DNA from: Aureimonas populi
GTDB taxonomy: Bacteria; Pseudomonadota; Alphaproteobacteria; Rhizobiales; Rhizobiaceae
Reading direction: 5' to 3'
NCBI RefSeq assembly: GCF_017815515.1
Contig: NZ_CP072611.1
Span: 186,001-250,000, forward strand
DNA: 64,000 bases
The notes beneath the pieces were generated by a model, which saw only the letters and a program-made list of their open reading frames with translations, had not been told where the DNA came from and searched no databases. Below are positions 1-64,000 of this stretch, piece after piece; position 1 is the stretch's first letter, and each line of letters starts with the position of its first letter. A program made the position numbers and the translations under genes.

Positions 1-288
1 GTTGCGGTGCCCTTCATCATCATAGACGAACCAGTTGCCGGCGCTCAGCCTCTCCGGGGAGCGATGCACGCCGCGCATGTCGATGCCCGCGGCCTCCAGC
101 CGCTCGAGGACCTCGGCCGGATAGGTGGCGACCGCGCGGCTCACGAGACCGACGCGCTCGCACCACATCAGAGCCCCGACCGCCGAGTAGGCGCCGTTGC
201 CTCCCGGCTGCGACAGGGCGTACGCGCCGCTCGCCGAGATCACATGATCGATCGTCAGCCCGCCTACGGTGACGAGGTCGGGAGCCAT
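1..288 (-). CDS. PfkB-family sugar kinase, N-terminal part (runs off the window)
   Basis: Reading leftward from the ATG at 288, 96 codons stay open to the window edge, so only the N-terminal third is present. The start MAPDLVTVGGLTIDHV and the PGGNGAYSAVGALMW stretch (about residues 32-46) match the ribokinase/PfkB substrate-binding start, where a GGN motif contacts the sugar. The ATP-binding C-terminal half lies outside. It begins 10 bases after the stop of the SIS-domain gene on the same strand, so both are probably one operon. Inferred role: ATP-dependent phosphorylation of a sugar or sugar conjugate that the SIS enzyme then isomerises or deglycates, as in FrlD/FrlB. The substrate cannot be read from this fragment. 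Confidence 0.75.
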   Translation of the reverse strand, partial: MAPDLVTVGGLTIDHVISASGAYALSQPGGNGAYSAVGALMWCERVGLVSRAVATYPAEVLERLEAAGIDMRGVHRSPERLSAGNWFVYDDEGHRN

Positions 289-298
289 GGCCCGGCCC

Positions 299-1417
299 TC
301 AGCCGCCTAGATTGGGCGCGCCGAGGCCCAGCGCATCGCGCGCCACCGTCACGTGGTAGCCGAAAAGATGCAGCGGGACGCTGTAGAGGATCGCGGCGAG
401 ATCGTCGCGCACCGGCGGCAGGTGCCAAGCCGTATCCGCAATCTCGGCGATTTCGGTCTCGCCTTCCGGCACCAGGGCGATGCAACGCCCCTGGGCTCCT
501 CGGCTGGAGATCGCCGTTTCCACCGCGCGCGCGTGGCTGGCCTTGTCAGGGACGACAAGGAAGATGCAGTCGCCGGCCTTTTGCGTGCGATAATGGTGGT
601 ACTCTTCGAGAGGAAAGGCGACGGCGTGGATGGGCGCGAGTTCCTTGAGCTTGGCGGCGCCGAAGGCGGCGGCCGCGTAGTGCGGACCGGCACCCGCCAG
701 CATCAGGAAATCGGCGCGCGCCAGTTCGGCACCGAGCGCCTTGGCCTTCCCGTAGAAGGACCGGGCAACGGCATCGACCTGTTCCGGCAAGCGATCCAGC
801 GCCTCCTCCAGCGCGTCGATCTCTACGCCGCCGTCTTTCGCCTTCGCCACAGCCACCGCGATGGCGATCTTCAGCGCCATGGCCGCCGTGCTGGACTGGG
901 TCGGCCATCCGCCGCGCGTCGCCTTGATCAGGAGAGCGCCGGGAAACTCCACCATGAGCGGAGAGCCGGCCGTGTTCGACATGCCGATCGTGTAGGCGCC
1001 CTTCTCGGCCGACTTCTTCAGGCCCTCCATCACGGGCACCGTGCGCCCGCTGGAGCTCAGGCCGATCACGACGCAGTGCTCGTCGATCGCGCCAGTGCCG
1101 TAGTGCTGGAAGTCGAAGGCCTCGTAGGGCTCGCAGGGCACCTTGAGCACGCGCTCGAGAGCGGTGCGCACGCCGAAGCCGGAAATCCAGGAATCGCCGC
1201 ATCCGACCATCACGACACGCCGGATGTCGCGACCGGCGAGGTCCGCGCCGATACGCGCGAGGGGCTCCGCGTTGCCGGCAAGAGTCTCCCGGATCGCCGC
1301 GCCCTGCGCCATCATTTCCTGATTGGTCAGTTCCACCCGACGGAAGCGTTCGGGGTCGCCGGGCGCGTCGGACGAAGTCTCCCGTCGGATCTCATGCAGC
1401 CTGGCTTCCAAATCCAT
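299..1417 (-). CDS. SIS-domain sugar isomerase/deglycase (GlmS-isomerase/FrlB-like)
   Basis: This 372-residue cytoplasmic protein has two SIS domains. The first has VVMVGCGDSW (about 68-77) and the serine loop GLSSSGRT (about 118-125), which binds sugar phosphate. The second starts near FLMLAGAGPHYAAA (about 238-251) and includes the EEYHHY stretch, resembling the catalytic Glu/His region of GlmS-type isomerases. There is no glutaminase domain, so it is not GlmS; the length fits FrlB-type fructosamine-6-phosphate deglycases and AgaS-like enzymes. It is followed by a PfkB kinase and divergent from a DeoR regulator, a common arrangement for Amadori-compound or amino-sugar catabolism. Family is clear; the exact substrate is inferred. 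Confidence 0.8.
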   Translation of the reverse strand: MDLEARLHEIRRETSSDAPGDPERFRRVELTNQEMMAQGAAIRETLAGNAEPLARIGADLAGRDIRRVVMVGCGDSWISGFGVRTALERVLKVPCEPYEAFDFQHYGTGAIDEHCVVIGLSSSGRTVPVMEGLKKSAEKGAYTIGMSNTAGSPLMVEFPGALLIKATRGGWPTQSSTAAMALKIAIAVAVAKAKDGGVEIDALEEALDRLPEQVDAVARSFYGKAKALGAELARADFLMLAGAGPHYAAAAFGAAKLKELAPIHAVAFPLEEYHHYRTQKAGDCIFLVVPDKASHARAVETAISSRGAQGRCIALVPEGETEIAEIADTAWHLPPVRDDLAAILYSVPLHLFGYHVTVARDALGLGAPNLGG

Positions 1418-1482
1418 GTACGAAACTCCTATGAAACGAGGCCTGCGCGCCGCTGGCCCAGGGCCATGGCCGGAAGCATCTG

Positions 1483-1493
1483 TTTTCGATATT
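1483..1493. promoter_or_regulatory. Candidate DeoR operator, copy 1 (TTTTCGATATT)
   Basis: This AT-rich 11-mer lies in the 109-base divergent gap between the SIS gene and the DeoR gene. A near copy, TTTTCGAAAAT, lies ahead of the ABC operon at 2361-2371 (9 of 11 match). An adjacent short inverted repeat, TTCAT-N4-ATGAA, occupies 1495-1508. That DeoR binds here is inference. Confidence 0.4.
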
Positions 1494-1526
1494 CTTCATT
1501 TATATGAAAAACGCAAGAGACGACGA

Positions 1527-2318
1527 ATGAGCGAAGCGAAATCCGCCCTTGCACCGCGTCACCGGAGCATCCTTCGTATCCTGGAAGCCGACGGCGAGGC
1601 GGCCGTGGCGCGACTGGCCGGGGAACTCGGCGTCTCGGAGGTCACGATCCGCTCGGACCTTTCGGATCTGGAGGCGCGCAGACTGCTGCGACGCGTCCGC
1701 GGCGGCGCGAGAATCGCACGCCCTGCGCGCTTCGAACCCCCGCAGGAGGTGTCGATCGAGACCTTCGCGAACGAGAAGGAGCGGATCGGCCTTGCGGCGG
1801 CGGCGATGATCAAGTCCGGCGATACCATCATCCTCGACAGCGGCACCACGACACTCGCCCTCGCACGCGCTCTGCCGAAGACGTTGCATGACGTTGTCGC
1901 CGTCACGAACAGCATCGACATCGCCATCGCGCTCGACCCCCACTCCGGCGTTGACGTCTTCGTGACGGGAGGACGGATGCGCACCAGTTCACGCAATTCC
2001 ACACGCACGATGGTGGCGCCGATGGGCACGCTGCTTCTTGAAAAGATCAGCGCCGACATCGCCTTCCTCTGCTGCGCCGGGATCGACGCGCGACGCGGCT
2101 TCACCAACGCCAATATCGAGGAAACCGAGATGAAGCAGGCGATGATGGCCGCCGCCCGCCGGACGGTCATGCTCGCCGACGGCAGCAAGCTTGGCCATAT
2201 CGGAGTGGTTCGGATCGCGCGTCTGGCGGAAGTGTCTGCCCTCATCACCGATGCAAGCGTCAGTGGCGCACCCCTGGAGGCGCTTCAGGAGGCCGGGCTC
2301 GATGTCGTGATCGCATAA
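1527..2318 (+). CDS. DeoR/GlpR-family transcriptional regulator
   Basis: The protein has 263 residues. An N-terminal DeoR winged helix-turn-helix occupies about residues 10-62 (RHRSILRILEADGEAAV and SEVTIRSDLSDLE). The DeoRC sugar-phosphate sensor domain follows, with DSGTTTLALARAL (about 109-121) and the VTNSIDIA and GIDARRGFTNAN motifs. The ATG at 1527 is chosen because the family starts 5-15 residues before the helix-turn-helix; an upstream extension to 1323 would run through the divergent promoter. Such regulators usually repress and are released by a phosphorylated sugar, which fits control of the divergent kinase/isomerase pair. A shared motif also ahead of 2468 suggests control of the ABC operon too. 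Confidence 0.85.
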   Translation: MSEAKSALAPRHRSILRILEADGEAAVARLAGELGVSEVTIRSDLSDLEARRLLRRVRGGARIARPARFEPPQEVSIETFANEKERIGLAAAAMIKSGDTIILDSGTTTLALARALPKTLHDVVAVTNSIDIAIALDPHSGVDVFVTGGRMRTSSRNSTRTMVAPMGTLLLEKISADIAFLCCAGIDARRGFTNANIEETEMKQAMMAAARRTVMLADGSKLGHIGVVRIARLAEVSALITDASVSGAPLEALQEAGLDVVIA

Positions 2319-2360
2319 ATTTCGGGCATGCAAAAAAATCACCTTACCGTCTTGCGTATA

Positions 2361-2371
2361 TTTTCGAAAAT
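2361..2371. promoter_or_regulatory. Candidate DeoR operator, copy 2 (palindrome ATTTTCGAAAAT)
   Basis: A perfect 12-base palindrome, ATTTTCGAAAAT at 2360-2371, sits in the AT-rich 149-base gap between the DeoR gene and the binding-protein gene at 2468. It resembles the motif at 1483-1493. It is a plausible operator for the importer operon. Confidence 0.4.
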
Positions 2372-2467
2372 GCAGATTGTGAAAGTCAAGGGATTTCCCT
2401 GACGCGGCGCCGTGCGCTGCGCGCATGCCGGCAGTCGACCCGTTTCGAAGAAAGGCAGGACCAGCAC

Positions 2468-3505
2468 ATGGACATCACACGCAGAACCGTTCTCGGCGGA
2501 ATGGCCGCTACAGGGGCGCTTTCCATGCCCTTCGTCGCCAGGGCGCAGGCGCGCGAGCTCGTCATGATCGGCTACGGAACGGTTCAGGACCAGCCGCTCA
2601 TCCGCGCCGGAGAGGAGCTGGCGCGGCGCCATCCGGGCGTTTCCCTGCGCGTCATCGGCGGCCTCTCCTCCGAGGCGCTGGCGCAGATCAAGGCGACACA
2701 GGGCAATTCGCCCTATCATCTGGCCGTGATGGGCTCGCCCGCGATCCTCAACGCTCTCGATGAGGACGTTCTGGAGCCTCTCGATCTTGATCTCATTCCC
2801 AACGCGGCGAACATCATTCCCGCCTTTCTTCCCTTCGGTTACGACGTCGGGGTGCCGGTCAGCTATGACGGCATCGGCATCGCCTACAACACCGAGACGG
2901 TGGAAACGCCCCCGCAGACCTGGGCCGACCTGTGGAAGCCCGAATATGCCGGGCGCATCGGAATGCCTCGTCCCAGCTCCAATCTGGGACTGGCGGCCGT
3001 GGCGGTCGCAGCGCAGATTCACGGCGGCTCGCAGGACGCCATGCAGGTCGGCCTCGAGAAATGGCACGAACTCGATCCGCTGGTGGGCCGCAGCCCTCCC
3101 CTCCTGCAGCAGATGCTGGAGCGGGGCGAGATCGACCTGTGCGTGCTCTGGCACCAGAACACGGCGATTGCCGCCAGCACCGGGCTTCCCTTCGCCTACG
3201 CCAAGGCCCGCGAGCCGGGGCCTCTGATGCTGCCCACCAACATCGTGCAGTTCGTCAACAACGGGCACAGCGAGCTCGTCCACGAGTTTGCGGACATCCT
3301 CCTGACTCCGGAGAGCCAGGCGTTCTCGGCCGCGGCGCCCTTCTTCTTCGGACCCGTGGTCGAGGGCGTGGAATCGCCGCCCGAAGCCGCTCCCTTTGTG
3401 CCCGACGCTCAGGAGCTGGGGCAACTCCAGTCGCTCGATTGGCCGACCCTCGCGCCCTTGCGAGCGCGAATGGTCGAGGATTTCGATCGCATGTTCGGCA
3501 TGTAA
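2468..3505 (+). CDS. ABC transporter periplasmic binding protein (polyamine/opine type)
   Basis: This 345-residue family-1 extracellular binding protein resembles PotD/SfuA-type proteins. The N-terminus MDITRRTVLGGMAATGAL has a twin-arginine signal (TRRTVLGG) with a likely cleavage after FVARAQA near residue 28. Characteristic segments are SYDGIGIAYNTE (about 134-145), ETPPQTWADLWKPEYAGRIG (about 147-166) and a late PTNIVQFVNNGHS. It heads a run of overlapping genes (ATPase, two permeases, deacetylase-like enzyme), so it supplies substrate specificity to that importer. The ligand is unknown. The enzymes encoded downstream suggest a small nitrogenous, perhaps cyclic amide compound rather than spermidine. 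Confidence 0.85.
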   Translation: MDITRRTVLGGMAATGALSMPFVARAQARELVMIGYGTVQDQPLIRAGEELARRHPGVSLRVIGGLSSEALAQIKATQGNSPYHLAVMGSPAILNALDEDVLEPLDLDLIPNAANIIPAFLPFGYDVGVPVSYDGIGIAYNTETVETPPQTWADLWKPEYAGRIGMPRPSSNLGLAAVAVAAQIHGGSQDAMQVGLEKWHELDPLVGRSPPLLQQMLERGEIDLCVLWHQNTAIAASTGLPFAYAKAREPGPLMLPTNIVQFVNNGHSELVHEFADILLTPESQAFSAAAPFFFGPVVEGVESPPEAAPFVPDAQELGQLQSLDWPTLAPLRARMVEDFDRMFGM

Positions 3506-3510
3506 GGCTG

Positions 3511-4587
3511 ATGGCTTTCGGCAAAGACGGCGGCCGGGTAGGGCGCGCGGTTCTGGAGATCGAGAACGTCTCCAAGATCTTCGGCGCCCTGACGGTCCTG
3601 GACAGATGCTCCCTCTCGGTATCGGAGGGGGAGATCCTGACGCTTCTGGGGCCATCAGGATGCGGAAAGACCACGCTCCTGCGGTGCATCGCCGGCTTCG
3701 CCGCCCCGGACAAGGGCCGCATCCTGATCGACGAGCGCGACACCGTTCCCATGCCGGTCAACCGGCGGCCCGTGGGCGTGGTGTTCCAGAGCTATGCCCT
3801 GTTCCCCCACCTGACCGTGGCCGGCAATGTCGGATACGGCCTTCGCATGCGCGGGACGGACAGGGCCGGGATTGACCGCCGTGTGGCGGCGGCATTGCAG
3901 ATCGTCTCGCTCGACAGCCTTGCCGGCCGCTATCCGGCGCATCTGTCCGGCGGGCAGCAGCAGCGCGTGGCCGTGGCGCGGGTTCTCGTCCTCGAACCGC
4001 GCATCCTGCTTCTGGACGAGCCGTTCAGTGCGCTGGACGCCAAGCTTCGCACCTCCATGCAGATGGAATTGCGCGAACTCATCAAGCGCCTCGGCATGAC
4101 CGCGATCTTCGTGACCCACGATCAGGAGGAGGCGCTGACGCTGAGCGACCGGATCGCGGTGATGCGCCGGGGCCGGATCGAACAGGTCGACACCCCGCAG
4201 GAGGTCTACGACCATCCCGCCAACGAATATGTCGCCGACTTCGTCGGGGCCTCGAACATCCTTGACCTCGAAGCGCGCGACGGCCGCGTCGTGCTGCCGG
4301 ACGGCCAGTGCGTGCCGAGCAAGCGGGAGGGAGCCGTGCGCGTCATGGTGCGCCCTCACAATATCGCACTGGGCGCGACCCCGGAGGCCGGCGGATGGCA
4401 GGGCACCATCCGCCACAGCCGGCATGTCGGGTCGGTCACGGAATATGCGGTCGCCAGTTTCGGCGGCGGCGAGTTGCGGGTCGTATCCATGCGCATCGGA
4501 GCGGCCGCAGGGCTGAGCGAGGGCAGCGCGGTGAGCCTGCGCGTCATCGACCCCGCCTTTTGTCCCATCTACGGAGCCGGAGAATGA
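3511..4587 (+). CDS. ABC transporter ATPase (PotA-type)
   Basis: The 358-residue ATP-binding subunit of the importer has Walker A GPSGCGKTT (47-55), a Q-loop in VVFQSYALFPHL, signature LSGGQQQR (about 145-152), Walker B ILLLDEPFSALD and the H-loop in FVTHDQEEAL. The C-terminal 120 residues form a TOBE/OB domain (VRPHNIALG), as in PotA, MalK and FbpC. The ATG at 3511 lies 5 bases after the binding-protein stop. The stop overlaps the next start (ATGA at 4584-4587), so translation is coupled. It energises import through the two permeases that follow. Confidence 0.92.
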   Translation: MAFGKDGGRVGRAVLEIENVSKIFGALTVLDRCSLSVSEGEILTLLGPSGCGKTTLLRCIAGFAAPDKGRILIDERDTVPMPVNRRPVGVVFQSYALFPHLTVAGNVGYGLRMRGTDRAGIDRRVAAALQIVSLDSLAGRYPAHLSGGQQQRVAVARVLVLEPRILLLDEPFSALDAKLRTSMQMELRELIKRLGMTAIFVTHDQEEALTLSDRIAVMRRGRIEQVDTPQEVYDHPANEYVADFVGASNILDLEARDGRVVLPDGQCVPSKREGAVRVMVRPHNIALGATPEAGGWQGTIRHSRHVGSVTEYAVASFGGGELRVVSMRIGAAAGLSEGSAVSLRVIDPAFCPIYGAGE

Positions 4588-5519
4588 ACGTCTCGGCCTC
4601 GTCCTTCCCTCTGCCCACGCCGCGAAGCCGATGGGGCTCGATTCTCGACAAGCTCCTCTCGGGCCAGGGGCTCTGGCCGGCGGTGCCCGCCATCGTCGTC
4701 CTGATCGTCGTGGCGGTGATCCCGTTCTTCCTGCTCCTTTCCCTGGGCTTCGCCGACTTCCGCGTCGCGCAGGGGCGGATCGTGGAGCGCAGCTTCTCCC
4801 TCGGCTTCGTGACCTCGGCCCTTGCGGACCCGCTGTACCACGTCACGTTCCAGCGCTCGCTGACGCTCGCTTTGTCGACCATGACGCTCTGCGTGGTCCT
4901 CGGCTACCCCGTGGCCTATCTCTATCTCACCGGCGGCCCACGCATCCGCAAGCTGATCCTCTTCCTCACCATCGTCCCGCTTTTGACGAGCGGCATCGTG
5001 CGGACCTATGCCTGGATGGTCATCCTCGGCGCGCGCGGTATCGTCAACACGGCCCTCCTGTCGCTCGGCGTCATCGACCGCCCCTTGCGGATCATGAACA
5101 CTCATTGGGCGGTGCTGATCGGCATGGTGCAGATCCATCTGCCGGTGATGATCCTGCCGCTGATCGCCGTGATGAGCCGCTACGACCGGTATCTCGACGA
5201 GGCCTCCGAGAATCTCGGCGCGAGCAAGCTGGCCACCCTGTGGCACGTGATCCTGCCACTGAGCGTTCCCGCCATCGGCGCCGGCGCGGGCCTCGTCTTC
5301 GTTTTGAGCTACACGACCTTCGTGGTGCCGCAGCTCCTGGGAGGCGGCAACTACCTCAATGCGGCGACGATGATCTACGAGCAGGTCGTCTATTCGCTGG
5401 AGTGGAACAGGGCAGCGGTTTCCGCGCTGCTTCTCATGCTGTCGTGCCTCGTGGTGTTGAGCACGATCGCCATCCTCACCAACCTGTTCTGCCGCTGGAC
5501 GAGGGAGGCGCAGCGATGA
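4584..5519 (+). CDS. ABC transporter permease (PotB-type)
   Basis: The protein has 311 residues and about six membrane helices. The first is near residues 36-56 (GLWPAVPAIVVLIVVAVIPF). The BPD_transp_1 coupling motif EASENLGASKLATLWHVILP lies at about 212-231 and contacts the ATPase. PotB-like membrane segments PVAYLYLTGG and LTSGIVRTYAWMVILG are present. It overlaps both the ATPase stop (ATGA) and the following permease start, so the four transporter genes are one transcription unit. Inner-membrane half-channel of the 2468-6331 importer. Confidence 0.9.
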   Translation: MNVSASSFPLPTPRSRWGSILDKLLSGQGLWPAVPAIVVLIVVAVIPFFLLLSLGFADFRVAQGRIVERSFSLGFVTSALADPLYHVTFQRSLTLALSTMTLCVVLGYPVAYLYLTGGPRIRKLILFLTIVPLLTSGIVRTYAWMVILGARGIVNTALLSLGVIDRPLRIMNTHWAVLIGMVQIHLPVMILPLIAVMSRYDRYLDEASENLGASKLATLWHVILPLSVPAIGAGAGLVFVLSYTTFVVPQLLGGGNYLNAATMIYEQVVYSLEWNRAAVSALLLMLSCLVVLSTIAILTNLFCRWTREAQR

Positions 5520-6331
5520 GACGGTTCGCGAACAACGCCGGCGCGGACCTGCTCGGGCGCGGGATCATCTACGCCCTCGCCGTCTTCTCGCTTCTGATCC
5601 TTTTGCTGCCGGCCGTGATCGTGGTGATGATCTCGTTCGACACGCGCAGCTTCGTGAGCTTTCCGCCGCAGGGCTTCACGCTGGACTGGTATCGGCAGGT
5701 CTTCCAGCAGGATGCGCTGGTCGACGGGATGGTGGTCAGCCTTCGGGTCGGCCTCACGGTGACGGGGCTCTGCATTCTTCTCGGCGTTCCGACCGCTCTC
5801 GTTTGCGCGCGCGGGCAATTCCGGGGCGTGGGCGCCCTCTCCCTCTTCATTCTTGTGCCGCATATGGTGCCGGGCATCGTCCTCGGCGTCGCGGTGCTGT
5901 TTGCGGGAGCGGATATGGGCATCGGCCCCTCCGTGTGGCTGCAATCCATCGCCATCACCGCGTTCGTCATGGCCGTCATGGTTCGCACCGTGACGAGCCG
6001 CCTCCAGAGGCTCGATCCCAAGCTGGAGGAAGCGGCCGCCAATCTGGGGGCGACGCCCTGGCAGGCGCTGCGCACGGTCACCTTTCCGCTGCTCCTGCCG
6101 GCCGTCCTCGCCGGCTCGGTCTTCACCTTCGTGGAAGGCTTCGACAACGTCTCGGTCGCGATCTTCACCCACGGCTTTCGCGATCGCCCTCTTCCGGTCG
6201 AACTGATCGCGCTGGTATCGACCACGAACACGCCGCTCGTGGCGGCCGTATCCGGTGTGCAGATCCTGCTCGCGCTTCTGGCGCTGCTCGCGATCTCCCG
6301 CACCATCGGGCTCGACCGGGTCAATGGCTGA
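5516..6331 (+). CDS. ABC transporter permease (PotC-type)
   Basis: The 271-residue inner-membrane subunit has six predicted helices, the first at about residues 16-38 (IIYALAVFSLLILLLPAVIV). The periplasmic SFPPQGFTLDWYRQVF segment is typical of PotC/YdcV-type permeases, and the coupling motif LEEAAANLGATPWQALRTV lies at about 173-191. The start overlaps the preceding stop (ATGA). Its own stop lies 8 bases inside the downstream deacetylase-like gene, tying that enzyme to the importer at the translational level. Confidence 0.9.
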   Translation: MRRFANNAGADLLGRGIIYALAVFSLLILLLPAVIVVMISFDTRSFVSFPPQGFTLDWYRQVFQQDALVDGMVVSLRVGLTVTGLCILLGVPTALVCARGQFRGVGALSLFILVPHMVPGIVLGVAVLFAGADMGIGPSVWLQSIAITAFVMAVMVRTVTSRLQRLDPKLEEAAANLGATPWQALRTVTFPLLLPAVLAGSVFTFVEGFDNVSVAIFTHGFRDRPLPVELIALVSTTNTPLVAAVSGVQILLALLALLAISRTIGLDRVNG

Positions 6332-7217
6332 GCGCGACCTTCTCGGCTACGGCGGCGAATGGCCGGAGATCGTCTGGCCCAACGGCGCGCGCCTTGCCGT
6401 CTCCCTCGTGGTGAACTTCGAGGAGGGTGCCGAGGAGCAGGCGGGCGATGGCGACGCGCACTCCGAGCGCATCGGCGAGGTGATCTCGGTGGTGGATCCG
6501 GGACGCCGCGATCGCGGACAGGAGCAGATCTTCGCCTATGGGCTGCGCGCCGGCCTGTGGCGCACGGCCGACGCGCTCGAGCGCGCCGCCCTGCCCGCCA
6601 CGATCTTCTTCTGCGGCCGGGCGGCGGAGCGCTCGCCGCGACTTGCCCGCATGCTGGTGGAACGCGGGCACGAGGCGGCCTGCCACGGCTGGCGCTGGCG
6701 CCCCCATGCTGACTACGACGACGGGGCACGGGAGGCCGCCGATCTCGACCGCGCGAGCGCGGCCATCGAGGCGGCGACCGGAGAAAGGCCGCTCGGCTTT
6801 TTCTGCCGGGGCGCCGAAAGCGCCTGGACGCGGCGCCTTCTCGCCGAGCGCGGCTATCTCTACACTGCCAACGGATTCGACGACGACCTTCCCTATCGCG
6901 ATGCCGGGACCGGACTGCTCGTGATTCCCTACGCGCTCGACACCAACGACATGAAGTTCTTCCATCCGAACGGCTTCGTACGCGCGGTCGAGATGGTGGA
7001 CTATGTGCGCGATGCGCTGGACGTGCTCGAAGCGGAAGCGGCCCGAGGCCATGCGCGCCTTCTCAACATCGGCTTTCATCTGCGCATCATCGGCCGGCCA
7101 GGGCGCTTCAAGGCGTTTCAGGCCATTCTCGACGAGCTGACGCGCCGACGCGACCGGCTGTGGATCGCCCGACGCATCGACATCGCCCGCGCTTTCGCAA
7201 GGGCTGTGCCGTGCTAG
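6324..7217 (+). CDS. PuuE-like polysaccharide-deacetylase-fold protein (allantoinase type)
   Basis: The protein has 297 residues. Instead of the metal-binding TFDDG motif of true polysaccharide deacetylases it has VNFEEGAE (about 31-38), and the second motif is CHGWRW (about 119-124). These are hallmarks of the cofactor-independent allantoinase PuuE subfamily, which hydrolyses a cyclic ureide without metal. RLLAERGYLYTANGFDDDLPY and LNIGFHLRIIGRPGR are further conserved blocks. It overlaps the permease gene by 8 bases, so it probably acts on the imported compound. A second PuuE-like paralogue lies at 14306. Allantoin itself is not proven; a related lactam or ureide is as likely. Confidence 0.8.
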   Translation: MAERDLLGYGGEWPEIVWPNGARLAVSLVVNFEEGAEEQAGDGDAHSERIGEVISVVDPGRRDRGQEQIFAYGLRAGLWRTADALERAALPATIFFCGRAAERSPRLARMLVERGHEAACHGWRWRPHADYDDGAREAADLDRASAAIEAATGERPLGFFCRGAESAWTRRLLAERGYLYTANGFDDDLPYRDAGTGLLVIPYALDTNDMKFFHPNGFVRAVEMVDYVRDALDVLEAEAARGHARLLNIGFHLRIIGRPGRFKAFQAILDELTRRRDRLWIARRIDIARAFARAVPC

Positions 7218-7248
7218 GGCCGATGGCGCACACCTGCCGGACAGTTCC

Positions 7249-8784
7249 ATGAACACTGTTCTCGTCGAGGCCGATCACATCCTTCTCGGTTTTGCCGCCG
7301 ACGGCGAGCCCGATATTCGCCCGGACGCCGCGCTGCTCGTCGAGGACGGCACGGTGCGCGAGGTCGGCGAGCGACGCGCGATGCTACGGGAGCACCGGGA
7401 GATTCCGCACCTCGGCGGCCGGGGCAAGGTCGTCATTCCAGGCCTCGTCAACGCGCATCACCATGTCGGGCTCACACCCTTTCAGCTCGGCTCTGCCGAT
7501 CACCCGCTGGAATTATGGTTCGCCAGCCGCCTCGCCCTGCGCGACGTCCCTCCGCGCCTCGACACGCTCTACTCGGCGTTCGAGATGGTGGCCTCGGGCG
7601 TCACCACCGTGCAGCATCTTCACTCCCGCGCACCGGGCGACGGCGATGCCGTGCTGCGAACGGCGGGCGCGGTGCTCGACGCCTATCGCGAGATCGGCAT
7701 GCGCGCCTCCTACTCCTTCGCGCTCCGCGACCAGAACCGGCTGGTCTACGAGGCCGACGAGGCGTTTCTCCAGCGGCTCCCGGCCGGGCTTCGCCCGGCG
7801 ATGGCAGCCTATTTCGCCCGTTTCGCCCTGCCGCTGGGTGAGCAGGTGGCGGTCTTCCACGAACTTTACCGACGCACGAGGGACGAGGAGCGTATCGCGG
7901 TGCAGATCGCGCCCTCGAACCTTCACTGGCTTTCCGACGCCGCTCTCGCCAGTGCCGCCCAGATGGCCGACGAGACGGGCGCGCCGATGCACATGCACCT
8001 TCTGGAGACGCCCTACCAGCGCGCTTACGCGGAAAAGCGCACCGGCGGCTCGGCCTTGGAATACATCCACAGCCTCGGCCTTGCAGGACCGGGGCTCACC
8101 ATCGGCCACGGCGTCTGGATGAGCGAGGCCGATATCGAGCTCTGCGCACATACCGGCACCCGCATCTGCCACAACTGCTCGTCCAACTTCCGGCTGAAGA
8201 GCGGCATCGCCCCGGTCAACCGCTTCATGGCCGAGGGCATTCCCGTCGCGCTCGGCATCGACGAGGCGGGCATCAACGACGATCGCGACATGCTCCAGGA
8301 AATGCGCCTGGCGCTGCATGTTCATCGCGAGCCGGGGATCGAAAGTCCTGCCCCGACGCCGGCGCAGATCCTGCAAATGGCCACCGAGCATGGAGCGGGC
8401 ACGACGCCGTTCGGCCGGCGGATCGGGCATCTGTCCCCCGGCGCGGCGGCTGACCTCGTGCTTCTCGACTGGGAGCGCGTGACCTACCCCTATCAGAATC
8501 CCGACATCGCCCTCGCGGACATTCTCGTCCACCGCGCCCGACGCGAATGCGTCGAGACGGTGATGGTGGCGGGCGAGGTGATCTACCGCGACGGCCTCTT
8601 TACGCGCGTGGACCGCGGCGCGACGCTGGAGGAGATCGCGCGGACGATGGGACGACCCGACACGGCCGAGGAGGAGGAACGACGCAGCCTCGCACGGGCC
8701 GTCCTTCCGCACGTGCGGACCTTCTACGAGGGATATCTCGACGCGCCCTTCCCGCCCCCGCACACCCGCCCCAACGCGCGCTGA
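7249..8784 (+). CDS. Amidohydrolase/cytosine-deaminase-like metal-dependent hydrolase
   Basis: The protein has 511 residues and belongs to the amidohydrolase superfamily of the AtzB/TrzN/SsnA/8-oxoguanine deaminase kind. The HxH metal site is in PGLVNAHHHVG (about 64-74). Further ligands are MHMHLLET (about 247-254), GHGVWM (about 286-291) and the Asp in GIDEAGINDDRD (about 342-353). The C-terminal GRRIGHLSPGAAADLVLLDW segment returns to the small beta domain. It starts 31 bases after the PuuE-like gene on the same strand and is last in that operon. It likely removes an amino group or opens an amide on a nitrogen heterocycle, using Zn or Fe; the precise substrate is unknown. Confidence 0.82.
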   Translation: MNTVLVEADHILLGFAADGEPDIRPDAALLVEDGTVREVGERRAMLREHREIPHLGGRGKVVIPGLVNAHHHVGLTPFQLGSADHPLELWFASRLALRDVPPRLDTLYSAFEMVASGVTTVQHLHSRAPGDGDAVLRTAGAVLDAYREIGMRASYSFALRDQNRLVYEADEAFLQRLPAGLRPAMAAYFARFALPLGEQVAVFHELYRRTRDEERIAVQIAPSNLHWLSDAALASAAQMADETGAPMHMHLLETPYQRAYAEKRTGGSALEYIHSLGLAGPGLTIGHGVWMSEADIELCAHTGTRICHNCSSNFRLKSGIAPVNRFMAEGIPVALGIDEAGINDDRDMLQEMRLALHVHREPGIESPAPTPAQILQMATEHGAGTTPFGRRIGHLSPGAAADLVLLDWERVTYPYQNPDIALADILVHRARRECVETVMVAGEVIYRDGLFTRVDRGATLEEIARTMGRPDTAEEEERRSLARAVLPHVRTFYEGYLDAPFPPPHTRPNAR

Positions 8785-8796
8785 AGGGCGTCGGCG

Positions 8797-9546
8797 TCAG
8801 GCGTCCGTGCCCGAGATCCTTGCCGTCAGCTTCGGAGCCAGCCCGGTGGCGGGCTTCGGCGAAGGGCGGGCGAACGCTCCGGCCCGCGCCGGCGCCGTGC
8901 CGAGGCGCACCAGCGTCTCGGCCTGAAGCAGCGCCGCCGCCGCCTGCTCCACCAGCGGCACGCAAACATCGCCGGCGATCCGGGCGGCCAGCCCGGCAAG
9001 CGGCGCCCCGCCCAGGATCACGACATCCGCGCCGTCGTCCTCCACCGTTCGCCTGCAGAGCGTCGCGAGGGCTTCCTCCTTCTCGCTCGCGACCGTGTCG
9101 ATGGCGCTGAAACGCCCGTCGCCGGAGCGGATCGCGGCGAGGCGATGGCCCATGCCGCTCGCCTCCACGCAATCGCGATACCAGCTTCCCAAGGCCGGCG
9201 CGAAGGTGACGATGGAGAAGCGCGGCCCCAGCATCGCGGCGGTGAGCATCGCTGCCTCCGCCATGCCGACGATCGGCTGGTCGAACAATTCTCGCGCGGC
9301 CGCAAGCCCCGGATCGCCGAAGGCCGCGATGATCGCCGCGTCGTGCCCGGGCAGATGCTCGGCCAGCATCTCCAGAACGAGGGCGCCTGCGATCTGCGCC
9401 TCCGCGCGCCCCGAGATGTAGGGAACGCCGCGCGGCGCGGTGAGCGCGGTGATGGAAGTGCCGGGCGCGGCGGCCTGCGCGGCCACCGTCTCGAGGCGCT
9501 GCGTGACACTGGCCGAGGTGTTGGGATTGAGGAGCAGAATTCTCAC
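8797..9546 (-). CDS. Hydantoin/Asp-Glu racemase-like protein without the catalytic cysteines
   Basis: The 249-residue protein has the Asp/Glu/hydantoin-racemase fold: LLLNPNTSASVTQRL at the N-terminus, IIAAFGDPGLAA (72-83), PIVGMAEAAM (91-100) and VVILGGAPLAG (175-185). Known hydantoin and allantoin racemases place one catalytic Cys in each of the second and last blocks; here those positions are Ala75 and Gly180. It may be an isomerase with other chemistry, a decarboxylase/maleate-isomerase relative, or inactive. It lies 13 bases downstream of a permease gene of the leftward ABC operon. A paralogue at 15265 shows the same loss. Confidence 0.8.
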   Translation of the reverse strand: MRILLLNPNTSASVTQRLETVAAQAAAPGTSITALTAPRGVPYISGRAEAQIAGALVLEMLAEHLPGHDAAIIAAFGDPGLAAARELFDQPIVGMAEAAMLTAAMLGPRFSIVTFAPALGSWYRDCVEASGMGHRLAAIRSGDGRFSAIDTVASEKEEALATLCRRTVEDDGADVVILGGAPLAGLAARIAGDVCVPLVEQAAAALLQAETLVRLGTAPARAGAFARPSPKPATGLAPKLTARISGTDA

Positions 9547-9559
9547 CGGGCCTGCCTCG

Positions 9560-10360
9560 TCAGAACTGCGCCATGCGGCGGATGCCGACCAGCCGGTCGC
9601 CGATGATCATGGCGAGGGTGGCCAGGAGAATGAGGCCCGTGGAGATCGCCGCGATGGTGGGATCGGGACGCTCCTCGACGAATTGGAGCATCTGGATCGG
9701 CAGGGTCTTCGTCCAGGCATCCGAGAAGAAGATCGAGATCGGATAATTGTCCATCGAGGCGAGGAAAGCGAACATGCCGGACGTCAGGAAGGCCGGGGCG
9801 AGATTGGGCACCAGCACCTTGCGGACGGCCGCTGGATAGGAGCAGCCGAGCGTTCGCGCCGCATCGATCAAGGTGTAATCGAAGAGCGAAAGTGCGCCGA
9901 TCACCGTGCGCGCCACGTATGGGAGCGTGATCACCACATGGGCCAGCAGAAGGCTCGTCCATGCATCGCGCAGGCCCAGTTCGCGGAAGAACTGCAAAAG
10001 CGCGATGCCGATGACCAGCGCCGGCAGCATCAGGGGCGAGATCAGGAAGGAGATGATCCCTTCCGAACCCGGCACACGGCCCCGCGTCAGGGCGATGGCG
10101 CACATCGTGCCCAGAACGAGCGCGATGGCGGTGGAGAGCGTTGCGATCTGGAGCGACGTGAAGAGGGCGGGGGCAAGACCGCGCAGCGTCGCCAGGCGCT
10201 CGTACCAGCGCGTGGACCATTCGGGCGGCGGCAGGGTGAAGACCGGCGAGGAACCGAAGGAGGCAGCGACCGTCACCACCAGCGGCGTCAGGAGGAACAC
10301 GACCGCGAAGGCGGCGACGAGAAGGATAAGAGCGTTGCACGCCCGTTCGATCAGGGTCAT
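9560..10360 (-). CDS. ABC transporter permease (PotC-type), second importer
   Basis: The 266-residue membrane subunit has a first helix at about residues 9-31 (ALILLVAAFAVVFLLTPLVV). The periplasmic loop TLPPPEWSTRWYERL is of PotC type, and the coupling motif IDAARTLGCSYPAAVRKVLV lies at about 166-185. The ATG at 10360 overlaps the stop of the upstream permease (ATGA), so the two are co-translated. It pairs with the 10357-11199 permease to form the channel of the second importer in this locus. Confidence 0.9.
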   Translation of the reverse strand: MTLIERACNALILLVAAFAVVFLLTPLVVTVAASFGSSPVFTLPPPEWSTRWYERLATLRGLAPALFTSLQIATLSTAIALVLGTMCAIALTRGRVPGSEGIISFLISPLMLPALVIGIALLQFFRELGLRDAWTSLLLAHVVITLPYVARTVIGALSLFDYTLIDAARTLGCSYPAAVRKVLVPNLAPAFLTSGMFAFLASMDNYPISIFFSDAWTKTLPIQMLQFVEERPDPTIAAISTGLILLATLAMIIGDRLVGIRRMAQF

Positions 10361-11199
10361 CGAACGCCTCCGAACCGGCGGGCGAGCGCACTTGCCGACA
10401 GGATGATCGCCACCGAGAGGACAAGAAGGACGACCGCGGTCGTGGAGCCCAGCTGCTCGTCGCGCAGGAACAGGAAGGAGCGGCCCGTGAGCGTCGCCAG
10501 CGTCTGGAAACGGTCGCCGATCAGAAGGCTCGGGATCACGTACATCGAAACGGACATGGAGAAGACGAAGGCGCAGCCCGCGATGATGCCGGGCAGTGTC
10601 AGGGGAAGCGTGACGCGGGTGAAGCGGTAGACGGGCGAGGCGCCGAGCGTGGCGGCCGCCTCCGGCAGGCGCGGGTCCATGAGATTGAGCACCGAATAGA
10701 TGGGAAGGATCATGAAGGGCAGGAAGACGTTCGCCGCCCCGAGAACGAGGCCGAACTCGGTGAAGAGCAGGCGCGGTGCTTCCTCGAAGAGGCCGGTGGC
10801 GACGAGAAACTGGCCCACCACGCCTCCCCTCCCCAGGACGATCTGCCACGCGAAGGCCTTCACCACGATGCCGACCGAGAGCGGCAGGATGATGCTGACG
10901 AGGAGCACGATCTGCAACGCGCCCCGCGCCCTTGAGAGCGCGATGGCCGCCGGATAGCCGATCAGGAAGGCGCACAGGGTGACGAGCGAGGCGATGCGCA
11001 GCGTGTTGCCGATCACCTGCCAGGTGAAGCCGTCCCCCAGCAGCGCCGCATAGGGCTGGAGCGAAAGGCCGGCCTGCCCGATGAAGCTGCGGCCGAGAAG
11101 GAAGCTCAGCGGCACGAGATAGAAGACGGTGAGGTACAGAAGCGCCGGGGCGAGCAGGAGCACGGCCGGATTGGCGGCGAAGCGGCGGGCGACGCTCAT
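10357..11199 (-). CDS. ABC transporter permease (PotB-type), second importer
   Basis: The protein has 280 residues and six predicted helices. The first is at about residues 13-35 (LLLAPALLYLTVFYLVPLSF). The coupling motif PEAAATLGASPVYRFTRVTL lies at about 184-203, preceded by FLPFMILPIYSVLNLMDPRL. The start overlaps the ATPase stop (11196-11199), continuing the chain of coupled genes. Its closest functional counterpart here is the permease at 4584; the two importers are related but not near-identical copies. Confidence 0.9.
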   Translation of the reverse strand: MSVARRFAANPAVLLLAPALLYLTVFYLVPLSFLLGRSFIGQAGLSLQPYAALLGDGFTWQVIGNTLRIASLVTLCAFLIGYPAAIALSRARGALQIVLLVSIILPLSVGIVVKAFAWQIVLGRGGVVGQFLVATGLFEEAPRLLFTEFGLVLGAANVFLPFMILPIYSVLNLMDPRLPEAAATLGASPVYRFTRVTLPLTLPGIIAGCAFVFSMSVSMYVIPSLLIGDRFQTLATLTGRSFLFLRDEQLGSTTAVVLLVLSVAIILSASALARRFGGVR

Positions 11200-12287
11200 G
11201 CCGCCCTGCCTTCGCGCGGATAGACCAGCGTGTCGGAGACTGCGAAGGACAGGTCCATTTCCTCGCCCTTGCGCGCGCCCTCCGGCACGTCGAGCGTTTC
11301 GACAAGGATACGCTCGTCCCCTTCGGCGGCGAAGTGGAGCTGCGCCTTCGCCCCTTGGAAGATCACGTCCGCCAGCCGTGCGCGAAGGCGGTTCTCGCCG
11401 CCCGAGCCCGGCGTGACACGCTCGGGCCGCACGCCGAGCGTCACGGGCGAGCCGGGCAGGAAGGAGGCCGGCGCGCGCACCGTTCCAAAACGGGTCTCGA
11501 TCAGGGCCACCTCGCCTTCCATCCCCCGCACCGTGCCCTCGAGGCGTGTGGAAAGACCGACGAAATCCAGCGTGAAGGGTGTCGCGGGCCGGCGATAGAT
11601 GGCCTCCGGTGCATCAAGGTGCTCGATGCGCCCGGCATTCATCACCGCGATGCGGTCGGACATGACGAGCGCCTCGTCCTGATCGTGCGTGACGAAGATC
11701 GCCGTGGTGCCGACATCGCGCAGGATGCGCCGCAATTCGATCTGCATCGTCTCGCGCAGCTTGCGGTCGAGTGCCGAGAAGGGCTCGTCGAGGAGCATGA
11801 GCTTGGGACCGGTGGCGAGAGCGCGCGCCACCGCGACGCGCTGCTGCTGGCCGCCGGACAATCCCCGCACGGAGCGATCCGCCATGGCGCCCAGCCCGAC
11901 GAGGGAGAGAAGGCGCTTCACGGCCTCCTCGATCTCGGCGCGCGGCGCTCTCTTCGCCTTCAGGCCGAAGCCGATATTCTCGGCAACGGTCAGATGCGGA
12001 AACAGGGCGTAGTTCTGGAACACCACGCCGACATCCCGCTTGTGCGGCGGCACGCGCGTGATCTCCTGCCCGTCGAGGCGGATCCTTCCGGCATCCGGCG
12101 CCAGCAATCCCGCCACGATGCGAAGAAGGGTCGTCTTGCCACAGCCCGAGGGGCCGAGGAGCGAGATGAACTCGCCCCTCCCGATACCAAGATCGACCCC
12201 CTCGAGAACGGTGACGGTTCCGAAAACCTTGCCCGCACCCGCGATGTCGAGAAACGGACCTGTGCCGGCTGCTTGCATCTGCACCAT
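11196..12287 (-). CDS. ABC transporter ATPase (PotA-type), second importer
   Basis: The 363-residue subunit has Walker A GPSGCGKTT (45-53), Q-loop VVFQNYALFPHLT, signature LSGGQQQR, Walker B LMLLDEPFSALD and H-loop IFVTHDQDEAL. A C-terminal TOBE region with GVRPERVT follows. It starts 3 bases after the stop of the upstream binding-protein gene and overlaps the permease start. It hydrolyses ATP at the inner face of the membrane for the second importer. It shares the general layout of the 3511 ATPase but differs across the length, so a recent tandem duplication is unlikely. Confidence 0.92.
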   Translation of the reverse strand: MVQMQAAGTGPFLDIAGAGKVFGTVTVLEGVDLGIGRGEFISLLGPSGCGKTTLLRIVAGLLAPDAGRIRLDGQEITRVPPHKRDVGVVFQNYALFPHLTVAENIGFGLKAKRAPRAEIEEAVKRLLSLVGLGAMADRSVRGLSGGQQQRVAVARALATGPKLMLLDEPFSALDRKLRETMQIELRRILRDVGTTAIFVTHDQDEALVMSDRIAVMNAGRIEHLDAPEAIYRRPATPFTLDFVGLSTRLEGTVRGMEGEVALIETRFGTVRAPASFLPGSPVTLGVRPERVTPGSGGENRLRARLADVIFQGAKAQLHFAAEGDERILVETLDVPEGARKGEEMDLSFAVSDTLVYPREGRAA

Positions 12288-12290
12288 CGA

Positions 12291-13340
12291 TCAGATCGCC
12301 ATCTCGCGGTCCCAGCGCTGGACCCAGTCGGCGCGGTTGTTTGCGACATTGGCCCAGTCCACCGACAGGACCTCGATGTTCTCGGGCAGGTCGGACGGCG
12401 TCGCGGCCTCCACATTCGTGGGAAGGGAGAAGGTGGGCGCGGTGAGCTGGTTCTGGAGCTCCACACTCAGAAGCTCGTTCACATAGGCCATGGCAAGATC
12501 CTGGTTCGGGCCGCCGCGCACCACGCAGACGCCGGACGGCGCGGCGAAGGCGCCCTCGCGCGGCACGGCCAGATTGACCGGCGACCCCTCCGCCCGGCGC
12601 GGCATGGTGAAGGAGGACAGCGCGCCCGCGATCGCCCAGGCTTCCCCCGTCTCCAGGAGATTGAAGGCCTGCGGCATCTGCGTGTAGATCGTCAGGAGAT
12701 TGGGCTTGAGGGCCTGCATCTTCCGGAAACCGGCTTCGATATCGTACTGCGCCTCCGCCACCGGCTTACCGGTTTCCAGCGCGGCCGCCATGAAGAGCGG
12801 GAAGACCCCCTCGGTGTTCTGCAACGACGGAATGACAACGCGGCCCGCCATGGAATCGTCCCAGAGCTCTTCCCAGGACTCGATGCCGTTCGGCAAAGCC
12901 TCCTCATTGTAGGCGATGGCCTGGAAGGGCTGGAGGTAATTGACCCACGCCCCGTCCAGATGGACCGCCCCGTCCTTCAGTTTCGCCATGTTGGGCACGG
13001 TCTCGGCGCTGAGCGGCTCCAGAAGCCCGGCCTCATGCGCGAGGATCATCACCGGATCGTCCATCTGGACGACGGAGAGATATTGCTGCGCCTGGTTCTG
13101 CTGCATCTTCTCGAGGTTCACCAGGGAGCGGGTGCCCTCATAAAGGATGCGCGCGTCGTACTTGGCCTCGAAATTCGGGATCACGATGGTCTCGACCCAT
13201 TCGCGATGGCTGGCGGCACCGCCCACCACCAGTTCGCGCGTCTGGGCGCGCAGGATGGAAGGCATGGCAAGCGTTCCAGCCGCCGCGGCAGAGCCGGCGA
13301 GGAATTGGCGGCGATTGGGCATGATGATGGTTTTCGTCAT
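12291..13340 (-). CDS. ABC transporter periplasmic binding protein, second importer
   Basis: The 349-residue family-1 binding protein starts at the ATG at 13340 (MTKTIIMPNRRQFLAGSAAA). MPNRRQFLAG at 13322 is an alternative start and would place the twin-arginine motif (NRRQFLAG) at the usual position. Cleavage is likely after ILRAQT near residue 34. Segments such as AYNEEALPNGIESWEELWDD (about 141-160) and PTNVEAATPSDLPENIEVL near the end are typical of polyamine/iron-type binding proteins. It heads the leftward operon binding protein-ATPase-permease-permease-racemase-like. It is divergent from the GntR regulator, with a palindrome in the gap. Ligand unknown. Confidence 0.85.
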   Translation of the reverse strand: MTKTIIMPNRRQFLAGSAAAAGTLAMPSILRAQTRELVVGGAASHREWVETIVIPNFEAKYDARILYEGTRSLVNLEKMQQNQAQQYLSVVQMDDPVMILAHEAGLLEPLSAETVPNMAKLKDGAVHLDGAWVNYLQPFQAIAYNEEALPNGIESWEELWDDSMAGRVVIPSLQNTEGVFPLFMAAALETGKPVAEAQYDIEAGFRKMQALKPNLLTIYTQMPQAFNLLETGEAWAIAGALSSFTMPRRAEGSPVNLAVPREGAFAAPSGVCVVRGGPNQDLAMAYVNELLSVELQNQLTAPTFSLPTNVEAATPSDLPENIEVLSVDWANVANNRADWVQRWDREMAI

Positions 13341-13460
13341 GGTTGCGGGCTCCGGTTGCAGGCGTTCGGTGGACACATTTGCAAGCCGCGTGCCAACTCC
13401 CAAAACCCTTTGCCAGAAGGGCTTTCCGCTCAAGCGACGAGCCCTTGGAGAAGAAAATGA

Positions 13461-13489
13461 GCACAAAAAATACGGATTGTGCACAAAAA
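13461..13489. promoter_or_regulatory. Candidate GntR operator (TTGTGCACAA plus a repeated half)
   Basis: In the AT-rich divergent gap 13341-13563 there is a perfect 10-base palindrome TTGTGCACAA at 13477-13486. The 9-mer GCACAAAAA occurs twice, at 13461-13469 and 13481-13489, exactly 20 bases apart. This is a typical layout for dimer binding on one face of DNA. The neighbouring GntR protein is the natural candidate ligand. Confidence 0.5.
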
Positions 13490-13563
13490 GACTCCACCCA
13501 TCGTCTGGCTCCCGGATTGATGCGCCGCCTATAATCGGCGCAGGGACACGAAGACGCAGGCCG

Positions 13564-14322
13564 ATGGAAGAAGCACAGGTCCACCAAATCCTGACGCGGG
13601 TTCTCGCATCCGGGATCGCCGCGCCCGGTTCCAAGCTCGGCGAGCAGCATCTGGCCGATATTTTCTCTATTTCACGCGACCGGATGCGCCGTGTGCTTCA
13701 GCGGCTCGGCTACGAGGGCAAGCTTGAACTTGTGCCCAATCGGGGCGCACGCACCATCGACCCCGGGCTAGCGGACGCCCGCATCGTCTATGATGCCCGG
13801 CGTGTCCTCGAAGGGGGTATCGCGCTGAGCCTTGCCGAGCGCATCACCACGCCCGAGATCGATGCGCTCTTCGCCCATCAGGACGCGGAGCGCGACGCCA
13901 TCGCCGAGGGCCATCCGGAACGCGCTCTTGAGCTTGGCGGAGCGTTGCACATGCGCCTTGCCGAACTCATCGACAATCCGGTTCTGGTCGGGACGCTGAG
14001 GACTTTGGTGGACCGCACCTCGACGCTGCTCCTCTTCTTCGGCCCCAGCGACGGCCCGGCGTGTTCCTGCCGTGAGCATCGCGGCATCGTCGAGGCGCTC
14101 TCGACGCGTGAGCCGATGCGCGCGCGCGAGGCGATGTGTTCCCACCTCTCCCAGGTGGAAACGCGCCTTCGCACGCGTCCGCGCTGCGAGGCCATCGACA
14201 TCGAGACGTTGGTGAGGACGGAGATCCGGCGCTCGGGCGCGGCCGCGCCGGCGAAAGGCTTACCCGCCGCCGCTCCGCGTTCGCAGCGCCGAAAGGGAGG
14301 CGCAAGTGAACACGTCGCCTGA
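13564..14322 (+). CDS. GntR/FadR-family (FCD) transcriptional regulator
   Basis: The protein has 252 residues. The N-terminal winged helix-turn-helix (about 8-65) reads GSKLGEQHLADIFSISRDRM then LVPNRGARTI. An all-helical FCD ligand domain follows to about residue 215, with AHQDAERDA, HMRLAELIDNPVLVGTL and EHRGIVEAL (His residues that bind metal or ligand in this class). The ATG at 13564 is chosen because it places the helix-turn-helix at the normal distance. The coding end overlaps the next gene by 17 bases. It is divergent from the second importer and co-directional with the PuuE-like and racemase-like genes, so it probably controls both arms. Confidence 0.85.
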   Translation: MEEAQVHQILTRVLASGIAAPGSKLGEQHLADIFSISRDRMRRVLQRLGYEGKLELVPNRGARTIDPGLADARIVYDARRVLEGGIALSLAERITTPEIDALFAHQDAERDAIAEGHPERALELGGALHMRLAELIDNPVLVGTLRTLVDRTSTLLLFFGPSDGPACSCREHRGIVEALSTREPMRAREAMCSHLSQVETRLRTRPRCEAIDIETLVRTEIRRSGAAAPAKGLPAAAPRSQRRKGGASEHVA

Positions 14323-15268
14323 GAGTCCCTCCCCCGTGACGCACCGCGACTTCGCGGGCTACCGAGGTGCAACGCCCTCGATCCGCTGGCCGGAAGGCGC
14401 GCGTGTCGCCGTTTCCATCGTGGTGAACGTAGAGGAGGGCGCCGAGTTGTCCCTCTCCATGGGCGACGAGCGCAACGAGAGCATCTACGAGGCTGTCGAG
14501 TCCGTCGACGGCGCGCCCGACCTTTGCATGGAAAGCCATTTCGAATACGGCACGCGCGCCGGCTGGCCCCGCATCCGCAAGGCGCTGGCCGAGCGAGGCG
14601 TGAAAGCGACGTTGAACGCCAACGGGCGCGCGCTCGCCCTCTCGCCCTGGATCGCCGAGGAAGCGGTGGCGGACGGCCACGAGATCGCCGCGCATGGCTG
14701 GCGCTGGGAGCGCCATGTGCATATGAGCGAAAAGGAGGAGCGCCTCGCCATCGCCCGGGCGGTGGCGGCCATAGAAGCGGCGGGTGGAAGCGCCCCCATA
14801 GGCTGGCACACGCGCTCGGCCACATCGGTTCGCACGCGCGACCTTCTCGCAGAGCATGGCGGGTTTCTGTACGATTCCAACGCCTATAACGACGATCTGC
14901 CCTATCTGGTGGAGGTCGGCGGCCACGAGCATGTCGTGCTCCCCTACGCTTTCGACACCAACGACATGCGTTTCCTGAACGGCGGTGGTTTCGTGTTCGC
15001 GGAGGATTTCTCCCGCTACTGCATCGAGGCCTTCGAGCGCCTCCATGCGGAAGGCGCCGAAGCGCCGCGGATGATGTCGGTGGGCCTGCATCTGCGCATC
15101 ATCGGTCGTCCGGCGCGCCTGCGGGGGCTGGAGCTCTTTCTCGACCATGCGCTGAAGCGCGGAGGCGTCTGGTTCGCACGGCGCGACGAGATCGCCCATC
15201 ACTGGCGCGACGGACTTGGCCTGCCGCGATGGCGGCCACGCCCTGTCCCGGAGGGTTTCGCGCGATGA
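14306..15268 (+). CDS. PuuE-like polysaccharide-deacetylase-fold protein, second copy
   Basis: The 320-residue protein starts at GTG 14306, preceded by a good ribosome site (AAAGGGAGG). It has VNVEEGAE in place of the metal motif and AHGWRW as the second motif. FEYGTRAGWPRIRKALAERG, TRDLLAEHGGFLYDSNAYND and MSVGLHLRIIGRPARL are hallmark blocks of the PuuE allantoinase subfamily. It is closer to classical PuuE than the copy at 6324, which has diverged around the WHTRS/FCRGA segment. It overlaps the GntR gene and the racemase-like gene (ATGA at 15265). Inferred: metal-free ring hydrolysis of the imported compound. Confidence 0.82.
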   Translation: MNTSPESPSPVTHRDFAGYRGATPSIRWPEGARVAVSIVVNVEEGAELSLSMGDERNESIYEAVESVDGAPDLCMESHFEYGTRAGWPRIRKALAERGVKATLNANGRALALSPWIAEEAVADGHEIAAHGWRWERHVHMSEKEERLAIARAVAAIEAAGGSAPIGWHTRSATSVRTRDLLAEHGGFLYDSNAYNDDLPYLVEVGGHEHVVLPYAFDTNDMRFLNGGGFVFAEDFSRYCIEAFERLHAEGAEAPRMMSVGLHLRIIGRPARLRGLELFLDHALKRGGVWFARRDEIAHHWRDGLGLPRWRPRPVPEGFAR

Positions 15269-15939
15269 CCCGCCTCGTTCTCGTCAACCCGAACACCAGC
15301 CAGGCTTCCACGGATGCGATGGTGGCGATCGGACGCCAGACCGGGGAACGCGATCTTTCGATCGAAGGCGTGACCGCCCCCTTCGGCGCGCCACTAATCA
15401 CCGACGAAGACGCCCTGGACGAGGCCGCGCGCGCGGTCTTGTCGCTCGCTCCAAGGCTGCGCCGCACTCCATGCGATGGCGTGATCGTCGCCGCCTTCGG
15501 CGATCCGGGTCTCTCGCGCCTGCGTGACATTCTTGACGTTCCTGTAACGGGCATTGCGGAGGCCGGCATGGCGGCGGCGGCGGCTGGAGGCCGGCGCTTC
15601 GCGGTGGTCACGACGACGCCGGGCCTGATCGGTGTCATCGAAAAGGCTGCCTCGCGATACGGTCATGCGGCGCTGTTCGCCGGCACGTTCCTCACCGAAG
15701 GCGATCCCGTCGCGCTCATGGCCGAACCGTACGCGCTCGTGAATGCGCTGGAGGCGGCCTGCAAGGCCGCCATCCGGCAAGGCGACGCGCAGGCCATCGT
15801 GATCGGCGGGGGACCGCTTGCACCCGCCGCCCGTGCTCTTGCCCCGACGCTCGGCGTGGCTTTGATCGAACCCGTGCCCGCCGCCATACGCTTCGCTGCG
15901 CTACGCACCGCCAAGGCGCAACCGCAAGGACACGCTTAG
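15265..15939 (+). CDS. Hydantoin/Asp-Glu racemase-like protein, second copy, no catalytic cysteines
   Basis: The 224-residue protein starts at the ATG at 15265, inside the preceding stop (ATGA), with LVLVNPNTSQASTDAM. Blocks are VIVAAFGDPGLSRL (about 73-86), VPVTGIAEAGMA (92-103) and AIVIGGGPLAP (177-187). The two family cysteines are replaced by Ala77 and Gly182, as in the paralogue at 8797. It forms a translationally coupled pair with a PuuE-like enzyme. In purine catabolism such pairs can be allantoin racemase plus allantoinase, but with the cysteines missing, cysteine two-base racemisation is not expected. Confidence 0.8.
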   Translation: MTRLVLVNPNTSQASTDAMVAIGRQTGERDLSIEGVTAPFGAPLITDEDALDEAARAVLSLAPRLRRTPCDGVIVAAFGDPGLSRLRDILDVPVTGIAEAGMAAAAAGGRRFAVVTTTPGLIGVIEKAASRYGHAALFAGTFLTEGDPVALMAEPYALVNALEAACKAAIRQGDAQAIVIGGGPLAPAARALAPTLGVALIEPVPAAIRFAALRTAKAQPQGHA

Positions 15940-16493
15940 CGGCAACAGCCTGCCCGCCCAGTTCGCCAGGTTGCTGATGGCTTATATCCCCCAGGAAGGA
16001 CAACGGGTCGGTCGCCAGGGGCTCACCGAATGGAACAGCACGGGTGCTGCCACAGAGCGCAAACCCAAAAGCGAACCGATCACCGCAGGCCTCGACCCAC
16101 GCTCCAAAACCATCGAAATCCCAAGCCTTCACCGTTGTGCTCGCCTTTACCTCGATCCCGACGAGATTGCCGATCCATCGAGCGGAGCCACATCGACACC
16201 CGGCGGCACGATCTCGTCGACCCCATCCCGCAATTCATCGTTAAGCGTGACCTCGGCGCCGGCGAGCCGGCCGTCAAGTTGCCCCACGGTGCGCGGATCG
16301 AATGCTCGCCGTGGTAAGCGCGGGATGCGATATCACGAAGGCGAGCGACGGTGATGCCGGGAAGGCGCGCCGGGTGGTGACATTGCTCATCGATAGCCTG
16401 GCTTCCGGCGGGCCCGCCGTCTGAGGCAGGAGAGCAGCAAAGCGACTGCGCAAACGATCGCCGAGCGATCTTGGACAGGAAATGGAGGCCATG
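15940..16493. other. 554-base gap with a decayed gene
   Basis: No intact gene is visible between the racemase-like gene and the flavin reductase-like gene. The base composition is less GC-rich than the flanks. The right half holds an aldo/keto reductase remnant on the minus strand (separate entry). In 15940-16146 I see nothing recognisable, no insertion-sequence ends and no tRNA. Confidence 0.6.
16147..16375 (-). pseudogene. Aldo/keto reductase C-terminal remnant with a frameshift
   Basis: Leftward reading gives SLAFVISHPALTTASI (about 16350-16300) in one frame. It then continues in another frame as DPRTVGQLDGRLAGAEVTL and DELRDGVDEIVPPGVDVAP, ending in TAA at 16147-16149. In intact aldo/keto reductases the same blocks follow one another (AFVIxHPAVTSxIIGPRT, then QLDxxL and DEIVPPG). 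The junction needs a one-base change near 16300-16303. Nothing recognisable as the N-terminal three quarters of the enzyme lies upstream (to the right), where the flavin reductase-like gene begins. So this is a truncated, frameshifted relic. Confidence 0.55.
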
Positions 16494-17051
16494 ATGGCGC
16501 GCATCAGCAAAAGCGACTTTCCGGTCAGCCAGGTTCGCCGCTATCTGGAACCCGGCCCGATCGTACTGGTCTCGTCGCGCTGGCAGGACAAGACCAACAT
16601 CATGACGCTGGGCTGGCACACGGTGTTGGAGTTCTCTCCGTCGCTCGTCGGGCTGATGATCTCAGCCGGCAATCACAGCCACCAAATGATCCGCGAAAGC
16701 CGCGAATGCGTCATCAACCTGCCGACGACCAAGCTGACCGACACGGTGGTCGGCATCGGCAACATCAGCGGCGCGGCGATCGACAAGTTCGAGAGATTCG
16801 GGCTGACGGCCGAAGAGGCCTCCGAGGTCGATGCGCCACTGATCGGAGAATGCCATGCGAGCTTCGAGTGCCGGCTGCACGAGGATGCACTGGTCGAGCG
16901 CTACAACTTCTTCATCTTCGAGGTGGTGAAGGCGCATGTCGCGCCATCGCCGAAGCATCCCGAGACGCTGCATTATACCGGCGACGGCGTCTTCATGGTG
17001 TCCGGCCAGGTCATCAGCCGACGCTCGCTGTTCCGGCCTGAGATGCTGTGA
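16494..17051 (+). CDS. Flavin reductase-like domain protein (DIM6/NTAB family)
   Basis: The 185-residue single-domain protein has the FMN-binding split-barrel fold. SQVRRYLEPGPIVLVSSRW starts the barrel, and NIMTLGWHTVLEFSPSLVG and RECVINLP are typical of FlaRed proteins. The ATG at 16494 is preferred because GGAGG at 16484-16488 is five bases away; ATGs at 16482 and 16491 are in frame and possible. Such proteins either reduce flavin with NAD(P)H for a monooxygenase or bind FMN for other redox work. No partner monooxygenase gene is adjacent, so the partner is unknown. It follows an aldo/keto reductase relic and stands alone. Confidence 0.75.
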   Translation: MARISKSDFPVSQVRRYLEPGPIVLVSSRWQDKTNIMTLGWHTVLEFSPSLVGLMISAGNHSHQMIRESRECVINLPTTKLTDTVVGIGNISGAAIDKFERFGLTAEEASEVDAPLIGECHASFECRLHEDALVERYNFFIFEVVKAHVAPSPKHPETLHYTGDGVFMVSGQVISRRSLFRPEML

Positions 17052-17256
17052 TGAAGCAAGCTGGGCGTCCAGGCTCGGGACTCATTGTTCGAAGGAATCG
17101 AAGGCCACGACGAGGGCGTCGGGCGGTTGAGAATCGAGGGGTTGAATCAGGTCGCCGTGGGGCGGCGGGTTGGGTGGTTCTCGTTGAGATGCGCGCTATC
17201 TATGCTGCGGCAGGAAAGCTTGATGACGAGCTTTGCGGGGCAGAAGGATGAGGGCG

Positions 17257-19914
17257 ATGCGGTCGATCGAGCACCGGAGGGTCACCACCATCCTTGGCGG
17301 GCTGGTCGCCCTTCTCGGCATCGGCCTTGGCGGCGCGGGGGCCTGGCTCGCCGTAGTCGGAGGCTCGTTCTACTACGTCCTCGCCGGCCTTGCCCTTCTC
17401 GCAACCGGCATTCTCATCATCCGGCGCATGAAGGCGGCGCTTCTCGTCTATGCGCTCTTCCTCCTCGCCACCCTCCTGTGGGCGCTGTGGGAGGTCGGCT
17501 TCGACTGGTGGGCGCTCGCCGCTCGCGGCGGCTTCCTGGTCGTGCTGGGCGCGATCCTTCTCCTGCCTGTCGTGACGCGCCGCCTCGGCGTCCAGGACCT
17601 GCGTGATGCCGTGGACGGGCGAAAGGTCCATGCCACCGCCCGCAGCGGCGGCGGACTGGCTCTTGCCTGCGCGCTCGGTCTGGCGGCGGTCGTGGCCATC
17701 GCCTCGGCGCTCTCCGACCAGCACCGGGTGGAGGGCCGCTTCGAGGCGGCAGAGGGCGCCGCACCCGATGCCCGCGGCGTGCCGGACGGCGAATGGCACG
17801 CCTATGGGCGAACGTCCGACGGACAGCGCTACTCCCCGCTCGCCCAGATCACCCCGGCGAATGTCGATGGCCTGGAGGTCGCCTGGCAGTTCCACACCGG
17901 CGATGTCAGCGAGCCCGGCGATCCCGAGGAGACCACGTTCCAGGTCACGCCGCTCAAGATCGGCGAGCGGCTGTTCCTGTGCACGCCGCACCAGTCCGTG
18001 ATCGCGCTCGATGCCGTGACGGGCGAGGAAATCTGGCGCTACGACCCGCAGATTCGCGGCGAACTGGCGCTCCAGCACCTGACGTGCCGGGGCCTGTCCT
18101 ACCAGGCGCCGGGCGTGGAGCGCACCAGCGCGCCCGCGCAGCCCGCCCTCCCCGGCGCGAGCGAGGCGGGGGCGGTCCCCGTGCCTCCCGCCGGCTCGCA
18201 GATCACCCGTGGAACGGTGAACGGCGAGCAGCCCTCCACGTTCGAAGGCTCGCCCGACGGCGCGTCCGATGCAGCCGATGGCCAGACGCAAGCCGCCGAT
18301 CCGGCGGAGACGGTTGCCGGCACCCTGGCGCGCCCCGTGCCCGACATGCCCGTCGCCAGCCAGGGCGGGACAGCCCTCGCCACTTGTGCCAATGGCAGGC
18401 TCTTCATGCCGACCGCCGATGGGCGCGTGATCGCGCTCGATCCCGAGGCCGGGGCTGTCTGCTCCGATTTCGGCGGCGGCGACGGCCAGATCGACCTGTG
18501 GGCGAACATGCCGGTGGTCAATCCGGGCTCGTATTACTCCACCTCTCCGGTCGTCGTCACCGCGAACGTCATCATCGTGGGCGGAACCGTGCTCGACAAC
18601 GTCTCGACCAACGAGGCGTCCGGTGTCATCCGCGCCTTCGACATCGATACCGGCGACCTCGTCTGGAATTGGGACTCCGGCAATCCGGAAGCCACCGCGC
18701 CGCTCGCGGCCGGGGAGACCTATACGCCGAACTCGCCCAATTCCTGGTCCATCTCGAGCGTGGACGAGACGCTCGGCCTCGTCTACGTGCCGCTGGGCAA
18801 CCAGCCGCCGGACCAGTGGGGCGGCAACCGCTCCGAGAGCGTCGAGCGCTATTCCTCCGCCGTGGTCGCGCTCGACATCGCCACAGGCGAGGCGCGCTGG
18901 GCGTTCCAGACCGTGCATCACGATCTGTGGGACTACGACGTGCCCTCGCAGCCCTCGCTGGTGGACCTGACGATCGGCGGAGAAACCGTTCCCGCGCTCG
19001 TCCAGCCCACCAAGCAGGGCGAGCTCTATGTGCTGGACCGGCGCACCGGCGAGCCCATTCTTCCCGTCACCGAAAGGCCCGCGCCGCAGGGCGCGGCAGA
19101 GGGCGATTTCACCGCCGCCACGCAGCCCGTCTCCGCACTCTCCTTCGACCCGCCGCCGCTTCGCGAGAAGGACATGTGGGGCGCGACCTTGTTCGACCAG
19201 CTCGCCTGCCGCATCGCCTTCCACTCCTATCGATACGAAGGCCGCTACACGCCGCCCTCCGAAGAAGGCTCCATCATCTATCCCGGCAATTTCGGCGTCT
19301 TCAACTGGGGCTCGGTGGCGATCGACCCGGTCCGGCAGATGGCCTTCACCACGCCGGCCTATCTCGCCTTCACCTCGCGGCTCATCCCGCGCGAGGACGA
19401 CACCTCGCTCGTCGCCAACCGGGAACCGCCGCAGGGAGCGCTCCCGGCGCTGAACGAGAATTTCGGGGCGCCCTTCGCGGTGGAGATGGGACCGCTCCTC
19501 TCCCCGCTCGGCCTGCCGTGCCAGTCTCCCCCATGGGGCTATGTCGCGGGGGCGGATCTCACCACGGGCGAGATCGTCTGGATGCACAGGAACGGCACCG
19601 TGCGCGATGCCTCGCCGCTGCCCCTGCCCTTCCGCATGGGCGTTCCCAGCCTCGGCGGCCCACTGGTCACGGCCGGGGGCGTCGCCTTCCTCTCCGGCAC
19701 GATCGACTACTATGTCCGCGCCTACGATGTCTCGAACGGCGAGCAGCTCTGGCAGCATCGCCTGCCGGCGGGCGGCCAGTCGACGCCCATGACCTATAGC
19801 GGGGCCGACGGGCGGCAGTATCTGCTGGTGGTGGCCGGGGGGCACGGCTCGCTCGGCACCAGGCGGGGCGATTCCGTCATCGCCTATGCGCTGCCCGGCG
19901 GCGAGGGAAACTAG
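17257..19914 (+). CDS. gcd: Membrane-bound PQQ-dependent glucose dehydrogenase
   Basis: The 885-residue protein has five hydrophobic segments in residues 1-150 (quinone-reducing anchor). A periplasmic PQQ beta-propeller follows, with GEWHAYGRTSDGQRYSPL, NVDGLEVAWQFHTGD, TVHHDLWDYDVPSQPSLVDL and GNFGVFNWGSVAIDPVRQ. It oxidises glucose and other aldoses to lactones in the periplasm and passes electrons to ubiquinone. An Ala/Pro-rich stretch of about 85 residues (289-374) interrupts the propeller between the CRGLSY and ATCANGRLF blocks, longer than in usual Gcd. The start at 17257 is chosen for the AAGGA eight bases upstream; 17248 is possible. No PQQ synthesis genes are in the window. Confidence 0.9.
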   Translation: MRSIEHRRVTTILGGLVALLGIGLGGAGAWLAVVGGSFYYVLAGLALLATGILIIRRMKAALLVYALFLLATLLWALWEVGFDWWALAARGGFLVVLGAILLLPVVTRRLGVQDLRDAVDGRKVHATARSGGGLALACALGLAAVVAIASALSDQHRVEGRFEAAEGAAPDARGVPDGEWHAYGRTSDGQRYSPLAQITPANVDGLEVAWQFHTGDVSEPGDPEETTFQVTPLKIGERLFLCTPHQSVIALDAVTGEEIWRYDPQIRGELALQHLTCRGLSYQAPGVERTSAPAQPALPGASEAGAVPVPPAGSQITRGTVNGEQPSTFEGSPDGASDAADGQTQAADPAETVAGTLARPVPDMPVASQGGTALATCANGRLFMPTADGRVIALDPEAGAVCSDFGGGDGQIDLWANMPVVNPGSYYSTSPVVVTANVIIVGGTVLDNVSTNEASGVIRAFDIDTGDLVWNWDSGNPEATAPLAAGETYTPNSPNSWSISSVDETLGLVYVPLGNQPPDQWGGNRSESVERYSSAVVALDIATGEARWAFQTVHHDLWDYDVPSQPSLVDLTIGGETVPALVQPTKQGELYVLDRRTGEPILPVTERPAPQGAAEGDFTAATQPVSALSFDPPPLREKDMWGATLFDQLACRIAFHSYRYEGRYTPPSEEGSIIYPGNFGVFNWGSVAIDPVRQMAFTTPAYLAFTSRLIPREDDTSLVANREPPQGALPALNENFGAPFAVEMGPLLSPLGLPCQSPPWGYVAGADLTTGEIVWMHRNGTVRDASPLPLPFRMGVPSLGGPLVTAGGVAFLSGTIDYYVRAYDVSNGEQLWQHRLPAGGQSTPMTYSGADGRQYLLVVAGGHGSLGTRRGDSVIAYALPGGEGN

Positions 19915-19924
19915 CGGCTCGTTC

Positions 19925-19945
19925 GGCCCGCCGTGAGGGCGGGCC
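19925..19945. terminator. Bidirectional hairpin between gcd and the peptide ABC operon
   Basis: GGCCCGCC, a short GTGAG loop and GGCGGGCC form an 8-bp stem 10 bases after the gcd stop and just past the end of the convergent ATPase gene. There is no clear T-run on either side, so it may work in both directions but weakly. Confidence 0.55.
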
Positions 19946-19957
19946 ACGAGGGAGCGC

Positions 19958-20770
19958 CTACCCGTCGAGCCGCCGCGCGCTGGCGAGCAGTTCACGCGTA
20001 TAGGCCTCGCGCGGCGCCCGGAAGAGGGTCGCGCCGTCCTCCACCTCGACGATCCGCCCGGCCCGCATCACCGCCACGCGGTCGGCCACGGCCTCCACCA
20101 CGGCGAGGTCGTGGCTGATGAAGAGATAGGTCAGCGAGAAGCGTCTCTTGAGGTCGTCCAGCAGAACCAGAACCTGCGCCTGGACGGAGACGTCGAGCGC
20201 GGACACCGGCTCGTCGAGGACGACGACCGCGGCTTCGGCCGCCAGCGCCCGCGCGATGGCGATGCGCTGCGCCTGGCCGCCGGAGAACTCGTGCGCGAAC
20301 CGGTCGAGCGCCGCCGGGTCCATGTCCACCGCGCGCATCAGCTCGGCCATCCGTTCGGCCCGGGCGCCCTCTTCCGCCAGCCCCGCGACCCGTTTCAGGA
20401 CACCGCCGAGGATGCGGCGGATGGTTTTGCGCGGGTTCAGGGAGGCGATCGGGTCCTGGAAGACGTACTGGATCGCCCGCCCGTAGGCGCGCGGTCCGGC
20501 CGCGCGCAGGCTTGCAGCATCGCGCCCCTCGATCTCGAAGCGCCCGCCGGTCGGCTCCACGAGCCCCACCAGCATGCGCGCCAGCGTCGACTTACCCGAG
20601 CCCGACTCGCCGACGATCGCCAGCGTCTCGCCCCGCTCGACCGTAAGCGACACGCCGGCCACCGCTTCCACCGGCGGGCGCCGGCGAGACAGGAAGCCGC
20701 CGCTGCCCGGATACGTCTTGCGCGCGTCCTCCACGAGGATCGCGGGAATGGCCCTCCCCGGCTCGTTCAT
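19958..20770 (-). CDS. Peptide/nickel-type ABC transporter ATPase (DppF-like)
   Basis: The 270-residue ATPase has Walker A GESGSGKST, the Q-loop with IQYVFQDPIASLNPRKT (oligopeptide-transporter type), signature FSGGQAQR, Walker B VVVLDEPVSALDVSVQAQ and H-loop FISHDLAVVEAVADRV. It is last in a leftward operon of binding protein, DppB, DppC/DppD and DppF. Its ATG (20770) overlaps the stop of the upstream ATPase (20767). It lacks the usual C-terminal ABC_tran_C extension with a cysteine cluster seen in many DppF proteins. Energises import of a peptide, metal chelate or glycoside; substrate not identifiable. Confidence 0.88.
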   Translation of the reverse strand: MNEPGRAIPAILVEDARKTYPGSGGFLSRRRPPVEAVAGVSLTVERGETLAIVGESGSGKSTLARMLVGLVEPTGGRFEIEGRDAASLRAAGPRAYGRAIQYVFQDPIASLNPRKTIRRILGGVLKRVAGLAEEGARAERMAELMRAVDMDPAALDRFAHEFSGGQAQRIAIARALAAEAAVVVLDEPVSALDVSVQAQVLVLLDDLKRRFSLTYLFISHDLAVVEAVADRVAVMRAGRIVEVEDGATLFRAPREAYTRELLASARRLDG

Positions 20771-21732
20771 GAAGGCGCTCCGTGCTGCCGGCGCACCCGG
20801 TCTAGAAAGGCGCGGCCCTCGCCGAGCCGGGGCACCGCGGCGATCAGGCGGCGCGTATAGGCGTGCGAGGGGGTCCGCAAAACCGTCTCCGTCTCGCCGG
20901 CCTCCACGATCTCGCCGCCGCGCATCACGGCCACCCGGTCGCACATGCCCGCGACCACGCCGAAATCATGGGTGATCAGAAGCAGGGCGAGATCGCGCTC
21001 GCGCCGCAGCGCCGTCAGAAGGTCGAGGATCTTCGCCTGCACGGTCACGTCCAGCGCGGTGGTGGGCTCGTCGGCGACGAGGATGTCCGGCTCGCCCGCC
21101 AGCGCCATGGCGATGCCGATCCGCTGGCGCTGGCCGCCCGAAAGCTCGTGCGGATAGGCGTCGAAGCGATCAGCCGCGCCGCTTATGCCGACCCGCTCCA
21201 TCAGCTCCACCGCCCTTTGCCGCGCGCTCTCGCCCCCGCCCGCGTGGAGACGCACCGCCTCCGCCACCTGGCGGCCGACCGGCATCTGCGGGTGCAGCGT
21301 CGTCAGCGGATCCTGGAAGACATAGGCGATGCGCCGCCCGCGAACGGCCTTCGTCAGCGTGGGCGAAGCGAGAAGGTCCTGGCCGTCCAGCCGAACGGCG
21401 CCGCCTGTGACGAGCGCCGGCGGCGAGGCGACGAGCCCGGCGAGCGACAGGGCCGTCACGCTCTTGCCCGAGCCGGATTCGCCGATCAGCCCAAGGCATT
21501 CGCCCGGCCGCAGCTCGAAGGAGACGCCCCGCACCGCGGGCGAGACGTGCCTGCCGGAGCGGAACCCGACGGAAAGCCCCGCAACGTCCAGGAGCGCGTC
21601 GCGCGCCTTCGCCTCCGGCACCGCGCCCTCGCGCCGCACCTGCGTCGTGGCCTGCGGGCGCGTCAGCGCGCCGGAGCGCAGGCGCGGATCGAGCACGTCG
21701 CGGATGCCGTCGCCCAGGAGGTTGATGCTCAT
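20767..21732 (-). CDS. Peptide-type ABC transporter ATPase (DppD-like), 3' part of a broken permease-ATPase fusion
   Basis: The ATPase has Walker A GESGSGKSVTA, IAYVFQDPLTTLHPQMPVG, signature LSGGQRQR, Walker B ILVADEPTTALDVTVQ and H-loop LITHDFGVVAGMCDRV. The first 22 residues from the ATG at 21732 (MSINLLGDGIRDVLDPRLRS) are not ATPase but the conserved C-terminus of a DppC permease. No stop separates the two, so the ancestral gene was a permease-ATPase fusion. A one-base loss near 21814 now puts the permease part in another frame. That frame happens to stop in an ATGA with this ATG, so the 321-residue ATPase could still be made by coupled re-initiation. Confidence 0.75.
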   Translation of the reverse strand: MSINLLGDGIRDVLDPRLRSGALTRPQATTQVRREGAVPEAKARDALLDVAGLSVGFRSGRHVSPAVRGVSFELRPGECLGLIGESGSGKSVTALSLAGLVASPPALVTGGAVRLDGQDLLASPTLTKAVRGRRIAYVFQDPLTTLHPQMPVGRQVAEAVRLHAGGGESARQRAVELMERVGISGAADRFDAYPHELSGGQRQRIGIAMALAGEPDILVADEPTTALDVTVQAKILDLLTALRRERDLALLLITHDFGVVAGMCDRVAVMRGGEIVEAGETETVLRTPSHAYTRRLIAAVPRLGEGRAFLDRVRRQHGAPS

Positions 21733-22547
21733 GACGAGCGCGAAAATGGCAAGGCCCGGCACCAGCGCCACATGAGGAGCGACGAAGAGCTGCGCCCGCG
21801 CCTGCCCAGCATCGACCCGAGATCGGCGGCGGGCGGCTGCGCGCCGAGCCCGAGAAAGGAAAGGCCCGCCGTCTCCAGGATCATCCACCCGACGGTGGAC
21901 GACATGGCCACCACGATGACCGGCAGGACGCCCGGCAGGATCTCGGTGAAGAGCACGGCGACCGGCCCCTTGCCGGACAGGCGCGCCGCATCCACGAAAG
22001 GCTGGCGCGACAGCCCGATCACCGCGCCGCGGATGTTCCGCGCGAAGAAGGGGATGTTGACGATGGCGATGGCGTAGAGCGCGTTGACGAGGCCGGGCCC
22101 GAGCACCGCCACGATGGCGAGCGCGAGAAGGATGTAGGGAAACGCCATCAGCATGTCGACGAGGCGCATCAGCACGCTGTCCGTCCACCGGCCCGCAAAG
22201 CCTGCCAGAAGCCCGATCAGCGAACCGAAAAGGGCCGCCACAAGCGTCGCCCCGATGCCGACCGCCAGCGAGACGCGCGTGCCGTGGAGAAGCCGCGCCA
22301 GCATGTCGCGCCCGAGATGATCGGTGCCGAGCGGATGGCCAGCCGAGAAGAGCGGCTGGAGGCGGTTGGCCGGCGCCGTCGCGTCCGGGTGCGGCAGGGG
22401 CAGCAGCGGGGCGAGGAGCGCGGCCCCGGCGAAGAGGACGAAAACCAGCAGACCGAGCGCCGACAGGCGATTGGCCAGAAGCAGCCGCAGAGAGCCGGGG
22501 CGCGGCGGCGCGGCGGCCGCCTGCGCGGGGTGGCTGAGCGCCGTCAC
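21729..22547 (-). pseudogene. Peptide-type ABC permease (DppC-like), frameshifted 5' part of a permease-ATPase fusion
   Basis: GTG at 22547 overlaps the stop of the upstream permease (GTGA). The frame reads a normal DppC: N-terminal helix GLLVFVLFAGAALLAPLLPL, HPLGTDHLGRDMLARLLHGT (about 70-89), the coupling region FVDAARLSGKGPVAVLFTEI, then ILETAGLSFLGLGAQPPAAD and LGSMLG. After that it turns into RRGRSSSSLLMWRW and stops at 21729. The expected continuation ARAQLFVAPHVALVPGLAIF is intact in the adjacent frame. Restoring one G (GGGCAGGCG to GGGCGAGGCG, near 21814) rebuilds it. As read, the last membrane helix is lost, so the transporter is probably impaired unless the gap is a sequencing error. 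Confidence 0.75.
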
Positions 22548-23491
22548 GATTTCAGCCTCGGGTCGAGGCTCGCCTGCGCCACGTCCGCCAGAAGGTTCAC
22601 CAGCACATAGGAGGCGGCGACGACGAGCACGCCGCCCTGCACCAGCAGGATGTCGCGCTGCGCCACGGCGTTGACGAGCATGGCGCCGATCCCGGGCCAC
22701 TGGAACACCGTCTCCACATAGACTGCGCCGCCGAGCACGAAGCCGGCCTGAAGGCCGATCACCGGAATCACCTGGACGAGCGCGGCGCGAAGCGCGTGGC
22801 GGCCGATGACGGCGCGCTCCGACAGCCCCTTGGCCCTGGCCGTGCGCACGAAATCCTGCCTCAGCACTTCCAGCATGGCCCCGCGCGTCAGGCGCGCGAT
22901 AATGCCCGCGGCGATCACCGCGAGCGTGATGGAGGGAAGGACCAGATGGTGCAGGAGGTCGGCCAGGTCGCCGCCGCCATACACCGCATACATGCCCGAG
23001 GCGGGAAACAGGCGCCAGCGAACGGCGAAGAGCAGGATGAGAATGAGCCCGAGCAGGAAGGCGGGCGTGGAGATGCCGACGAGCACGAGGAAGGTGACGA
23101 TCCGGTCCGCCCAGCCGAACTGCCGCGCGGCCGAGACGATGCCGGCCAGAAGCCCGAGGATGGAGGCCAGCACCAGCGAGGTGCCGGCGAGGATCAGCGT
23201 CGCGGCGAAGCGCTCCGACACCTCGTCCAGCACCGGGCGGTTCAGCGCATAGGAGCGGCCGAGATCGCCCTGCACGAGATTCCCGGCCCAGGCGAGATAT
23301 TGCTCGGGCAGCGACCGGTCGAGCCCGAGATCGGCGTTGAGGCGCGCCACGTTCTCGGGCGTGGCGTAGGAGCCGAGGATCGCAAGCGCCGTGTCGCCCG
23401 GTATCATCGCCATGATCGCAAAGACGATCACGGACAGCCCGACGAGCACCGGGATGGCGGCGAGAAGGCGCTTGGCGGCGTAGGCGACCAT
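22544..23491 (-). CDS. Peptide-type ABC transporter permease (DppB-like)
   Basis: The 315-residue inner-membrane protein starts MVAYAAKRLLAAIPVLVGLS, the classic DppB first helix. DLGLDRSLPEQYLAWAGNLV and GDLGRSY (about 74-99) are the periplasmic signature of this family. The coupling segment FVRTARAKGLSERAVIGRHA lies near 205-224. It ends in LDPRLKS, overlapping the next permease start by four bases. With the DppC-like half it forms the channel of the importer encoded at 19958-25063. Confidence 0.9.
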   Translation of the reverse strand: MVAYAAKRLLAAIPVLVGLSVIVFAIMAMIPGDTALAILGSYATPENVARLNADLGLDRSLPEQYLAWAGNLVQGDLGRSYALNRPVLDEVSERFAATLILAGTSLVLASILGLLAGIVSAARQFGWADRIVTFLVLVGISTPAFLLGLILILLFAVRWRLFPASGMYAVYGGGDLADLLHHLVLPSITLAVIAAGIIARLTRGAMLEVLRQDFVRTARAKGLSERAVIGRHALRAALVQVIPVIGLQAGFVLGGAVYVETVFQWPGIGAMLVNAVAQRDILLVQGGVLVVAASYVLVNLLADVAQASLDPRLKS

Positions 23492-23500
23492 GCCGGCCCG

Positions 23501-25063
23501 TCAGTTCTTGGCGACCGAGCGAAGCTGCAGGGTGAAGTCCGGCTGGAGGACGAGGCCGGACACGCGGCTGCTCGTCACCGCGTTCTGGCGCCAGTGCGCG
23601 CCGAAAAGCCACGGCGCCTCCTCATGCACCAGCGCCTGCACCTGCCGATAGATCTCGCCGCGCTCCGCCTCCGCGGTGACGACGCGCGCCCGGTCCAGCA
23701 GTTCGTCGAGCTGCGGGTTGGCGTAGTATCCCGAATTGAACCCGCCCTCCTCCGGCAGCGCGTCGGAATGGAGCGTGAGGGAGGGAAGCGTGTCGGGGTC
23801 GTTGGTCATCCAGGCCATCTGCGCCATGTCGCCCTGCCCCGCCAGCCCCGCGTTCACGCGCGCGAGATAGGCGTTCCACTCATAGGTTTCGATCGAGACG
23901 TTCAGCCCCACGGCGGCCAGATCGGCCTGGATCGCCGTCGCCATCGGCACCGGGTCGAGCATCCCCGAGCCCCCCTCGGTGACGAGGAAGCGCAGGCTCG
24001 CGCCCTCCGCGCCGGCCTCCGCCAGCAACTGGCGCGCCCGCTCCGGGTCGTGCGGCCAGGGTGCGACATCCGGGTTGTAGGCCCAGTCGAAGGCGGGCGG
24101 GATGGGCCCCGCCGCCACCGATGCCGTTCCCTGCAGGACGTTGTCCACGAGGCTCTGCTTGTCCACGGCCAGATTCACCACCTGGCGTACGCGCGGGTCG
24201 GCGAAGGGGCCCTCGCGGGTGTTGAGGATCAGGAACCAGACATGCGGCCCCACCGCCTCGTGCAGTTCGAAAGCCGGGTCGTCCGCAAACAGCGTGATGT
24301 TGTCGGGCGGGGTCTCCACGAGCACGTCGATGCCGCCCGACAGCATTTCGGCAACGCGCGTGTTGGCGTCCGCCACGGGCCGGAAGACCACCGCCTCCAG
24401 CGCCGGGGCGCCGCCCCAGTAATCGGGGTTGGCGGCCAGCACCACGCGCTGGTTGGCGATCCATTCGGCGAAGCGGAAGGGGCCCGTGCCGGAGGGCTGG
24501 CGGCCGAAGCCTTCCCCCGCCGCCTCCACGCCGGCGGGCGAGACGATGGCGCCCACGGGCAGCGCCAGATTGTTCAGGAACGGCGCATAGGGCTCCTCCA
24601 GGCGGAACTCGACCGTCATCGGGTCCACCACCCTCACCTCCTCCACCGTCGAGAACTGGAAGGCGAGCGGGAAAGGCCCTGTCTCGTGGAAGGGATGGGC
24701 CTCGTCCAGCATCCTGTCGAAGGTGAACTTCACCGCCTCGGCATCGAAGGGCGAGCCGTCGTGGAAGGTCACGTCCGGCCGCAGATCGAACGTATAGGTC
24801 AGCCCGTCCTGCGAAATCTCCCAGGCGGTGGCCAGCGCCGGTTCGAGGTCGAGCGTGCCGGTCGCATAGCGCACCAGCCCTTCGTAGATGTTCGTCGTGA
24901 TGCGGAAATCGTTCGCCGCCGTCACCTGCTGCGGGTCGAGCGACTGTGGCTCGGCGATCTGCCCGACGACGAGGACGCCGGGCGGCGTTTGCGCCGCCGC
25001 CGGAACCGTCATGGCGAAGCTTGCAGCCAGCGCGAATGCGGTCTTCCAGCCTTTTACCGACAT
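23501..25063 (-). CDS. Peptide/nickel-type ABC transporter periplasmic binding protein (SBP family 5)
   Basis: The 520-residue protein has a Sec signal peptide (about residues 1-25, FALAASFAMTVPAAAQ). The ATG at 25063 is preceded by AGGGAGAGG. Family-5 blocks are PQSLDPQQVTAANDFRITTN, NIYEGLVRY, LRPDVTFHDGSPFDAEAVKF and TGPFRFAEWIANQRVVLAAN, with a C-terminal YRQVQALVHEEAPWLF. It captures the ligand for the DppBCDF-like importer encoded downstream and heads that operon. Peptides, glycosides, opines or metal chelates are all known ligands for this family, and no neighbouring enzyme settles the choice. Confidence 0.9.
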   Translation of the reverse strand: MSVKGWKTAFALAASFAMTVPAAAQTPPGVLVVGQIAEPQSLDPQQVTAANDFRITTNIYEGLVRYATGTLDLEPALATAWEISQDGLTYTFDLRPDVTFHDGSPFDAEAVKFTFDRMLDEAHPFHETGPFPLAFQFSTVEEVRVVDPMTVEFRLEEPYAPFLNNLALPVGAIVSPAGVEAAGEGFGRQPSGTGPFRFAEWIANQRVVLAANPDYWGGAPALEAVVFRPVADANTRVAEMLSGGIDVLVETPPDNITLFADDPAFELHEAVGPHVWFLILNTREGPFADPRVRQVVNLAVDKQSLVDNVLQGTASVAAGPIPPAFDWAYNPDVAPWPHDPERARQLLAEAGAEGASLRFLVTEGGSGMLDPVPMATAIQADLAAVGLNVSIETYEWNAYLARVNAGLAGQGDMAQMAWMTNDPDTLPSLTLHSDALPEEGGFNSGYYANPQLDELLDRARVVTAEAERGEIYRQVQALVHEEAPWLFGAHWRQNAVTSSRVSGLVLQPDFTLQLRSVAKN

Positions 25064-25167
25064 GCCCTCTCCCTTCTGCCAAGCACGTTGCCGGCCTGGC
25101 AACGAGCAGAGATTAAGGCAATTGTCCGCGATGGAAACCCTTCCGGCCCGCATCGGGAGCGGCTGTC

Positions 25168-25773
25168 TCAGGCCCCTCGGGCGGCGGAAGGTGCCCCGGC
25201 CAGGCTCAGCTCGGATGCGACCTCGAGCCCCCGGTCCTGGTGAACGGCGGTTCCTTGCGGCGGGGTGTGGGCGGCCAGAACGCGGTCCCGCTCGCGCACC
25301 AGTTCGGCGATGCGCGGCTCATGGGCCACGAACATCGCCGTCAGCCACCGGTTCACCAGATAGGACGGTCGCGGCATGTGCAGGTCGAAGCGCGACAAAA
25401 GCGGCACCGTCGCTTCCGCATCCGCCCAGTCGTCCCCCACCACCCATTGGTTGACGGTGAAGATGCGCAGGGGCCGGCCGCTGGAATCGACGCCGATGGC
25501 GGCGAGGTGATGCACCGGTCCCTCGCGCCCGGCAGGGCGCAGGAAGCAGTGGAAATGGCCGTGCTCGCCCGAACCGTCCGTCGCCGGATGGCAATGGTAG
25601 AACCATTGCGCGCCGCTCTGCGGATCGTACACGTCTCCGGGCGGGTAGTGCTCCCAGGCGGTGATCGAGGCAACGCCGGCAAAGGTCTCGCTCAATATGT
25701 TGAGCCCGCCCTTGGCCAGAACGGCCTCGCAGAAGGCGATCTCCCTCAGCGCGTGCTCGCGCGCCTCGCTCAA
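25168..25773 (-). CDS. DUF6969-family protein of unknown function
   Basis: The 201-residue protein starts at TTG 25773, with GGAGG eight bases upstream and a TTGA overlap with the stop of the upstream Pro-rich gene. Blocks AWEHYPPGDVYDPQSGAQWF (about 49-68), GEHGHFHCFLRP and IFTVNQWVVGDDW, with many His and aromatic residues, match the DUF6969 family. No signal peptide or membrane segment is seen. No enzymatic function is known to me. It is last in the run sulfurtransferase (separate promoter possible), YeeE transporter, Pro-rich exported protein, DUF6969, so a role linked to thiosulfate or sulfur handling is a guess from context only. Confidence 0.65.
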   Translation of the reverse strand: MSEAREHALREIAFCEAVLAKGGLNILSETFAGVASITAWEHYPPGDVYDPQSGAQWFYHCHPATDGSGEHGHFHCFLRPAGREGPVHHLAAIGVDSSGRPLRIFTVNQWVVGDDWADAEATVPLLSRFDLHMPRPSYLVNRWLTAMFVAHEPRIAELVRERDRVLAAHTPPQGTAVHQDRGLEVASELSLAGAPSAARGA

Positions 25774-26162
25774 GAGGCGCCTCCGACCATGAGGTCCGGC
25801 GCCTCCTGCCCCGGCGGCAGGGGAAGCGGCGGCGGGGGTGGGGGCGCCAGCCCCGGCCCGGCCTCGGGCGGGCGGGCCGGCGGCGGGGGCGGCGGTGCGA
25901 GCGCTCCGGCCGCGCACGGGGCGGGCGCAGGCGGCGGGGGCGGGGGCGCAAGGCCCGGCGCCCCCGCCGCGCAGGGAGATGCGGGCGCCGGCGGTGCGCC
26001 TGCCGAGCAGGGCGCGGCGGCCGCGCAGGGCGAACTGCCGCCGGCGGCCGAGCCTTGCGCGGTCGGGCGCTCGGGCACGGGATGGGAAAGGTGGTCGACG
26101 GCGATGGCGGCCGTGGTCGCGGCCAGCGCCGCGCCGAACAGAAGCGTGTTGCGCGCGCTCAT
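25770..26162 (-). CDS. Small exported Pro/Ala/Cys-rich protein
   Basis: The 130-residue protein begins with a hydrophobic segment (MSARNTLLFGAALAATTAAI) that could be a signal peptide or anchor. The rest is low complexity: three LAPPPPPP runs and four cysteines spaced through Pro/Ala stretches (SSPCAAAAPCSAGAPPAP and similar). The reading frame is supported by exact overlaps on both sides: its ATG overlaps the YeeE stop (26159-26162) and its stop overlaps the DUF6969 start. I recognise no family. Possible roles are a periplasmic thiol carrier for the neighbouring sulfur genes, a cell-wall spanning linker, or a non-functional filler. Confidence 0.6.
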   Translation of the reverse strand: MSARNTLLFGAALAATTAAIAVDHLSHPVPERPTAQGSAAGGSSPCAAAAPCSAGAPPAPASPCAAGAPGLAPPPPPPAPAPCAAGALAPPPPPPARPPEAGPGLAPPPPPPLPLPPGQEAPDLMVGGAS

Positions 26163-27373
26163 TTGCGGGCCAGCCCGTCGAGGCCGAAGACCGGGCGTGC
26201 CCAGATGCCGGCGAAGGAGCCGGCGAAGGCCGCCGCGAACCAGAGCCAGCCATGCAGGCTGCCGGTGGCGATCCCCGAGAAGAGCGCGCCGATATTGCAG
26301 CCGAAGGAGAGGCGCGCGCCGTAGCCCATCAGCAGCCCACCGATGATGGCGGCCACGAGCGAGCCGAGGGGAAGCCTCGCCCTAGGCGCGAACTTGCCGG
26401 CGACGGCCGCGGCCAGCGCGGCGCCGAGCACCAGCCCGAAATCCATGACGGAGACCGTATCGGCGAGCACGGACGAGTTGAGGGCCGCCGCCTGCGCCGG
26501 CCAGCTCCAGAACTCCCAGGCCCCCACGTCGATGCCCAGCGCCTGCGCGATCTTGGCGCCCCAGAGCCCGAAACCGTAGGTGATGGACCATGGATGGCCG
26601 GCGAGCAGCAGCGTCGCGACGTTGAGGACGGCCAGCATCAGCCCCGCTCCAACGAGCGGCCAGGGACCGCGCCAGACCCAGTTCCAGCCCGGCCGAGCCG
26701 GCCCGGCGTCACGCTCCAGCGTCCCATGGGCGCGTTTCTCGATCACGGCCGTGACGAGAGCCACGAGGCCGAGGGCCGCGAGCGTCGCCGCGATCCCCCC
26801 GGCAAGCCCCAGCTCGGCCGCGATGCTCATGGGCGGAAGGCTGGGAAGCTCGAGCCAGAAGGGCAGGTGCGCCGTGCCGATCACGGCGCCGATGATGAAG
26901 AAGGCCAGCGTCACCAGCATCCGCGCCGACCCGCCGCCCACGGTGAAGAGCGTTCCCGAGCCACAGCCCCCGCCCAGTTGCATGCCGAAGCCGAACAGGG
27001 CCGCGCCCACGAGCACGGAGACGCCCACCGGCGCGAGCGCCCCGACGAGCGGCTGGCTGCCGATGCTGCCGGCCGCCAGCAGCGGCAGCATGGCCAGCGC
27101 CGCCACCGCGATCATCAGCATTTGCGCGCGCATGGCGCGCCCGCGCCGCTCCACCACCATGCGCCGCCAGCCCCCGGTGAAGCCGAAGGAGCCGTGATAG
27201 AGCGTGGCGCCCAGCGCGCCGCCGATCAGGAACAGGCCGCCCTGGCGCAGATCGACCAGGTTCCAGATCATCAGGAACCCGGCCAGCAGCATGGCGCCCG
27301 CCACGAGGAGCGGCCCCCTGTCGGCCTTGGCATCGGGCAGGAAACTCGTGGCGGTTGGTGCAAGGGCGCTCAT
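26159..27373 (-). CDS. YeeE/YedE-family thiosulfate/sulfur transporter (TsuA-like)
   Basis: The 404-residue protein has about ten or more membrane segments. Two YeeE/YedE repeats each carry a conserved Cys in FGMQLGGGCGSGTL (about 134-147) and GARLSFGCNIGALFSGIATG (near 360-379). In thiosulfate transporters of this family these cysteines relay the ion by transient hydrogen bonding. The ATG at 27373 is preceded by a stem-loop at 27404-27456. It is downstream of a periplasmic sulfurtransferase gene on the same strand and translationally coupled to the Pro-rich gene. Likely imports thiosulfate or another sulfane-sulfur species across the inner membrane. Confidence 0.85.
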   Translation of the reverse strand: MSALAPTATSFLPDAKADRGPLLVAGAMLLAGFLMIWNLVDLRQGGLFLIGGALGATLYHGSFGFTGGWRRMVVERRGRAMRAQMLMIAVAALAMLPLLAAGSIGSQPLVGALAPVGVSVLVGAALFGFGMQLGGGCGSGTLFTVGGGSARMLVTLAFFIIGAVIGTAHLPFWLELPSLPPMSIAAELGLAGGIAATLAALGLVALVTAVIEKRAHGTLERDAGPARPGWNWVWRGPWPLVGAGLMLAVLNVATLLLAGHPWSITYGFGLWGAKIAQALGIDVGAWEFWSWPAQAAALNSSVLADTVSVMDFGLVLGAALAAAVAGKFAPRARLPLGSLVAAIIGGLLMGYGARLSFGCNIGALFSGIATGSLHGWLWFAAAFAGSFAGIWARPVFGLDGLARK

Positions 27374-27403
27374 GATCGACCGTTCGACTATGATTCCAGA
27401 AGC

Positions 27404-27456
27404 GGGACGAGCCTTGGATGGCCGCGCACCCCTGCGCAACCCCCAAGGCTCGTCCC
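27404..27456 (-). repeat. Long inverted repeat between sulfurtransferase and YeeE genes
   Basis: GGGACGAGCCTTGG (27404-27417) and CCAAGGCTCGTCCC (27443-27456) are perfect 14-base inverted arms around a 25-base loop. A second small palindrome, CGAACGCGTTCG, follows at 27457-27468. On the minus strand it lies between the sulfurtransferase stop and the YeeE start. There is no T-run, so it could be a terminator, an mRNA stabiliser or an attenuator rather than a standard terminator. Confidence 0.6.
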
Positions 27457-27486
27457 GAACGCGTTCGGCGCGTTTTCGCGCGGGGG

Positions 27487-28398
27487 TTACTGGACCTGGA
27501 TCGGCCGGTCGGGATCGGCCGCCCATTCGGCCATCGATCCATCGTACATGGTCGTGTTCTTGTTGCCGAGAACCTCCGAAAGGCCGAACCATGCGATCGA
27601 GGCCCAATGGCCCGTATTGCAGAAGGCGATGTTGCGCTCATCATGCGCCAGCCCCACGCCTTCCGCCAGCGCGGCGATGGTCTCGGGCCGGGCGAAGCTG
27701 GCATATTCGGCGCTGTAGAGGGCGGAATGCTCGATATTGACCGCGCCCGGAATGGTGCCTTCCGTTCGCACGACCGGGCTCTTGGAATGGCCCTCATACT
27801 GGTCGCGCGGGCGTCCGTCGACCAGCGTCACGCCGCTGTCGAGCGCAGCGACGACATCCTCCGTGGTCGCGCGCAATTCATCGCGGATCTCGTAGGTGAA
27901 CTCTACAGGCTCCGGCGCCAGCGGCTCGGCCGCCCGCTCTCCGCCCGCAGCGTCGTACTGCCGCCACCCGCCGTCCAGGATGGAGACGGCGTCGTGGCCG
28001 AGATACTTGAACGTCCAGTACACGCGCGTCGCGCCGCCGAACTCGGAGGAATCGGTGCCCCAGGGCACGATGACCACATGGTCGTCGCTGTCGATGCCCA
28101 GCCCGCCGATCAGCGCGGCGATCTCCTCGGCAGGCGGAATCTGCGCCGGAACGCCGTCCACCTCCACGCGCCAGCCGGCCGAGGCATAGGGGGCGACGAC
28201 GGAGTTGGCGATATAGGGCCGGTCGCCCAGATCGGTGCCCTCGATATTGTCGCGCACGTCGAGCACGACGATGTCCTCGTCCCCGGCACGCTGCGCCAGC
28301 CACTGCGCGCTGACCAGCGGCGTGATCTCGTGGGCGAAGGCGGGGCCGGGCACACAGAAGGCGCCTGCCAAAACGAGGGTGACTGCCCGAAAACGCAT
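27487..28398 (-). CDS. Periplasmic tandem-rhodanese thiosulfate sulfurtransferase
   Basis: The 303-residue protein has a Sec signal peptide (about 1-22, LAGAFCVPGPAFA, then HEITPLVS). Two rhodanese domains follow. The first, with VVLDVRDNIEGTDLGDRPYI, lacks the catalytic Cys. The second carries LVDGRPRDQYEGHSKSPVV and the active-site loop FCNTGHWAS (about 265-273). It transfers sulfane sulfur from thiosulfate to a thiol or cyanide acceptor in the periplasm. It is upstream of a YeeE-type transporter, so the two probably act together in sulfur acquisition or detoxification. The ATG at 28398 fits the signal peptide; the 220-base gap upstream should hold its promoter, but no clear motif is seen. 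Confidence 0.88.
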   Translation of the reverse strand: MRFRAVTLVLAGAFCVPGPAFAHEITPLVSAQWLAQRAGDEDIVVLDVRDNIEGTDLGDRPYIANSVVAPYASAGWRVEVDGVPAQIPPAEEIAALIGGLGIDSDDHVVIVPWGTDSSEFGGATRVYWTFKYLGHDAVSILDGGWRQYDAAGGERAAEPLAPEPVEFTYEIRDELRATTEDVVAALDSGVTLVDGRPRDQYEGHSKSPVVRTEGTIPGAVNIEHSALYSAEYASFARPETIAALAEGVGLAHDERNIAFCNTGHWASIAWFGLSEVLGNKNTTMYDGSMAEWAADPDRPIQVQ

Positions 28399-28618
28399 GT
28401 CCAGACTCCATCGGAAACGATCGTCGCCACGCACCATAGCGCCCCGCACCGCCTGATGCTTGAGAGATTTTCCCACGCCCGCGCCCCGAACCGGAACACA
28501 TTGCGCCCGGCCCGCCGCGAGCGGGAACAATTTCTCAGCACCTCACCGCGCCTTGTATCGCGTGCGGTCTGGTGGATCGAACTTCAGCGCTATCGCAAGC
28601 AGAAGGCCACGCTGGGCT

Positions 28619-29845
28619 TCACGTGGACGACCCGGGCGCTGTCGGGAGCGTTGCGAGCTTGTTCACGATCATGGCGGCGATGGGCATGGCGGAGGTGGCG
28701 GCGGGCGACGGGGCGTTGCACACATGCAGCATTCGCTCGCTCTCCAGGAACAGGAAATCGTGGACCAGCGTGCCGTCCGGGAGGATCGCCTGGGCGCGAA
28801 TGCCCGCGCCGGGCGCGCCGAGGTCGCCCAGCGTCAGGCTCGGGCAGTATTTGCGGCATTGTTCCAGATAGCGGGCGCGCGACATCGAATTGGCGAACTC
28901 GCTCGCCCCCGAGCGCCAGTTGCGGCGCGCCATGGCCCAGAAGCCCCTGAAGCCGGCCATCGAGGCCACGTCCGCCGGGCGCACGCTGCCCTTGGCATAG
29001 CCCTCGCGCGAAAAGCCGAGCACGGCGTTGGGGCCCACCGTCACGCGCCCGTCGATCATGCGGGTCAGATGGATGCCGAGGAAAGGCAGGTCCGGGTCGG
29101 GAATGGGGTAGATCAGGTGCCGGACGATGTCCCGCTTGCTCGCCGGGAGCGTATAGTACTCGCCCCGGAACGGGACGATCCGGTGGCGGGCCTCGAGCCC
29201 GGCCAGCCGGGCGATCCGGTCCGATTGCAGGCCCGCGCAGGCGATCAGCCTGTCGGCGCTGAAACGCTCGCCGCCGCCCGTGCCCACCACGACCCGCCTG
29301 TCCTCCTCGGCGATGAAGGTCACGGGCGTGCGCAGGGCCAGCCGCGCCCCGCGCTCGCGCAGGCGCTCGGCCATGGCCAGGCAGATGCGCCGGTAGTCCA
29401 CGATGCCCGTCGCCTTGATGAGGAGCGCGCCCCTGCCTGCGATATTGGGCTCGATCCGGCGCAGCCGCTCGGCCGAGACGGGCTCGTAGGCGATGTCGTT
29501 GTCGCGGGCGCGCGCCTCCAGCGCGGCCATGCGCTCCATCTCCGCCTCGTCGGTGGCCACGAGCAGCTTGCCGCAGGTTTCGAACGGTATCGCGTTCCCC
29601 GCGCAGAACCGCTTCGTGGCCTCTGCCCCCTCGCGGCACAGCCGCGCCTTCAGCGAGCCGGGCTGGTAGTAGATGCCGGCGTGGATGACCCCGCTATTGT
29701 GCCCGGTCTGGTGAAGGCCGAACTCATCCTCCTTCTCCAACAGCACGATGCCGGCCTGCGGCTCGCGCTCGGAAATCTCCAGCGCGCAGGCCAGCCCCAC
29801 GATGCCCCCGCCCACGATGCAATAGCGGTAATCCGTCTCCGACAT
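28619..29845 (-). CDS. lhgO: L-2-hydroxyglutarate oxidase/dehydrogenase
   Basis: The 408-residue FAD-dependent oxidoreductase of the DAO family has an N-terminal dinucleotide motif IVGGGIVGLACALEI (about 9-23). The LhgO/YgaF signature GLHQTGHNSGVIHAGIYYQP (about 43-62) follows, then IACAGLQSDRIARLAG, IVPFRGEYYTLP and a C-terminal FLFLESERMLHVCNAPSPAA. It oxidises L-2-hydroxyglutarate to 2-oxoglutarate, passing electrons to quinone or oxygen, and acts in metabolite repair or glutarate breakdown. The gene stands alone; no csiD or gabDTP is adjacent. It is divergent from prfC. Confidence 0.88.
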   Translation of the reverse strand: MSETDYRYCIVGGGIVGLACALEISEREPQAGIVLLEKEDEFGLHQTGHNSGVIHAGIYYQPGSLKARLCREGAEATKRFCAGNAIPFETCGKLLVATDEAEMERMAALEARARDNDIAYEPVSAERLRRIEPNIAGRGALLIKATGIVDYRRICLAMAERLRERGARLALRTPVTFIAEEDRRVVVGTGGGERFSADRLIACAGLQSDRIARLAGLEARHRIVPFRGEYYTLPASKRDIVRHLIYPIPDPDLPFLGIHLTRMIDGRVTVGPNAVLGFSREGYAKGSVRPADVASMAGFRGFWAMARRNWRSGASEFANSMSRARYLEQCRKYCPSLTLGDLGAPGAGIRAQAILPDGTLVHDFLFLESERMLHVCNAPSPAATSAMPIAAMIVNKLATLPTAPGSST

Positions 29846-30160
29846 GTCTCCCCTCGGCCTGACTGCTTCCATGCCCTCGCATGGTCGCATGATGGCGGAC
29901 GCGGGGGAAGTTCGCCCCTTGCATGAAGCCGCGTCCCTGGGCGGCCCCTACACAAGGCGGGCGGACACGCGTATAGGCGTTGCGAACCGGCAATCGGAGC
30001 CCGCGCAGCGCCCGCAGGCGCGATGCGCCCCGCCCTCGTGCCCTCGCCAGACATCGTAAGGAAATCGAGTGACAGGACATTCCATGCGCCCCGCCGCGGG
30101 CAGGCCGGCGCCAGGCGGGGCCATTCGTTCCGCGGCGTCCGGCGGCGCGGAGGCGGCACG
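29846..30160. other. 315-base divergent gap lhgO/prfC
   Basis: The gap has no convincing gene. It holds the promoters of the two divergent genes, and the ribosome site GGAGG at 30149-30153 sits seven bases before the prfC ATG. The open frame ahead of prfC has Arg/Gly-rich shadow composition. No operator-like repeat stands out. Confidence 0.55.
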
Positions 30161-31774
30161 ATGAGCGGCGAGGCGGCAACGAGGCCGGACGGCACCGCCC
30201 ACCCGCATCTGTCCCGGCGCACCTTCGCCATCATCTCCCACCCGGATGCCGGCAAGACGACGCTGACCGAGAAGCTGCTGCTGGCGGGCGGCGCCATCTC
30301 CATGGCCGGGGCGGTGCGCGCCAAGGGCGAGACGCGGCGCGCCAAGTCGGACTGGATGGAGATCGAGCAGAATCGCGGCATCTCCGTCACCTCCTCGGTC
30401 ATGACCTTCGAGCGGGACGGCATCACCTTCAACCTTCTCGACACGCCGGGCCACAGCGACTTCTCGGAGGATACCTACCGCACGCTGACCGCCGTCGATT
30501 CGGCCATCATGGTGATCGACGCGGCCAAGGGCATCGAAGCGCAGACGCTGAAGCTCTTCGAGATCTGCCGCCTGCGCGACATCCCCATCATCACCTTCGT
30601 CAACAAGGTGGACCGCGAGGGGCGCGACCCGTTCGAGGTGCTGGACGAGATCGAGGAGAAGCTTGCGCTTCCCGTCGCCCCCGTTGTCTGGCCCGTCGGG
30701 CAGGGCTCCACCTTCCACGGCCTGTTCGACCTCCAGGCGAACGAGCACCTCACCAGCGCGCAGGGTCGCAACGGCGCCTGCGACACGGCCCGCGCCATGA
30801 GCGGCCCCAACGACGCGGCGCTCGACGCGCAGGTGCCCGCCGCGATCCTCTCCGACTTCCGCGACCAGGTGGCGCTCGCCAGCGAGGGCTACGCGACCTT
30901 CGATGCCGCGGAGTACCGGGCCGGCCATATGACGCCGGTCGTCTTCGGCAGCGCGCTGCGCAGCTTCGGCGTCGACCAGCTCCTGTCGCTCATCGCCAGC
31001 CATGCCCCCTCCCCGCGCCCGCAGCCGAGCGATGCCGGGCCGATCGACCCGGCGCGCGAGAAGGTCTCGGCCTTCGTCTTCAAGGTGCAGGCCAACATGG
31101 ACCCCAAGCACCGCGACCGCGTGGCCTTCGTGCGGTTCTGCTCAGGCCATTTCCGGCGCGGCATGAAGCTCGACCATGTGCGTTCGGGAAAGCCCATCGC
31201 GGTCGCCAATCCCATCTACTTCTTCGCGCAGGAACGCGCGCTGACGGAGGAGGCGTTCGCCGGCGACGTGATCGGCATTCCCAACCACGGCACGCTGCGC
31301 GTCGGCGACACGCTGACGGAGGGCGAGCGCTTCCGCTTCACGGGCCTGCCCTCCTTCGCCCCGGAAATCCTGCGCCGCGTGCGGCTGGAGGATTCGATGA
31401 AGGTGAAGCAGCTTCGCCGCGCGTTGGAGGACCTGGCCGAGGAAGGCCTCACGCAGGTCTTCCGCCCCGTCGTCGGGTCCAACTGGATCGTGGGCGTCGT
31501 CGGCCCGCTCCAGCTCGACGTGCTCGCCTCGCGCGTGGCCGCCGAATACAAGGTGGAGGTGTCCTTCGAGCCCGCGCCCTACGCGATGGCGCGCTGGATC
31601 CGCTCGGACGATCCGGCGGCGGCCGCCAAATTCGTGCGCGAGAACAAGCTGGACATCGCCTTCGACCGCGACGAAAGCCCGGTCTTCCTGCCGCGAACCG
31701 AATGGGATCTGCGCCACGCGGCGACGAATCATCCCGACGTCACCTTCGAGGCGGTGCGCGAGATCGTCGGCTGA
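30161..31774 (+). CDS. prfC: Peptide chain release factor 3
   Basis: The 537-residue translational GTPase has G1 SHPDAGKTT (about 25-33) directly after RRTFAII. The region KSDWMEIEQNRGISVTSSVM is typical of RF3. G3 is DTPGHSD, and the G4 region is TFVNKVDREGRDPFEVLDEI. Domains 2 and 3 follow, with VFRPVVGSNWIVGVVGPLQL near 430-449. It recycles RF1/RF2 from the ribosome after peptide release. The ATG at 30161 is chosen over an upstream in-frame start at 30023 because family members begin a few residues before the RRTFAIISHP block and because of the GGAGG site. Confidence 0.95.
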   Translation: MSGEAATRPDGTAHPHLSRRTFAIISHPDAGKTTLTEKLLLAGGAISMAGAVRAKGETRRAKSDWMEIEQNRGISVTSSVMTFERDGITFNLLDTPGHSDFSEDTYRTLTAVDSAIMVIDAAKGIEAQTLKLFEICRLRDIPIITFVNKVDREGRDPFEVLDEIEEKLALPVAPVVWPVGQGSTFHGLFDLQANEHLTSAQGRNGACDTARAMSGPNDAALDAQVPAAILSDFRDQVALASEGYATFDAAEYRAGHMTPVVFGSALRSFGVDQLLSLIASHAPSPRPQPSDAGPIDPAREKVSAFVFKVQANMDPKHRDRVAFVRFCSGHFRRGMKLDHVRSGKPIAVANPIYFFAQERALTEEAFAGDVIGIPNHGTLRVGDTLTEGERFRFTGLPSFAPEILRRVRLEDSMKVKQLRRALEDLAEEGLTQVFRPVVGSNWIVGVVGPLQLDVLASRVAAEYKVEVSFEPAPYAMARWIRSDDPAAAAKFVRENKLDIAFDRDESPVFLPRTEWDLRHAATNHPDVTFEAVREIVG

Positions 31775-31831
31775 GCCGCGCGGACGAAAGGCCGCCCGGA
31801 AGCTCTTGCAGGGGTGGAAAACGATCCGCCC

Positions 31832-31845
31832 TTGTTCTGGATCAA
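31832..31845 (+). promoter_or_regulatory. FNR/FixK-type box upstream of nqrA (one mismatch)
   Basis: TTGTTCTGGATCAA matches the TTGAT-N4-ATCAA consensus except for one base. It lies 77 bases before the nqrA ATG in the only gap ahead of the operon. It suggests control by an oxygen- or redox-responsive FNR/FnrN/FixK protein. Confidence 0.6.
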
Positions 31846-31922
31846 TGAACCGTTCACCCTGAGGGTCGATCCTTTCCAAAAGGATTCGGCCGGCTTCCCG
31901 GCCCAAGCGACCTGACGGGGAC

Positions 31923-33170
31923 ATGCGGGACATCAGGATCAGAAGCGGCATCGATCTGCGCTTTGCCGGCGCACCGGACCAGACCATCGAGGCGGGCTCG
32001 CATGTGGCGAGCGCGGCGCTTCTGGGCAGCGACTTTCCCGGCCTGCGCCCGGCCCTGGCCGTCGCGGCCGGAGACAAGGTGCGCGCCGGCCAGCTTCTCT
32101 TTTCCGACCGCCGCCAGCCGGAGATCGCCCATGTGGCGCCCGTTTCCGGCACGATCGTCGAATTGTCGCGCGGCCGCCGTCGCAGCCTCGACACCCTCGT
32201 CATCGCCGTGGATGCGCAGGAGGGCGAAACCTTCCCCTCGCCCGCCTCGCCCGACCGGCAGAGCCTGACGACGCTTCTGTTGCGCAGCGGGCAGTGGCTC
32301 TCGTTGCGCACGCGCCCCTTCGGCCGCATCCCCGCGCCCGGCGCCGTTCCGGCCGCGATCTTCATCACCGCCATCGACACCGCCCCGCTCAGCCCCGACC
32401 CCGCCGTCGTCATCGCCGCCTATGCGGACCGGTTCGCCAGGGGCGCCGAGGCCCTGCGGCTGCTGACGGACGGCAAGGTGCATCTGGCGCAGGCGCGCGG
32501 GGCCGTCCTGCCGGTGCCGTCCGGCGTGGAGGCCAGCGCCTTTTCCGGCCCGCATCCCGCCGGCCTGGCGGGCACGCATATCCACCATCTCCACCCCGTC
32601 GGCCCCGGGGTCACCGTCTGGCAGATCTCCTATCAGGACGTCATCGCCATCGGGCATCTCCTGGAGACCGGCCGCATCTGGAGCGAGCGCGTCGTCGCGC
32701 TGGCCGGCCCGGGCATGGTCAAGCCCGGCCTCGTCCTCACCCGCCCCGGCGCCAGCCTTCGCGAGCTTTGCGCCGGGCGGCTGGAGCCGGGCGGCGTCCG
32801 GCTTCTGTCCGGTTCCCCGCTGGACGGGCGCCAGGAACATTTCCTGAGCCGCTGGCATTGCCAGGTCTCGGCCATGCCGCACCATCCGCCGGCAGAAGCG
32901 CGGGGCGGCCCGCTCCGCCGGCTTCATTCCTTCCTGCGCCGGGACGTGCCGGCGGTCATCCCCAACGCGGCGCACGAACAGGCCGCGCCCGCGCGCATCC
33001 TGCCGGTGCCCTTCCTGCGGGCCCTTGGCATCGGCGATGCGCAGACGGCCCTGCGGCTCGGCGCGCTCGAACTTCTGGAGGAGGACATGGCGCTTCTCTC
33101 CCATCTGGACGGCGTCGATTACGGCGATCTCCTGCGCCGGGTGCTCGACGAGCTGGAGGCGCAGCAATGA
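31923..33170 (+). CDS. nqrA: Na+-translocating NADH:quinone reductase subunit A
   Basis: This 415-residue peripheral subunit starts DIRIRSGIDLRFAGAPDQTI, as NqrA does. AHVAPVSGTIVELSRGRRR lies at about 75-93, and the central IDTAPLSPDPAVVIA and AGTHIHHLHPVGPGVTVWQI (about 219-238) are family landmarks. The C-terminal helical region is shorter than in Vibrio (usual length about 446). It sits on the cytoplasmic face of the complex and contributes to quinone binding. The stop overlaps the nqrB start (ATGA). It is first of a ten-gene co-directional run to 39511. Confidence 0.9.
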   Translation: MRDIRIRSGIDLRFAGAPDQTIEAGSHVASAALLGSDFPGLRPALAVAAGDKVRAGQLLFSDRRQPEIAHVAPVSGTIVELSRGRRRSLDTLVIAVDAQEGETFPSPASPDRQSLTTLLLRSGQWLSLRTRPFGRIPAPGAVPAAIFITAIDTAPLSPDPAVVIAAYADRFARGAEALRLLTDGKVHLAQARGAVLPVPSGVEASAFSGPHPAGLAGTHIHHLHPVGPGVTVWQISYQDVIAIGHLLETGRIWSERVVALAGPGMVKPGLVLTRPGASLRELCAGRLEPGGVRLLSGSPLDGRQEHFLSRWHCQVSAMPHHPPAEARGGPLRRLHSFLRRDVPAVIPNAAHEQAAPARILPVPFLRALGIGDAQTALRLGALELLEEDMALLSHLDGVDYGDLLRRVLDELEAQQ

Positions 33171-33976
33171 TCGCGCCGGCCATTCCCCCTCTCGCGGCCT
33201 TGCGCCATCGCGCCATGGCGGGCGGCGGCACGCCGCTGGCGCTCGCGGCGCTGGCCGTGCCGCTGTTCGCCGCCGGCCTGATGGAAGGCTGGACCCTGCC
33301 CGCGCGGCTCGCCCTCGTCCTTCTCGTCACCCTCGGCTGGCAGGTGGCCTTCGCCGGCATCCGCAAGCGCGGGCTGGAGCCCAGCGGCATCGTCACCGCC
33401 GCGCTGATCGCGCTTCTGGTGCCGGCCGAGGCGCCCTACTGGCAGCTCATCCTCGCCACCACCTTCGGCGTGGTCATCGGCGGCGAGGTATTCGGCGGGC
33501 GCGGGCGCGGTTTCGTTCATCCCGCCGTGGTCGCGCTCACCTTCCTGATGTTCTCCTTCGCCAGCCCCGACTATCGGCAGGACCCAGGCATCCCGGCGCT
33601 CGCGGTGGCCCCGGCCGCCATCCTCCTTCTCCTCGGCGGGCAGGCCTCCTGGCGCATCCTGCTGGCCGCCGTCGCGGTCCTGGCAGCCGTCGTCTCGCTG
33701 CGCGAGGCGGGCGATCCGCTCGCCATCCTCTCCTCGGGCAGCGTGCTGGTGGCGCTCCTGTTCCTCTGCGCCGATCCGGTGGCCTCGGCCTCCACCAATG
33801 CGGGCCGCTGGGCCTATGGCGCGCTGGCCGGCCTTCTGGCGGGCCTCTTCGCGCAGGCGGGCCCGGCCTTCGGCTCGGTGGTCTTCGCCGTGCTCATGGC
33901 CTCGATCTTCGCCCCGGCGCTCGACCAGATCGCGATCGCCCTTCACATGCGCTGGCGGGAGAAGCGGCATGGCTGA
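33167..33976 (+). CDS. nqrB: NqrB-like subunit, shortened, without the FMN-threonine loop
   Basis: This 269-residue membrane protein compares with about 410 residues in usual NqrB. Homology is clear in LIALLVPAEAPYWQLILATT, the FGVVIGGEVFGGRGRGFVHP block (about 102-121) and the C-terminal CADPVASASTNAGRWAYGAL and SIFAPALDQIAIA. The N-terminal cytoplasmic region and first helix of usual NqrB are absent. The loop after the HPA block, where other NqrB and RnfD proteins carry SGAT with covalent FMN on Thr, is replaced by a short PDYRQDPGIP segment. So one redox cofactor of the normal chain is probably missing. Adjacent genes overlap it at both ends. Confidence 0.82.
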   Translation: MIAPAIPPLAALRHRAMAGGGTPLALAALAVPLFAAGLMEGWTLPARLALVLLVTLGWQVAFAGIRKRGLEPSGIVTAALIALLVPAEAPYWQLILATTFGVVIGGEVFGGRGRGFVHPAVVALTFLMFSFASPDYRQDPGIPALAVAPAAILLLLGGQASWRILLAAVAVLAAVVSLREAGDPLAILSSGSVLVALLFLCADPVASASTNAGRWAYGALAGLLAGLFAQAGPAFGSVVFAVLMASIFAPALDQIAIALHMRWREKRHG

Positions 33977-34754
33977 CAATCTCTGGACGCGTTTCCTCGC
34001 CCGTCCGAACGACGACCGCGTGAAGACGGTGGGCATGGCCTTCCTCGTCGCGCTGGGCTGCGGCGTGCTCGTCTCCACCGCCGCCGTCGCCCTGCGCCCG
34101 GTGCAGCAGGCCAATATCGAGGCCCAGCGCGCCGCCACCATGCTGGCCATGCTGGAAGGGGTGCCCGGCATCGGGGAGATGCTGGAGCGCGCCTCCGTGG
34201 AAACGCTGGTGGTCGATCTCGATACGGGCGCGCTCGCGCCGGAGATCGACGCGGCGACCTTCGACCAGCAGGCCGCGGCCGCCGACCCGGAAGCCAGCAC
34301 CCAGCTCTCGCGCGCGGAGGATCTGGCGGGCATCGGGCGGCGCGAGAACCACGCCCTCGTCCACGTGCTGCGCGAGGGTGGCGAGCTGGCGCTCGTCGTG
34401 CTGCCCGTGCGCGGCGCGGGCTACCAGTCCACCATCCGCGCCTATCTCGCGCTGGAGGCGGACCTTGAAACGGTCGCCGCCTTCACCGTCTACGAGCAGG
34501 GCGAAACGCCCGGCCTCGGCGCGCGCATCGCGGAAGCGGGCTGGCAGGCGCAATGGCCCGGCAAGCGCATCTACGACGAGGGCGAGGTGATGATCGACGT
34601 GGTGCCCTCGGGCGCCAGCGGCCCGCACGAGGTGGACGGCATCTCCGGCGCCACCGTCACCGGCTATGCGGTCTCCGACATGCTGCTTTTCTGGATGGGC
34701 GAGCGCGGCTTTGCCCCCTTCCTGCAAACCCTGCGCGAAGAAGGCATCCGATGA
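33969..34754 (+). CDS. nqrC: Na+-NQR subunit C (FMN-binding)
   Basis: The 261-residue protein has one N-terminal helix (about 22-43, [20 protein letters not shown]) and a periplasmic FMN-binding domain. The flavinylation motif [10 protein letters not shown] lies near residues 222-231, where Thr receives FMN from Apb[20 protein letters not shown] and [11 protein letters not shown] are typical NqrC/RnfG segments. It starts 8 bases inside nqrB and overlaps nqrD by ATGA. Because NqrB lacks its own flavin threonine, this is the only covalent FMN site visible in the operon. Confidence 0.9.
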
Positions 34755-35410
34755 GCGCCGCGCTGCGAACCCTGTCGGACCCGCTGGTCGACAAGAACCC
34801 CGTCACCGTCCACATCCTCGGCATCTGCTCGGCGCTGGCGGTCACGACCTCCATGTCCACGGCGCTGACGATGTCCATCGCCCTCACCGTGGTTCTGGCG
34901 CTGTCGGCGGGGATCATCAGCCTCATCCGCCACCAAATCCCCTCCTCCATCCGCATCATCCTGCAGATCACCATCATCGCCTCGCTGGTGATCGTGGCGG
35001 ATCAGGTCCTGCAGGCCTATGCCTACGAAATGAGCCAGCGCCTCTCGGTCTTCGTCTCGCTCATCGCCACCAACTGCATCGTGCTGGGCCGCACCGAGGC
35101 CTTCGCGCTGAAGAACCCGCCGCTGCCCTCCATGGTGGACGGCGTGGGCAACGGCCTGGGCTACAGCCTCGTCCTCCTGCTCGTCGCCGCCCTGCGGGAG
35201 CTGTTCGGCGCGGGCAGCCTCTTCGGCGTCTCCATCCTGCCGCTGGTGGCGGACGGGGGCTGGTACCAGCCGCTGCGGCTGATGCTGCTCGCCCCCAGCG
35301 CCTTCATCATCCTCGGCCTGCTCGTCTGGGGTGTGCGGAGCTGGCGCCCCCGCCAGGTCGAGGCGCGCGAGTTCGAGCTGCGGCACAAGGTACGGGAGGC
35401 GCGCACATGA
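34751..35410 (+). CDS. nqrD: Na+-NQR subunit D
   Basis: The 219-residue membrane protein has six helices. It starts with the family block [20 protein letters not shown] (about 9-28), whose Cys is one ligand of the intramembrane 2Fe-2S centre shared with NqrE. The second Cys is in [17 protein letters not shown] (about 102-118). [16 protein letters not shown] and [20 protein letters not shown] are conserved. Overlaps nqrC and nqrE by ATGA. Length is normal for the family. Confidence 0.93.
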
Positions 35411-36009
35411 TCGACCTCTTCCAGCGCTCCGTCTTCGAGGAGAATCTCGCGCTCTCCTTCTTCCTGGGCATGTGCACCTTCCTGGCCGTCTCCAAGCGCG
35501 TGGACACGGCGCTCGGCGTAGGCCTCGCGCTCATCGTGGTGCAAAGCCTCAGCGTGCCGCTGAACTATCTCCTGCACGCCTATGTCCTGAGCGCCGGCGC
35601 GCTGGCGTGGCTCGGCCTGCCGGATGTCGATCTCGGCTTCATGCGCCTCATCACCTTCATCGGCATCGTGGCGGCCATGGTGCAGATCATCGAGATGCTG
35701 CTCGACCGCTACGTTCCGGCCCTCTACCGGGCGCTCGGCATCTACCTGCCGCTGCTCGCCATCAACTGCGCCATCATCGGCGGCAGCCTCTTCATGGTGG
35801 AGCGCCAGTTCGACTTCCGGGAAAGCGCGGTGTTCGGCCTGGGCACGGGCGTCGGCTGGGCGCTGGCCATCGTCACGCTGGCCGCCATCCGCGAGCGGCT
35901 GCGCTATGCCGACGTGCCGAAGGGGCTGGAGGGCCTGGGGCTGGCCTTCATCGTCACGGGGCTGATGTCCATGGGCTTCTCGGCCTTCGTGGGAGTGCGC
36001 GTCCTATGA
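35407..36009 (+). CDS. nqrE: Na+-NQR subunit E
   Basis: The 200-residue membrane protein of six helices is paralogous to Nqr[21 protein letters not shown] (about 4-23) ends in the first cluster Cys, and [20 protein letters not shown] (about 113-132) holds the second. [20 protein letters not shown] and the C-terminal [11 protein letters not shown] are normal. With NqrD it forms the inverted-topology core through which electrons cross the membrane. Coupled to nqrD and nqrF by ATGA overlaps. Confidence 0.93.
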
Positions 36010-37226
36010 CGGACATCCTGCTCGCGCTTCTCTTCGTCACCGTCCTGCTCGTCGCGCTCGCCGTCCTGCTCCATGCCGTGCGCGAGTATCTCCTGCCCGC
36101 GCGCCCCGTCACCATCACGGTCAATGGGGAGCGCGAGGTGGCCGGCGCGGCCAATTTCAAGCTTCTCGACATATTGAACGCGGGCGGCGTGGCCGTGCCC
36201 TCGGGCTGCGCGGGCGCGGGCACCTGCGGGCTCTGCCGGGTGGAGGGCGTGCAAGGGGCGGGCGAGCCGCTGCCCACGGAGCTGGCCCGCCTCTCGCCGG
36301 CCGATGTGCGCGGCGGCGTCCGCCTCGCCTGCCAGGTGGTGGTGCGCGGCGACCTCGGCGTCACCGTGCCGGGCGACGTTCTGGGCGTGAAGACCATGCG
36401 CGCCACCGTCTCCTCCACGATCAGCGTGACGCCGCTCATCAAGGAGATCGTGCTCGACCTGCCCGCGGATGCGGATTTCGACTTCCGCGCCGGCAATTTC
36501 GTTCAGGTCACGGCGCCCGCCTACCGCCTGCCCTATGCGCAGATCGAGGTCGGCGCCGCCTTCGAGGACGAATGGCGGAAGCTGAAGCTGCGCTCCCTCG
36601 TGGCGCAGAGCGACGAGCCGGTCTCTCGCGCCTATTCGGTGGCGAGCCGCCCGGCCGATGTGGGCAAGGTCGTGCTCAACATCCGCCTCGCGGTGCCGCC
36701 CCCGGCGGTGAAGGACGCCGCGCCCGGCATCGTCTCCTCCTGGCTCTTCGGCCTGAAGGCGGGGGACGAGGTCGAGATCGCCGGCCCCTACGGCCATTTC
36801 GGCGCGCAGGAGACCGGCAAGGAAATGGTGTTCATCGGCGGCGGCGTCGGCATGGCGCCCCTGCGCGCCATGATCTTCGACCAGCTCGAGCGGCTCGGCA
36901 CCAGGCGCCCGATCAGCTTCTGGTACGGCGCGCGCAGCCGCATGGAGCTGTTCTACGTGGAGGAGTTCGACGCGCTCGCCGCCGCCCACGAGAACTTCCG
37001 CTGGGTGCCGGCCCTCTCGGAGCCCGCGCGCGGCGACGAATGGACGGGCGAGACCGGCTTCGTGCACGATGTGGCCTTCCGGGCCTATCTGAAGGACCAT
37101 CCGGCGCCCGAGACTTGCGAATATTATCTCTGCGGCCCGCCGCTGATGATCGAGGCGGTCTATGCCATGCTCGACGAGTGCGGCGTGGAGCCGGCCAGCA
37201 TCTTCAACGACGATTTCGGGATCTGA
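36006..37226 (+). CDS. nqrF: Na+-NQR subunit F (NADH dehydrogenase module)
   Basis: The 406-residue protein has one N-terminal helix (about 3-25). The 2Fe-2S ferredoxin domain carries [15 protein letters not shown] (about 69-83) and the fourth Cys in RLACQVVV. The FAD domain has [10 protein letters not shown] (about 210-219), and the NAD-binding part has [15 protein letters not shown] and [13 protein letters not shown], ending NDDFGI. It takes electrons from NADH to FAD, then to the 2Fe-2S centre. All key residues are present. The stop is 4 bases before the apbE start, so it belongs to the same operon. Confidence 0.94.
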
Positions 37227-37230
37227 CGCC

Positions 37231-38190
37231 ATGGTCACGAGACGCCAATTCCTGGCCGGCGCGGGCGCGGCCCTCGCCATGGCCGCCCTGCCAGCCATGG
37301 CCGCCGAGCCGCGCCTTCTGTCCGGCCGCGCCTTCGGCACGCGCTGGCGCGTGACGCTGCCGCGAGGCGCGGACGACGCCCTGGCGGGCGAGCTGTCCGC
37401 CCTTCTGGCGGAGGTCGACGCCTCAATGAGCCCCTTCCGGGCCGACAGCGAGATCACCCGCTTCAACCGCTCCGGCGCCACCGGCTGGCGGCAGGCATCG
37501 CCGGGCATGTGCGACGTGGCGGGCGCCGCGCTCGACATCGCACGGCTCACCGGCGGCGCCTTCGACCCGAGCGTCGGCCCAGCCGTCCACCGCTTCGGCT
37601 TCGGCCCGGTGCAGGGCGCCATGACCGGCTCCTATCGCGGCATCGAGGCTGGCGAGGCGGCCTTGAGCAAGTCCGAGGCCGGCCTCTCGCTCGACCTTTG
37701 CGGCATCGCAAAGGGCCACGCGGTGGATCGCCTCGCCGCCCATCTCGCCGCGCGTGGCCATGGCGACTTCCTCGTCGATATCGGCGGCGACATGCGCGCG
37801 GCCGGGCGCGGGCCGCACGGCCGCGCCTGGCGGCTCGGCATCGAGGACCCGCTGGCGGGCGGTGCGCGGCGCAAGGTGGAGCTGGCCGGCGAGGCGCTCG
37901 CGACCTCCGGCGACGCCATCCATGCCTATGAGCTGAACGGCCGGCGCTACAGCCACACGATCGACCCCGCCACGGGCGAGCCCGTGCTGAACGCCGTCGC
38001 CTCGGTCTCGGTGATCGCGCCGGACGCGATGCGCGCGGACGCGCTGGCCACCGCCCTGATGGTGATGGGCCCGCAAAAGGGCCTCGCCTTCGCCGATGCC
38101 AACGCCATTCCCGCCTTCTTCCTCCTGCGCGAGGAAGGGGGCCTGCGCGAGGCCGCCAACGGCCTCTTCCTCGCGCGCCTCATCGCCTGA
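37231..38190 (+). CDS. apbE: FAD:protein FMN transferase
   Basis: The 319-residue ApbE protein starts MVTRRQFLAGAGAALAMAAL, a twin-arginine signal (TRRQFLAG) for export. Conserved blocks are EVDASMSPFRADSEITRFNR, SEAGLSLDLCGIAKGHAVDR (about 148-167), DIGGDMRA and YSHTIDPATGEPV (about 240-252). It transfers FMN from FAD onto Thr of SGAT-type motifs in the periplasm, here NqrC. It follows nqrF closely and precedes nqrM, both maturation roles for the complex. Confidence 0.92.
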   Translation: MVTRRQFLAGAGAALAMAALPAMAAEPRLLSGRAFGTRWRVTLPRGADDALAGELSALLAEVDASMSPFRADSEITRFNRSGATGWRQASPGMCDVAGAALDIARLTGGAFDPSVGPAVHRFGFGPVQGAMTGSYRGIEAGEAALSKSEAGLSLDLCGIAKGHAVDRLAAHLAARGHGDFLVDIGGDMRAAGRGPHGRAWRLGIEDPLAGGARRKVELAGEALATSGDAIHAYELNGRRYSHTIDPATGEPVLNAVASVSVIAPDAMRADALATALMVMGPQKGLAFADANAIPAFFLLREEGGLREAANGLFLARLIA

Positions 38191-38201
38191 CGGAGCCCCC
38201 C

Positions 38202-38360
38202 ATGCAGACGATCCTCGCCGCCACGCTTCTTGTCGCCCTCGCCATGCTGGCGCTGGGCCTCGGCCTCTTCTTCGGCCGCCCCGCCCTCAAGGGCTCCTGC
38301 GGGGGGCTGGCCTGCGGCGGGGCCTGCGGCTCCTGCGAGCGCAAGGGCCGGGGCCGATGA
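38202..38360 (+). CDS. nqrM: Na+-NQR maturation protein NqrM
   Basis: This very small protein (52 residues) has one N-terminal helix (about 4-25, ILAATLLVALAMLALGLGLF). A cysteine tail follows, KGSCGGLACGGACGSCERK, with four cysteines at about 33, 38, 42 and 45. NqrM (DUF539) is needed for iron delivery or assembly of the NqrD/NqrE 2Fe-2S centre, and the KGSCGGL block is its signature. It lies 11 bases after apbE and its stop overlaps the CBS gene start. Confidence 0.85.
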   Translation: MQTILAATLLVALAMLALGLGLFFGRPALKGSCGGLACGGACGSCERKGRGR

Positions 38361-38755
38361 GCACTCTGGCCACCGTCGGGGAGCATATGCGCGTCGACCT
38401 CGTGACGCTGACCGACGACATGGAGATCGTCCACGCCGTCTCGGTGCTGATGCGCAACGCCGTGTCGGGCGCCTGCGTGCTCGACGCGTCGGGCGAGCTG
38501 GTGGGCGTCCTGTCCAAGCGCGACTGCCTGAAGGCGGCGCTGAACGCCTCCTACTACAAGCAGTGGGGCGGGACGGTCGCCGACTATATGAGCACGCAGC
38601 TCGAAACGCTGGATGCCGGCCTCGACATCGTGGCCGCCGCCGAGCGCTTCGTCGCCAGTTCCTATCGCCGCTTTCCCGTGATGCGCGGCGGGCGCCTCGT
38701 CGGCCAGATCAGCCGCACGGACGTGCTCAAGGCGCTCAGCGAGCAGTGGCGCTAG
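38357..38755 (+). CDS. CBS-domain pair protein
   Basis: The 132-residue cytoplasmic protein consists of two CBS motifs: VGEHMRVDLVTLTDDMEIVH (about 7-26) through GELVGVLSKRDCLKAAL, and VADYMSTQLETLDAGLDIVA (about 75-94) through GRLVGQISRTDVLKAL. CBS pairs bind adenosine nucleotides and report energy state. The ATG overlaps the nqrM stop (ATGA), so it is made with the NQR complex. That suggests a nucleotide-sensing accessory of this respiratory operon, which is inference from position. Confidence 0.85.
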   Translation: MSTLATVGEHMRVDLVTLTDDMEIVHAVSVLMRNAVSGACVLDASGELVGVLSKRDCLKAALNASYYKQWGGTVADYMSTQLETLDAGLDIVAAAERFVASSYRRFPVMRGGRLVGQISRTDVLKALSEQWR

Positions 38756-38774
38756 ACCATCGGGCGCCCGGCCC

Positions 38775-38788
38775 TTGATCGAAATCAA
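38775..38788 (+). promoter_or_regulatory. Perfect FNR/FixK box
   Basis: TTGATCGAAATCAA is an exact TTGAT-N4-ATCAA match in the 93-base gap between the CBS gene and the nitroreductase gene, 60 bases before the latter's ATG. It indicates low-oxygen or redox induction of the nitroreductase-like gene. Confidence 0.75.
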
Positions 38789-38848
38789 TGACGGATGGCC
38801 CCGGCCGGGTTGCATTCGGGCCGTCATGCGAATGAGAGGAGCGCAGCA

Positions 38849-39511
38849 ATGCCCAGCGTAACACGACGTCTTTTCCTGGCCGGCACCACGGCGGCCGCCG
38901 CTTCCACCGGGCTGACGGTGGTGGCGGGCGCGCAGGAGGCCGGCGGCGCGGCGAGCATGTCGGTCGAGGAGGCCCTGCGGCTGCGCCAGTCCACGCGCCG
39001 CTTTTCGCCCGCCCCCCTGGAAGAGGAGCAGTTGCTGCGCCTTCTCTGGGCCGCGGCCGGCGTCAATCGCGAGGAAGGCGACGGGCGCACCGCCCCCGCC
39101 TGGCGCGGCGCCAGGAACGTCGATCTCTATGTCGCTCTGGAAGACGGTGTCCACCGCTACGATCCGGCCACGAACGCGCTCGAGAGCGTCTTGTCGGAGG
39201 ACATTCGCGGCGAGGTCAGCTCGGCCTCCTTCATCCAGCGCGCGCCGGCCGTTCTCATCTACGTGTCCGACCGCGACCGCCTGATCGAGGCGGCGGGCGA
39301 GGAATCGGCCGGCGACGAGCAGGCGCTGGCCATCGGCGCCCATGTGAACTCGGCCCTCATGGCGCAGAATGTCTATCTGTTCAGCGCGGCCGAGGGGCTC
39401 GGCACGGTCCTGATCGGGGGCACGGCAGACCGCGAGGCCATCGCCGCCGCGCTCTCCCTGCCCGAGACGCAGAGCGTGACCTACATCCAGCCGGTGGGCG
39501 TGGCGCGCTGA
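38849..39511 (+). CDS. Tat-exported SagB-type nitroreductase-like protein
   Basis: The 220-residue protein starts MPSVTRRLFLAGTTAAAAST, a twin-arginine signal, with likely cleavage after VVAGAQ. The nitroreductase fold follows: RQSTRRFSPAPLEEEQLLRL (about 49-68, FMN-phosphate binding Arg/Ser), LWAAAGVNR, NSALMAQNVYLFSAAEGLGT (about 171-190) and a short C-terminus. GAGAGGA lies eight bases before the ATG at 38849. The role is probably an FMN-dependent periplasmic reductase. A perfect FNR box precedes it, and a hairpin terminator follows at 39539, closing the NQR region. Confidence 0.82.
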   Translation: MPSVTRRLFLAGTTAAAASTGLTVVAGAQEAGGAASMSVEEALRLRQSTRRFSPAPLEEEQLLRLLWAAAGVNREEGDGRTAPAWRGARNVDLYVALEDGVHRYDPATNALESVLSEDIRGEVSSASFIQRAPAVLIYVSDRDRLIEAAGEESAGDEQALAIGAHVNSALMAQNVYLFSAAEGLGTVLIGGTADREAIAAALSLPETQSVTYIQPVGVAR

Positions 39512-39538
39512 AGCGCCGCCCCTTTCCGACATGAGGCA

Positions 39539-39564
39539 CGGCCCGCCGCAAGGCGGGCCGTTTT
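39539..39564 (+). terminator. Rho-independent terminator after the NQR/nitroreductase genes
   Basis: CGGCCCGCC (39539-39547), loop GCAA, GGCGGGCCG (39552-39560), then TTTTCGTTT. This 9-bp GC stem with a T-run is the clearest intrinsic terminator in the window. Confidence 0.85.
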
Positions 39565-39571
39565 CGTTTCC

Positions 39572-40582
39572 TCAGGGACGCGGCAGGCTTTCGGGGCCGC
39601 GAATGACGCTGGAGTAATCCGCCGAGGCCGGCGCGCCCTGGGCGACGGCGCTGATGCGCCCGCGCTCGCGCACCTCCTCCAGCGGCAGGCCCGCGCCCGT
39701 CACGCCGTGCTCGTGGAGATAGTCCACGAGGTAGCCGGACAGGAGGATGCGCCAGTCCATCGGAATGCCGGGCTCCACCAGCCGCGCGAGCTGGAAGATG
39801 ATCGTCGTGCAGTTGGCGATGATCGTGTGGTAGAAGGCCGGCTCGGCGGCCAGCTCGTTCGCGCGCTCCAGATAGGCCAGGAACAGCGCGCGCCTCTGCT
39901 CCGCCGTCAGGTCCAGCGGGTAGAGCGAGACATCCTCCCGCCGCGCATTGGTGCGCAGGCGCACGATGTCGCTTTCCTGCGCCGCGATCATCACCAGCTC
40001 GAACTGCTTGAAGAAGCCGCCGAGCTCGGAAAAAGCCTCGCCCCGCTCGCGCCGGATCTCGGCCGAGAAGGTGACGGTCTCGCCATTGTCGAAGCCGAAG
40101 CTGACCAGCGTGTGCGCAATGGCCGGGTTGCCCCAGGTGGAGCTGACGAGGTCGACGAAGGAGAGTGTGTCGAGATCGTAGCTGCGCGTCTCCCAGCGCT
40201 CGGTGAAGTCCTCCTCCGTGCGCCATTCGAAATCGCGCACATTGTCGAGGACGGCCGTGGAACCTTCGATCCGCGCCGTCACGCCGCGGGAGACGTCCGG
40301 GGCCCAGTCGCGGTCCGGCAAGGGGTCGATGGAGGCCCACCAGAGCGCGGCCACGGCGATCGCCGCGGCGAACCCCGCCCAGCCCGCCCGCCTTCGCCCG
40401 CCGAAATGCAGCCATAGGAGCGTTCCCGCCGCCGTGGCGACGACGCCCCAGAGGGCCCAGCGCGCCGGGCCCTCGAACTGGAACCGCACGGCCATCACGG
40501 CCCAGAGCGCGGCGAGGAGAACGAACCCGGCGAAGGCGGCTCGTGCCAGCGGGCGGCGCCGTGCGCCGGCTGGCTCACTCAC
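39572..40582 (-). CDS. DUF4105-family membrane protein
   Basis: The 336-residue protein has three N-terminal membrane helices (about residues 14-35, 43-62 and 66-88). A DUF4105 domain follows, with VRDFEWRTEEDFTERWETRS (about 122-141) and FYHTIIANCTTIIFQLARL (about 247-265), the latter carrying the conserved Asn-Cys-Thr motif. A papain-like hydrolase of the cell envelope is one suggestion for this family; function is not established. GTG at 40582 overlaps the upstream hydrolase stop by 8 bases, so the two are an operon. Confidence 0.75.
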   Translation of the reverse strand: MSEPAGARRRPLARAAFAGFVLLAALWAVMAVRFQFEGPARWALWGVVATAAGTLLWLHFGGRRRAGWAGFAAAIAVAALWWASIDPLPDRDWAPDVSRGVTARIEGSTAVLDNVRDFEWRTEEDFTERWETRSYDLDTLSFVDLVSSTWGNPAIAHTLVSFGFDNGETVTFSAEIRRERGEAFSELGGFFKQFELVMIAAQESDIVRLRTNARREDVSLYPLDLTAEQRRALFLAYLERANELAAEPAFYHTIIANCTTIIFQLARLVEPGIPMDWRILLSGYLVDYLHEHGVTGAGLPLEEVRERGRISAVAQGAPASADYSSVIRGPESLPRP

Positions 40583-41720
40583 CGGCCAGCGCCTCTCCGA
40601 CGAGGGTGAAGGGGCTGGAGATGGTCGTGCCCACCGCATTGAAGACGAAGGCGCCGGCCCGGCGCAGGCCCAGCCCCGGCGCCTCGTCCTGCCCGCCGCC
40701 GAGTTCGGGGTAGAGCGCCGCCAGATTCACGTAGCGGCTGTGGTTCAGCCCGTCGACGGTTTCCAGGCCGGAGATGTCGACGATGGCCACGTTGCCCTCG
40801 CGCGCCGCCTCCTGCACGCGCGGATCGCGCACGTCGAGCGCGCCCACGCGCTGGCGCGCCCCGCTCAGCCGGTTGGAGACGAGGAGCGCGCGATCGTCCG
40901 TCGCGACCAGAACGGTCAAGGGCGGGGAAAGCGGGCCGAGCACCTCCATCTGCGCGCGAAACACGTCCACGTCGATGTCGGGCGCGGCCAGCACCACGGC
41001 GAGGCGGTCGATCACGTCGTCCTGTCCCGAAAGGCGCAGCTGCCGCAGGGCCTCTACCGTCAGCCAGCCTCCCATGGAATGGGCCAGAACGTTGATCGAG
41101 CCCACCCGCCTGTCGCGCGCCAGTTCGCTCAGCAGATCGGCCAGCGCGTCGCGCGAATAGGTGACCGAATCCTTGTCGGCCACATAGCCGGCCACCGCCG
41201 CCTGCGAGGGCCAGGCGAAGAGCACCGGCGTCCCGTCGAGATGCGCGTCGGCCGACATCTGGGCGAGGCGGTAGAGCGCTTCGGGGAAGTTGGAGTTGTA
41301 ACCGTGGATGAAGACGGTCACGTCGCGCATCCCGTCCGGCGAGGCCGCCACCTGTTCGAAGAAGCCCCGCCGCGTCAGGATGCCCTGGTCCAGCGTCGCG
41401 AAGGTCGTCGCGGGGTCGATGCGATCGGTCGGCCATTCGATGCGGCCCGGCTGGTGGTTCGGCGGCACCGAGATGGTGAAGGCGGAGTAGTTGGGCGTGT
41501 CCGAACGCCCCGCGGTGAAGACGTTGGAATCGGGCGCCTCCCGCTCGCGCGTCGTCGCGGCATAGACGGTGAGAACCTGCGCGCCCGGCACGGTTCCGCC
41601 CATCACCTGAAGCACGCCGGCCCCCGGCCGGGTGCCGCAACCGGCCAGAACGAGGATAAAAGAGAGAAAAAGGAGATTTAAGATCGCGTTCCGGGCGCGG
41701 TTCCCAAAAGCTGGAATCAT
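40575..41720 (-). CDS. Alpha/beta-hydrolase lipoprotein (DUF900 family)
   Basis: The 381-residue protein has a lipoprotein signal: hydrophobic NAILNLLFLSFILVLAGC with lipobox LAGC (Cys about 29). DUF900/esterase blocks are VYAATTRERE (about 54-63), VTVFIHGYNSNFPEALYRLA (oxyanion region), the nucleophile elbow NVLAHSMGGWLTVEAL (about 211-226) and LAAPDIDVDVF with the likely acid. It is an envelope esterase or lipase-like enzyme of unknown substrate. The ATG at 41720 is selected because it gives a proper lipoprotein signal. Coupled to a DUF4105 gene. Confidence 0.8.
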   Translation of the reverse strand: MIPAFGNRARNAILNLLFLSFILVLAGCGTRPGAGVLQVMGGTVPGAQVLTVYAATTREREAPDSNVFTAGRSDTPNYSAFTISVPPNHQPGRIEWPTDRIDPATTFATLDQGILTRRGFFEQVAASPDGMRDVTVFIHGYNSNFPEALYRLAQMSADAHLDGTPVLFAWPSQAAVAGYVADKDSVTYSRDALADLLSELARDRRVGSINVLAHSMGGWLTVEALRQLRLSGQDDVIDRLAVVLAAPDIDVDVFRAQMEVLGPLSPPLTVLVATDDRALLVSNRLSGARQRVGALDVRDPRVQEAAREGNVAIVDISGLETVDGLNHSRYVNLAALYPELGGGQDEAPGLGLRRAGAFVFNAVGTTISSPFTLVGEALAGE

Positions 41721-41855
41721 GATCGCCTTTTCGCTCTCAAGTTGCATATTCCGATCCTGCGTATCCACGATTCGCGCCGATGCGCAATATAGGGGGCTTT
41801 GCGGCAACACCGGGTTCGGCGCAAGAGGCGGGGGCCTGCCCCGTCTTCGCCCCGG

Positions 41856-43355
41856 TCAGCAGTTTGGGCGCCGCGTCAGCGTGCGGTCCACCGCCTCTCG
41901 CCAGCCCGCCAGCAGCCGGCCGCGCTCCCCTTGCCCGATCTGCGGCTCGAAACGGCGGTCGAGCTTCCATTCGGCGGCGAAACCCTCCTGCCCCGGCCAG
42001 ACGCCTGCCCCGCAACCCGCCAGCCATGCCGCCCCCAGCGCCGTCGATTCGAGCAGGATCGGCCGGTCCACCGGCGCGTCGAGAATGTCGGCAAGCCGCT
42101 GCATCGTCCAGTCGCTCGCCACCATGCCCCCGTCCACCCGCAGGATGGTTCGCTTTTCGGCGTCCCAGTCCGCGCGCATGGCATCCAGCAGATCGCGCGT
42201 CTGGAAGCAGACCGCCTCCAGCGCCGCGCGCGCCAGTTCGGCCGGGCCGGTGTTGCGCGTCAGCCCGTGGATCGAGCCGCGCGCCTGCGCGTCCCACCAG
42301 GGCGCGCCGAGGCCGGTGAAGGCGGGAACGAGATAGACCCGCTCCTCCGGGTCGGCCTCCGCCGCCAGTTGCCCGGACTGCTCGGCCCGCTCGATCAGCC
42401 CCAGCCCGTCGCGCAGCCATTGCACCGCCGCGCCCGCGATGAAGATCGAACCCTCCAGCGCATAGGTGGTGCGCCCGTCGATGCGGTAGGCCAGTGTGGA
42501 CAGGAGGCGGCTGCGCGAGGAGACGCGCTCGGCCCCCGTATTGAGCAGCGCGAAGCAGCCCGTGCCGTAGGTCGCCTTCATCATGCCGGGGGCGAAGCAG
42601 GCCTGGCCGAGCGTGGCGGCCTGCTGGTCGCCCGCCGCGCCCCGGATGGGGATGGAGGCGCCGAAAATCGAGGGGTCGGTCTCCCCGAAGGCGGCGATAT
42701 TGTCCAGGATCTGCGGCAGCACCGCGCGCGGCACGTCGAACAGGCGCAGGAGATCCTCGTCCCATTCCAGCCGCTCGATGTCGCACAGCATGGTGCGCGA
42801 GGCGTTGGTGGCGCAGGTCACGTGCCTTCGTCCGCCCGTCAGCTTGTAGACGAGCCAGGAATCCACGGTGCCGAAGGCGAGGTCTCCCCTTTGCGCCCGC
42901 GCCCGCGCCCCTTCCACATGGTCCAGGATCCAGGCGAGCTTGGTGGCGGAGAAATAGGGATCGACGATCAGCCCGGTGCGCTCGCTCACCAGCGCTTCGG
43001 CACCCTCCTCTCGCAGCCGCTCGCAGATGCCGGCCGTGCGCCGGTCCTGCCAGACCACGGCGTTGTGGATGGGCTCGCCTGTCGCCCTGTCCCAGACCAC
43101 CACCGTCTCGCGCTGGTTGGTGATACCGATGGCCGAGACCTCGCGCGCGGTGATCGCCGCGTCCGCCAGCGCGTTGCGCACCGTCTGCGCCACGCTGCGC
43201 CAGATTTCGTTCGCATCGTGCTCCACCCAGCCGGGGCGCGGGAAATGCTGGCGCAGCTCCATCTGCCCGCTGCCGCGATTGCGATAGGCCCCGTCGAACA
43301 CGATGGCGCGCGTCGATGTGGTGCCCTGGTCGATGGCGAGCACGAAATCAGCCAT
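41856..43355 (-). CDS. glpK: Glycerol kinase
   Basis: The 499-residue FGGY kinase starts [17 protein letters not shown], the ATP/phosphate loop. [15 protein letters not shown] (about 39-53), [26 protein letters not shown], the catalytic-region [16 protein letters not shown] (about 132-147), [12 protein letters not shown] and [20 protein letters not shown] (about 404-423) all match glycerol kinase. It phosphorylates glycerol to glycerol 3-phosphate in the cytoplasm. No glpF, glpD or glpR is adjacent. Length is normal. Confidence 0.95.
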
Positions 43356-43394
43356 GAGGCCTCCCCTCTTCCCGCCGGCTCTTCGAAACGAACG

Positions 43395-43411
43395 GCCGGC
43401 CCTCGGCCGGC
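43395..43411 (-). terminator. Hairpin after the siderophore-interacting protein gene
   Basis: GCCGGCC, a 3-base loop and GGCCGGC form a 7-bp stem 35 bases past the stop of the gene at 43446-44522. On the minus strand CGTTCGTTT follows. Plausible weak intrinsic terminator ahead of glpK. Confidence 0.5.
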
Positions 43412-43445
43412 ATTCTCGCCCATGCCGCCGGCAAGGGCCAGCCGG

Positions 43446-44522
43446 TCAAGCCTCGCGCCGCGCCTCGTCCCCCGCCTTGCCCCGGCGCCAATAGGCGGCC
43501 ACGAGGTGCCGCTCGCGCGCCATGCGCCGCTCCTTGCGCAGATAGGTGCGGATGGCCCGGAAATCGGAAAACTCGCAGCCCGCCCAGACGAAGGCGTCCG
43601 GGCCGAGCGCGTCGAGATCGACGGCGCGCAGGGCCTCGGGCAGCAGCCTGGCGGTACCGGCGGGCGCGCCGTGGCGGTGCAGAAAGGTGATGTGGGCCTC
43701 GGCGGGCGAGGCGAGCGCGACCTCGTCCGCCGGCCCGTCCACCTCGATCACGGCGCGGGCGCGGGCCTCGGCCGGCAGTTCCTCCAGGATGCGGGCAATG
43801 GCGGGCAAGGCGGTCTCGTCGCCCACCAGCAGCAGCGAGCGCGCCTCCGGCACTCCGCCCCCGCCCGGGCCCATCATGCCGACGATCTGCCCCTCGCCCG
43901 CCCCCAGCGCGAAGCGGGAGCCGGGCGTCTCCTCCCCTTCATGGAGAACGATGTCGATATCCACGAGGCCCGCCTCAACGTCCACGCGGCGGATCGTATA
44001 GACCCGAAGCTGCAACGCATCCTCGCCCTGCGGCCATGCCACGCGCCCGTCCTCGCCCAGCGTCGGCCAGCACGGCGCGCGCCCCGCGGGCGGGAACAGC
44101 AGGCGCACATGCAGCCCCCCGCCGGCAAAGCGCGACAGGCCCTCCCCGGAGAGGCGCACCCTCTGCATGTGCGGCGTCAGGCGGCGGGAGGAAACCAGCC
44201 GCATCTCGTTGAAGAAGGGCGGCGTGCCGCCCGACGGGCCGTCGCCCTGCCAGCGGATGAGGGGCGCGGGCCCCTCCGCCATCCCCACCACATGCTCGGC
44301 GAGACTCATCTTCATGTAGGAAAGCGCGATGGCGTCGCTCGCCTGCGTGCTCACGGCCAGGCTCGCCTCGCGCGCCTCGATCTCGGCGGTGCCGTAGGCG
44401 ATGCGGATATGCCCCCGCCCGTTCTCCACCCGCGCCTCGCCATGTTCGGCGAAGTGATCGCAAAGGCGGCGCAGCAGCGCCTGTGCCTGCGGAACGGCGA
44501 TCTCGGACGTGGCGCACAGCAT
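43446..44522 (-). CDS. Siderophore-interacting protein with N-terminal DUF2218
   Basis: The 358-residue protein has a DUF2218 domain at residues 1-95 (AEHGEARVENGRGHIRIAYG). A ViuB/SIP reductase domain follows, with FAD-binding PHMQRVRLSGEGL, LQLRVYTIRRVDVEAGLVDI (about 172-191) and the NAD(P)H part SLLLVGDETALPAIARILEE (about 231-250). The C-terminal VWAGCEFSDFRAIRTYLRKE and HLVAAYWRRGKAG are SIP hallmarks. It reduces ferric siderophore to release iron in the cytoplasm. No siderophore transporter is adjacent and no convincing Fur or Irr box was seen in the 247-base gap upstream. Confidence 0.88.
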   Translation of the reverse strand: MLCATSEIAVPQAQALLRRLCDHFAEHGEARVENGRGHIRIAYGTAEIEAREASLAVSTQASDAIALSYMKMSLAEHVVGMAEGPAPLIRWQGDGPSGGTPPFFNEMRLVSSRRLTPHMQRVRLSGEGLSRFAGGGLHVRLLFPPAGRAPCWPTLGEDGRVAWPQGEDALQLRVYTIRRVDVEAGLVDIDIVLHEGEETPGSRFALGAGEGQIVGMMGPGGGGVPEARSLLLVGDETALPAIARILEELPAEARARAVIEVDGPADEVALASPAEAHITFLHRHGAPAGTARLLPEALRAVDLDALGPDAFVWAGCEFSDFRAIRTYLRKERRMARERHLVAAYWRRGKAGDEARREA

Positions 44523-44769
44523 GGCGTTTCCCTTCGCGGCGGAACCGGCTCACCGGTAAGGAAACAGGAGTAGGAAAGTCAAGTTTCGCCGCCGCGCGGC
44601 GTGCGCCTCCCGCACCGCGAAAAAAGCGCGCGCCGAGGGCAAGTCGCGTAACCGATTCTTTATGAGGCGAAAATATGGTCGTGCCAACGGCAAGCCCCGC
44701 CCGGGTGGGCCCGAGCATGACCGATTCCTTCGTTCTCCCCGCCCACACACGCAAGACTGAGGTGGCCTC

Positions 44770-46701
44770 ATGAGCATCGCGGATATTCGTCTTTCCCGAA
44801 AGATCGGGGCAGCCTTTGCCATATTGGTCATCGGCGCGGCCGCCATGGGCGGCGTCGTCTACACCAAGCTCCAGCACATGGAGCAGACGAGGATCGACAA
44901 CCACGCCTCGAACCTGACCGTCCAGCGCGCGCTCAACGCCCGCGTCTACCTCTCCCGCCAGGAAAACGCGCTGCGCGGGCTGCTCCTCACGCAGACGTCG
45001 AGCCGCGAGGAGGTCGTCGCCGGCCATTACCGCAGCTTCATGGACAATCTCGACCGGATCGCCGAGCTTCAGGCCGGGGATGCCGAGGCCCTCAAGGCCG
45101 TGGAAGCGGCGCGGGCGAGCGTGCGGGAATGGCGCGATCAGATCGCTCAGCCGGCCATCGAGCTTGCGCGCGATCCGCAGACCTTGAACGGGGCCGTCGA
45201 GCTGATCTTCTCCCCGGCCGCCGACACGCTCGTCGAGCCGGCGGAGGAGGCGATCGAGGGTTTGATCAGGACGAATCTGGCGCAGTCGGAGCTCTACGCC
45301 CAGTTCCAGGAGCAGGCCTCGCGGGTAAGCCAGATCACGCTCTTTGCCGGTATCGGCTCCCTTCTGGCCGTCGCCATCGCGCTCGGCTGGCTCCTCTCGC
45401 GCGGCATCGCCCTGCCGGTCGCCCGGCTGCGGGACGTCATGCTGGCGCTGGCCGGCGGCGACAATGCCGTGAACGTGCCCTTCACCGGCCGCAAGGACGA
45501 GATCGGCCAGATGGCCGGCTCGGTCCTCACCTTCAAGGAGGCCGCGAACGAGCGGGTGCGGCTGGCCGACGAGGCGCGCGCGGCCCGCGACGCCCAGGAG
45601 CGCGAGCGCGAGCGCATCGCGGCGCTGGAGGCCGGCTCGGCCGAGGCGCTTCGCCTCTTCGTCTCCGACATCGAGGGCGGCTTCGAACGGCTGGCCGCCG
45701 GCGATCTCACGGTGCGGCTCGAAAAGCCCGTGGCACCTGAATACGAGGCCATCCGCGCCCGCTTCAACGAGAGCGTGCGCAGCCTGGAGGACGCGCTCGG
45801 CTCCGTCGTCGGCTCCATCGGAACGCTGCGCACCGGCCTTTCGGAGATCAACGTGGCGTCCAACGACCTGGCGCAGCGCACCGAGCAGCAGGCGGCGAGC
45901 CTGGAGGAGACGGTGGCGGCTCTGGCCGAGGTGACGCGCGGGGTGAACGAGACCGCCGAGGGCGCCGGCCGCGCCCAGTCCTCGGCCGAGGCCACCAAGG
46001 CCAGCGCCGAGAAGGGCGGCGAGATCGTCGGCCGGGCGGTGGAGGCCATGCACGCCATCGAGCAGTCTTCGGAGAAGATCGGCCGCATCATCGGGGTGAT
46101 CGACGAGATCGCCTTCCAGACCAACCTTCTGGCGCTGAACGCGGGCGTCGAGGCGGCGCGCGCGGGCGAGGCGGGCCGGGGCTTTGCGGTGGTGGCGCAG
46201 GAGGTGCGCGGGCTCGCCCAGCGCTCGGCCGAGGCCGCCAAGGAGATCAAGGAGCTGATCTCGGCCTCGCGCACGCAGGTGGGCAGCGGGGTGGAGCTGG
46301 TCTCGGCTTCCGGCCGCAGCCTCCAGGAGATCGTGGCGCAGGTGGCCGAGATGAGCGCCACCGTCACCGCCATCGCCCGCTCGGCCCGCGAGCAGGCGGT
46401 GAGCCTGAAGGAGGTTTCCACCGCCGCCGACCAGATGGACAAGGTCACCCAGCAGAACGCCGCCATGGTGGAACAGGCCACCGCCGCAGCCCAGGCGCTC
46501 TCGGGCGAGACGGACGAGCTGGCGCAGATGGCCGGGCGCTTCCACACCGGCGCCTCCGGCGGCGGCGAACAGCCGGGCCGCGCGGCGGCCCGGCCCGCCC
46601 CCCGGCCCGCCGGCACCCGCGTGGTGCAGATGCGTACGGCCGGTCGCGGCGGCGCGGCCCCCGCGGTGGCGGCCAACGAAGACGGATGGGAAGAATTCTG
46701 A
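44770..46701 (+). CDS. Methyl-accepting chemotaxis protein
   Basis: The 643-residue protein has TM1 (about 10-32), a periplasmic helical sensor of about 155 residues, TM2 (about 190-213), HAMP segments ([20 protein letters not shown] and a second near [19 protein letters not shown]) and the signalling domain. Its hairpin tip holds [20 protein letters not shown] and [20 protein letters not shown]. It ends in DGWEEF, a pentapeptide like the CheR-tethering NWETF. It senses a ligand outside the cell and controls a CheA kinase. First gene of a small che cluster; ligand unknown. Confidence 0.92.
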
Positions 46702-47051
46702 TGGAAACGGGTGACATGATGGAAATGGGCCAGGACATGCAGGGCGAACGGCCGGTGACGGTGGAACTGCCTGCGATCCTCGATCTTCGCGCCGCCGCGC
46801 CGCTGGCCGGAAAGCTGCTCGCCCTTCGCGGGCAGCCGCTTGCCCTCGACGCTTCGAAGGTGGAGCGGATCGGCGGCCAGTGCCTCGCCGTCCTGATCTC
46901 GGCCGCCCGCACCTGGAAGGCCGACGAGGAGACGCTGACGCTGGAGGCGCCGTCCGACGAGTTCGTCGCCGGCCTGTCGCTCCTCGGCCTCACGGTGCCC
47001 GCGCTGGTCGAGGGCGCCGAGGAGCCGGCGGACGAGGATCTGGCGGCATGA
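46701..47051 (+). CDS. STAS-domain chemotaxis accessory protein
   Basis: The 116-residue protein is essentially one STAS domain: VTVELPAILDLRAAAPLAGK (about 19-38), ALDASKVERIGGQCLAVLIS (about 49-68) and SLLGLTVPALVEG. The usual phosphorylatable Ser/Thr after the DASxVxxIG segment is Gln here. Alphaproteobacterial che operons often have such a gene between the receptor and cheY. The ATG at 46701 overlaps the receptor stop (TGATG); an in-frame ATG at 46686 is possible. Confidence 0.8.
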   Translation: METGDMMEMGQDMQGERPVTVELPAILDLRAAAPLAGKLLALRGQPLALDASKVERIGGQCLAVLISAARTWKADEETLTLEAPSDEFVAGLSLLGLTVPALVEGAEEPADEDLAA

Positions 47052-47410
47052 AGACGGTTCTGACGGTGGACGATTCCCGCACGATGCGCGAGATGCTGCG
47101 CCGTGCATTGGGGGATGGCGGGTTCCACGTCGTGCAGGCGGAGGACGGGGTGCACGGGCTGGAGGTGCTGGGCACCTGCGCGCCCGACGTGATCGTGACC
47201 GACGTCAACATGCCGCGCATGGACGGGCTGACCTTCATCGAGGAGGTGCGCAAGGACGCAGAGCGCCGGGCCATCCCCATCCTCGTGCTCACCACCGAGA
47301 GCGACGCGCAGAAAAAGGCGCGGGCCAGGGCCGCAGGCGCCACCGGCTGGATCGTCAAGCCCTTCGACCCCGTCAAGCTCGTCGACGCCGTCAACCGCGT
47401 CTCCGCCTGA
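47048..47410 (+). CDS. cheY: Chemotaxis response regulator CheY
   Basis: The 120-residue single receiver domain has the acid pair in VDDSRTMREML (about 7-17), the phospho-acceptor Asp52 in VIVTDVNMPRMDG, Thr in VLTTES (about 82) and Lys in WIVKPFDPVKL (about 103). With no output domain it works by protein contact, presumably with the flagellar switch or as a phosphate sink. ATGA overlap with the STAS gene. Confidence 0.9.
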   Translation: MKTVLTVDDSRTMREMLRRALGDGGFHVVQAEDGVHGLEVLGTCAPDVIVTDVNMPRMDGLTFIEEVRKDAERRAIPILVLTTESDAQKKARARAAGATGWIVKPFDPVKLVDAVNRVSA

Positions 47411-47450
47411 ACCGCCCCTCCCGCATCCCCGATACCACAGGACATCCCCC

Positions 47451-48275
47451 ATGGACGCCATGGCCGAAATCCGCGCCACCTTCTTCGAGGAATGCGCAGA
47501 ACAGCTCGCAGAGCTGGACGAGGCGCTGGCCGCGCTGGCGGGCGGCACCGCCGATGGCGAGACGGTCGGGGTCGCCTATCGCGCCGTCCACTCCATCAAG
47601 GGCGGCGCGGCCTCGTTCCAGATGAACGACCTTGCCGGCTTCGCCAAGAGCTTCGAGGCGCTGCTCGGCGAAGTCCGGGCGGGGCGTGCCGAGACCTCCG
47701 GCGAGACGATGGCGCTGCTCACCGCCTGCGCCGCCGCGCTCCGGCAGCTCGTGGCGCTGGCGGCCGTCACGGGCCCCCTCCTCGCAGACCTCAAGGCCGC
47801 CGTGGCGCGGACCAGCCCCGAGGCGGTGGAGGAGCCGGCGGCCGAGGAGGCGGACGGCCTCGACCTCGGCGGCTTCGACTTCACGCCCGTTTCCGTCGAC
47901 CTTTCCGACATGCTCGCCGGCGGACCGGCAAAATGGCGCATCGACTTCGCCCCGCGCCCGGAGCTTTACGCCAATGCCAATGAGAGCGCGCGGCTGATCC
48001 GCGAGGTGCTGGCGCTGGGCGAGGGCAAGGTGACGTGCGACGCGCGCCGCGTGCCGCTTCTGGCCGAGCTGGAGCCGGAGAGCGCCTGCCTCGCCTGGAG
48101 CATCGAACTGACGACGGATGCCGGCGAGGCGGCCATCCGCGAGATCTTCGAATTCGCCGAATTCGACTGCGAGCTGAGCCTCTCGCCCGTTCCCGCCGAG
48201 CCCGCCGGGGAGGACGGCATGGACATCGCCGCCCTGATCGCGCGGGCCAAGGCCGACACCGCCCAAGCCGCCTGA
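47451..48275 (+). CDS. Truncated CheA: Hpt and P2-like domains only
   Basis: The 274-residue protein compares with about 650-800 in full CheA. The N-terminal Hpt domain has [19 protein letters not shown] and the phosphorylatable His47 in [12 protein letters not shown]. After an acidic linker the second domain (about 163-245, [20 protein letters not shown] and [20 protein letters not shown]) matches the segment that follows Hpt in alphaproteobacterial CheA. Then the protein ends: the dimerisation, ATPase and CheW-like domains are absent, and cheW follows 32 bases later. It can be a phosphotransfer relay but not a kinase by itself. Confidence 0.82.
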
Positions 48276-48307
48276 GACGCGCCCCCAAACGAGGACATGC
48301 CGAACCG

Positions 48308-48766
48308 ATGACGACCCAAGACACCAATGGCGGGCGTGAGCTGATCGCCTTCTGCGTCGGCGAGCAGGAATTCTGCGTCGACATCACCTCGGTGCGCGAG
48401 ATCCGCGGCTTCGCCGCCGCCACGCCCCTCCCCCACGCGCCCTCCTACGTCACCGGCGTCATCAACCTGCGTGGCACGGTCCTGCCCATCGTGGACCTCT
48501 CCCTGCGCCTCGGCTTCGGCCGCACCGAACCCACCGAGCGCTCCGTCATCATCGTCGTCGCCGTCGGCGCCCAGCTCGTCGGCCTGCTCGTGGATGCCGT
48601 CTCCGACATCCTCACCGTCACCGACGACAACCTCCAGCCAACGCCCGACCTCTCGTCCGAGATGGCCCGCTCCTTCGTCAAGGGCGTCATCGCCCTCGAC
48701 GGGCGCATGATCTCCCTCATCGGAACCGACAACGTCCTGCCCCAGCAGCACGATCTGGCCGCCTGA
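48308..48766 (+). CDS. cheW: Chemotaxis coupling protein CheW
   Basis: The 152-residue CheW domain has [20 protein letters not shown] (about 12-31), the conserved Arg in [25 protein letters not shown] (about 43-62), LGLLVDAV-type strand [14 protein letters not shown] and a C-terminal [15 protein letters not shown]. It bridges receptors to CheA. As the resident CheA lacks its P5 domain, this CheW must couple the receptor to a kinase encoded elsewhere, if the cluster is active. Confidence 0.9.
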
Positions 48767-48775
48767 GCACCAGGA

Positions 48776-48794
48776 GGGGGCGCCGGGCGCCCCC
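48776..48794 (+). terminator. GC-only hairpin after cheW
   Basis: GGGGGCGC, loop CGG, GCGCCCCC: an 8-bp perfect stem 9 bases after the cheW stop without a T-run. It probably marks the 3' end of the che transcript, though not a classical intrinsic terminator. Confidence 0.5.
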
Positions 48795-48869
48795 GCCTCA
48801 TGCAAGAGGTGTCTCTGAACGACCGTTCGATCCGCAGGACCGACCCGCACGAGTTCCCGAAACAGCCCC

Positions 48870-50981
48870 TCAGGCCTCGGGAAGATCCTTGAAGCCCCGG
48901 CCCTCGCGCGCGAGCCGGGCGAGGAGCGGCGCCGGCTCCAGATGGGCGCGCCCCGGCTGGCGGGCATAGGAGCCCAGCGCCTCCACGATGGCGGCAAGGC
49001 CGGTCTCGTCGGCCCAGAACATCGGCCCGCCCTTGTGGGCCGGGAAGCCGTAGCCGTTCACCCAGGCGACGTCGATGTCCCCGGCGCGCGCGGCGATGCC
49101 CTCCTCCAGGATGCGCGCGCCCTCGTTCACCGTGGCGTAGAGGCAGCGTTCCAGGATCTCCTGCGGGGCGATGCGGCGGGGCGTCACGCCCTTCTCCTCC
49201 CGCCATGCGGCGATCAGCGCCTCCACCTCCGGGTCCGGCAGCGGCGCGCGCGAGCCGGGCTCGTAGGCATAGACGCCCGCCCCCGTCTTCTGGCCGAAGC
49301 GCCCCTTTTCCGCGACGCGGTCGAGCCAGTTGGGCGAGGGCGCGTCGGGGTCGCCGCTCTTCCGCCGCTCCTGCCGGATGCGCCAGCCGACGTCGATGCC
49401 GGCCAGATCCCAGAGCGCGAACTGACCCATCGGGAAGCCGAAATCGGTGAGGACGGCGTCCACCTCGGCGGGGCTCGCGCCCTCCTCCACCAGGTCGATG
49501 GCCTCGCGGCCGCGCTGGTGCAACATGCGGTTGCCGACGAAGCCGTAGCAGACGCCGGTCATGATGGAGACCTTGCCGAGGCGCTTGCCCAGCTCCATCA
49601 GCGTCGCCTGCACGTCGGGCGCCGTCCTTGCGCCGCGCACATTCTCCAGAAGCCTCATGATGTGGGCGGGCGAAAAGAAGTGCATTCCCGCCACGTCCTG
49701 CGGCCGGCCGGTGACGGCGGCGATTACGTCGATGTCGAGCGTCGAGGTGTTGGTGGCCAGGATCGCGCCCGGCTTCATCACCGCGTCGAGCCGCGCGAAG
49801 ACCTCGCGCTTGACCTCCATGGATTCGAACACCGCCTCCACCACGATGTCCGCCTCGCCGATCCCGGCATAGTCGAGCGTCGGGCGCACCAGCGCCATGC
49901 GCCGGGCCAGCTCGGCCTCCTTCATGCGCCCCTTGCTCACCGCGCCCTCATAGGTGCGCCGGATCGTCTCCATGCCCCGTCCGAGCGCGCTTTCGTCCGT
50001 CTCCAGCAGGAAGACGGGCAGGCCGGCATTGGCGAAGACCATCGCGATGCCCGTGCCCATCGTGCCGGCGCCGATCACCGCCGCCTGCGCGACGGGGCGC
50101 GGGCGCACATCCGGGGAAAGCCCCGGCACGCGCGCCGCCTGGCGCTGGGAAAAGAAGGCATGGATGAGGCCCCGGCGCTGCGGCGAATCCATCGCCTGCT
50201 CGAACAGCTCGCGCTCGCGCTTCAGCCCGGCAGCGAAGTCGCCCCGCACCGCCGCCTCCACCGCGTCCACGATGAGCAGCGGCGAGACGAGGCCACGGGA
50301 GCGCCCGGCGACCTTTTCGCGCGCCGTCGCCAGCAAGGCGGGGTCGGCACGCGCCGCGTCGAGCGGCGCGGAAAGATCGCGCGTGCGGCGCTTGACCGCC
50401 CCGTCCCGCAAGAGCCGGCGCGCGAAGTCCACGCCGATGGCCCGCGCATCCGCGCCCTCGGCCACCTCGTCCACGATGCCGAGCCTGACGGCCTCCGCGG
50501 ACGGCAGGGGCTTGCCGCCCGTCATGATCTCGATGGCGGCCTCCACCCCCGCCAGCCGCGGCAGGCGCTGCGTGCCGCCCGCCCCGGGCAGGAGGCCGAG
50601 CGTGACCTCCGGCAGCCCCACCTTCGCGCCGGCCAGCGCCACGCGATAGTCGCAGCCCATCGCGATCTCGAGCCCGCCGCCCAGCGCGGTTCCGTGGATG
50701 GCGGCCACGGTCGGCTTGCGCGCCTCCTCGATGGCGTCGACCACGTCCGGCAGGAAGGGCGGCACGGGCGGCTTGCCGAACTCGCGTATGTCGGCCCCGG
50801 CCATGAAGGTGCGCCCGGCGCCGAGAATCACCAGCGCGCGCACGGCCTCGTCCGCCTCCGCTTGCGCCAGGCATGCCAGTAGCCCCTGCCGCACGGCCTG
50901 CCCCAGCGCGTTCACCGGCGGATTCTCCACCACGATCACGCCGATCTCGCCTTCACGCTCCAGTCGAACGGCTTGCCCCAT
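48870..50981 (-). CDS. Bifunctional enoyl-CoA hydratase / 3-hydroxyacyl-CoA dehydrogenase (FadJ/FadB-like)
   Basis: The 703-residue protein has an N-terminal crotonase domain with oxyanion-hole AGADIREFG (about 63-71) and GTALGGGLEIAMGCDYRVAL (about 96-115). The NAD-binding dehydrogenase domain starts at AVIGAGTMGTGIAMVFANAG (about 300-319), with TNTSTLDIDVIA, HFFSPAHIMRLLE and two C-terminal 3HCDH domains (GFVGNRMLHQRGREAIDLVE). It hydrates 2-enoyl-CoA and oxidises the 3-hydroxyacyl-CoA in beta-oxidation. The ATG at 50981 has GGGGAGGAG upstream. No thiolase partner is adjacent, so it may serve other CoA degradation routes. Confidence 0.9.
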   Translation of the reverse strand: MGQAVRLEREGEIGVIVVENPPVNALGQAVRQGLLACLAQAEADEAVRALVILGAGRTFMAGADIREFGKPPVPPFLPDVVDAIEEARKPTVAAIHGTALGGGLEIAMGCDYRVALAGAKVGLPEVTLGLLPGAGGTQRLPRLAGVEAAIEIMTGGKPLPSAEAVRLGIVDEVAEGADARAIGVDFARRLLRDGAVKRRTRDLSAPLDAARADPALLATAREKVAGRSRGLVSPLLIVDAVEAAVRGDFAAGLKRERELFEQAMDSPQRRGLIHAFFSQRQAARVPGLSPDVRPRPVAQAAVIGAGTMGTGIAMVFANAGLPVFLLETDESALGRGMETIRRTYEGAVSKGRMKEAELARRMALVRPTLDYAGIGEADIVVEAVFESMEVKREVFARLDAVMKPGAILATNTSTLDIDVIAAVTGRPQDVAGMHFFSPAHIMRLLENVRGARTAPDVQATLMELGKRLGKVSIMTGVCYGFVGNRMLHQRGREAIDLVEEGASPAEVDAVLTDFGFPMGQFALWDLAGIDVGWRIRQERRKSGDPDAPSPNWLDRVAEKGRFGQKTGAGVYAYEPGSRAPLPDPEVEALIAAWREEKGVTPRRIAPQEILERCLYATVNEGARILEEGIAARAGDIDVAWVNGYGFPAHKGGPMFWADETGLAAIVEALGSYARQPGRAHLEPAPLLARLAREGRGFKDLPEA

Positions 50982-51130
50982 GACATTCTCCTCCCCTCGA
51001 GAGCGGCGAACCCTAAAGCCCTCGCGCGGAGGGTCAAGGCGAAACACGGGCACAGCGCGGTGGTGGGAGGCCGGCGCAATGATCCTATGTTCATGCTTTC
51101 GTCCTTGCGATCCGCCGGAAAGCCGCCTCC

Positions 51131-52774
51131 ATGTCGACCACCCACGTCCTTGTCAGCCTTCTCGGGATCGTGGCGCTGCTCCTGTGGGGCATCAAGCTGG
51201 TCAGCGCGGGCGTGCTGGCCGCCTTCGGCCCCGGCCTGCGGCAGGCGCTGGCCACGCGCCTCGACAACCGCCTCGCCGCGCTCACGGCCGGCGCGCTGGT
51301 GACGACGGCGCTCCAGAGCTCGACCGCCACCGCGCTGATGGTCACCTCCTTCGCCGGCAACGGGCTGGTGGCGCTGGTGCCCGCGCTCGCGGTGATGCTG
51401 GGGGCCAATATCGGCACGGCGCTGATCGTGCAGGTGCTGTCCTTCGACGTGACGCTGCTCTTTCCCGTGCTGGTCTTTGCCGGCTACCTCCTCCAGCGCA
51501 GCCGCGCCAGCCCGCGCGCCTCCGAGATCGGGCGCATTCTCCTCGGCCTCGGCATCATGCTCCTGTCGCTCCAGCTCCTCTCCGCGCTCATCGTGCCGCT
51601 GGAGGAGGCGCCGGCGGTGCGGCAGGTGCTGGCGCTGCTCGTGCAGGACCCGGTGCTGGCGCTCGTCCTTGCCGCGCTCATCACCTTCGCGGCCCATTCC
51701 AGCGTCGGCTCCCTGCTCTTCATCATGTCGCTGGCGGGCGTCGGCGTGCTCTCGCCCGCCTCCACCATCGCCATGGTGGTGGGGGCCAATATCGGCAGCG
51801 CGCTCAACCCGCTCCTGCAAGCCGCTGGCGGGCCGCGCTCGCAATTGCGCGTGCCGGTCGGCAATCTCGCCAACCGCCTGCTCGGCGGGCTCGCCGTGAT
51901 GCTCGCCCTCGGCCCGCTGGCGCTCCTGGCCGAGCGGCTCGGCCTCTCGCCCCAGCGCCTCGCGCCGGACTTCCATCTGGCCTTCAACCTCGTCATGGCG
52001 CTCGTCTCGCTCGGCCTGCTGCCGTTCGCGGCGAGGCTCCTGACGCTTGCCTTCCCGGACGATGCCAGCGAGTCCGACCGCAGCCGCCCGCTCTATCTCG
52101 ATCCCGCCGGTCTCCGGAACCCCAAGGTGGCGCTCGTCAACGCCGCGCGCGAAGTGCTGCGCATGGCCGACATCGCCGAATCCATGCTCGCCGGATCGAA
52201 GGAGGTGTTCCGCCGCAACGACCCCTCCGCCCTCGGGCGCATCCGCGAGACGGACGATTCCATCGACCGGCTCTATGGCGCGGTGCGCCGCTACCTGGCG
52301 CAGATCAGCCAGCGCGAGCTGTCCGAGGAGGACAAGCGCCGGCTCTACGAGATCCTCGATTTCGCGGTCAACATCGAGCATGTCGGCGATATCGTGGACG
52401 CCAACCTGATGACCATCGCCGCCCAGCGCATCGACGACAGGCGCATCCTCTCGGACGAGGCGGTGGAGCGGATCGAGGAAATGCACGAGAAGCTGATCGA
52501 GCATCTGCGCCTGGCCGTCAGCGTGCTCATGGACGGCAACGCCGCCTCCGCGCGCCAGCTCGTGGCCGAGAAGGAGCGCTTCCGCGAGATCGAGCGCGCC
52601 GCCAGCGAGGACCAGTTCCGCCAGATCCTCTCCGGCCGCCTCTCGGGCACGGAGGCCGCAAGCATGTATCTCGACGTGGTGCGCGACCTGAAGCGCATCG
52701 AGAGCCATATCGCGGCCACCGTGCACCCGCTGCTGGAGCGCACCGGCGACCTGCGCAAGAGCCGCCTCGCCTGA
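51131..52774 (+). CDS. Na+/phosphate cotransporter (NptA/PhoU-like fusion)
   Basis: The 547-residue protein has an N-terminal membrane half of two inverted Na/Pi repeats. The first has the LQSSTATALMVTSFAGNGLV motif (about 57-76). The second has AHSSVGSLLFIMSLAGVGVL, where the usual Gln is His. The cytoplasmic C-terminal third (about 335-545) is PhoU-like, all helical: ALVNAAREVLRMADIAESML and EILDFAVNIEHVGDIVDANL. It probably imports phosphate with sodium in the inner membrane. It is divergent from the FadJ-like gene and upstream of modA; unlinked in function as far as seen. Confidence 0.88.
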   Translation: MSTTHVLVSLLGIVALLLWGIKLVSAGVLAAFGPGLRQALATRLDNRLAALTAGALVTTALQSSTATALMVTSFAGNGLVALVPALAVMLGANIGTALIVQVLSFDVTLLFPVLVFAGYLLQRSRASPRASEIGRILLGLGIMLLSLQLLSALIVPLEEAPAVRQVLALLVQDPVLALVLAALITFAAHSSVGSLLFIMSLAGVGVLSPASTIAMVVGANIGSALNPLLQAAGGPRSQLRVPVGNLANRLLGGLAVMLALGPLALLAERLGLSPQRLAPDFHLAFNLVMALVSLGLLPFAARLLTLAFPDDASESDRSRPLYLDPAGLRNPKVALVNAAREVLRMADIAESMLAGSKEVFRRNDPSALGRIRETDDSIDRLYGAVRRYLAQISQRELSEEDKRRLYEILDFAVNIEHVGDIVDANLMTIAAQRIDDRRILSDEAVERIEEMHEKLIEHLRLAVSVLMDGNAASARQLVAEKERFREIERAASEDQFRQILSGRLSGTEAASMYLDVVRDLKRIESHIAATVHPLLERTGDLRKSRLA

Positions 52775-52775
52775 T

Positions 52776-52799
52776 CGATATATCCGAACGGAAATATCG
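52776..52799 (+). promoter_or_regulatory. Mo-box-like inverted repeat 1
   Basis: CGATAT-N12-ATATCG, 24 bases, immediately after the Na/Pi gene stop and 66 bases before the modA ATG. It has the same geometry as repeat 2. Resembles ModE/MopA-type molybdate-responsive sites. Confidence 0.55.
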
Positions 52800-52832
52800 C
52801 TTGCCGCGCGGAAGGGCGCGGGCTACCCCTCT

Positions 52833-52856
52833 CGTTATATCCATTCGGCCATAACG
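52833..52856 (+). promoter_or_regulatory. Mo-box-like inverted repeat 2
   Basis: CGTTAT-N12-ATAACG, 24 bases, ending 9 bases before the modA ATG at 52866 and running into its ribosome site. Centre-to-centre distance to repeat 1 is 57 bases. Binding here would be expected to block modABC expression. Confidence 0.6.
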
Positions 52857-52865
52857 GAGATGCCC

Positions 52866-53606
52866 ATGCGCCGCCTCGCCATCCTTCTCGCCGCCTGTGC
52901 CGCGCTGGCCCGGCCCGCCCTCGCCGAGACCACCAATGTCGCGGTGGCGGCGAACTTCACCGATGCCGCCACCGAGATCGCGGCGGCCTTCGCCGAGGCC
53001 GGCGAGCACGAGGCGATCCTCTCCTTCGGCGCGACGGGGCAGTTCTACACGCAGATCACGCAAGGGGCGCCTTTCGAGGTGTTCCTGGCCGCCGACGACG
53101 AGCGCCCCACGCTCGCCGTGGAGGAGGGCCACGGCGTGGAGGGAACCGTGTTCACCTACGCCATCGGCCAGCTCGTGCTCTACTCGGCCGAGGCGGGCAA
53201 GGTGACGGGGCCGCAGACGCTGGAGGAGGGCGACTTCCAGCAGATCGCCATCGCCAATCCCGAAACCGCCCCCTACGGCGCGGCCGCCATCGAGGCGATG
53301 ACGCGGCTCGGCGTCTACGAGGAGCTGCAGCCGAGGATCGTCCAGGGGCAGAGCATCGCCCAGGCCTACCAGTTCGTGGAAACGGGCAATGCCGAGCTCG
53401 GCTTCGTGGCGCTGGGGCAGGTATCGCAGACCGAGGGCGGCTCGCGCTGGATCGTGCCGCAGGACCTTTACGAGCCGATCCGCCAGGACGCCGTCCTGCT
53501 GACGCGCGGCGAGGAAAATCCGGCCGCGCTCGCCTTCGTCGAATTCCTGAAGGGCGAGGAGGCCGCTGCCATCATCGAGAAATACGGCTACGCTCTCGAT
53601 CGCTGA
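52866..53606 (+). CDS. modA: Molybdate ABC transporter periplasmic binding protein
   Basis: The 246-residue protein has a signal peptide (about 1-20, RRLAILLAACAALARPALA). ModA blocks follow: VAVAANFTDAATEIAAAF (about 25-42), LSFGATGQFYTQITQGAPFE (about 52-71) and VFLAADDERP, with IANPETAPYGAAAIEAM (about 137-153) near the oxyanion site. It binds molybdate (or tungstate) in the periplasm. The ATG at 52866 is preferred over 52860 because GGAG lies seven bases upstream. First gene of modABC. Confidence 0.93.
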   Translation: MRRLAILLAACAALARPALAETTNVAVAANFTDAATEIAAAFAEAGEHEAILSFGATGQFYTQITQGAPFEVFLAADDERPTLAVEEGHGVEGTVFTYAIGQLVLYSAEAGKVTGPQTLEEGDFQQIAIANPETAPYGAAAIEAMTRLGVYEELQPRIVQGQSIAQAYQFVETGNAELGFVALGQVSQTEGGSRWIVPQDLYEPIRQDAVLLTRGEENPAALAFVEFLKGEEAAAIIEKYGYALDR

Positions 53607-53684
53607 CCCGGCCACCGGCCGGAGCGCCCGCGTGAGGACGCTCCGGCCTCGTCGCCGCCCGAACAGGACGGACCACCCTTCACG

Positions 53685-54362
53685 ATGACAGCCGAACTCT
53701 GGTCCCCGATCCGGCTGACGCTGGAACTGGCCGCGATCACCACCCTCCTGCTCCTCGTCGTGGGCACGCCCATCGCATGGTGGCTGGCCCGCTCCCGCTC
53801 GCGCTGGAAGGAGGTCGTCGCCACCATCGTGGCGCTGCCGCTCGTCCTGCCGCCCACGGTGCTCGGCTTCTACCTTCTCATCGCGCTGGGCCCCAGCGGC
53901 CTCGGCGGCTGGTTCGGGCCGCTCGTGGGCCTTCGCACCTTCGCCTTCACCTTCGAGGGCCTCGTCTTCGGCTCGGTGATCTATTCCATGCCCTTCGTCG
54001 TCCAGCCCATCCGCAACGCCTTCGAGGCGATGGGCGAGCGGCCGCTGGAGGTCGCCGCCACGCTGCGCGCCTCGCCGTGGGACCGGTTCCTCACCGTCGC
54101 CGTGCCGCTCGCCAGGCCCGGCTTCCTCACCGGCGCGGTGCTGGGCTTTGCCCATACGGTGGGCGAGTTCGGGGTGATCCTGATGATCGGCGGCAACATT
54201 CCGGGCGAGACCAAGGTCCTCTCCGTGGCGATCTACGATTTCGTCGAGACGCTGCGCTGGCGCGAGGCGCATATCCTCTCGGCCGGAATGCTCGCCTTCT
54301 CCTTCGTGGTCATCCTGTCCATGTCCATGCTGGCAAGGCGCTCGGGAAGGAGGGCCTTCTAG
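53685..54362 (+). CDS. modB: Molybdate ABC transporter permease
   Basis: The 225-residue inner-membrane protein has five to six helices. [20 protein letters not shown] opens helix 1, [20 protein letters not shown] follows, and the coupling region [20 protein letters not shown] lies at about 119-138. [20 protein letters not shown] and [18 protein letters not shown] are highly typical of ModB. It starts 78 bases after modA and ends 3 bases before modC. Confidence 0.94.
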
Positions 54363-54365
54363 CGC

Positions 54366-55445
54366 ATGGAGACGATCGACATCGCCCTGTCCGGCTCGCT
54401 CGGCGGCTTTTCCATCGACGCGGCCTTCGAGGCCCCGATGCGCGGCATCACCGCCCTGTTCGGCCCCTCCGGCTGCGGCAAGACCTCCATTCTGCGGCAG
54501 GTGGCCGGGCTCAACCGCCTGCCGGGGCACGTCCGGGTGGGCGGCGAGACCTGGCAGGACGAGCACACGTTCCGCCCCCCGCACAAGCGCCCCGTCGGCT
54601 ACGTCTTCCAGGAGGCGAGCCTGTTCCCGCATCTCTCCGTGCGCGGCAACCTTACCTACGGCCAGCGCCGCGCGCGGGGCGGGGCCGAGGCGATCCGCTT
54701 CGACGAGGTGGTGGCGCTGCTGGGCCTGACACGCCTCGTGGAGCGCGATCCGGCCCATCTGTCGGGCGGCGAGCGGCAGCGCGTCTCCATCGGCCGGGCG
54801 CTGCTCTCGCAGCCGCGCCTCCTCCTGATGGACGAGCCGCTCTCGGCGCTGGACCGCATGGCGCGCGACGAGATCCTTCCCTATTTCGAGGCGCTTCACG
54901 CGCGTCTGTCGATCCCCATCCTCCTCGTCACCCACGATATCGGCGAGGTGGAGCGCCTCGCCGACCATCTCGTCGCCCTGAAGGGCGGCCGCGTCGTCTC
55001 GTCCGGCCCGCTGGGCGAGGTGCTGGCCGATCCCGCCTCCCCGCTCGGCGAGCGGCGCGATTTCGCCGCGATCCTGCCCGGCCGCGTCGCGCGCCTCGAG
55101 CCGGACGGCATCGCGGCGCTCCAGGTCTTCGGGGTGGAGATCCTCGTCGTCACCAGCGCGCTTTCGGTGGGCGAAAGGGTGCGCGTGCGCATCGCTGCCG
55201 GCGACGTGTCCATCGCCCGCGCCCGGGCCGCCGACACCAGCATCCTCAACGCCGTTCCGGCAAGGATCGAGGGGATCGACCCGTTCGGCGAGGCGGAGGC
55301 GCATCTGCGCCTTTCCCTGCGCGGAGACCCGCGGGCCGCGTTCCGCGCGCGCCTCTCGCGCCGCTCGGTGGAGCGCCTCGCCCTGCGCGAGGGCGAGGAG
55401 GTGATCGCCCAGATCAAGGGCGTCTCGCTCGCAGCGACGCGCTAG
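54366..55445 (+). CDS. modC: Molybdate ABC transporter ATPase
   Basis: The 359-residue protein has Walker A GPSGCGKTS (about 36-44), Q-loop VGYVFQEASLFPHLSVRGNL, signature LSGGERQR, Walker B LLLMDEPLSALD and H-loop LVTHDIGEVERLADHL. The C-terminal Mop/TOBE domain (about 290-356, TSILNAVPARIEGIDPFGEA) can bind molybdate and inhibit transport. Its stop overlaps the convergent YqaA gene stop within CTAG. Confidence 0.94.
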   Translation: METIDIALSGSLGGFSIDAAFEAPMRGITALFGPSGCGKTSILRQVAGLNRLPGHVRVGGETWQDEHTFRPPHKRPVGYVFQEASLFPHLSVRGNLTYGQRRARGGAEAIRFDEVVALLGLTRLVERDPAHLSGGERQRVSIGRALLSQPRLLLMDEPLSALDRMARDEILPYFEALHARLSIPILLVTHDIGEVERLADHLVALKGGRVVSSGPLGEVLADPASPLGERRDFAAILPGRVARLEPDGIAALQVFGVEILVVTSALSVGERVRVRIAAGDVSIARARAADTSILNAVPARIEGIDPFGEAEAHLRLSLRGDPRAAFRARLSRRSVERLALREGEEVIAQIKGVSLAATR

Positions 55446-56026
55446 AAAAGATACCCTGCGGCGAGGAAGCCCAGGATCACCAGCGCCAGCGAGCCCCAGA
55501 TGACGGTGCCGAGCCGCTTCTCCAGCAGCACCTTGGCCTGCGGCCCGTAGTAATAGAGCAGCGCGCAGGGGATGGCGAAGCGAATGGAGCGCGCCACCAC
55601 GCTCATGGCCACGAACAGCGCGAAGTCGAGCCGCGTCACGCCGGAGAGGATCGTCACCACCTTGTAGGGAATGGGCGTGACGCCCCCGCCCACCAGCACC
55701 ATCAGCCAGCCGAGATCGTTGTAGTCCTCCGCCAGCCTCTCGAAACTGCCCGTCATGCCGTAGAAGGCCAGGAGCGGCTGGCCGAGCGCCTCGAACAGGA
55801 ACAGGCCGATCAAATAGCCGACAATGCCTCCGGCCACCGAGAAGCCCGTGCAGATCAGCGCCAGGCGCCATGCCCTGCTCCTGTCGGCCAGGATCATCGG
55901 CAGGAGGAGCACCTCGGGGAAGGCGGGCAGGAAGGAGCTTTCGGCAAAGCACATGGCCGCCAGCGAGCGCTCGGCGTTGCGGTGCCTGGAAAGCTTCATC
56001 GTCCAGTCGTACAGGCCTTGGATCAT
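55442..56026 (-). CDS. YqaA-type VTT/DedA-related membrane protein
   Basis: The 194-residue protein has four or so hydrophobic segments. FAESSFLPAFPEVLLLPMIL (about 28-47), GGIVGYLIGLFLFEALG and GGGVTPIPYKVVTILSGVTR (about 112-131, re-entrant loop) are typical of the YqaA branch of the SNARE-associated/DedA superfamily. Members are linked to lipid scrambling or envelope homeostasis; exact role unknown. It converges on modC with a four-base overlap of stops. Confidence 0.8.
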   Translation of the reverse strand: MIQGLYDWTMKLSRHRNAERSLAAMCFAESSFLPAFPEVLLLPMILADRSRAWRLALICTGFSVAGGIVGYLIGLFLFEALGQPLLAFYGMTGSFERLAEDYNDLGWLMVLVGGGVTPIPYKVVTILSGVTRLDFALFVAMSVVARSIRFAIPCALLYYYGPQAKVLLEKRLGTVIWGSLALVILGFLAAGYLF

Positions 56027-56241
56027 GTCACCTTTCGGTCCGGCATCGTGATATCGCGGCTCGGGGACCGTTCCCCTCCCGACCGGCCGGCCATCATTCC
56101 GGCTTCTTGATTAACGGGGGATTGAGACCATCCGAATGCATCGTGTCACCGGCTTAGCCGATCGAAGGGTGTTTTTGCGCGCGTTGCCGAAAACGTGAAA
56201 AGCGGCTGGCCTCCGCACACCCCCCTCGGCTATGGAACCCT

Positions 56242-57819
56242 TTGGGTGCACGATGCATCCGGGCGGCCGGGCGGCTCGCCTCCCTGCCTTCTTCCTCGCG
56301 AGGACTTAAGACGATCTCCCCTTCGGCCTATTCATCCGACAGAAAGCTCGGCCGCTTCATCGCCGGGGCCATCGCCATCGGCTTCACCGCCTTGATGGCG
56401 CTGGGCGGGGCCGGAGGCTGGGCGCTGATACAGGCGCAGCGCCAGAGCGCGGAGGTGGCGCACACCTATCAGGTCGAGCTCGGCCTGCAACGCTTCAAGG
56501 CCGCCATCGAGCGCGTCGCCTCCGCCCGGCGCGGCTATCTCCTCACCCGCAACGAGCCCTTCTCCGAAATCCTGGAGGAAGCGGCGCGGGAGACCGAGAC
56601 CCTCCTCCAGCATGTCGGCGAGCTGACCGCCGACAATCCGACGCAGGGTGAGAGCCTGGCGCGGCTGCGCGAGCTCTCCGAGCGTTACGTTCAGGTCGCG
56701 CGCGACTCCGTCGCGGCCATGCGCGAGGATCTGAGCCTCGACGGCAGCGCCGTGTTCGTGCTGGACAGCGGCGCCGCCACGGTCAACGCCATCCGCACGC
56801 TGGGGCGCGAGATGATCGCGATCGAGCAGCAGCTCCTGGTCGAGAGGACGGGCAGCCAGCGCCGGCAGCAGATCTATGCCTATGCGATCCTGGCGGTGGC
56901 CGGCCTGCTCATGCTTCTCGTGGGAACCGTCACCATGTGGTGGATCCGCCGGAGCCTGACGGACCTTCGGCGCTCCCATCGCACCCTGAAGGGCCTGAAC
57001 GAAATGCTGGAGGGCGCCGTGCAGGTGCGCACCGCAGACCTCCAGCGCGCCAATGACGAGATCCAGCGCTTCGCCTATATCGTCAGCCACGACCTGCGCT
57101 CGCCCCTCGTCAACGTCATGGGCTTTACCGCCGAGCTGGAGGCCGCGATCGAACCTCTCACGCAGATGGTGGACAAGGCCGAGGCCGAGGCCCCGCAGGT
57201 GGTGAGCGAGGAGGCGCGCCTTGCGGTGCGCGAGGACCTGCCCGAATCGATCGGCTTCATCCGCACCTCGACGCAGAAGATGGACCGCCTGATCAACGCC
57301 ATCCTGCGCCTCTCGCGAGAGGGGCGGCGCGTCATCACGCCCGAGCCGCTGGACATGGACGAGATGATGGGGAGCATCGTGGACAGCCTCCAGCACCGGC
57401 TGGACGAGCTGGGCGCCGAGATCGCGGTGGAGGGGCCCCTGCCGGGCGTCACCTCCGACCGGGTGGCCATCGAGCAGATCTTCTCCAACCTGGTGGAGAA
57501 CGCGGTCAAGTATCTCAAGCCCGGCCGGCCGGGGCGCATCGCGGTGCGCGGCCGGCGCGTGGGCGATCGCATCATCTACGAGGTGCAGGACAACGGGCGG
57601 GGCATCGACCCGAAGGATCACCAGCGCGTCTTCGACCTTTTCCGCAGGTCGGGCGCGCAGGACCAGCCGGGCGAAGGCATCGGCCTGGCGCATGTGCGCG
57701 CCGTGGCCTATCGCCTCGGCGGTGTGATATCGTGCGATTCAGCCCTTGACGAAGGCGCGACCTTCCGTCTCTCCATTCCGGTCAGGTACGAAGCCCAGAA
57801 GGAAGCCCAAGCGTCATGA
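56242..57819 (+). CDS. CHASE3-domain sensor histidine kinase
   Basis: The protein has about 525 residues. TM1 is at about 40-64, a periplasmic CHASE3 helical domain at 68-205 (AAIERVASARRGYLLTRNEP), and TM2 at about 213-237. HisKA has phospho-acceptor His283 in AYIVSHDLRSPLVNV; HATPase has the N-box FSNLVENAVKYLKPG (about 413-427) and QDNGRGIDPKDHQRVFD. The HATPase matches bacteriophytochrome-like kinases. Start is uncertain: no ATG precedes TM1, TTG 56242 is the only reasonable codon, and a start nearer 56310 is possible. Stop overlaps the response regulator start. Confidence 0.82.
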   Translation: MGARCIRAAGRLASLPSSSRGLKTISPSAYSSDRKLGRFIAGAIAIGFTALMALGGAGGWALIQAQRQSAEVAHTYQVELGLQRFKAAIERVASARRGYLLTRNEPFSEILEEAARETETLLQHVGELTADNPTQGESLARLRELSERYVQVARDSVAAMREDLSLDGSAVFVLDSGAATVNAIRTLGREMIAIEQQLLVERTGSQRRQQIYAYAILAVAGLLMLLVGTVTMWWIRRSLTDLRRSHRTLKGLNEMLEGAVQVRTADLQRANDEIQRFAYIVSHDLRSPLVNVMGFTAELEAAIEPLTQMVDKAEAEAPQVVSEEARLAVREDLPESIGFIRTSTQKMDRLINAILRLSREGRRVITPEPLDMDEMMGSIVDSLQHRLDELGAEIAVEGPLPGVTSDRVAIEQIFSNLVENAVKYLKPGRPGRIAVRGRRVGDRIIYEVQDNGRGIDPKDHQRVFDLFRRSGAQDQPGEGIGLAHVRAVAYRLGGVISCDSALDEGATFRLSIPVRYEAQKEAQAS

Positions 57820-58265
57820 CGCCCCATCTGTCCGTCAACATCCTGATGATCGAGGATGACGAAGGTCACGCGCGCCTGATCGAGAAGAATATCCGCCGGG
57901 CGGGCGTGTCCAACGAGATCCGCCACTTCACCGACGGGACCTCGGCGCTGAAATATCTGTTCGACGACCCGCACGGCCCCGCGCTCAACGGCCCGGCGCT
58001 GGTGCTGCTCGACCTCAACCTGCCGGACATGAGCGGCACGGACATCCTGGTGAAGATGAAGGCCGAGGACTCGCCGCTGCGTCGCACGCCCGTCGTCGTT
58101 CTCACCACCACGGACGACAAGGTCGAGATCCAGCGCTGCTACGATCTGGGCGCGAATGTCTACATCACCAAGCCTGTGAACTACGAGAGCTTCGCGCAGG
58201 CGATCCGCCAGCTCGGCCTGTTCCTGACCGTGATCCAGGTGCCCGAGGTCGAAAGCGAAGCGTAA
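57816..58265 (+). CDS. Single-domain response regulator (Rcp1/CheY-like)
   Basis: The 149-residue receiver domain is of the Rcp1 type. The acid pair is in LMIEDDEGHARLIEKNIRRA (about 10-29), the phospho-acceptor Asp66 in LVLLDLNLPDMSG, Thr in VVLTTTDDKVE and Lys in VYITKPVNYESF. There is no DNA-binding output. It is coupled on both sides (ATGA with the kinase, TAATG with the next gene), so it probably shuttles phosphate between the CHASE3 kinase and other partners. Confidence 0.88.
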   Translation: MTPHLSVNILMIEDDEGHARLIEKNIRRAGVSNEIRHFTDGTSALKYLFDDPHGPALNGPALVLLDLNLPDMSGTDILVKMKAEDSPLRRTPVVVLTTTDDKVEIQRCYDLGANVYITKPVNYESFAQAIRQLGLFLTVIQVPEVESEA

Positions 58266-59293
58266 TGTCGCAACTCGCGCGCGTCCTCTATATCGACGAC
58301 GACGAGGGCCTGCGCCTTCTGGCCGAGCGAACGCTGAGCCGGCGCGGCTTCGCCGTGACCACGGCGCCCAGCGGCGCCGAGGGCGTGGCGCTGGCCTCCG
58401 TCGAGCAGTTCGACCTCATCGCCGTCGATCACTACATGCCGGGGCAGGACGGGCTGGAGACGCTGGCCGCCCTGCGCCAGCTCGCCGATATGCCCCCCGT
58501 CGTCTACGTCACCGGCTCCGAGGAAAGCCGCGTGGCGGTGGCCGCCATGAAGGCGGGCGCGTCGGACTATGTGGTCAAGAGCGTCGGCGACGACTTCTTC
58601 AACCTTCTGGCCGCCTCCTTCGCGCAGGCGCTGGAGCGCGTGCGCCTGCGCAACGACAAGGCCGAGGCGGAAGCGGCCCTGCGCGCCACCAACGCCCGGC
58701 TGGAAGCGCTCCTGAAGGAAGTGAACCACCGCGTTTCCAACTCGCTCCAGATGGTCTCCGCCTTCGTGCAGATGCAGGCCTCGGCCCTGTCCGACGAGGT
58801 CTCGCGCGAGGCCCTGAAGGACACGCAGCGGCGCATCGCGGCCATCGCGCGCGTCCACCGCGAGCTCTACACCTCCAACGACGTCGAGACGGTCGACATG
58901 GGCGATTATCTCACCGCGCTGGTCAAGGAGCTGGAAGAGACCTGGTCGAGCCCCGCCTCCCCCTGCACGGTCCGCTTCACGGCCGAGCCGATCCGCCTGA
59001 AGACCGACAAGGCCGTCTCCGTCGGCGTCATCGTCACCGAGTTGGTGTCGAACGCCTGCAAATACGCCTATGGCGCCACGGGCGGCGAGGTTCGCGTGCG
59101 CTTCCTGCGCGACGGGGACGAGCATTTCGTGCTCAGCGTGGAGGATGACGGCGCGGGCTTCGCCGAGGGCGAGGCGGCCAAGGGCACGGGGCTCGGCACC
59201 AAGCTCGTGCGGGCCATGGCCATGAGTCTGCGCTCGGAGGTGACTTACGAAACGGGCAACGGCGTGCGCGCCACCCTTCGCGCCGCCTGCTGA
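58265..59293 (+). CDS. Receiver-HisKA_2 hybrid (response regulator with C-terminal histidine kinase)
   Basis: The 342-residue protein has a receiver at residues 1-120 with Asp55 in LIAVDHYMPGQDG. A coiled linker leads to a HisKA_2 kinase with His155 in LLKEVNHRVSNSLQMVSAFV, followed by an HATPase domain (GVIVTELVSNACKYAYGATG near 257-276 and VEDDGAGFAEG). HisKA_2/HWE kinases are typical of alphaproteobacteria, often linked to the general stress response. Last in a three-gene overlapping operon. It suggests a relay kinase, receiver, receiver-kinase. No EcfG, NepR or PhyR gene is in view. Confidence 0.88.
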   Translation: MSQLARVLYIDDDEGLRLLAERTLSRRGFAVTTAPSGAEGVALASVEQFDLIAVDHYMPGQDGLETLAALRQLADMPPVVYVTGSEESRVAVAAMKAGASDYVVKSVGDDFFNLLAASFAQALERVRLRNDKAEAEAALRATNARLEALLKEVNHRVSNSLQMVSAFVQMQASALSDEVSREALKDTQRRIAAIARVHRELYTSNDVETVDMGDYLTALVKELEETWSSPASPCTVRFTAEPIRLKTDKAVSVGVIVTELVSNACKYAYGATGGEVRVRFLRDGDEHFVLSVEDDGAGFAEGEAAKGTGLGTKLVRAMAMSLRSEVTYETGNGVRATLRAAC

Positions 59294-59343
59294 GGGCGCG
59301 CGGGCGGCGGGCGGCGCCGTTCGCCCGCCATTGCCCGCGCCCT
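59293..59343. terminator. Nested inverted repeats between convergent genes
   Basis: Outer arms AGGGCGCG and CGCGCCCT enclose a hairpin GGCGGGCG (59306-59313) / CGCCCGCC (59322-59329). It separates the receiver-kinase gene from the convergent DUF1028 gene and could terminate both directions. No T-run. Confidence 0.45.
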
Positions 59344-59986
59344 ACAGCTTGCGCGAGGGCATCTTGCGCACATGGGGGTAGAGTTCCTCGCGGAACACGC
59401 CCTCCAGCCGCTTCAGCTCCCCCACCACGTCGGGATGGTCGTCCACCCGGATATCCCAGATGGGGTATTCCTCCTCCTCCACGATGTAGACATTGGCCGA
59501 GCGCTCCCCCTCCTTGTCTCCCCCGGCGGCGACGCCCGCTGCGATGGCGTCGATGAGGCGGGTCACGAGCTCGGCCCCCGTGTCTCGCTCGAAGGCGCGT
59601 GCCATCGCCTCCAGCACCTGCGGGCCGGCCAGCCGGTTGCCCTGCACGGAGTAGTTCGGCCCCTGCAGCGAACCGGCGAAGGGAATGCAGTTCCGGCCGG
59701 TGAAGGCGGCCGAGCGGCCCTCCTTGTCCACGGCCGCGACCTGCCGCTCCTCGCGCTGCTCGTCGTCCTCCAGCACGGTCTCCACCGTGCTCTGGGCCGA
59801 AACGCTCAAGGACAGGAGCTTGCAGCCGTCTATGCCCAGATACGGGTTGACCAGCGCCTGCGTGGCGAAGGCGCCGTAGCGCGGGAAGGCGTAGGAGAGG
59901 AACTTGCCGACGGCCGGCATCTCGGTCGCCGCCGCCACGCCGAACTGGCGCGCACCGGGGCATTTGGCGACGATGGAAAGGGTCAT
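59342..59986 (-). CDS. DUF1028 family (Ntn-hydrolase-like) protein
   Basis: The 214-residue protein starts MTLSIVAKCPGARQFGVAAA, and AFATQALVNPYLGIDGCKLL (about 49-68), NYSVQGNRLAGPQVLEAMAR (about 121-140) and WDIRVDDHPDVVGELKRL are DUF1028 blocks. The fold is related to Ntn hydrolases (proteasome/ureidoglycine-type). The family has no firmly known role; members often lie near peptidase or amidohydrolase genes. It lies 84 bases downstream of folD on the same strand. The ATG at 59986 gives the standard DUF1028 N-terminus. Confidence 0.82.
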   Translation of the reverse strand: MTLSIVAKCPGARQFGVAAATEMPAVGKFLSYAFPRYGAFATQALVNPYLGIDGCKLLSLSVSAQSTVETVLEDDEQREERQVAAVDKEGRSAAFTGRNCIPFAGSLQGPNYSVQGNRLAGPQVLEAMARAFERDTGAELVTRLIDAIAAGVAAGGDKEGERSANVYIVEEEEYPIWDIRVDDHPDVVGELKRLEGVFREELYPHVRKMPSRKL

Positions 59987-60069
59987 GTCTTCACGGCTCC
60001 TGTTGCGAGCCGTGAAGCTAGGGACTGTCCTCGACAAGAACAGCCCCGCCCGGCCGCCCCGGGCCGATA

Positions 60070-60945
60070 TCAGCCCCCGGCCCGGCGCCGCGCCGCCGTG
60101 AGCGTGTTCTTCAGCAGGCAGGCGATGGTCATCGGGCCGACGCCGCCCGGAACCGGCGTGATCGCGCCCGCGACATCCACCGCTTCCGCGAAGGCGACGT
60201 CGCCCACCAGCCGGCCCTTCTCGCGGCCCGGCTCCGGGGCGAGCCTGTTGATGCCGACATCGATGACCACCGCGCCCGGCTTGATCCAGTCGCCGCGCAC
60301 CATTTCGGGCCGGCCCACGGCCGCCACGAGGATGTCGGCGTTGCGGCACAGGGCGGGCAGGTCCGCCGTGCGCGAATGGGCCATCGTCACGGTGGCGTTG
60401 GCGGCCAGCAGGAGCTGGCCCACCGGCTTGCCGACCAGAACGGAGCGGCCGAGGACCACGGCGTTGAGGCCCGAAATGTCCGGTACCGCGCTTTCCACCA
60501 GGATCATGGAGCCGAGCGGCGTGCAGGGCACGAGGCCCTGAAGGCCGTTCATCAGCCGGCCGGCATTTTCCGGGTGCAGCCCGTCCACGTCCTTGCGCGG
60601 ATCGATCGCCTCGATGATCCGCCCCGAATCGATATGGCCCGGCAGCGGGAGCTGCACGAGGATGCCGTCCACGCTCTCATCCGCGTTCAGCCGCGCCACC
60701 AGCGAGAGAAGGTCGGCCTCGCTCGTCTCGGCGGGCAGGCGGTGCCCGAAGCTTTCCATGCCCGTCTCGCGCGTCAGCTTCACCTTGGAGGCGACATAGA
60801 CCTCGCTGGCCGGATCGTTGCCCACGAGGACGACCGCGAGCCCCGCCTTGCGGCCGCGCTCCGCTGCGAAGCGGGCGGCATCCTCCGCCGCCTGCGCGCG
60901 CAAACCGGCCGCGATGGCCTTTCCGTCGATGATCGTCGCGCTCAT
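60070..60945 (-). CDS. folD: Methylene-THF dehydrogenase / methenyl-THF cyclohydrolase
   Basis: The 291-residue enzyme has [20 protein letters not shown] (about 44-63) with catalytic Lys in YVxx[13 protein letters not shown] (about 93-104), [17 protein letters not shown], the NADP site [20 protein letters not shown] (about 164-183) and [15 protein letters not shown] at the end. It interconverts 5,10-methylene- and 10-formyl-THF with NADP. It lies 32 bases downstream of purU, so the two form a one-carbon operon tuning 10-formyl-THF. Confidence 0.95.
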
Positions 60946-60977
60946 TGTCGAAATCCCTTCCAGCTCGGTATCGGTGC

Positions 60978-61841
60978 TCAGTCCCGGAAGACGACCGTCT
61001 TGTCGCCGTTCAGCAGCACGCGGTTGTCCAGGTGCCAGGCGATGGCGCGCGAGAGCACGCGCCGCTCGATGTCGCGCCCCTTGCGCACGAGGTCGTCCGG
61101 GCTGTCGTGGTGCGAGATGCGCTCAACGTCCTGCTCGATGATGGGCCCCTCGTCGAGGTCGGCGGTCACGTAGTGCGCCGTCGCCCCGATCAGCTTCACC
61201 CCGCGCCGGTGCGCCTGGTGATAGGGCTTGGCGCCCTTGAAGCCGGGCAGAAAGGAATGGTGGATGTTGATGCAGCGCCCCGAGAGCGCCGCCGACATCT
61301 CGTCCGAGAGGATCTGCATGTAGCGCGCCAGCACCACGAGGTCGGCGCCCGCCTCCTCCACGATGGCAAGGATACGCGCCTCCTGCTCGGCCTTGGTCTC
61401 CTTCGTCACCGGCAGATGGTGGAAGGGAATGCCGTCGAGGTCGTGGTGGGCGTAGACCTCGCGCGGGTGGTTGGAGACGATCGCCGCGATCTCCATGCGC
61501 AGCTCGCCGATGCGCCAGCGATAGAGCAGGTCGGCAAGGCAATGGTCGAATCTCGAGACCAGGATCACGATTTTCGGCACCGCCTCGCGAGAGGCGAGGC
61601 GCCAGTCCATGCCGAAGCGCTCGGCGATGGTGGCAAAGCCCGCCGTCAGGCTCTGCACCGTCACCACCGCCTCCACGATGGCGAAGCGCACGCGCATGAA
61701 GAAGCGCCCCGTCTCCGGGTCGTCGAACTGGTGCGCCTCGCGGATGTCGCCGCCATTGTCGTAGAGATGGCGGGAGACGGCGGCGACGATGCCGGCGCGG
61801 TTGGGGCATGAGAAGGCGAGCGTGAACTCTTCGGACGGCAT
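60978..61841 (-). CDS. purU: Formyltetrahydrofolate deformylase
   Basis: The 287-residue protein has an N-terminal ACT domain (about 6-82, [20 protein letters not shown]). A formyltransferase-fold catalytic domain follows, with [20 protein letters not shown], the active-site [20 protein letters not shown] (Asn/His) and [15 protein letters not shown] with the catalytic Asp. It hydrolyses 10-formyl-THF to formate and THF. Operon with folD. The ATG at 61841 matches the family N-terminus. Confidence 0.95.
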
Positions 61842-61991
61842 GGGCACTCCGCTGACAGGCCGGGCGGGCACGGCGCTGCGCCGCACATAGCGGCTTTCCC
61901 CCCGCCGCGCCAAGCACCGTGAGAGCGGAAAAGCGGCGGGGATGCCAGGCCGGCGCGACGGGCGCCCTACCGCGCGCCGGCCCGAGCGATT

Positions 61992-62774
61992 ATGAAAAGG
62001 CCCATGCCCAAGCGCGCTTCCTCCTCCCCAGCCCCCTCCGCCACGCCGGCCGGCCACGGCCTGGCGCGCGTCCTCTCCAAGCTCGGCCACTGCTCGCGCA
62101 CGCAGGGCGCGCGCCTCGTGCGCGAGGGCCGCGTGAGCGTGAACGGCGTGGCGATCCTCGATCCGGAGCACCGCACCGACATGGCCACCGCGCGCATCGC
62201 CGTGGACGGCGTGCCCGTGGGCGCGGCCGAGCCGGTCTATCTCATGCTCAACAAGCCGCGCGGGCTCGTCACCACGCGCGACGACCCGCAGGGGCGCGGC
62301 ACCGTCTATCGCTGCCTGGAAGGGCTTGCCCTGCCCCATGTCTCGCCCGTCGGCCGGCTCGACAAGGCGAGCGAGGGGCTTCTCCTGATGACCAACGACA
62401 CGCTCTTCGCGCAGGGCGTGCTCGACGGGGCCAACGCCCCGGACAAGACCTATCACGTGCAGATCGACGCACGCCCGGCCCCCGCGCTCCTTGCCGCCCT
62501 CGTCGCGGGAGTGGAGGACAAGGGCGAGGTGCTCGCCGCTAGGTCGGCCGTGCTGCTGCGCGAGGGCACGCGCAATTCCTGGCTGGAGATCGTGCTGGAC
62601 GAGGGCCGCAACCGCCAGATCCGCCGCCTTCTGGCGGCCAGCGGCATCGAGACGCTGCGCCTCGTGCGCGTGTCCATCGGCCCGCTCGCGCTCGGCCCCC
62701 TGCCCAAGGGCGCCGTGCGCCCGCTGACGCAAGCAGAGGTCGCGGCGCTTTCGCGGCCGGCCGAAGGACAATGA
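61992..62774 (+). CDS. Pseudouridine synthase of the RsuA/RluB/E/F family
   Basis: The 260-residue protein has an S4 RNA-binding domain at about 24-72 ([26 protein letters not shown]). The catalytic domain follows, with [20 protein letters not shown] (about 84-103) and the active-site Asp in [17 protein letters not shown] (about 119-135). The C-terminal [20 protein letters not shown] block is characteristic. It isomerises a uridine in 16S or 23S rRNA; which site is not decidable. A Pro/Ser-rich N-terminal extension of about 20 residues precedes S4. Confidence 0.9.
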
Positions 62775-62869
62775 CAGGCAAGCTTAACCGTCTGCCGCTA
62801 TCGTGCGGCCGCTCCTTTCGCCTCTGACGTAGAGGAAGGGCGGAAACAACGGAACGACGGCGCTTTGCA

Positions 62870-63976
62870 TTGACCCTCGACCACGCCACCCTCCAGTTCT
62901 GCAGCGCCCTCATGTACGGGGTCTTCGCTGTGATGTTCGCCGGCCTGTGGAGCGGGCGGCGCAAGGAGCGGAACCTTCTCCTGTGGTCGGTGTGCAATCT
63001 CTTCGGGGCCGCGGGCTCCCTCGCCTTCCTGCTGGTTCCGCAGCCGCCGCTCCCCGTGCTGGCGGCAAGCTTCACGTGCTTCTCCGGCACCATCCTGTTC
63101 GCCGGCGCCGGCATTCGCCTGATCGACGGGAGGCGCCCCTTCCCGCCGCACATGGTGCTGATGCCGCCGGTGGTGGCCGCCGCCTGCGCGCTGCCCTTCC
63201 TGCTTGCGCCCGCCGCCCTCGCACCGCTCCTCTCGCTGGCGCTGACGACCACGGCGCTCGGCACGCACTCGGTGATGCTCGGCCTCTACGTGCTGCGCAA
63301 CGGTCGCCCCTCCTTCAGCCGCCGGGCGGGCGGCGTCGCGCTGCTCGCCTATGTGCCGGCCTATCTCACCTGGATCATCCTCGACATCACCGGCCACGCG
63401 CCCGGCCTGCAATTCCTGCTCGTGGCGGACCAGATGATGAACTACGTCCTCGTCATGGCCTTCTTCACGATGGCAGAGGAGCATGCGCGCCGGGTGCTGA
63501 GCGAGCAGGCGCTGTGCGACGAGCTGACCGGCTCGCTCAACCGCGCCGGGCTTTACTTGAAGGCGGGCGAGCGCGCCGCCGGCCGGCCGCGCGCCGTGCT
63601 GATGGCCGATCTCGACCGCTTCAAGGCCATCAACGACCGCCACGGCCATGCGGCGGGCGACGCGGTGATCCGCGCCTTCGCCGAGCGGGTGCGCGGCGCG
63701 CTGGACGCGGGCGACCTCGTGGCGCGCTTCGGCGGGGAGGAGTTCGTGATCCTCCTGGCCGACCCCGACCCGGACAGGGCGATGGAGCGCGCCGAAGCCA
63801 TTCGCCGCTCGCTCGCCGCCACGCCCGTGCGGTGGAACGAGGCCGCCATCGCCGCCACCGTCAGCTTCGGCGTGGCGGTGGAGGAGGAGGGCGAGGACCT
63901 TGCCCGCGCCATCGAGCGGGCCGACCGCGCGCTCTACGCCGCCAAGGCGGGCGGGCGGAACCGCGTGGCGGCGTGA
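62870..63976 (+). CDS. Membrane diguanylate cyclase (GGDEF)
   Basis: The 368-residue protein has six or seven N-terminal membrane helices (about 10-215), then a GGDEF domain: CDELTGSLNRAG (about 223-234), LMADLDRFKAINDRHGHAAG (about 247-266) and the active site RFGGEEF (GGEEF about 288-292). The inhibitory I-site Arg of RxxD is Asp here (DAGD), so product inhibition is probably absent. It makes cyclic-di-GMP in response to an unknown membrane signal. The start is TTG 62870; an ATG 14 codons on would shorten helix 1. No EAL domain. Confidence 0.85.
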   Translation: MTLDHATLQFCSALMYGVFAVMFAGLWSGRRKERNLLLWSVCNLFGAAGSLAFLLVPQPPLPVLAASFTCFSGTILFAGAGIRLIDGRRPFPPHMVLMPPVVAAACALPFLLAPAALAPLLSLALTTTALGTHSVMLGLYVLRNGRPSFSRRAGGVALLAYVPAYLTWIILDITGHAPGLQFLLVADQMMNYVLVMAFFTMAEEHARRVLSEQALCDELTGSLNRAGLYLKAGERAAGRPRAVLMADLDRFKAINDRHGHAAGDAVIRAFAERVRGALDAGDLVARFGGEEFVILLADPDPDRAMERAEAIRRSLAATPVRWNEAAIAATVSFGVAVEEEGEDLARAIERADRALYAAKAGGRNRVAA

Positions 63977-64000
63977 GAGGAAAACGGTTCCTGTTTCCAT

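Follow-up and report, generated by a model that had tools for sequence, protein, structure and literature searches.

A gene island of Aureimonas populi with PuuE-like hydrolases, cysteine-less racemase-fold proteins and sugar-handling genes: a possible route for glycosylated cyclic ureides or imides

Genes and features of the island

The window analysed here comprises 64,000 nucleotides of the Aureimonas populi genome. Gene maps of the window and of its relatives were obtained with a codon-model gene caller, and the calls, together with Pfam, confirmed every gene named in a preliminary description of this DNA, each in its place. Module 1 lies on the forward strand and encodes importer 1, composed of a substrate-binding protein (SBP1, 2468..3505; SBP_bac_8/6, matching PotD-like PDB chains), an ATPase (3511..4587; ABC_tran, TOBE_2) and permeases A (4584..5519) and B (5516..6331; both BPD_transp_1). 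It is followed by PuuE1 (6324..7217; Polysacc_deac_1), a predicted cyclic-amide hydrolase whose start overlaps permease B by 8 bases, and by AmH (7249..8784; Amidohydro_1), a predicted metal-dependent amidohydrolase/deaminase of the 8-oxoguanine deaminase / TRZ-ATZ type. Module 2, on the reverse strand, is made up of Rac1 (8797..9546; Asp_Glu_race), permeases B (9560..10360) and A (10357..11199; both BPD_transp_1), the ATPase (11196..12287; ABC_tran, TOBE_2) and the substrate-binding protein (SBP2, 12291..13340; SBP_bac_6/8) of importer 2. Divergent from it, on the forward strand, are a GntR/FCD regulator (13564..14322; GntR, FCD), the second PuuE-like paralogue PuuE2 (14306..15268; Polysacc_deac_1) and Rac2 (15265..15939; Asp_Glu_race).

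At the left edge, just left of importer 1, we found three sugar-handling genes. A SIS-domain protein resembling sugar-phosphate isomerases or deglycases (299..1417, reverse strand; Pfam SIS) is divergent from a DeoR-family regulator upstream of importer 1 (1527..2318, forward strand, with the start taken from the gene caller; DeoRC and HTH_DeoR on 1524-2318). A PfkB-family sugar kinase (Pfam PfkB 102.3 bits) has only its 5' part in the window (1..288, reverse strand); the full gene occupies L014:7255-8289, that is, genome positions 185254-186288. After it, just beyond the window edge, comes a BtpA-family gene (L014:6413-7237; 88.5 bits against PF03437, cut-off 30). The SIS gene and the edge-cut kinase gene, both missed in the preliminary description, are very probably part of the same system; the BtpA gene, lying outside the window, had been missed as well, and no link to these sugar-handling genes had been drawn.

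The importers had been described as polyamine-type. They do resemble PotABCD, but all curated PotA/B/C/D cut-offs are missed (PotD 22 and 31.7 of 582 bits; PotA 358.5 and 331.3 of 482). SBP2 has a twin-arginine signal of 22.6 bits, just below the cut-off of 22.7.

A perfect palindrome, TTGTGCACAA, is found between SBP2 and the GntR gene (13477..13486, no strand), the sole exact copy in the window, and may be a GntR operator. Exact copies precede three of nine SBP2 genes, all in similar Bosea-type loci (L031, L035 and L049), with a near-match in L072 besides. With one mismatch allowed, the window holds two sites against 0.45 expected, a number reached in 8 of 100 shuffles, and the second of these lies within the GntR gene; on its own, this evidence for an operator is weak. 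The site TTGT-N2-ACAA was not found in the up to 350 bases upstream of any of 27 SBP1-family genes, and a shared operator for both putative operons was therefore rejected.

PuuE-like proteins, racemase-fold proteins and the allantoin route

The curated model of PuuE, the metal-free allantoinase (TIGR03212), has a cut-off of 424.6 bits. PuuE1 and PuuE2 reach only 271.3 and 300.6 bits, whereas a PuuE encoded elsewhere in the same genome, our control, reaches 527.9; judged by sequence, PuuE1 and PuuE2 are extra paralogues beside this full-score protein. They share with PuuE (structures 3cl6-8) the fold, the N-x-E-E-G and H-G-W-x-W motifs and the H252/R254 region. A tree of 142 members of the 147-member PuuE cluster (labelled, 250-420 aa) plus the three proteins of this genome has three deep clades with long stems, and the PuuE1 (78 rows) and PuuE2 (40 rows) clades are separate from each other and from PuuE, with fixed residues of their own and a different gene company. 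The core N31, E33, E34, H121, G122, W125, H252 and R254 is kept at 90% or more within each of the three clades, and a stricter pattern with Arg/Lys at position 124 fits only 35 of the 78 PuuE1 rows.

Rac1 and Rac2 exceed the PF01177 cut-off of 31 bits (154.4 and 141.9, respectively), and Rac1 matches 3qvk with 137.1 bits and 5lfd with 112.8 bits, which along with 3qvj represent the HpxA/KpAllR-type racemases of the same fold family. The catalytic cysteines of KpAllR are given as Cys79 and Cys184 in PMC12661438. In the alignment, these two columns are Ala and Gly in both window proteins. The same residues occur in 120/120 homologues among those listed and, in the surveyed loci, in 26/26 Rac2 and 9/10 Rac1 proteins; in the tenth Rac1, the first of the two columns is a gap. 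Six other proteins of this genome match PF01177, and the three strongest retain both cysteines. Because both catalytic cysteines are replaced, Rac1 and Rac2 cannot be two-cysteine racemases of the HpxA type, as had been proposed. Plasmid records of Chelatococcus and Palleronia with Rac2-like proteins (53%) have other importers, and no PuuE gene was found in the stretch shown.

In AmH, H70 and H72 are kept in 40 of 41 aligned sequences (one gap) and H250, E253, H287 and D338 in all 41; these six are likely metal-site residues. AmH keeps them in common with 8-oxoguanine deaminases, 5'-deoxyadenosine deaminases and TRZ-ATZ amidohydrolases, but misses the cut-offs of all the curated models shown (best 194 of 522 bits).

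Our search for the allantoin route covered PuuE, UraD, allantoicase and ureidoglycolate lyase. A PuuE-UraD fusion (OHCU decarboxylase 150.7 bits), an allantoicase (300 bits) and a ureidoglycolate lyase (204.4 bits) are encoded together at genome positions 3606255-3609189 (L013). An absence of the route was thus rejected, and the argument for a new substrate is not supported where it builds on the missing rest of the route, which lies outside the window. On the other hand, an uncharacterised cyclic amide/ureide pathway apart from ordinary allantoin use, as first proposed, is likely, PuuE1 and PuuE2 being far under the cut-off and the full-score PuuE lying elsewhere.

Sugar-handling genes and gene order in relatives

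The solved structure nearest to the SIS protein is the GlmS isomerase domain, and E259, H274 and H275 are kept in 26/26 aligned sequences. No curated equivalog was matched over its cut-off by the SIS protein, the kinase or BtpA, so that a role in deglycosylation is conjectured from the folds and the gene neighbours. BtpA belongs to the BtpA/SgcQ family through PF03437 and, as elsewhere in that family, adjoins a sugar kinase, but it remains under the TIGR00259 cut-off (91.9 of 153.4 bits). Its structure model resembles phosphosugar-binding barrels in Foldseek, with a PriA-type isomerase at row 23 and TrpF at row 49; since ThiE, TrpA, RPE and KDPG aldolase rank equal or higher, the reaction cannot be read from the fold. 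A TrpF/HisA-like Amadori isomerase was considered, and the fold search singles out no such sugar isomerase.

Among 24 aligned BtpA rows, position 115 is Lys in 20/20 of this type and Asn in the four rows from plasmid settings. A SIS gene is present with 19 of the 20 Lys115 rows, L080 being cut by its contig, and none is annotated with the Asn rows. Of 15 BtpA matches above the cut-off, our own included, at least 12 have a PfkB or FGGY kinase nearby. In Mesorhizobium, genes annotated as carbohydrate kinase, SIS and BtpA lie next to a BMP-family importer, and in G330 we found a BtpA-PF04115-PfkB gene row, a link to ureides that counts in favour of a single system.

A neighbourhood survey, as had been suggested for this region, covered 80 loci picked by PuuE1, and therefore the PuuE linkage in it is partly a result of selection. 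Related gene sets recur in other bacteria, with loci in Alphaproteobacteria and in betaproteobacterial MAGs. Given this recurrence and the overlaps of 4-17 bases between adjacent genes at seven junctions of the island, the arrangement is not due to chance. In the nearest relatives (L018-L020; Aurantimonas, Aureimonas), an importer is followed by SIS-PfkB-BtpA-PuuE2-PuuE1-Rac2-AmH in one co-directional row, with gene ends overlapping from PfkB onward; identity to the window proteins is 80-81% for PuuE2, 83-85% for PuuE1, 59-60% for Rac2 and 78-79% for AmH. These rows, with both PuuE types, one racemase-like gene and the amidohydrolase together, do not agree with the two parallel modules of the preliminary description. 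Across the survey, overlapping or abutting pairs were 19/21 for BtpA-PuuE2, 25 of 31 adjacent co-directional pairs for PuuE2-PuuE1, 22/26 for PuuE1-Rac2 and 15/17 for Rac2-AmH.

Loci with at least two of SIS, PfkB and BtpA (n = 25) contain the importer 1 SBP in 23 cases and the importer 2 SBP in none, and none of the nine importer 2 loci has SIS, PfkB or BtpA. The split is not strict, since in our window a single island combines importer 1, importer 2 and the sugar genes. With BtpA as the anchor, matches were found in eight other genomes (seven among 397 of the order and one among 289 of the class), and in seven of them, from four genera, BtpA has AmH (58-66%) no more than 10 kb away.

Several observations count against a single system. 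Neither importer SBP nor the sugar trio is present in 43 of the 80 loci, in part owing to short contigs; a close PuuE1 (at least 68%) occurs in only three of the eight BtpA-anchor genomes; PuuE2-like genes (55-74%) were found without PuuE1 alongside; and the gene set of our island falls into four or more same-strand groups. Moreover, in six of six plasmid records with AmH-like proteins (50-54%), neither SIS nor a kinase nor BtpA is annotated within the stretch shown, where gene tables are incomplete.

Possible substrate and alternative readings

Of the clues to the substrate, we rate the sugar-handling genes on the left highest. The best explanation, which we favour tentatively, is that the island, with SIS, PfkB and BtpA, encodes a single system that breaks down a cyclic ureide or imide conjugated to a sugar (N-glycosylated). 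Such a system may well be distinct both from two modules and from ordinary allantoin use, acting on a purine-derived or allantoin-like substrate. Importer 1 would take up the glycoside, the PfkB kinase would phosphorylate the sugar part, which BtpA and the SIS protein would isomerise and release as a sugar phosphate. Importer 2 may take up the free ring, which AmH, as a deaminase, and the metal-free PuuE1 and PuuE2 would deaminate and open in successive steps, while Rac1 and Rac2 would act on an intermediate by a chemistry other than two-cysteine racemisation. The URC pyrimidine route of Lachancea, which passes through ribosylurea, offers a precedent for breaking down an N-glycosylated urea (PMC7530994).

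The two complete importers and two regulators are also consistent with separate, parallel pathways, in which two related compounds (hydantoins, lactams or ureides) would each be served by a dedicated importer and PuuE-like hydrolase, the sugar genes being unrelated. In Variovorax, a PuuE2-like gene (55%) is accompanied by an importer, GntR and an annotated Asp/Glu racemase with no PuuE1 nearby, and in Salipiger another (59%) is found with an amidase, annotated racemases and a dihydropyrimidinase. We nevertheless consider this rather unlikely, as PuuE1 and PuuE2 run together in the closest relatives and form adjacent pairs throughout the survey. Extra allantoin scavenging, in which PuuE1 and PuuE2 would be ordinary allantoinases with dedicated importers, appears quite improbable: the conserved PuuE core, and the PuuE-true-like genes in 26/80 loci, in some of which they neighbour genes for ureidoglycolate lyase or HIU hydrolase, speak for it, but the low scores, the depth of the three clades, the route already encoded elsewhere and the inability of cysteine-less Rac proteins to racemise allantoin by the known mechanism speak against it.

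Fructosamine catabolism by FrlB and FrlD likewise combines a SIS-type protein, a PfkB-type kinase and an importer, to which our island adds BtpA, PuuE and AmH. Breakdown of N-acyl amino sugars or Amadori compounds, with the PuuE-like proteins as sugar deacylases and SIS and PfkB as an FrlB/FrlD-like deglycase and kinase, would agree with the weak matches of SIS (36.9 bits) and PfkB (37.7 bits) to fructoselysine deglycase and kinase, and with the weak similarity of SBP2 to agropine- and mannopine-binding proteins, although other chains score higher. Those matches are, however, far below the Frl cut-offs (430 and 247 bits, respectively), and a deaminase such as AmH would be unneeded. Deacetylases carry a second metal His four residues beyond the first, a position that is Trp (W125, at 90% or more) in each of the three PuuE clades. 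We regard this alternative as unlikely.

If our favoured system for a glycosylated ureide or imide is real, it would define a route joining sugar-phosphate enzymes to cyclic-ureide hydrolases and give a metabolic setting to one branch of the BtpA/SgcQ family; it would also show that a group of proteins to which the name allantoin or hydantoin racemase is often given (120 of 120 examined) cannot be racemases of known type. To our knowledge, bacterial recycling of glycosylated and oxidised bases is poorly known, and we found no published description of this system in the open PMC literature.

A dedicated route for oxidised or damaged purine nucleosides, such as iminoallantoin or guanidinohydantoin ribosides, has a low probability in our estimate. 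Here PuuE2, PuuE1 and AmH would degrade the damaged base before its separation from the sugar, leaving a glycosylurea, from which PfkB, BtpA and SIS would then release the sugar phosphate with neither a nucleosidase nor a phosphorylase. In such a route, the cysteine-less racemase-fold proteins would represent a new type of enzyme.

Gene order around PuuE1 and BtpA

The genome of Aureimonas populi is a single contig of 3,822,311 bases, and the genes of the preliminary description were all found, correctly placed, in its bases 186001-250000. PuuE1, one of the two PuuE-like paralogues, has its nearest named relatives in Aurantimonas and Aureimonas, to which it is 83-85% identical. Scanning species genomes with a PuuE1 alignment yielded 254 matches to the pattern and 181 relatives, from which we retained the 80 best loci. 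A codon model served to call the genes in them, which were then grouped. In L018-L020 a single row starts with a binding protein, a second SIS, a second PfkB, an ATPase and two permeases, and continues with SIS, PfkB, BtpA, PuuE2, PuuE1, the racemase-fold protein Rac2 and the amidohydrolase/deaminase AmH. Such a row speaks against the two parallel modules first proposed and in favor of one catabolic system for a sugar-conjugated cyclic ureide or imide.

Among the 80 loci, PuuE2 was present in 41, AmH in 40, Rac2 in 26 and the other racemase-fold protein, Rac1, in 10, and at least two of SIS, PfkB and BtpA (the sugar trio) in 25, which held PuuE2 in 24 cases, AmH in 22, Rac2 in 18 and Rac1 in three; these counts are not independent events, since many of the loci are truncated at contig ends and some belong to close relatives. 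The sugar trio and the binding proteins of both importers were missing from 43 of the 80 loci, and PuuE1 therefore occurs in other settings too. Beside the island of A. populi lie a flavin-reductase-like protein (window 16482-17051) and a PQQ-type glucose/alcohol dehydrogenase (window 17257-19914).

The two polyamine-type importers differ in their company. Of the 80 loci, 26 have the importer 1 family, in 23 cases together with the sugar trio; importer 2 occurs in nine, none of which has the trio. PuuE2 accompanies importer 2 either together with PuuE1, Rac1 or Rac2, and AmH, or together with an amidase and a dihydropyrimidinase. Because in these loci the sugar trio goes with importer 1 and not with importer 2, a glycoside may be assigned to the former and a free ring to the latter. 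The window is an exception, having both importers within one island. Three loci (L105, L149 and L150) carry two binding proteins, two SIS, two PfkB and BtpA, with no PuuE gene in the stretch examined.

BtpA was also used as a search anchor, to escape selection by PuuE1. Own genome included, there were eight hits among 397 genomes of the order and two among 289 of the class. AmH at 58-66% identity lay within 10 kb of BtpA in seven of the eight other genomes (four genera), one of which, G725, is apparently the same record as L023 and thus not independent of the 80 loci; in the exception, G835, the BtpA match is weak (36%) and the contig only 6 kb long. Just three of the eight yielded a close PuuE1 (68% or more). 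We therefore regard the importer, SIS, PfkB, BtpA and AmH as the more firmly supported core, to which PuuE genes are often added. Six plasmid records with AmH-like proteins (50-54%) had no annotated SIS, kinase or BtpA nearby in their incomplete gene tables, which counts against a fixed link between AmH and the sugar genes.

PuuE-like and racemase-fold proteins

An allantoin route, noted as missing from the window, is encoded elsewhere in the genome (L013): a PuuE-UraD fusion precedes genes for allantoicase and ureidoglycolate lyase, and xanthine dehydrogenase genes diverge from it. This fusion (529.5 bits) is the genome's only PuuE above the family cut-off of 424.6 bits; the two PuuE-like proteins of the window, 45% identical to each other, score 271.3 and 300.6. 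A quick, midpoint-rooted tree of 145 rows, made without bootstrap, shows three long-stemmed clades (PuuE1, 78; PuuE2, 40; true-PuuE-like, 27), with the genome's own PuuE on a long branch. Since PuuE1 and PuuE2 keep the PuuE core residues, yet fall below the cut-off and in separate clades, they very probably carry out metal-free hydrolysis of a cyclic amide, and their substrate is very probably unlike allantoin or goes beyond it.

A true-PuuE-like gene occurs in 26/80 loci, usually with its own importer and in some of them beside a gene for ureidoglycolate lyase or for HIU hydrolase. This company suggests, but does not prove, a purine-derived or allantoin-like ring. Directly 3' of a third PuuE-like gene, L051 (10917-11765, minus strand) and 13 other loci have an NHL-repeat protein of 282-284 aa, possibly an analogous ureidoglycolate lyase; in five further loci that PuuE-like gene has a gene of the ureidoglycolate lyase family PF04115 by it instead. 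Near PuuE1-AmH in L078 (12872-14461, minus strand), an SMP-30/gluconolactonase domain is fused to an isochorismatase-type hydrolase, and the small gene next to it falls into the HIU hydrolase group.

Rac1 and Rac2 had been compared with HpxA-type racemases. KpAllR, an allantoin racemase of that type, relies on Cys79 and Cys184, both of which are described as conserved throughout the superfamily (PMC12661438). Both proteins have Ala and Gly in these columns, as do 26/26 Rac2 and 9/10 Rac1 from the loci (the tenth has a gap at the first column) and 120/120 listed Rac1 homologues (the top-scoring 120 of the 5,390 that reached E ≤ 0.001 when 8,000 candidates were scored). These replacements exclude a two-cysteine racemase mechanism for Rac1, Rac2 and the listed homologues, many of which bear the source name 'allantoin racemase'. 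Both cysteines are present in the genome's three strongest other matches to the racemase domain PF01177 (three of six aligned), namely L015:8260-8988, L016:7754-9897 and L017:7310-8056. The L016 protein has as neighbors an amidohydrolase resembling dihydropyrimidinase and a carbon-nitrogen hydrolase, which together look like an ordinary hydantoin route.

Sugar-side proteins and a possible pathway

SIS is closest to the GlmS isomerase domain, and its E259, H274 and H275, kept in 26/26, are presumably equivalent to the catalytic Glu and His of GlmS (compared by eye). The predicted BtpA structure (pLDDT 87.9) is a TIM barrel resembling several phosphosugar enzymes. A phylum survey gave 15 over-cut-off BtpA matches in 14/299 genomes, several of one genus. 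A sugar kinase lies within 1.5 kb on either side of at least 12 of the 15 (our own among them): eight PfkB by an in-house profile (four also tested with Pfam) and four FGGY by Pfam. Two single examples favor the sugar and ureide reading: an importer of the BMP family lies next to an annotated kinase-SIS-BtpA set in Mesorhizobium, and in genome G330 (L137:8316-11354, minus strand) GntR/UTRA, BtpA, a ureidoglycolate-lyase-like PF04115 gene and PfkB form a row with 4-base overlaps.

In the pathway that we propose, importer 1 would take up a glycoside, PfkB would phosphorylate its sugar, and BtpA and SIS would free it. AmH would then deaminate the ring and PuuE2 and PuuE1 open it, Rac1 and Rac2 may convert an intermediate by non-two-cysteine chemistry, and importer 2 would supply free ring. 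The order could also be reversed, the ring being opened while sugar-bound, with a glycosylurea as the end point. Ribosylurea is a reported intermediate of yeast pyrimidine catabolism (PMC7530994), and oxidized DNA is described as giving rise to urea residues (PMC8845263). We consider one catabolic system for a glycosylated ring compound almost evenly balanced, leaning just to the doubtful side; this estimate is slightly lowered by the window's departure from the importer rule and by the occurrence of AmH and PuuE2 relatives in other settings. Any single specific substrate would be improbable.

As to regulation, a DeoR gene lies upstream of importer 1 and a GntR/FCD gene upstream of PuuE2. A perfect palindrome (13477-13486) between the importer 2 binding-protein gene and GntR is a candidate operator, and the same palindrome precedes that binding-protein gene in three similar loci, each of which has a GntR homologue running divergently.
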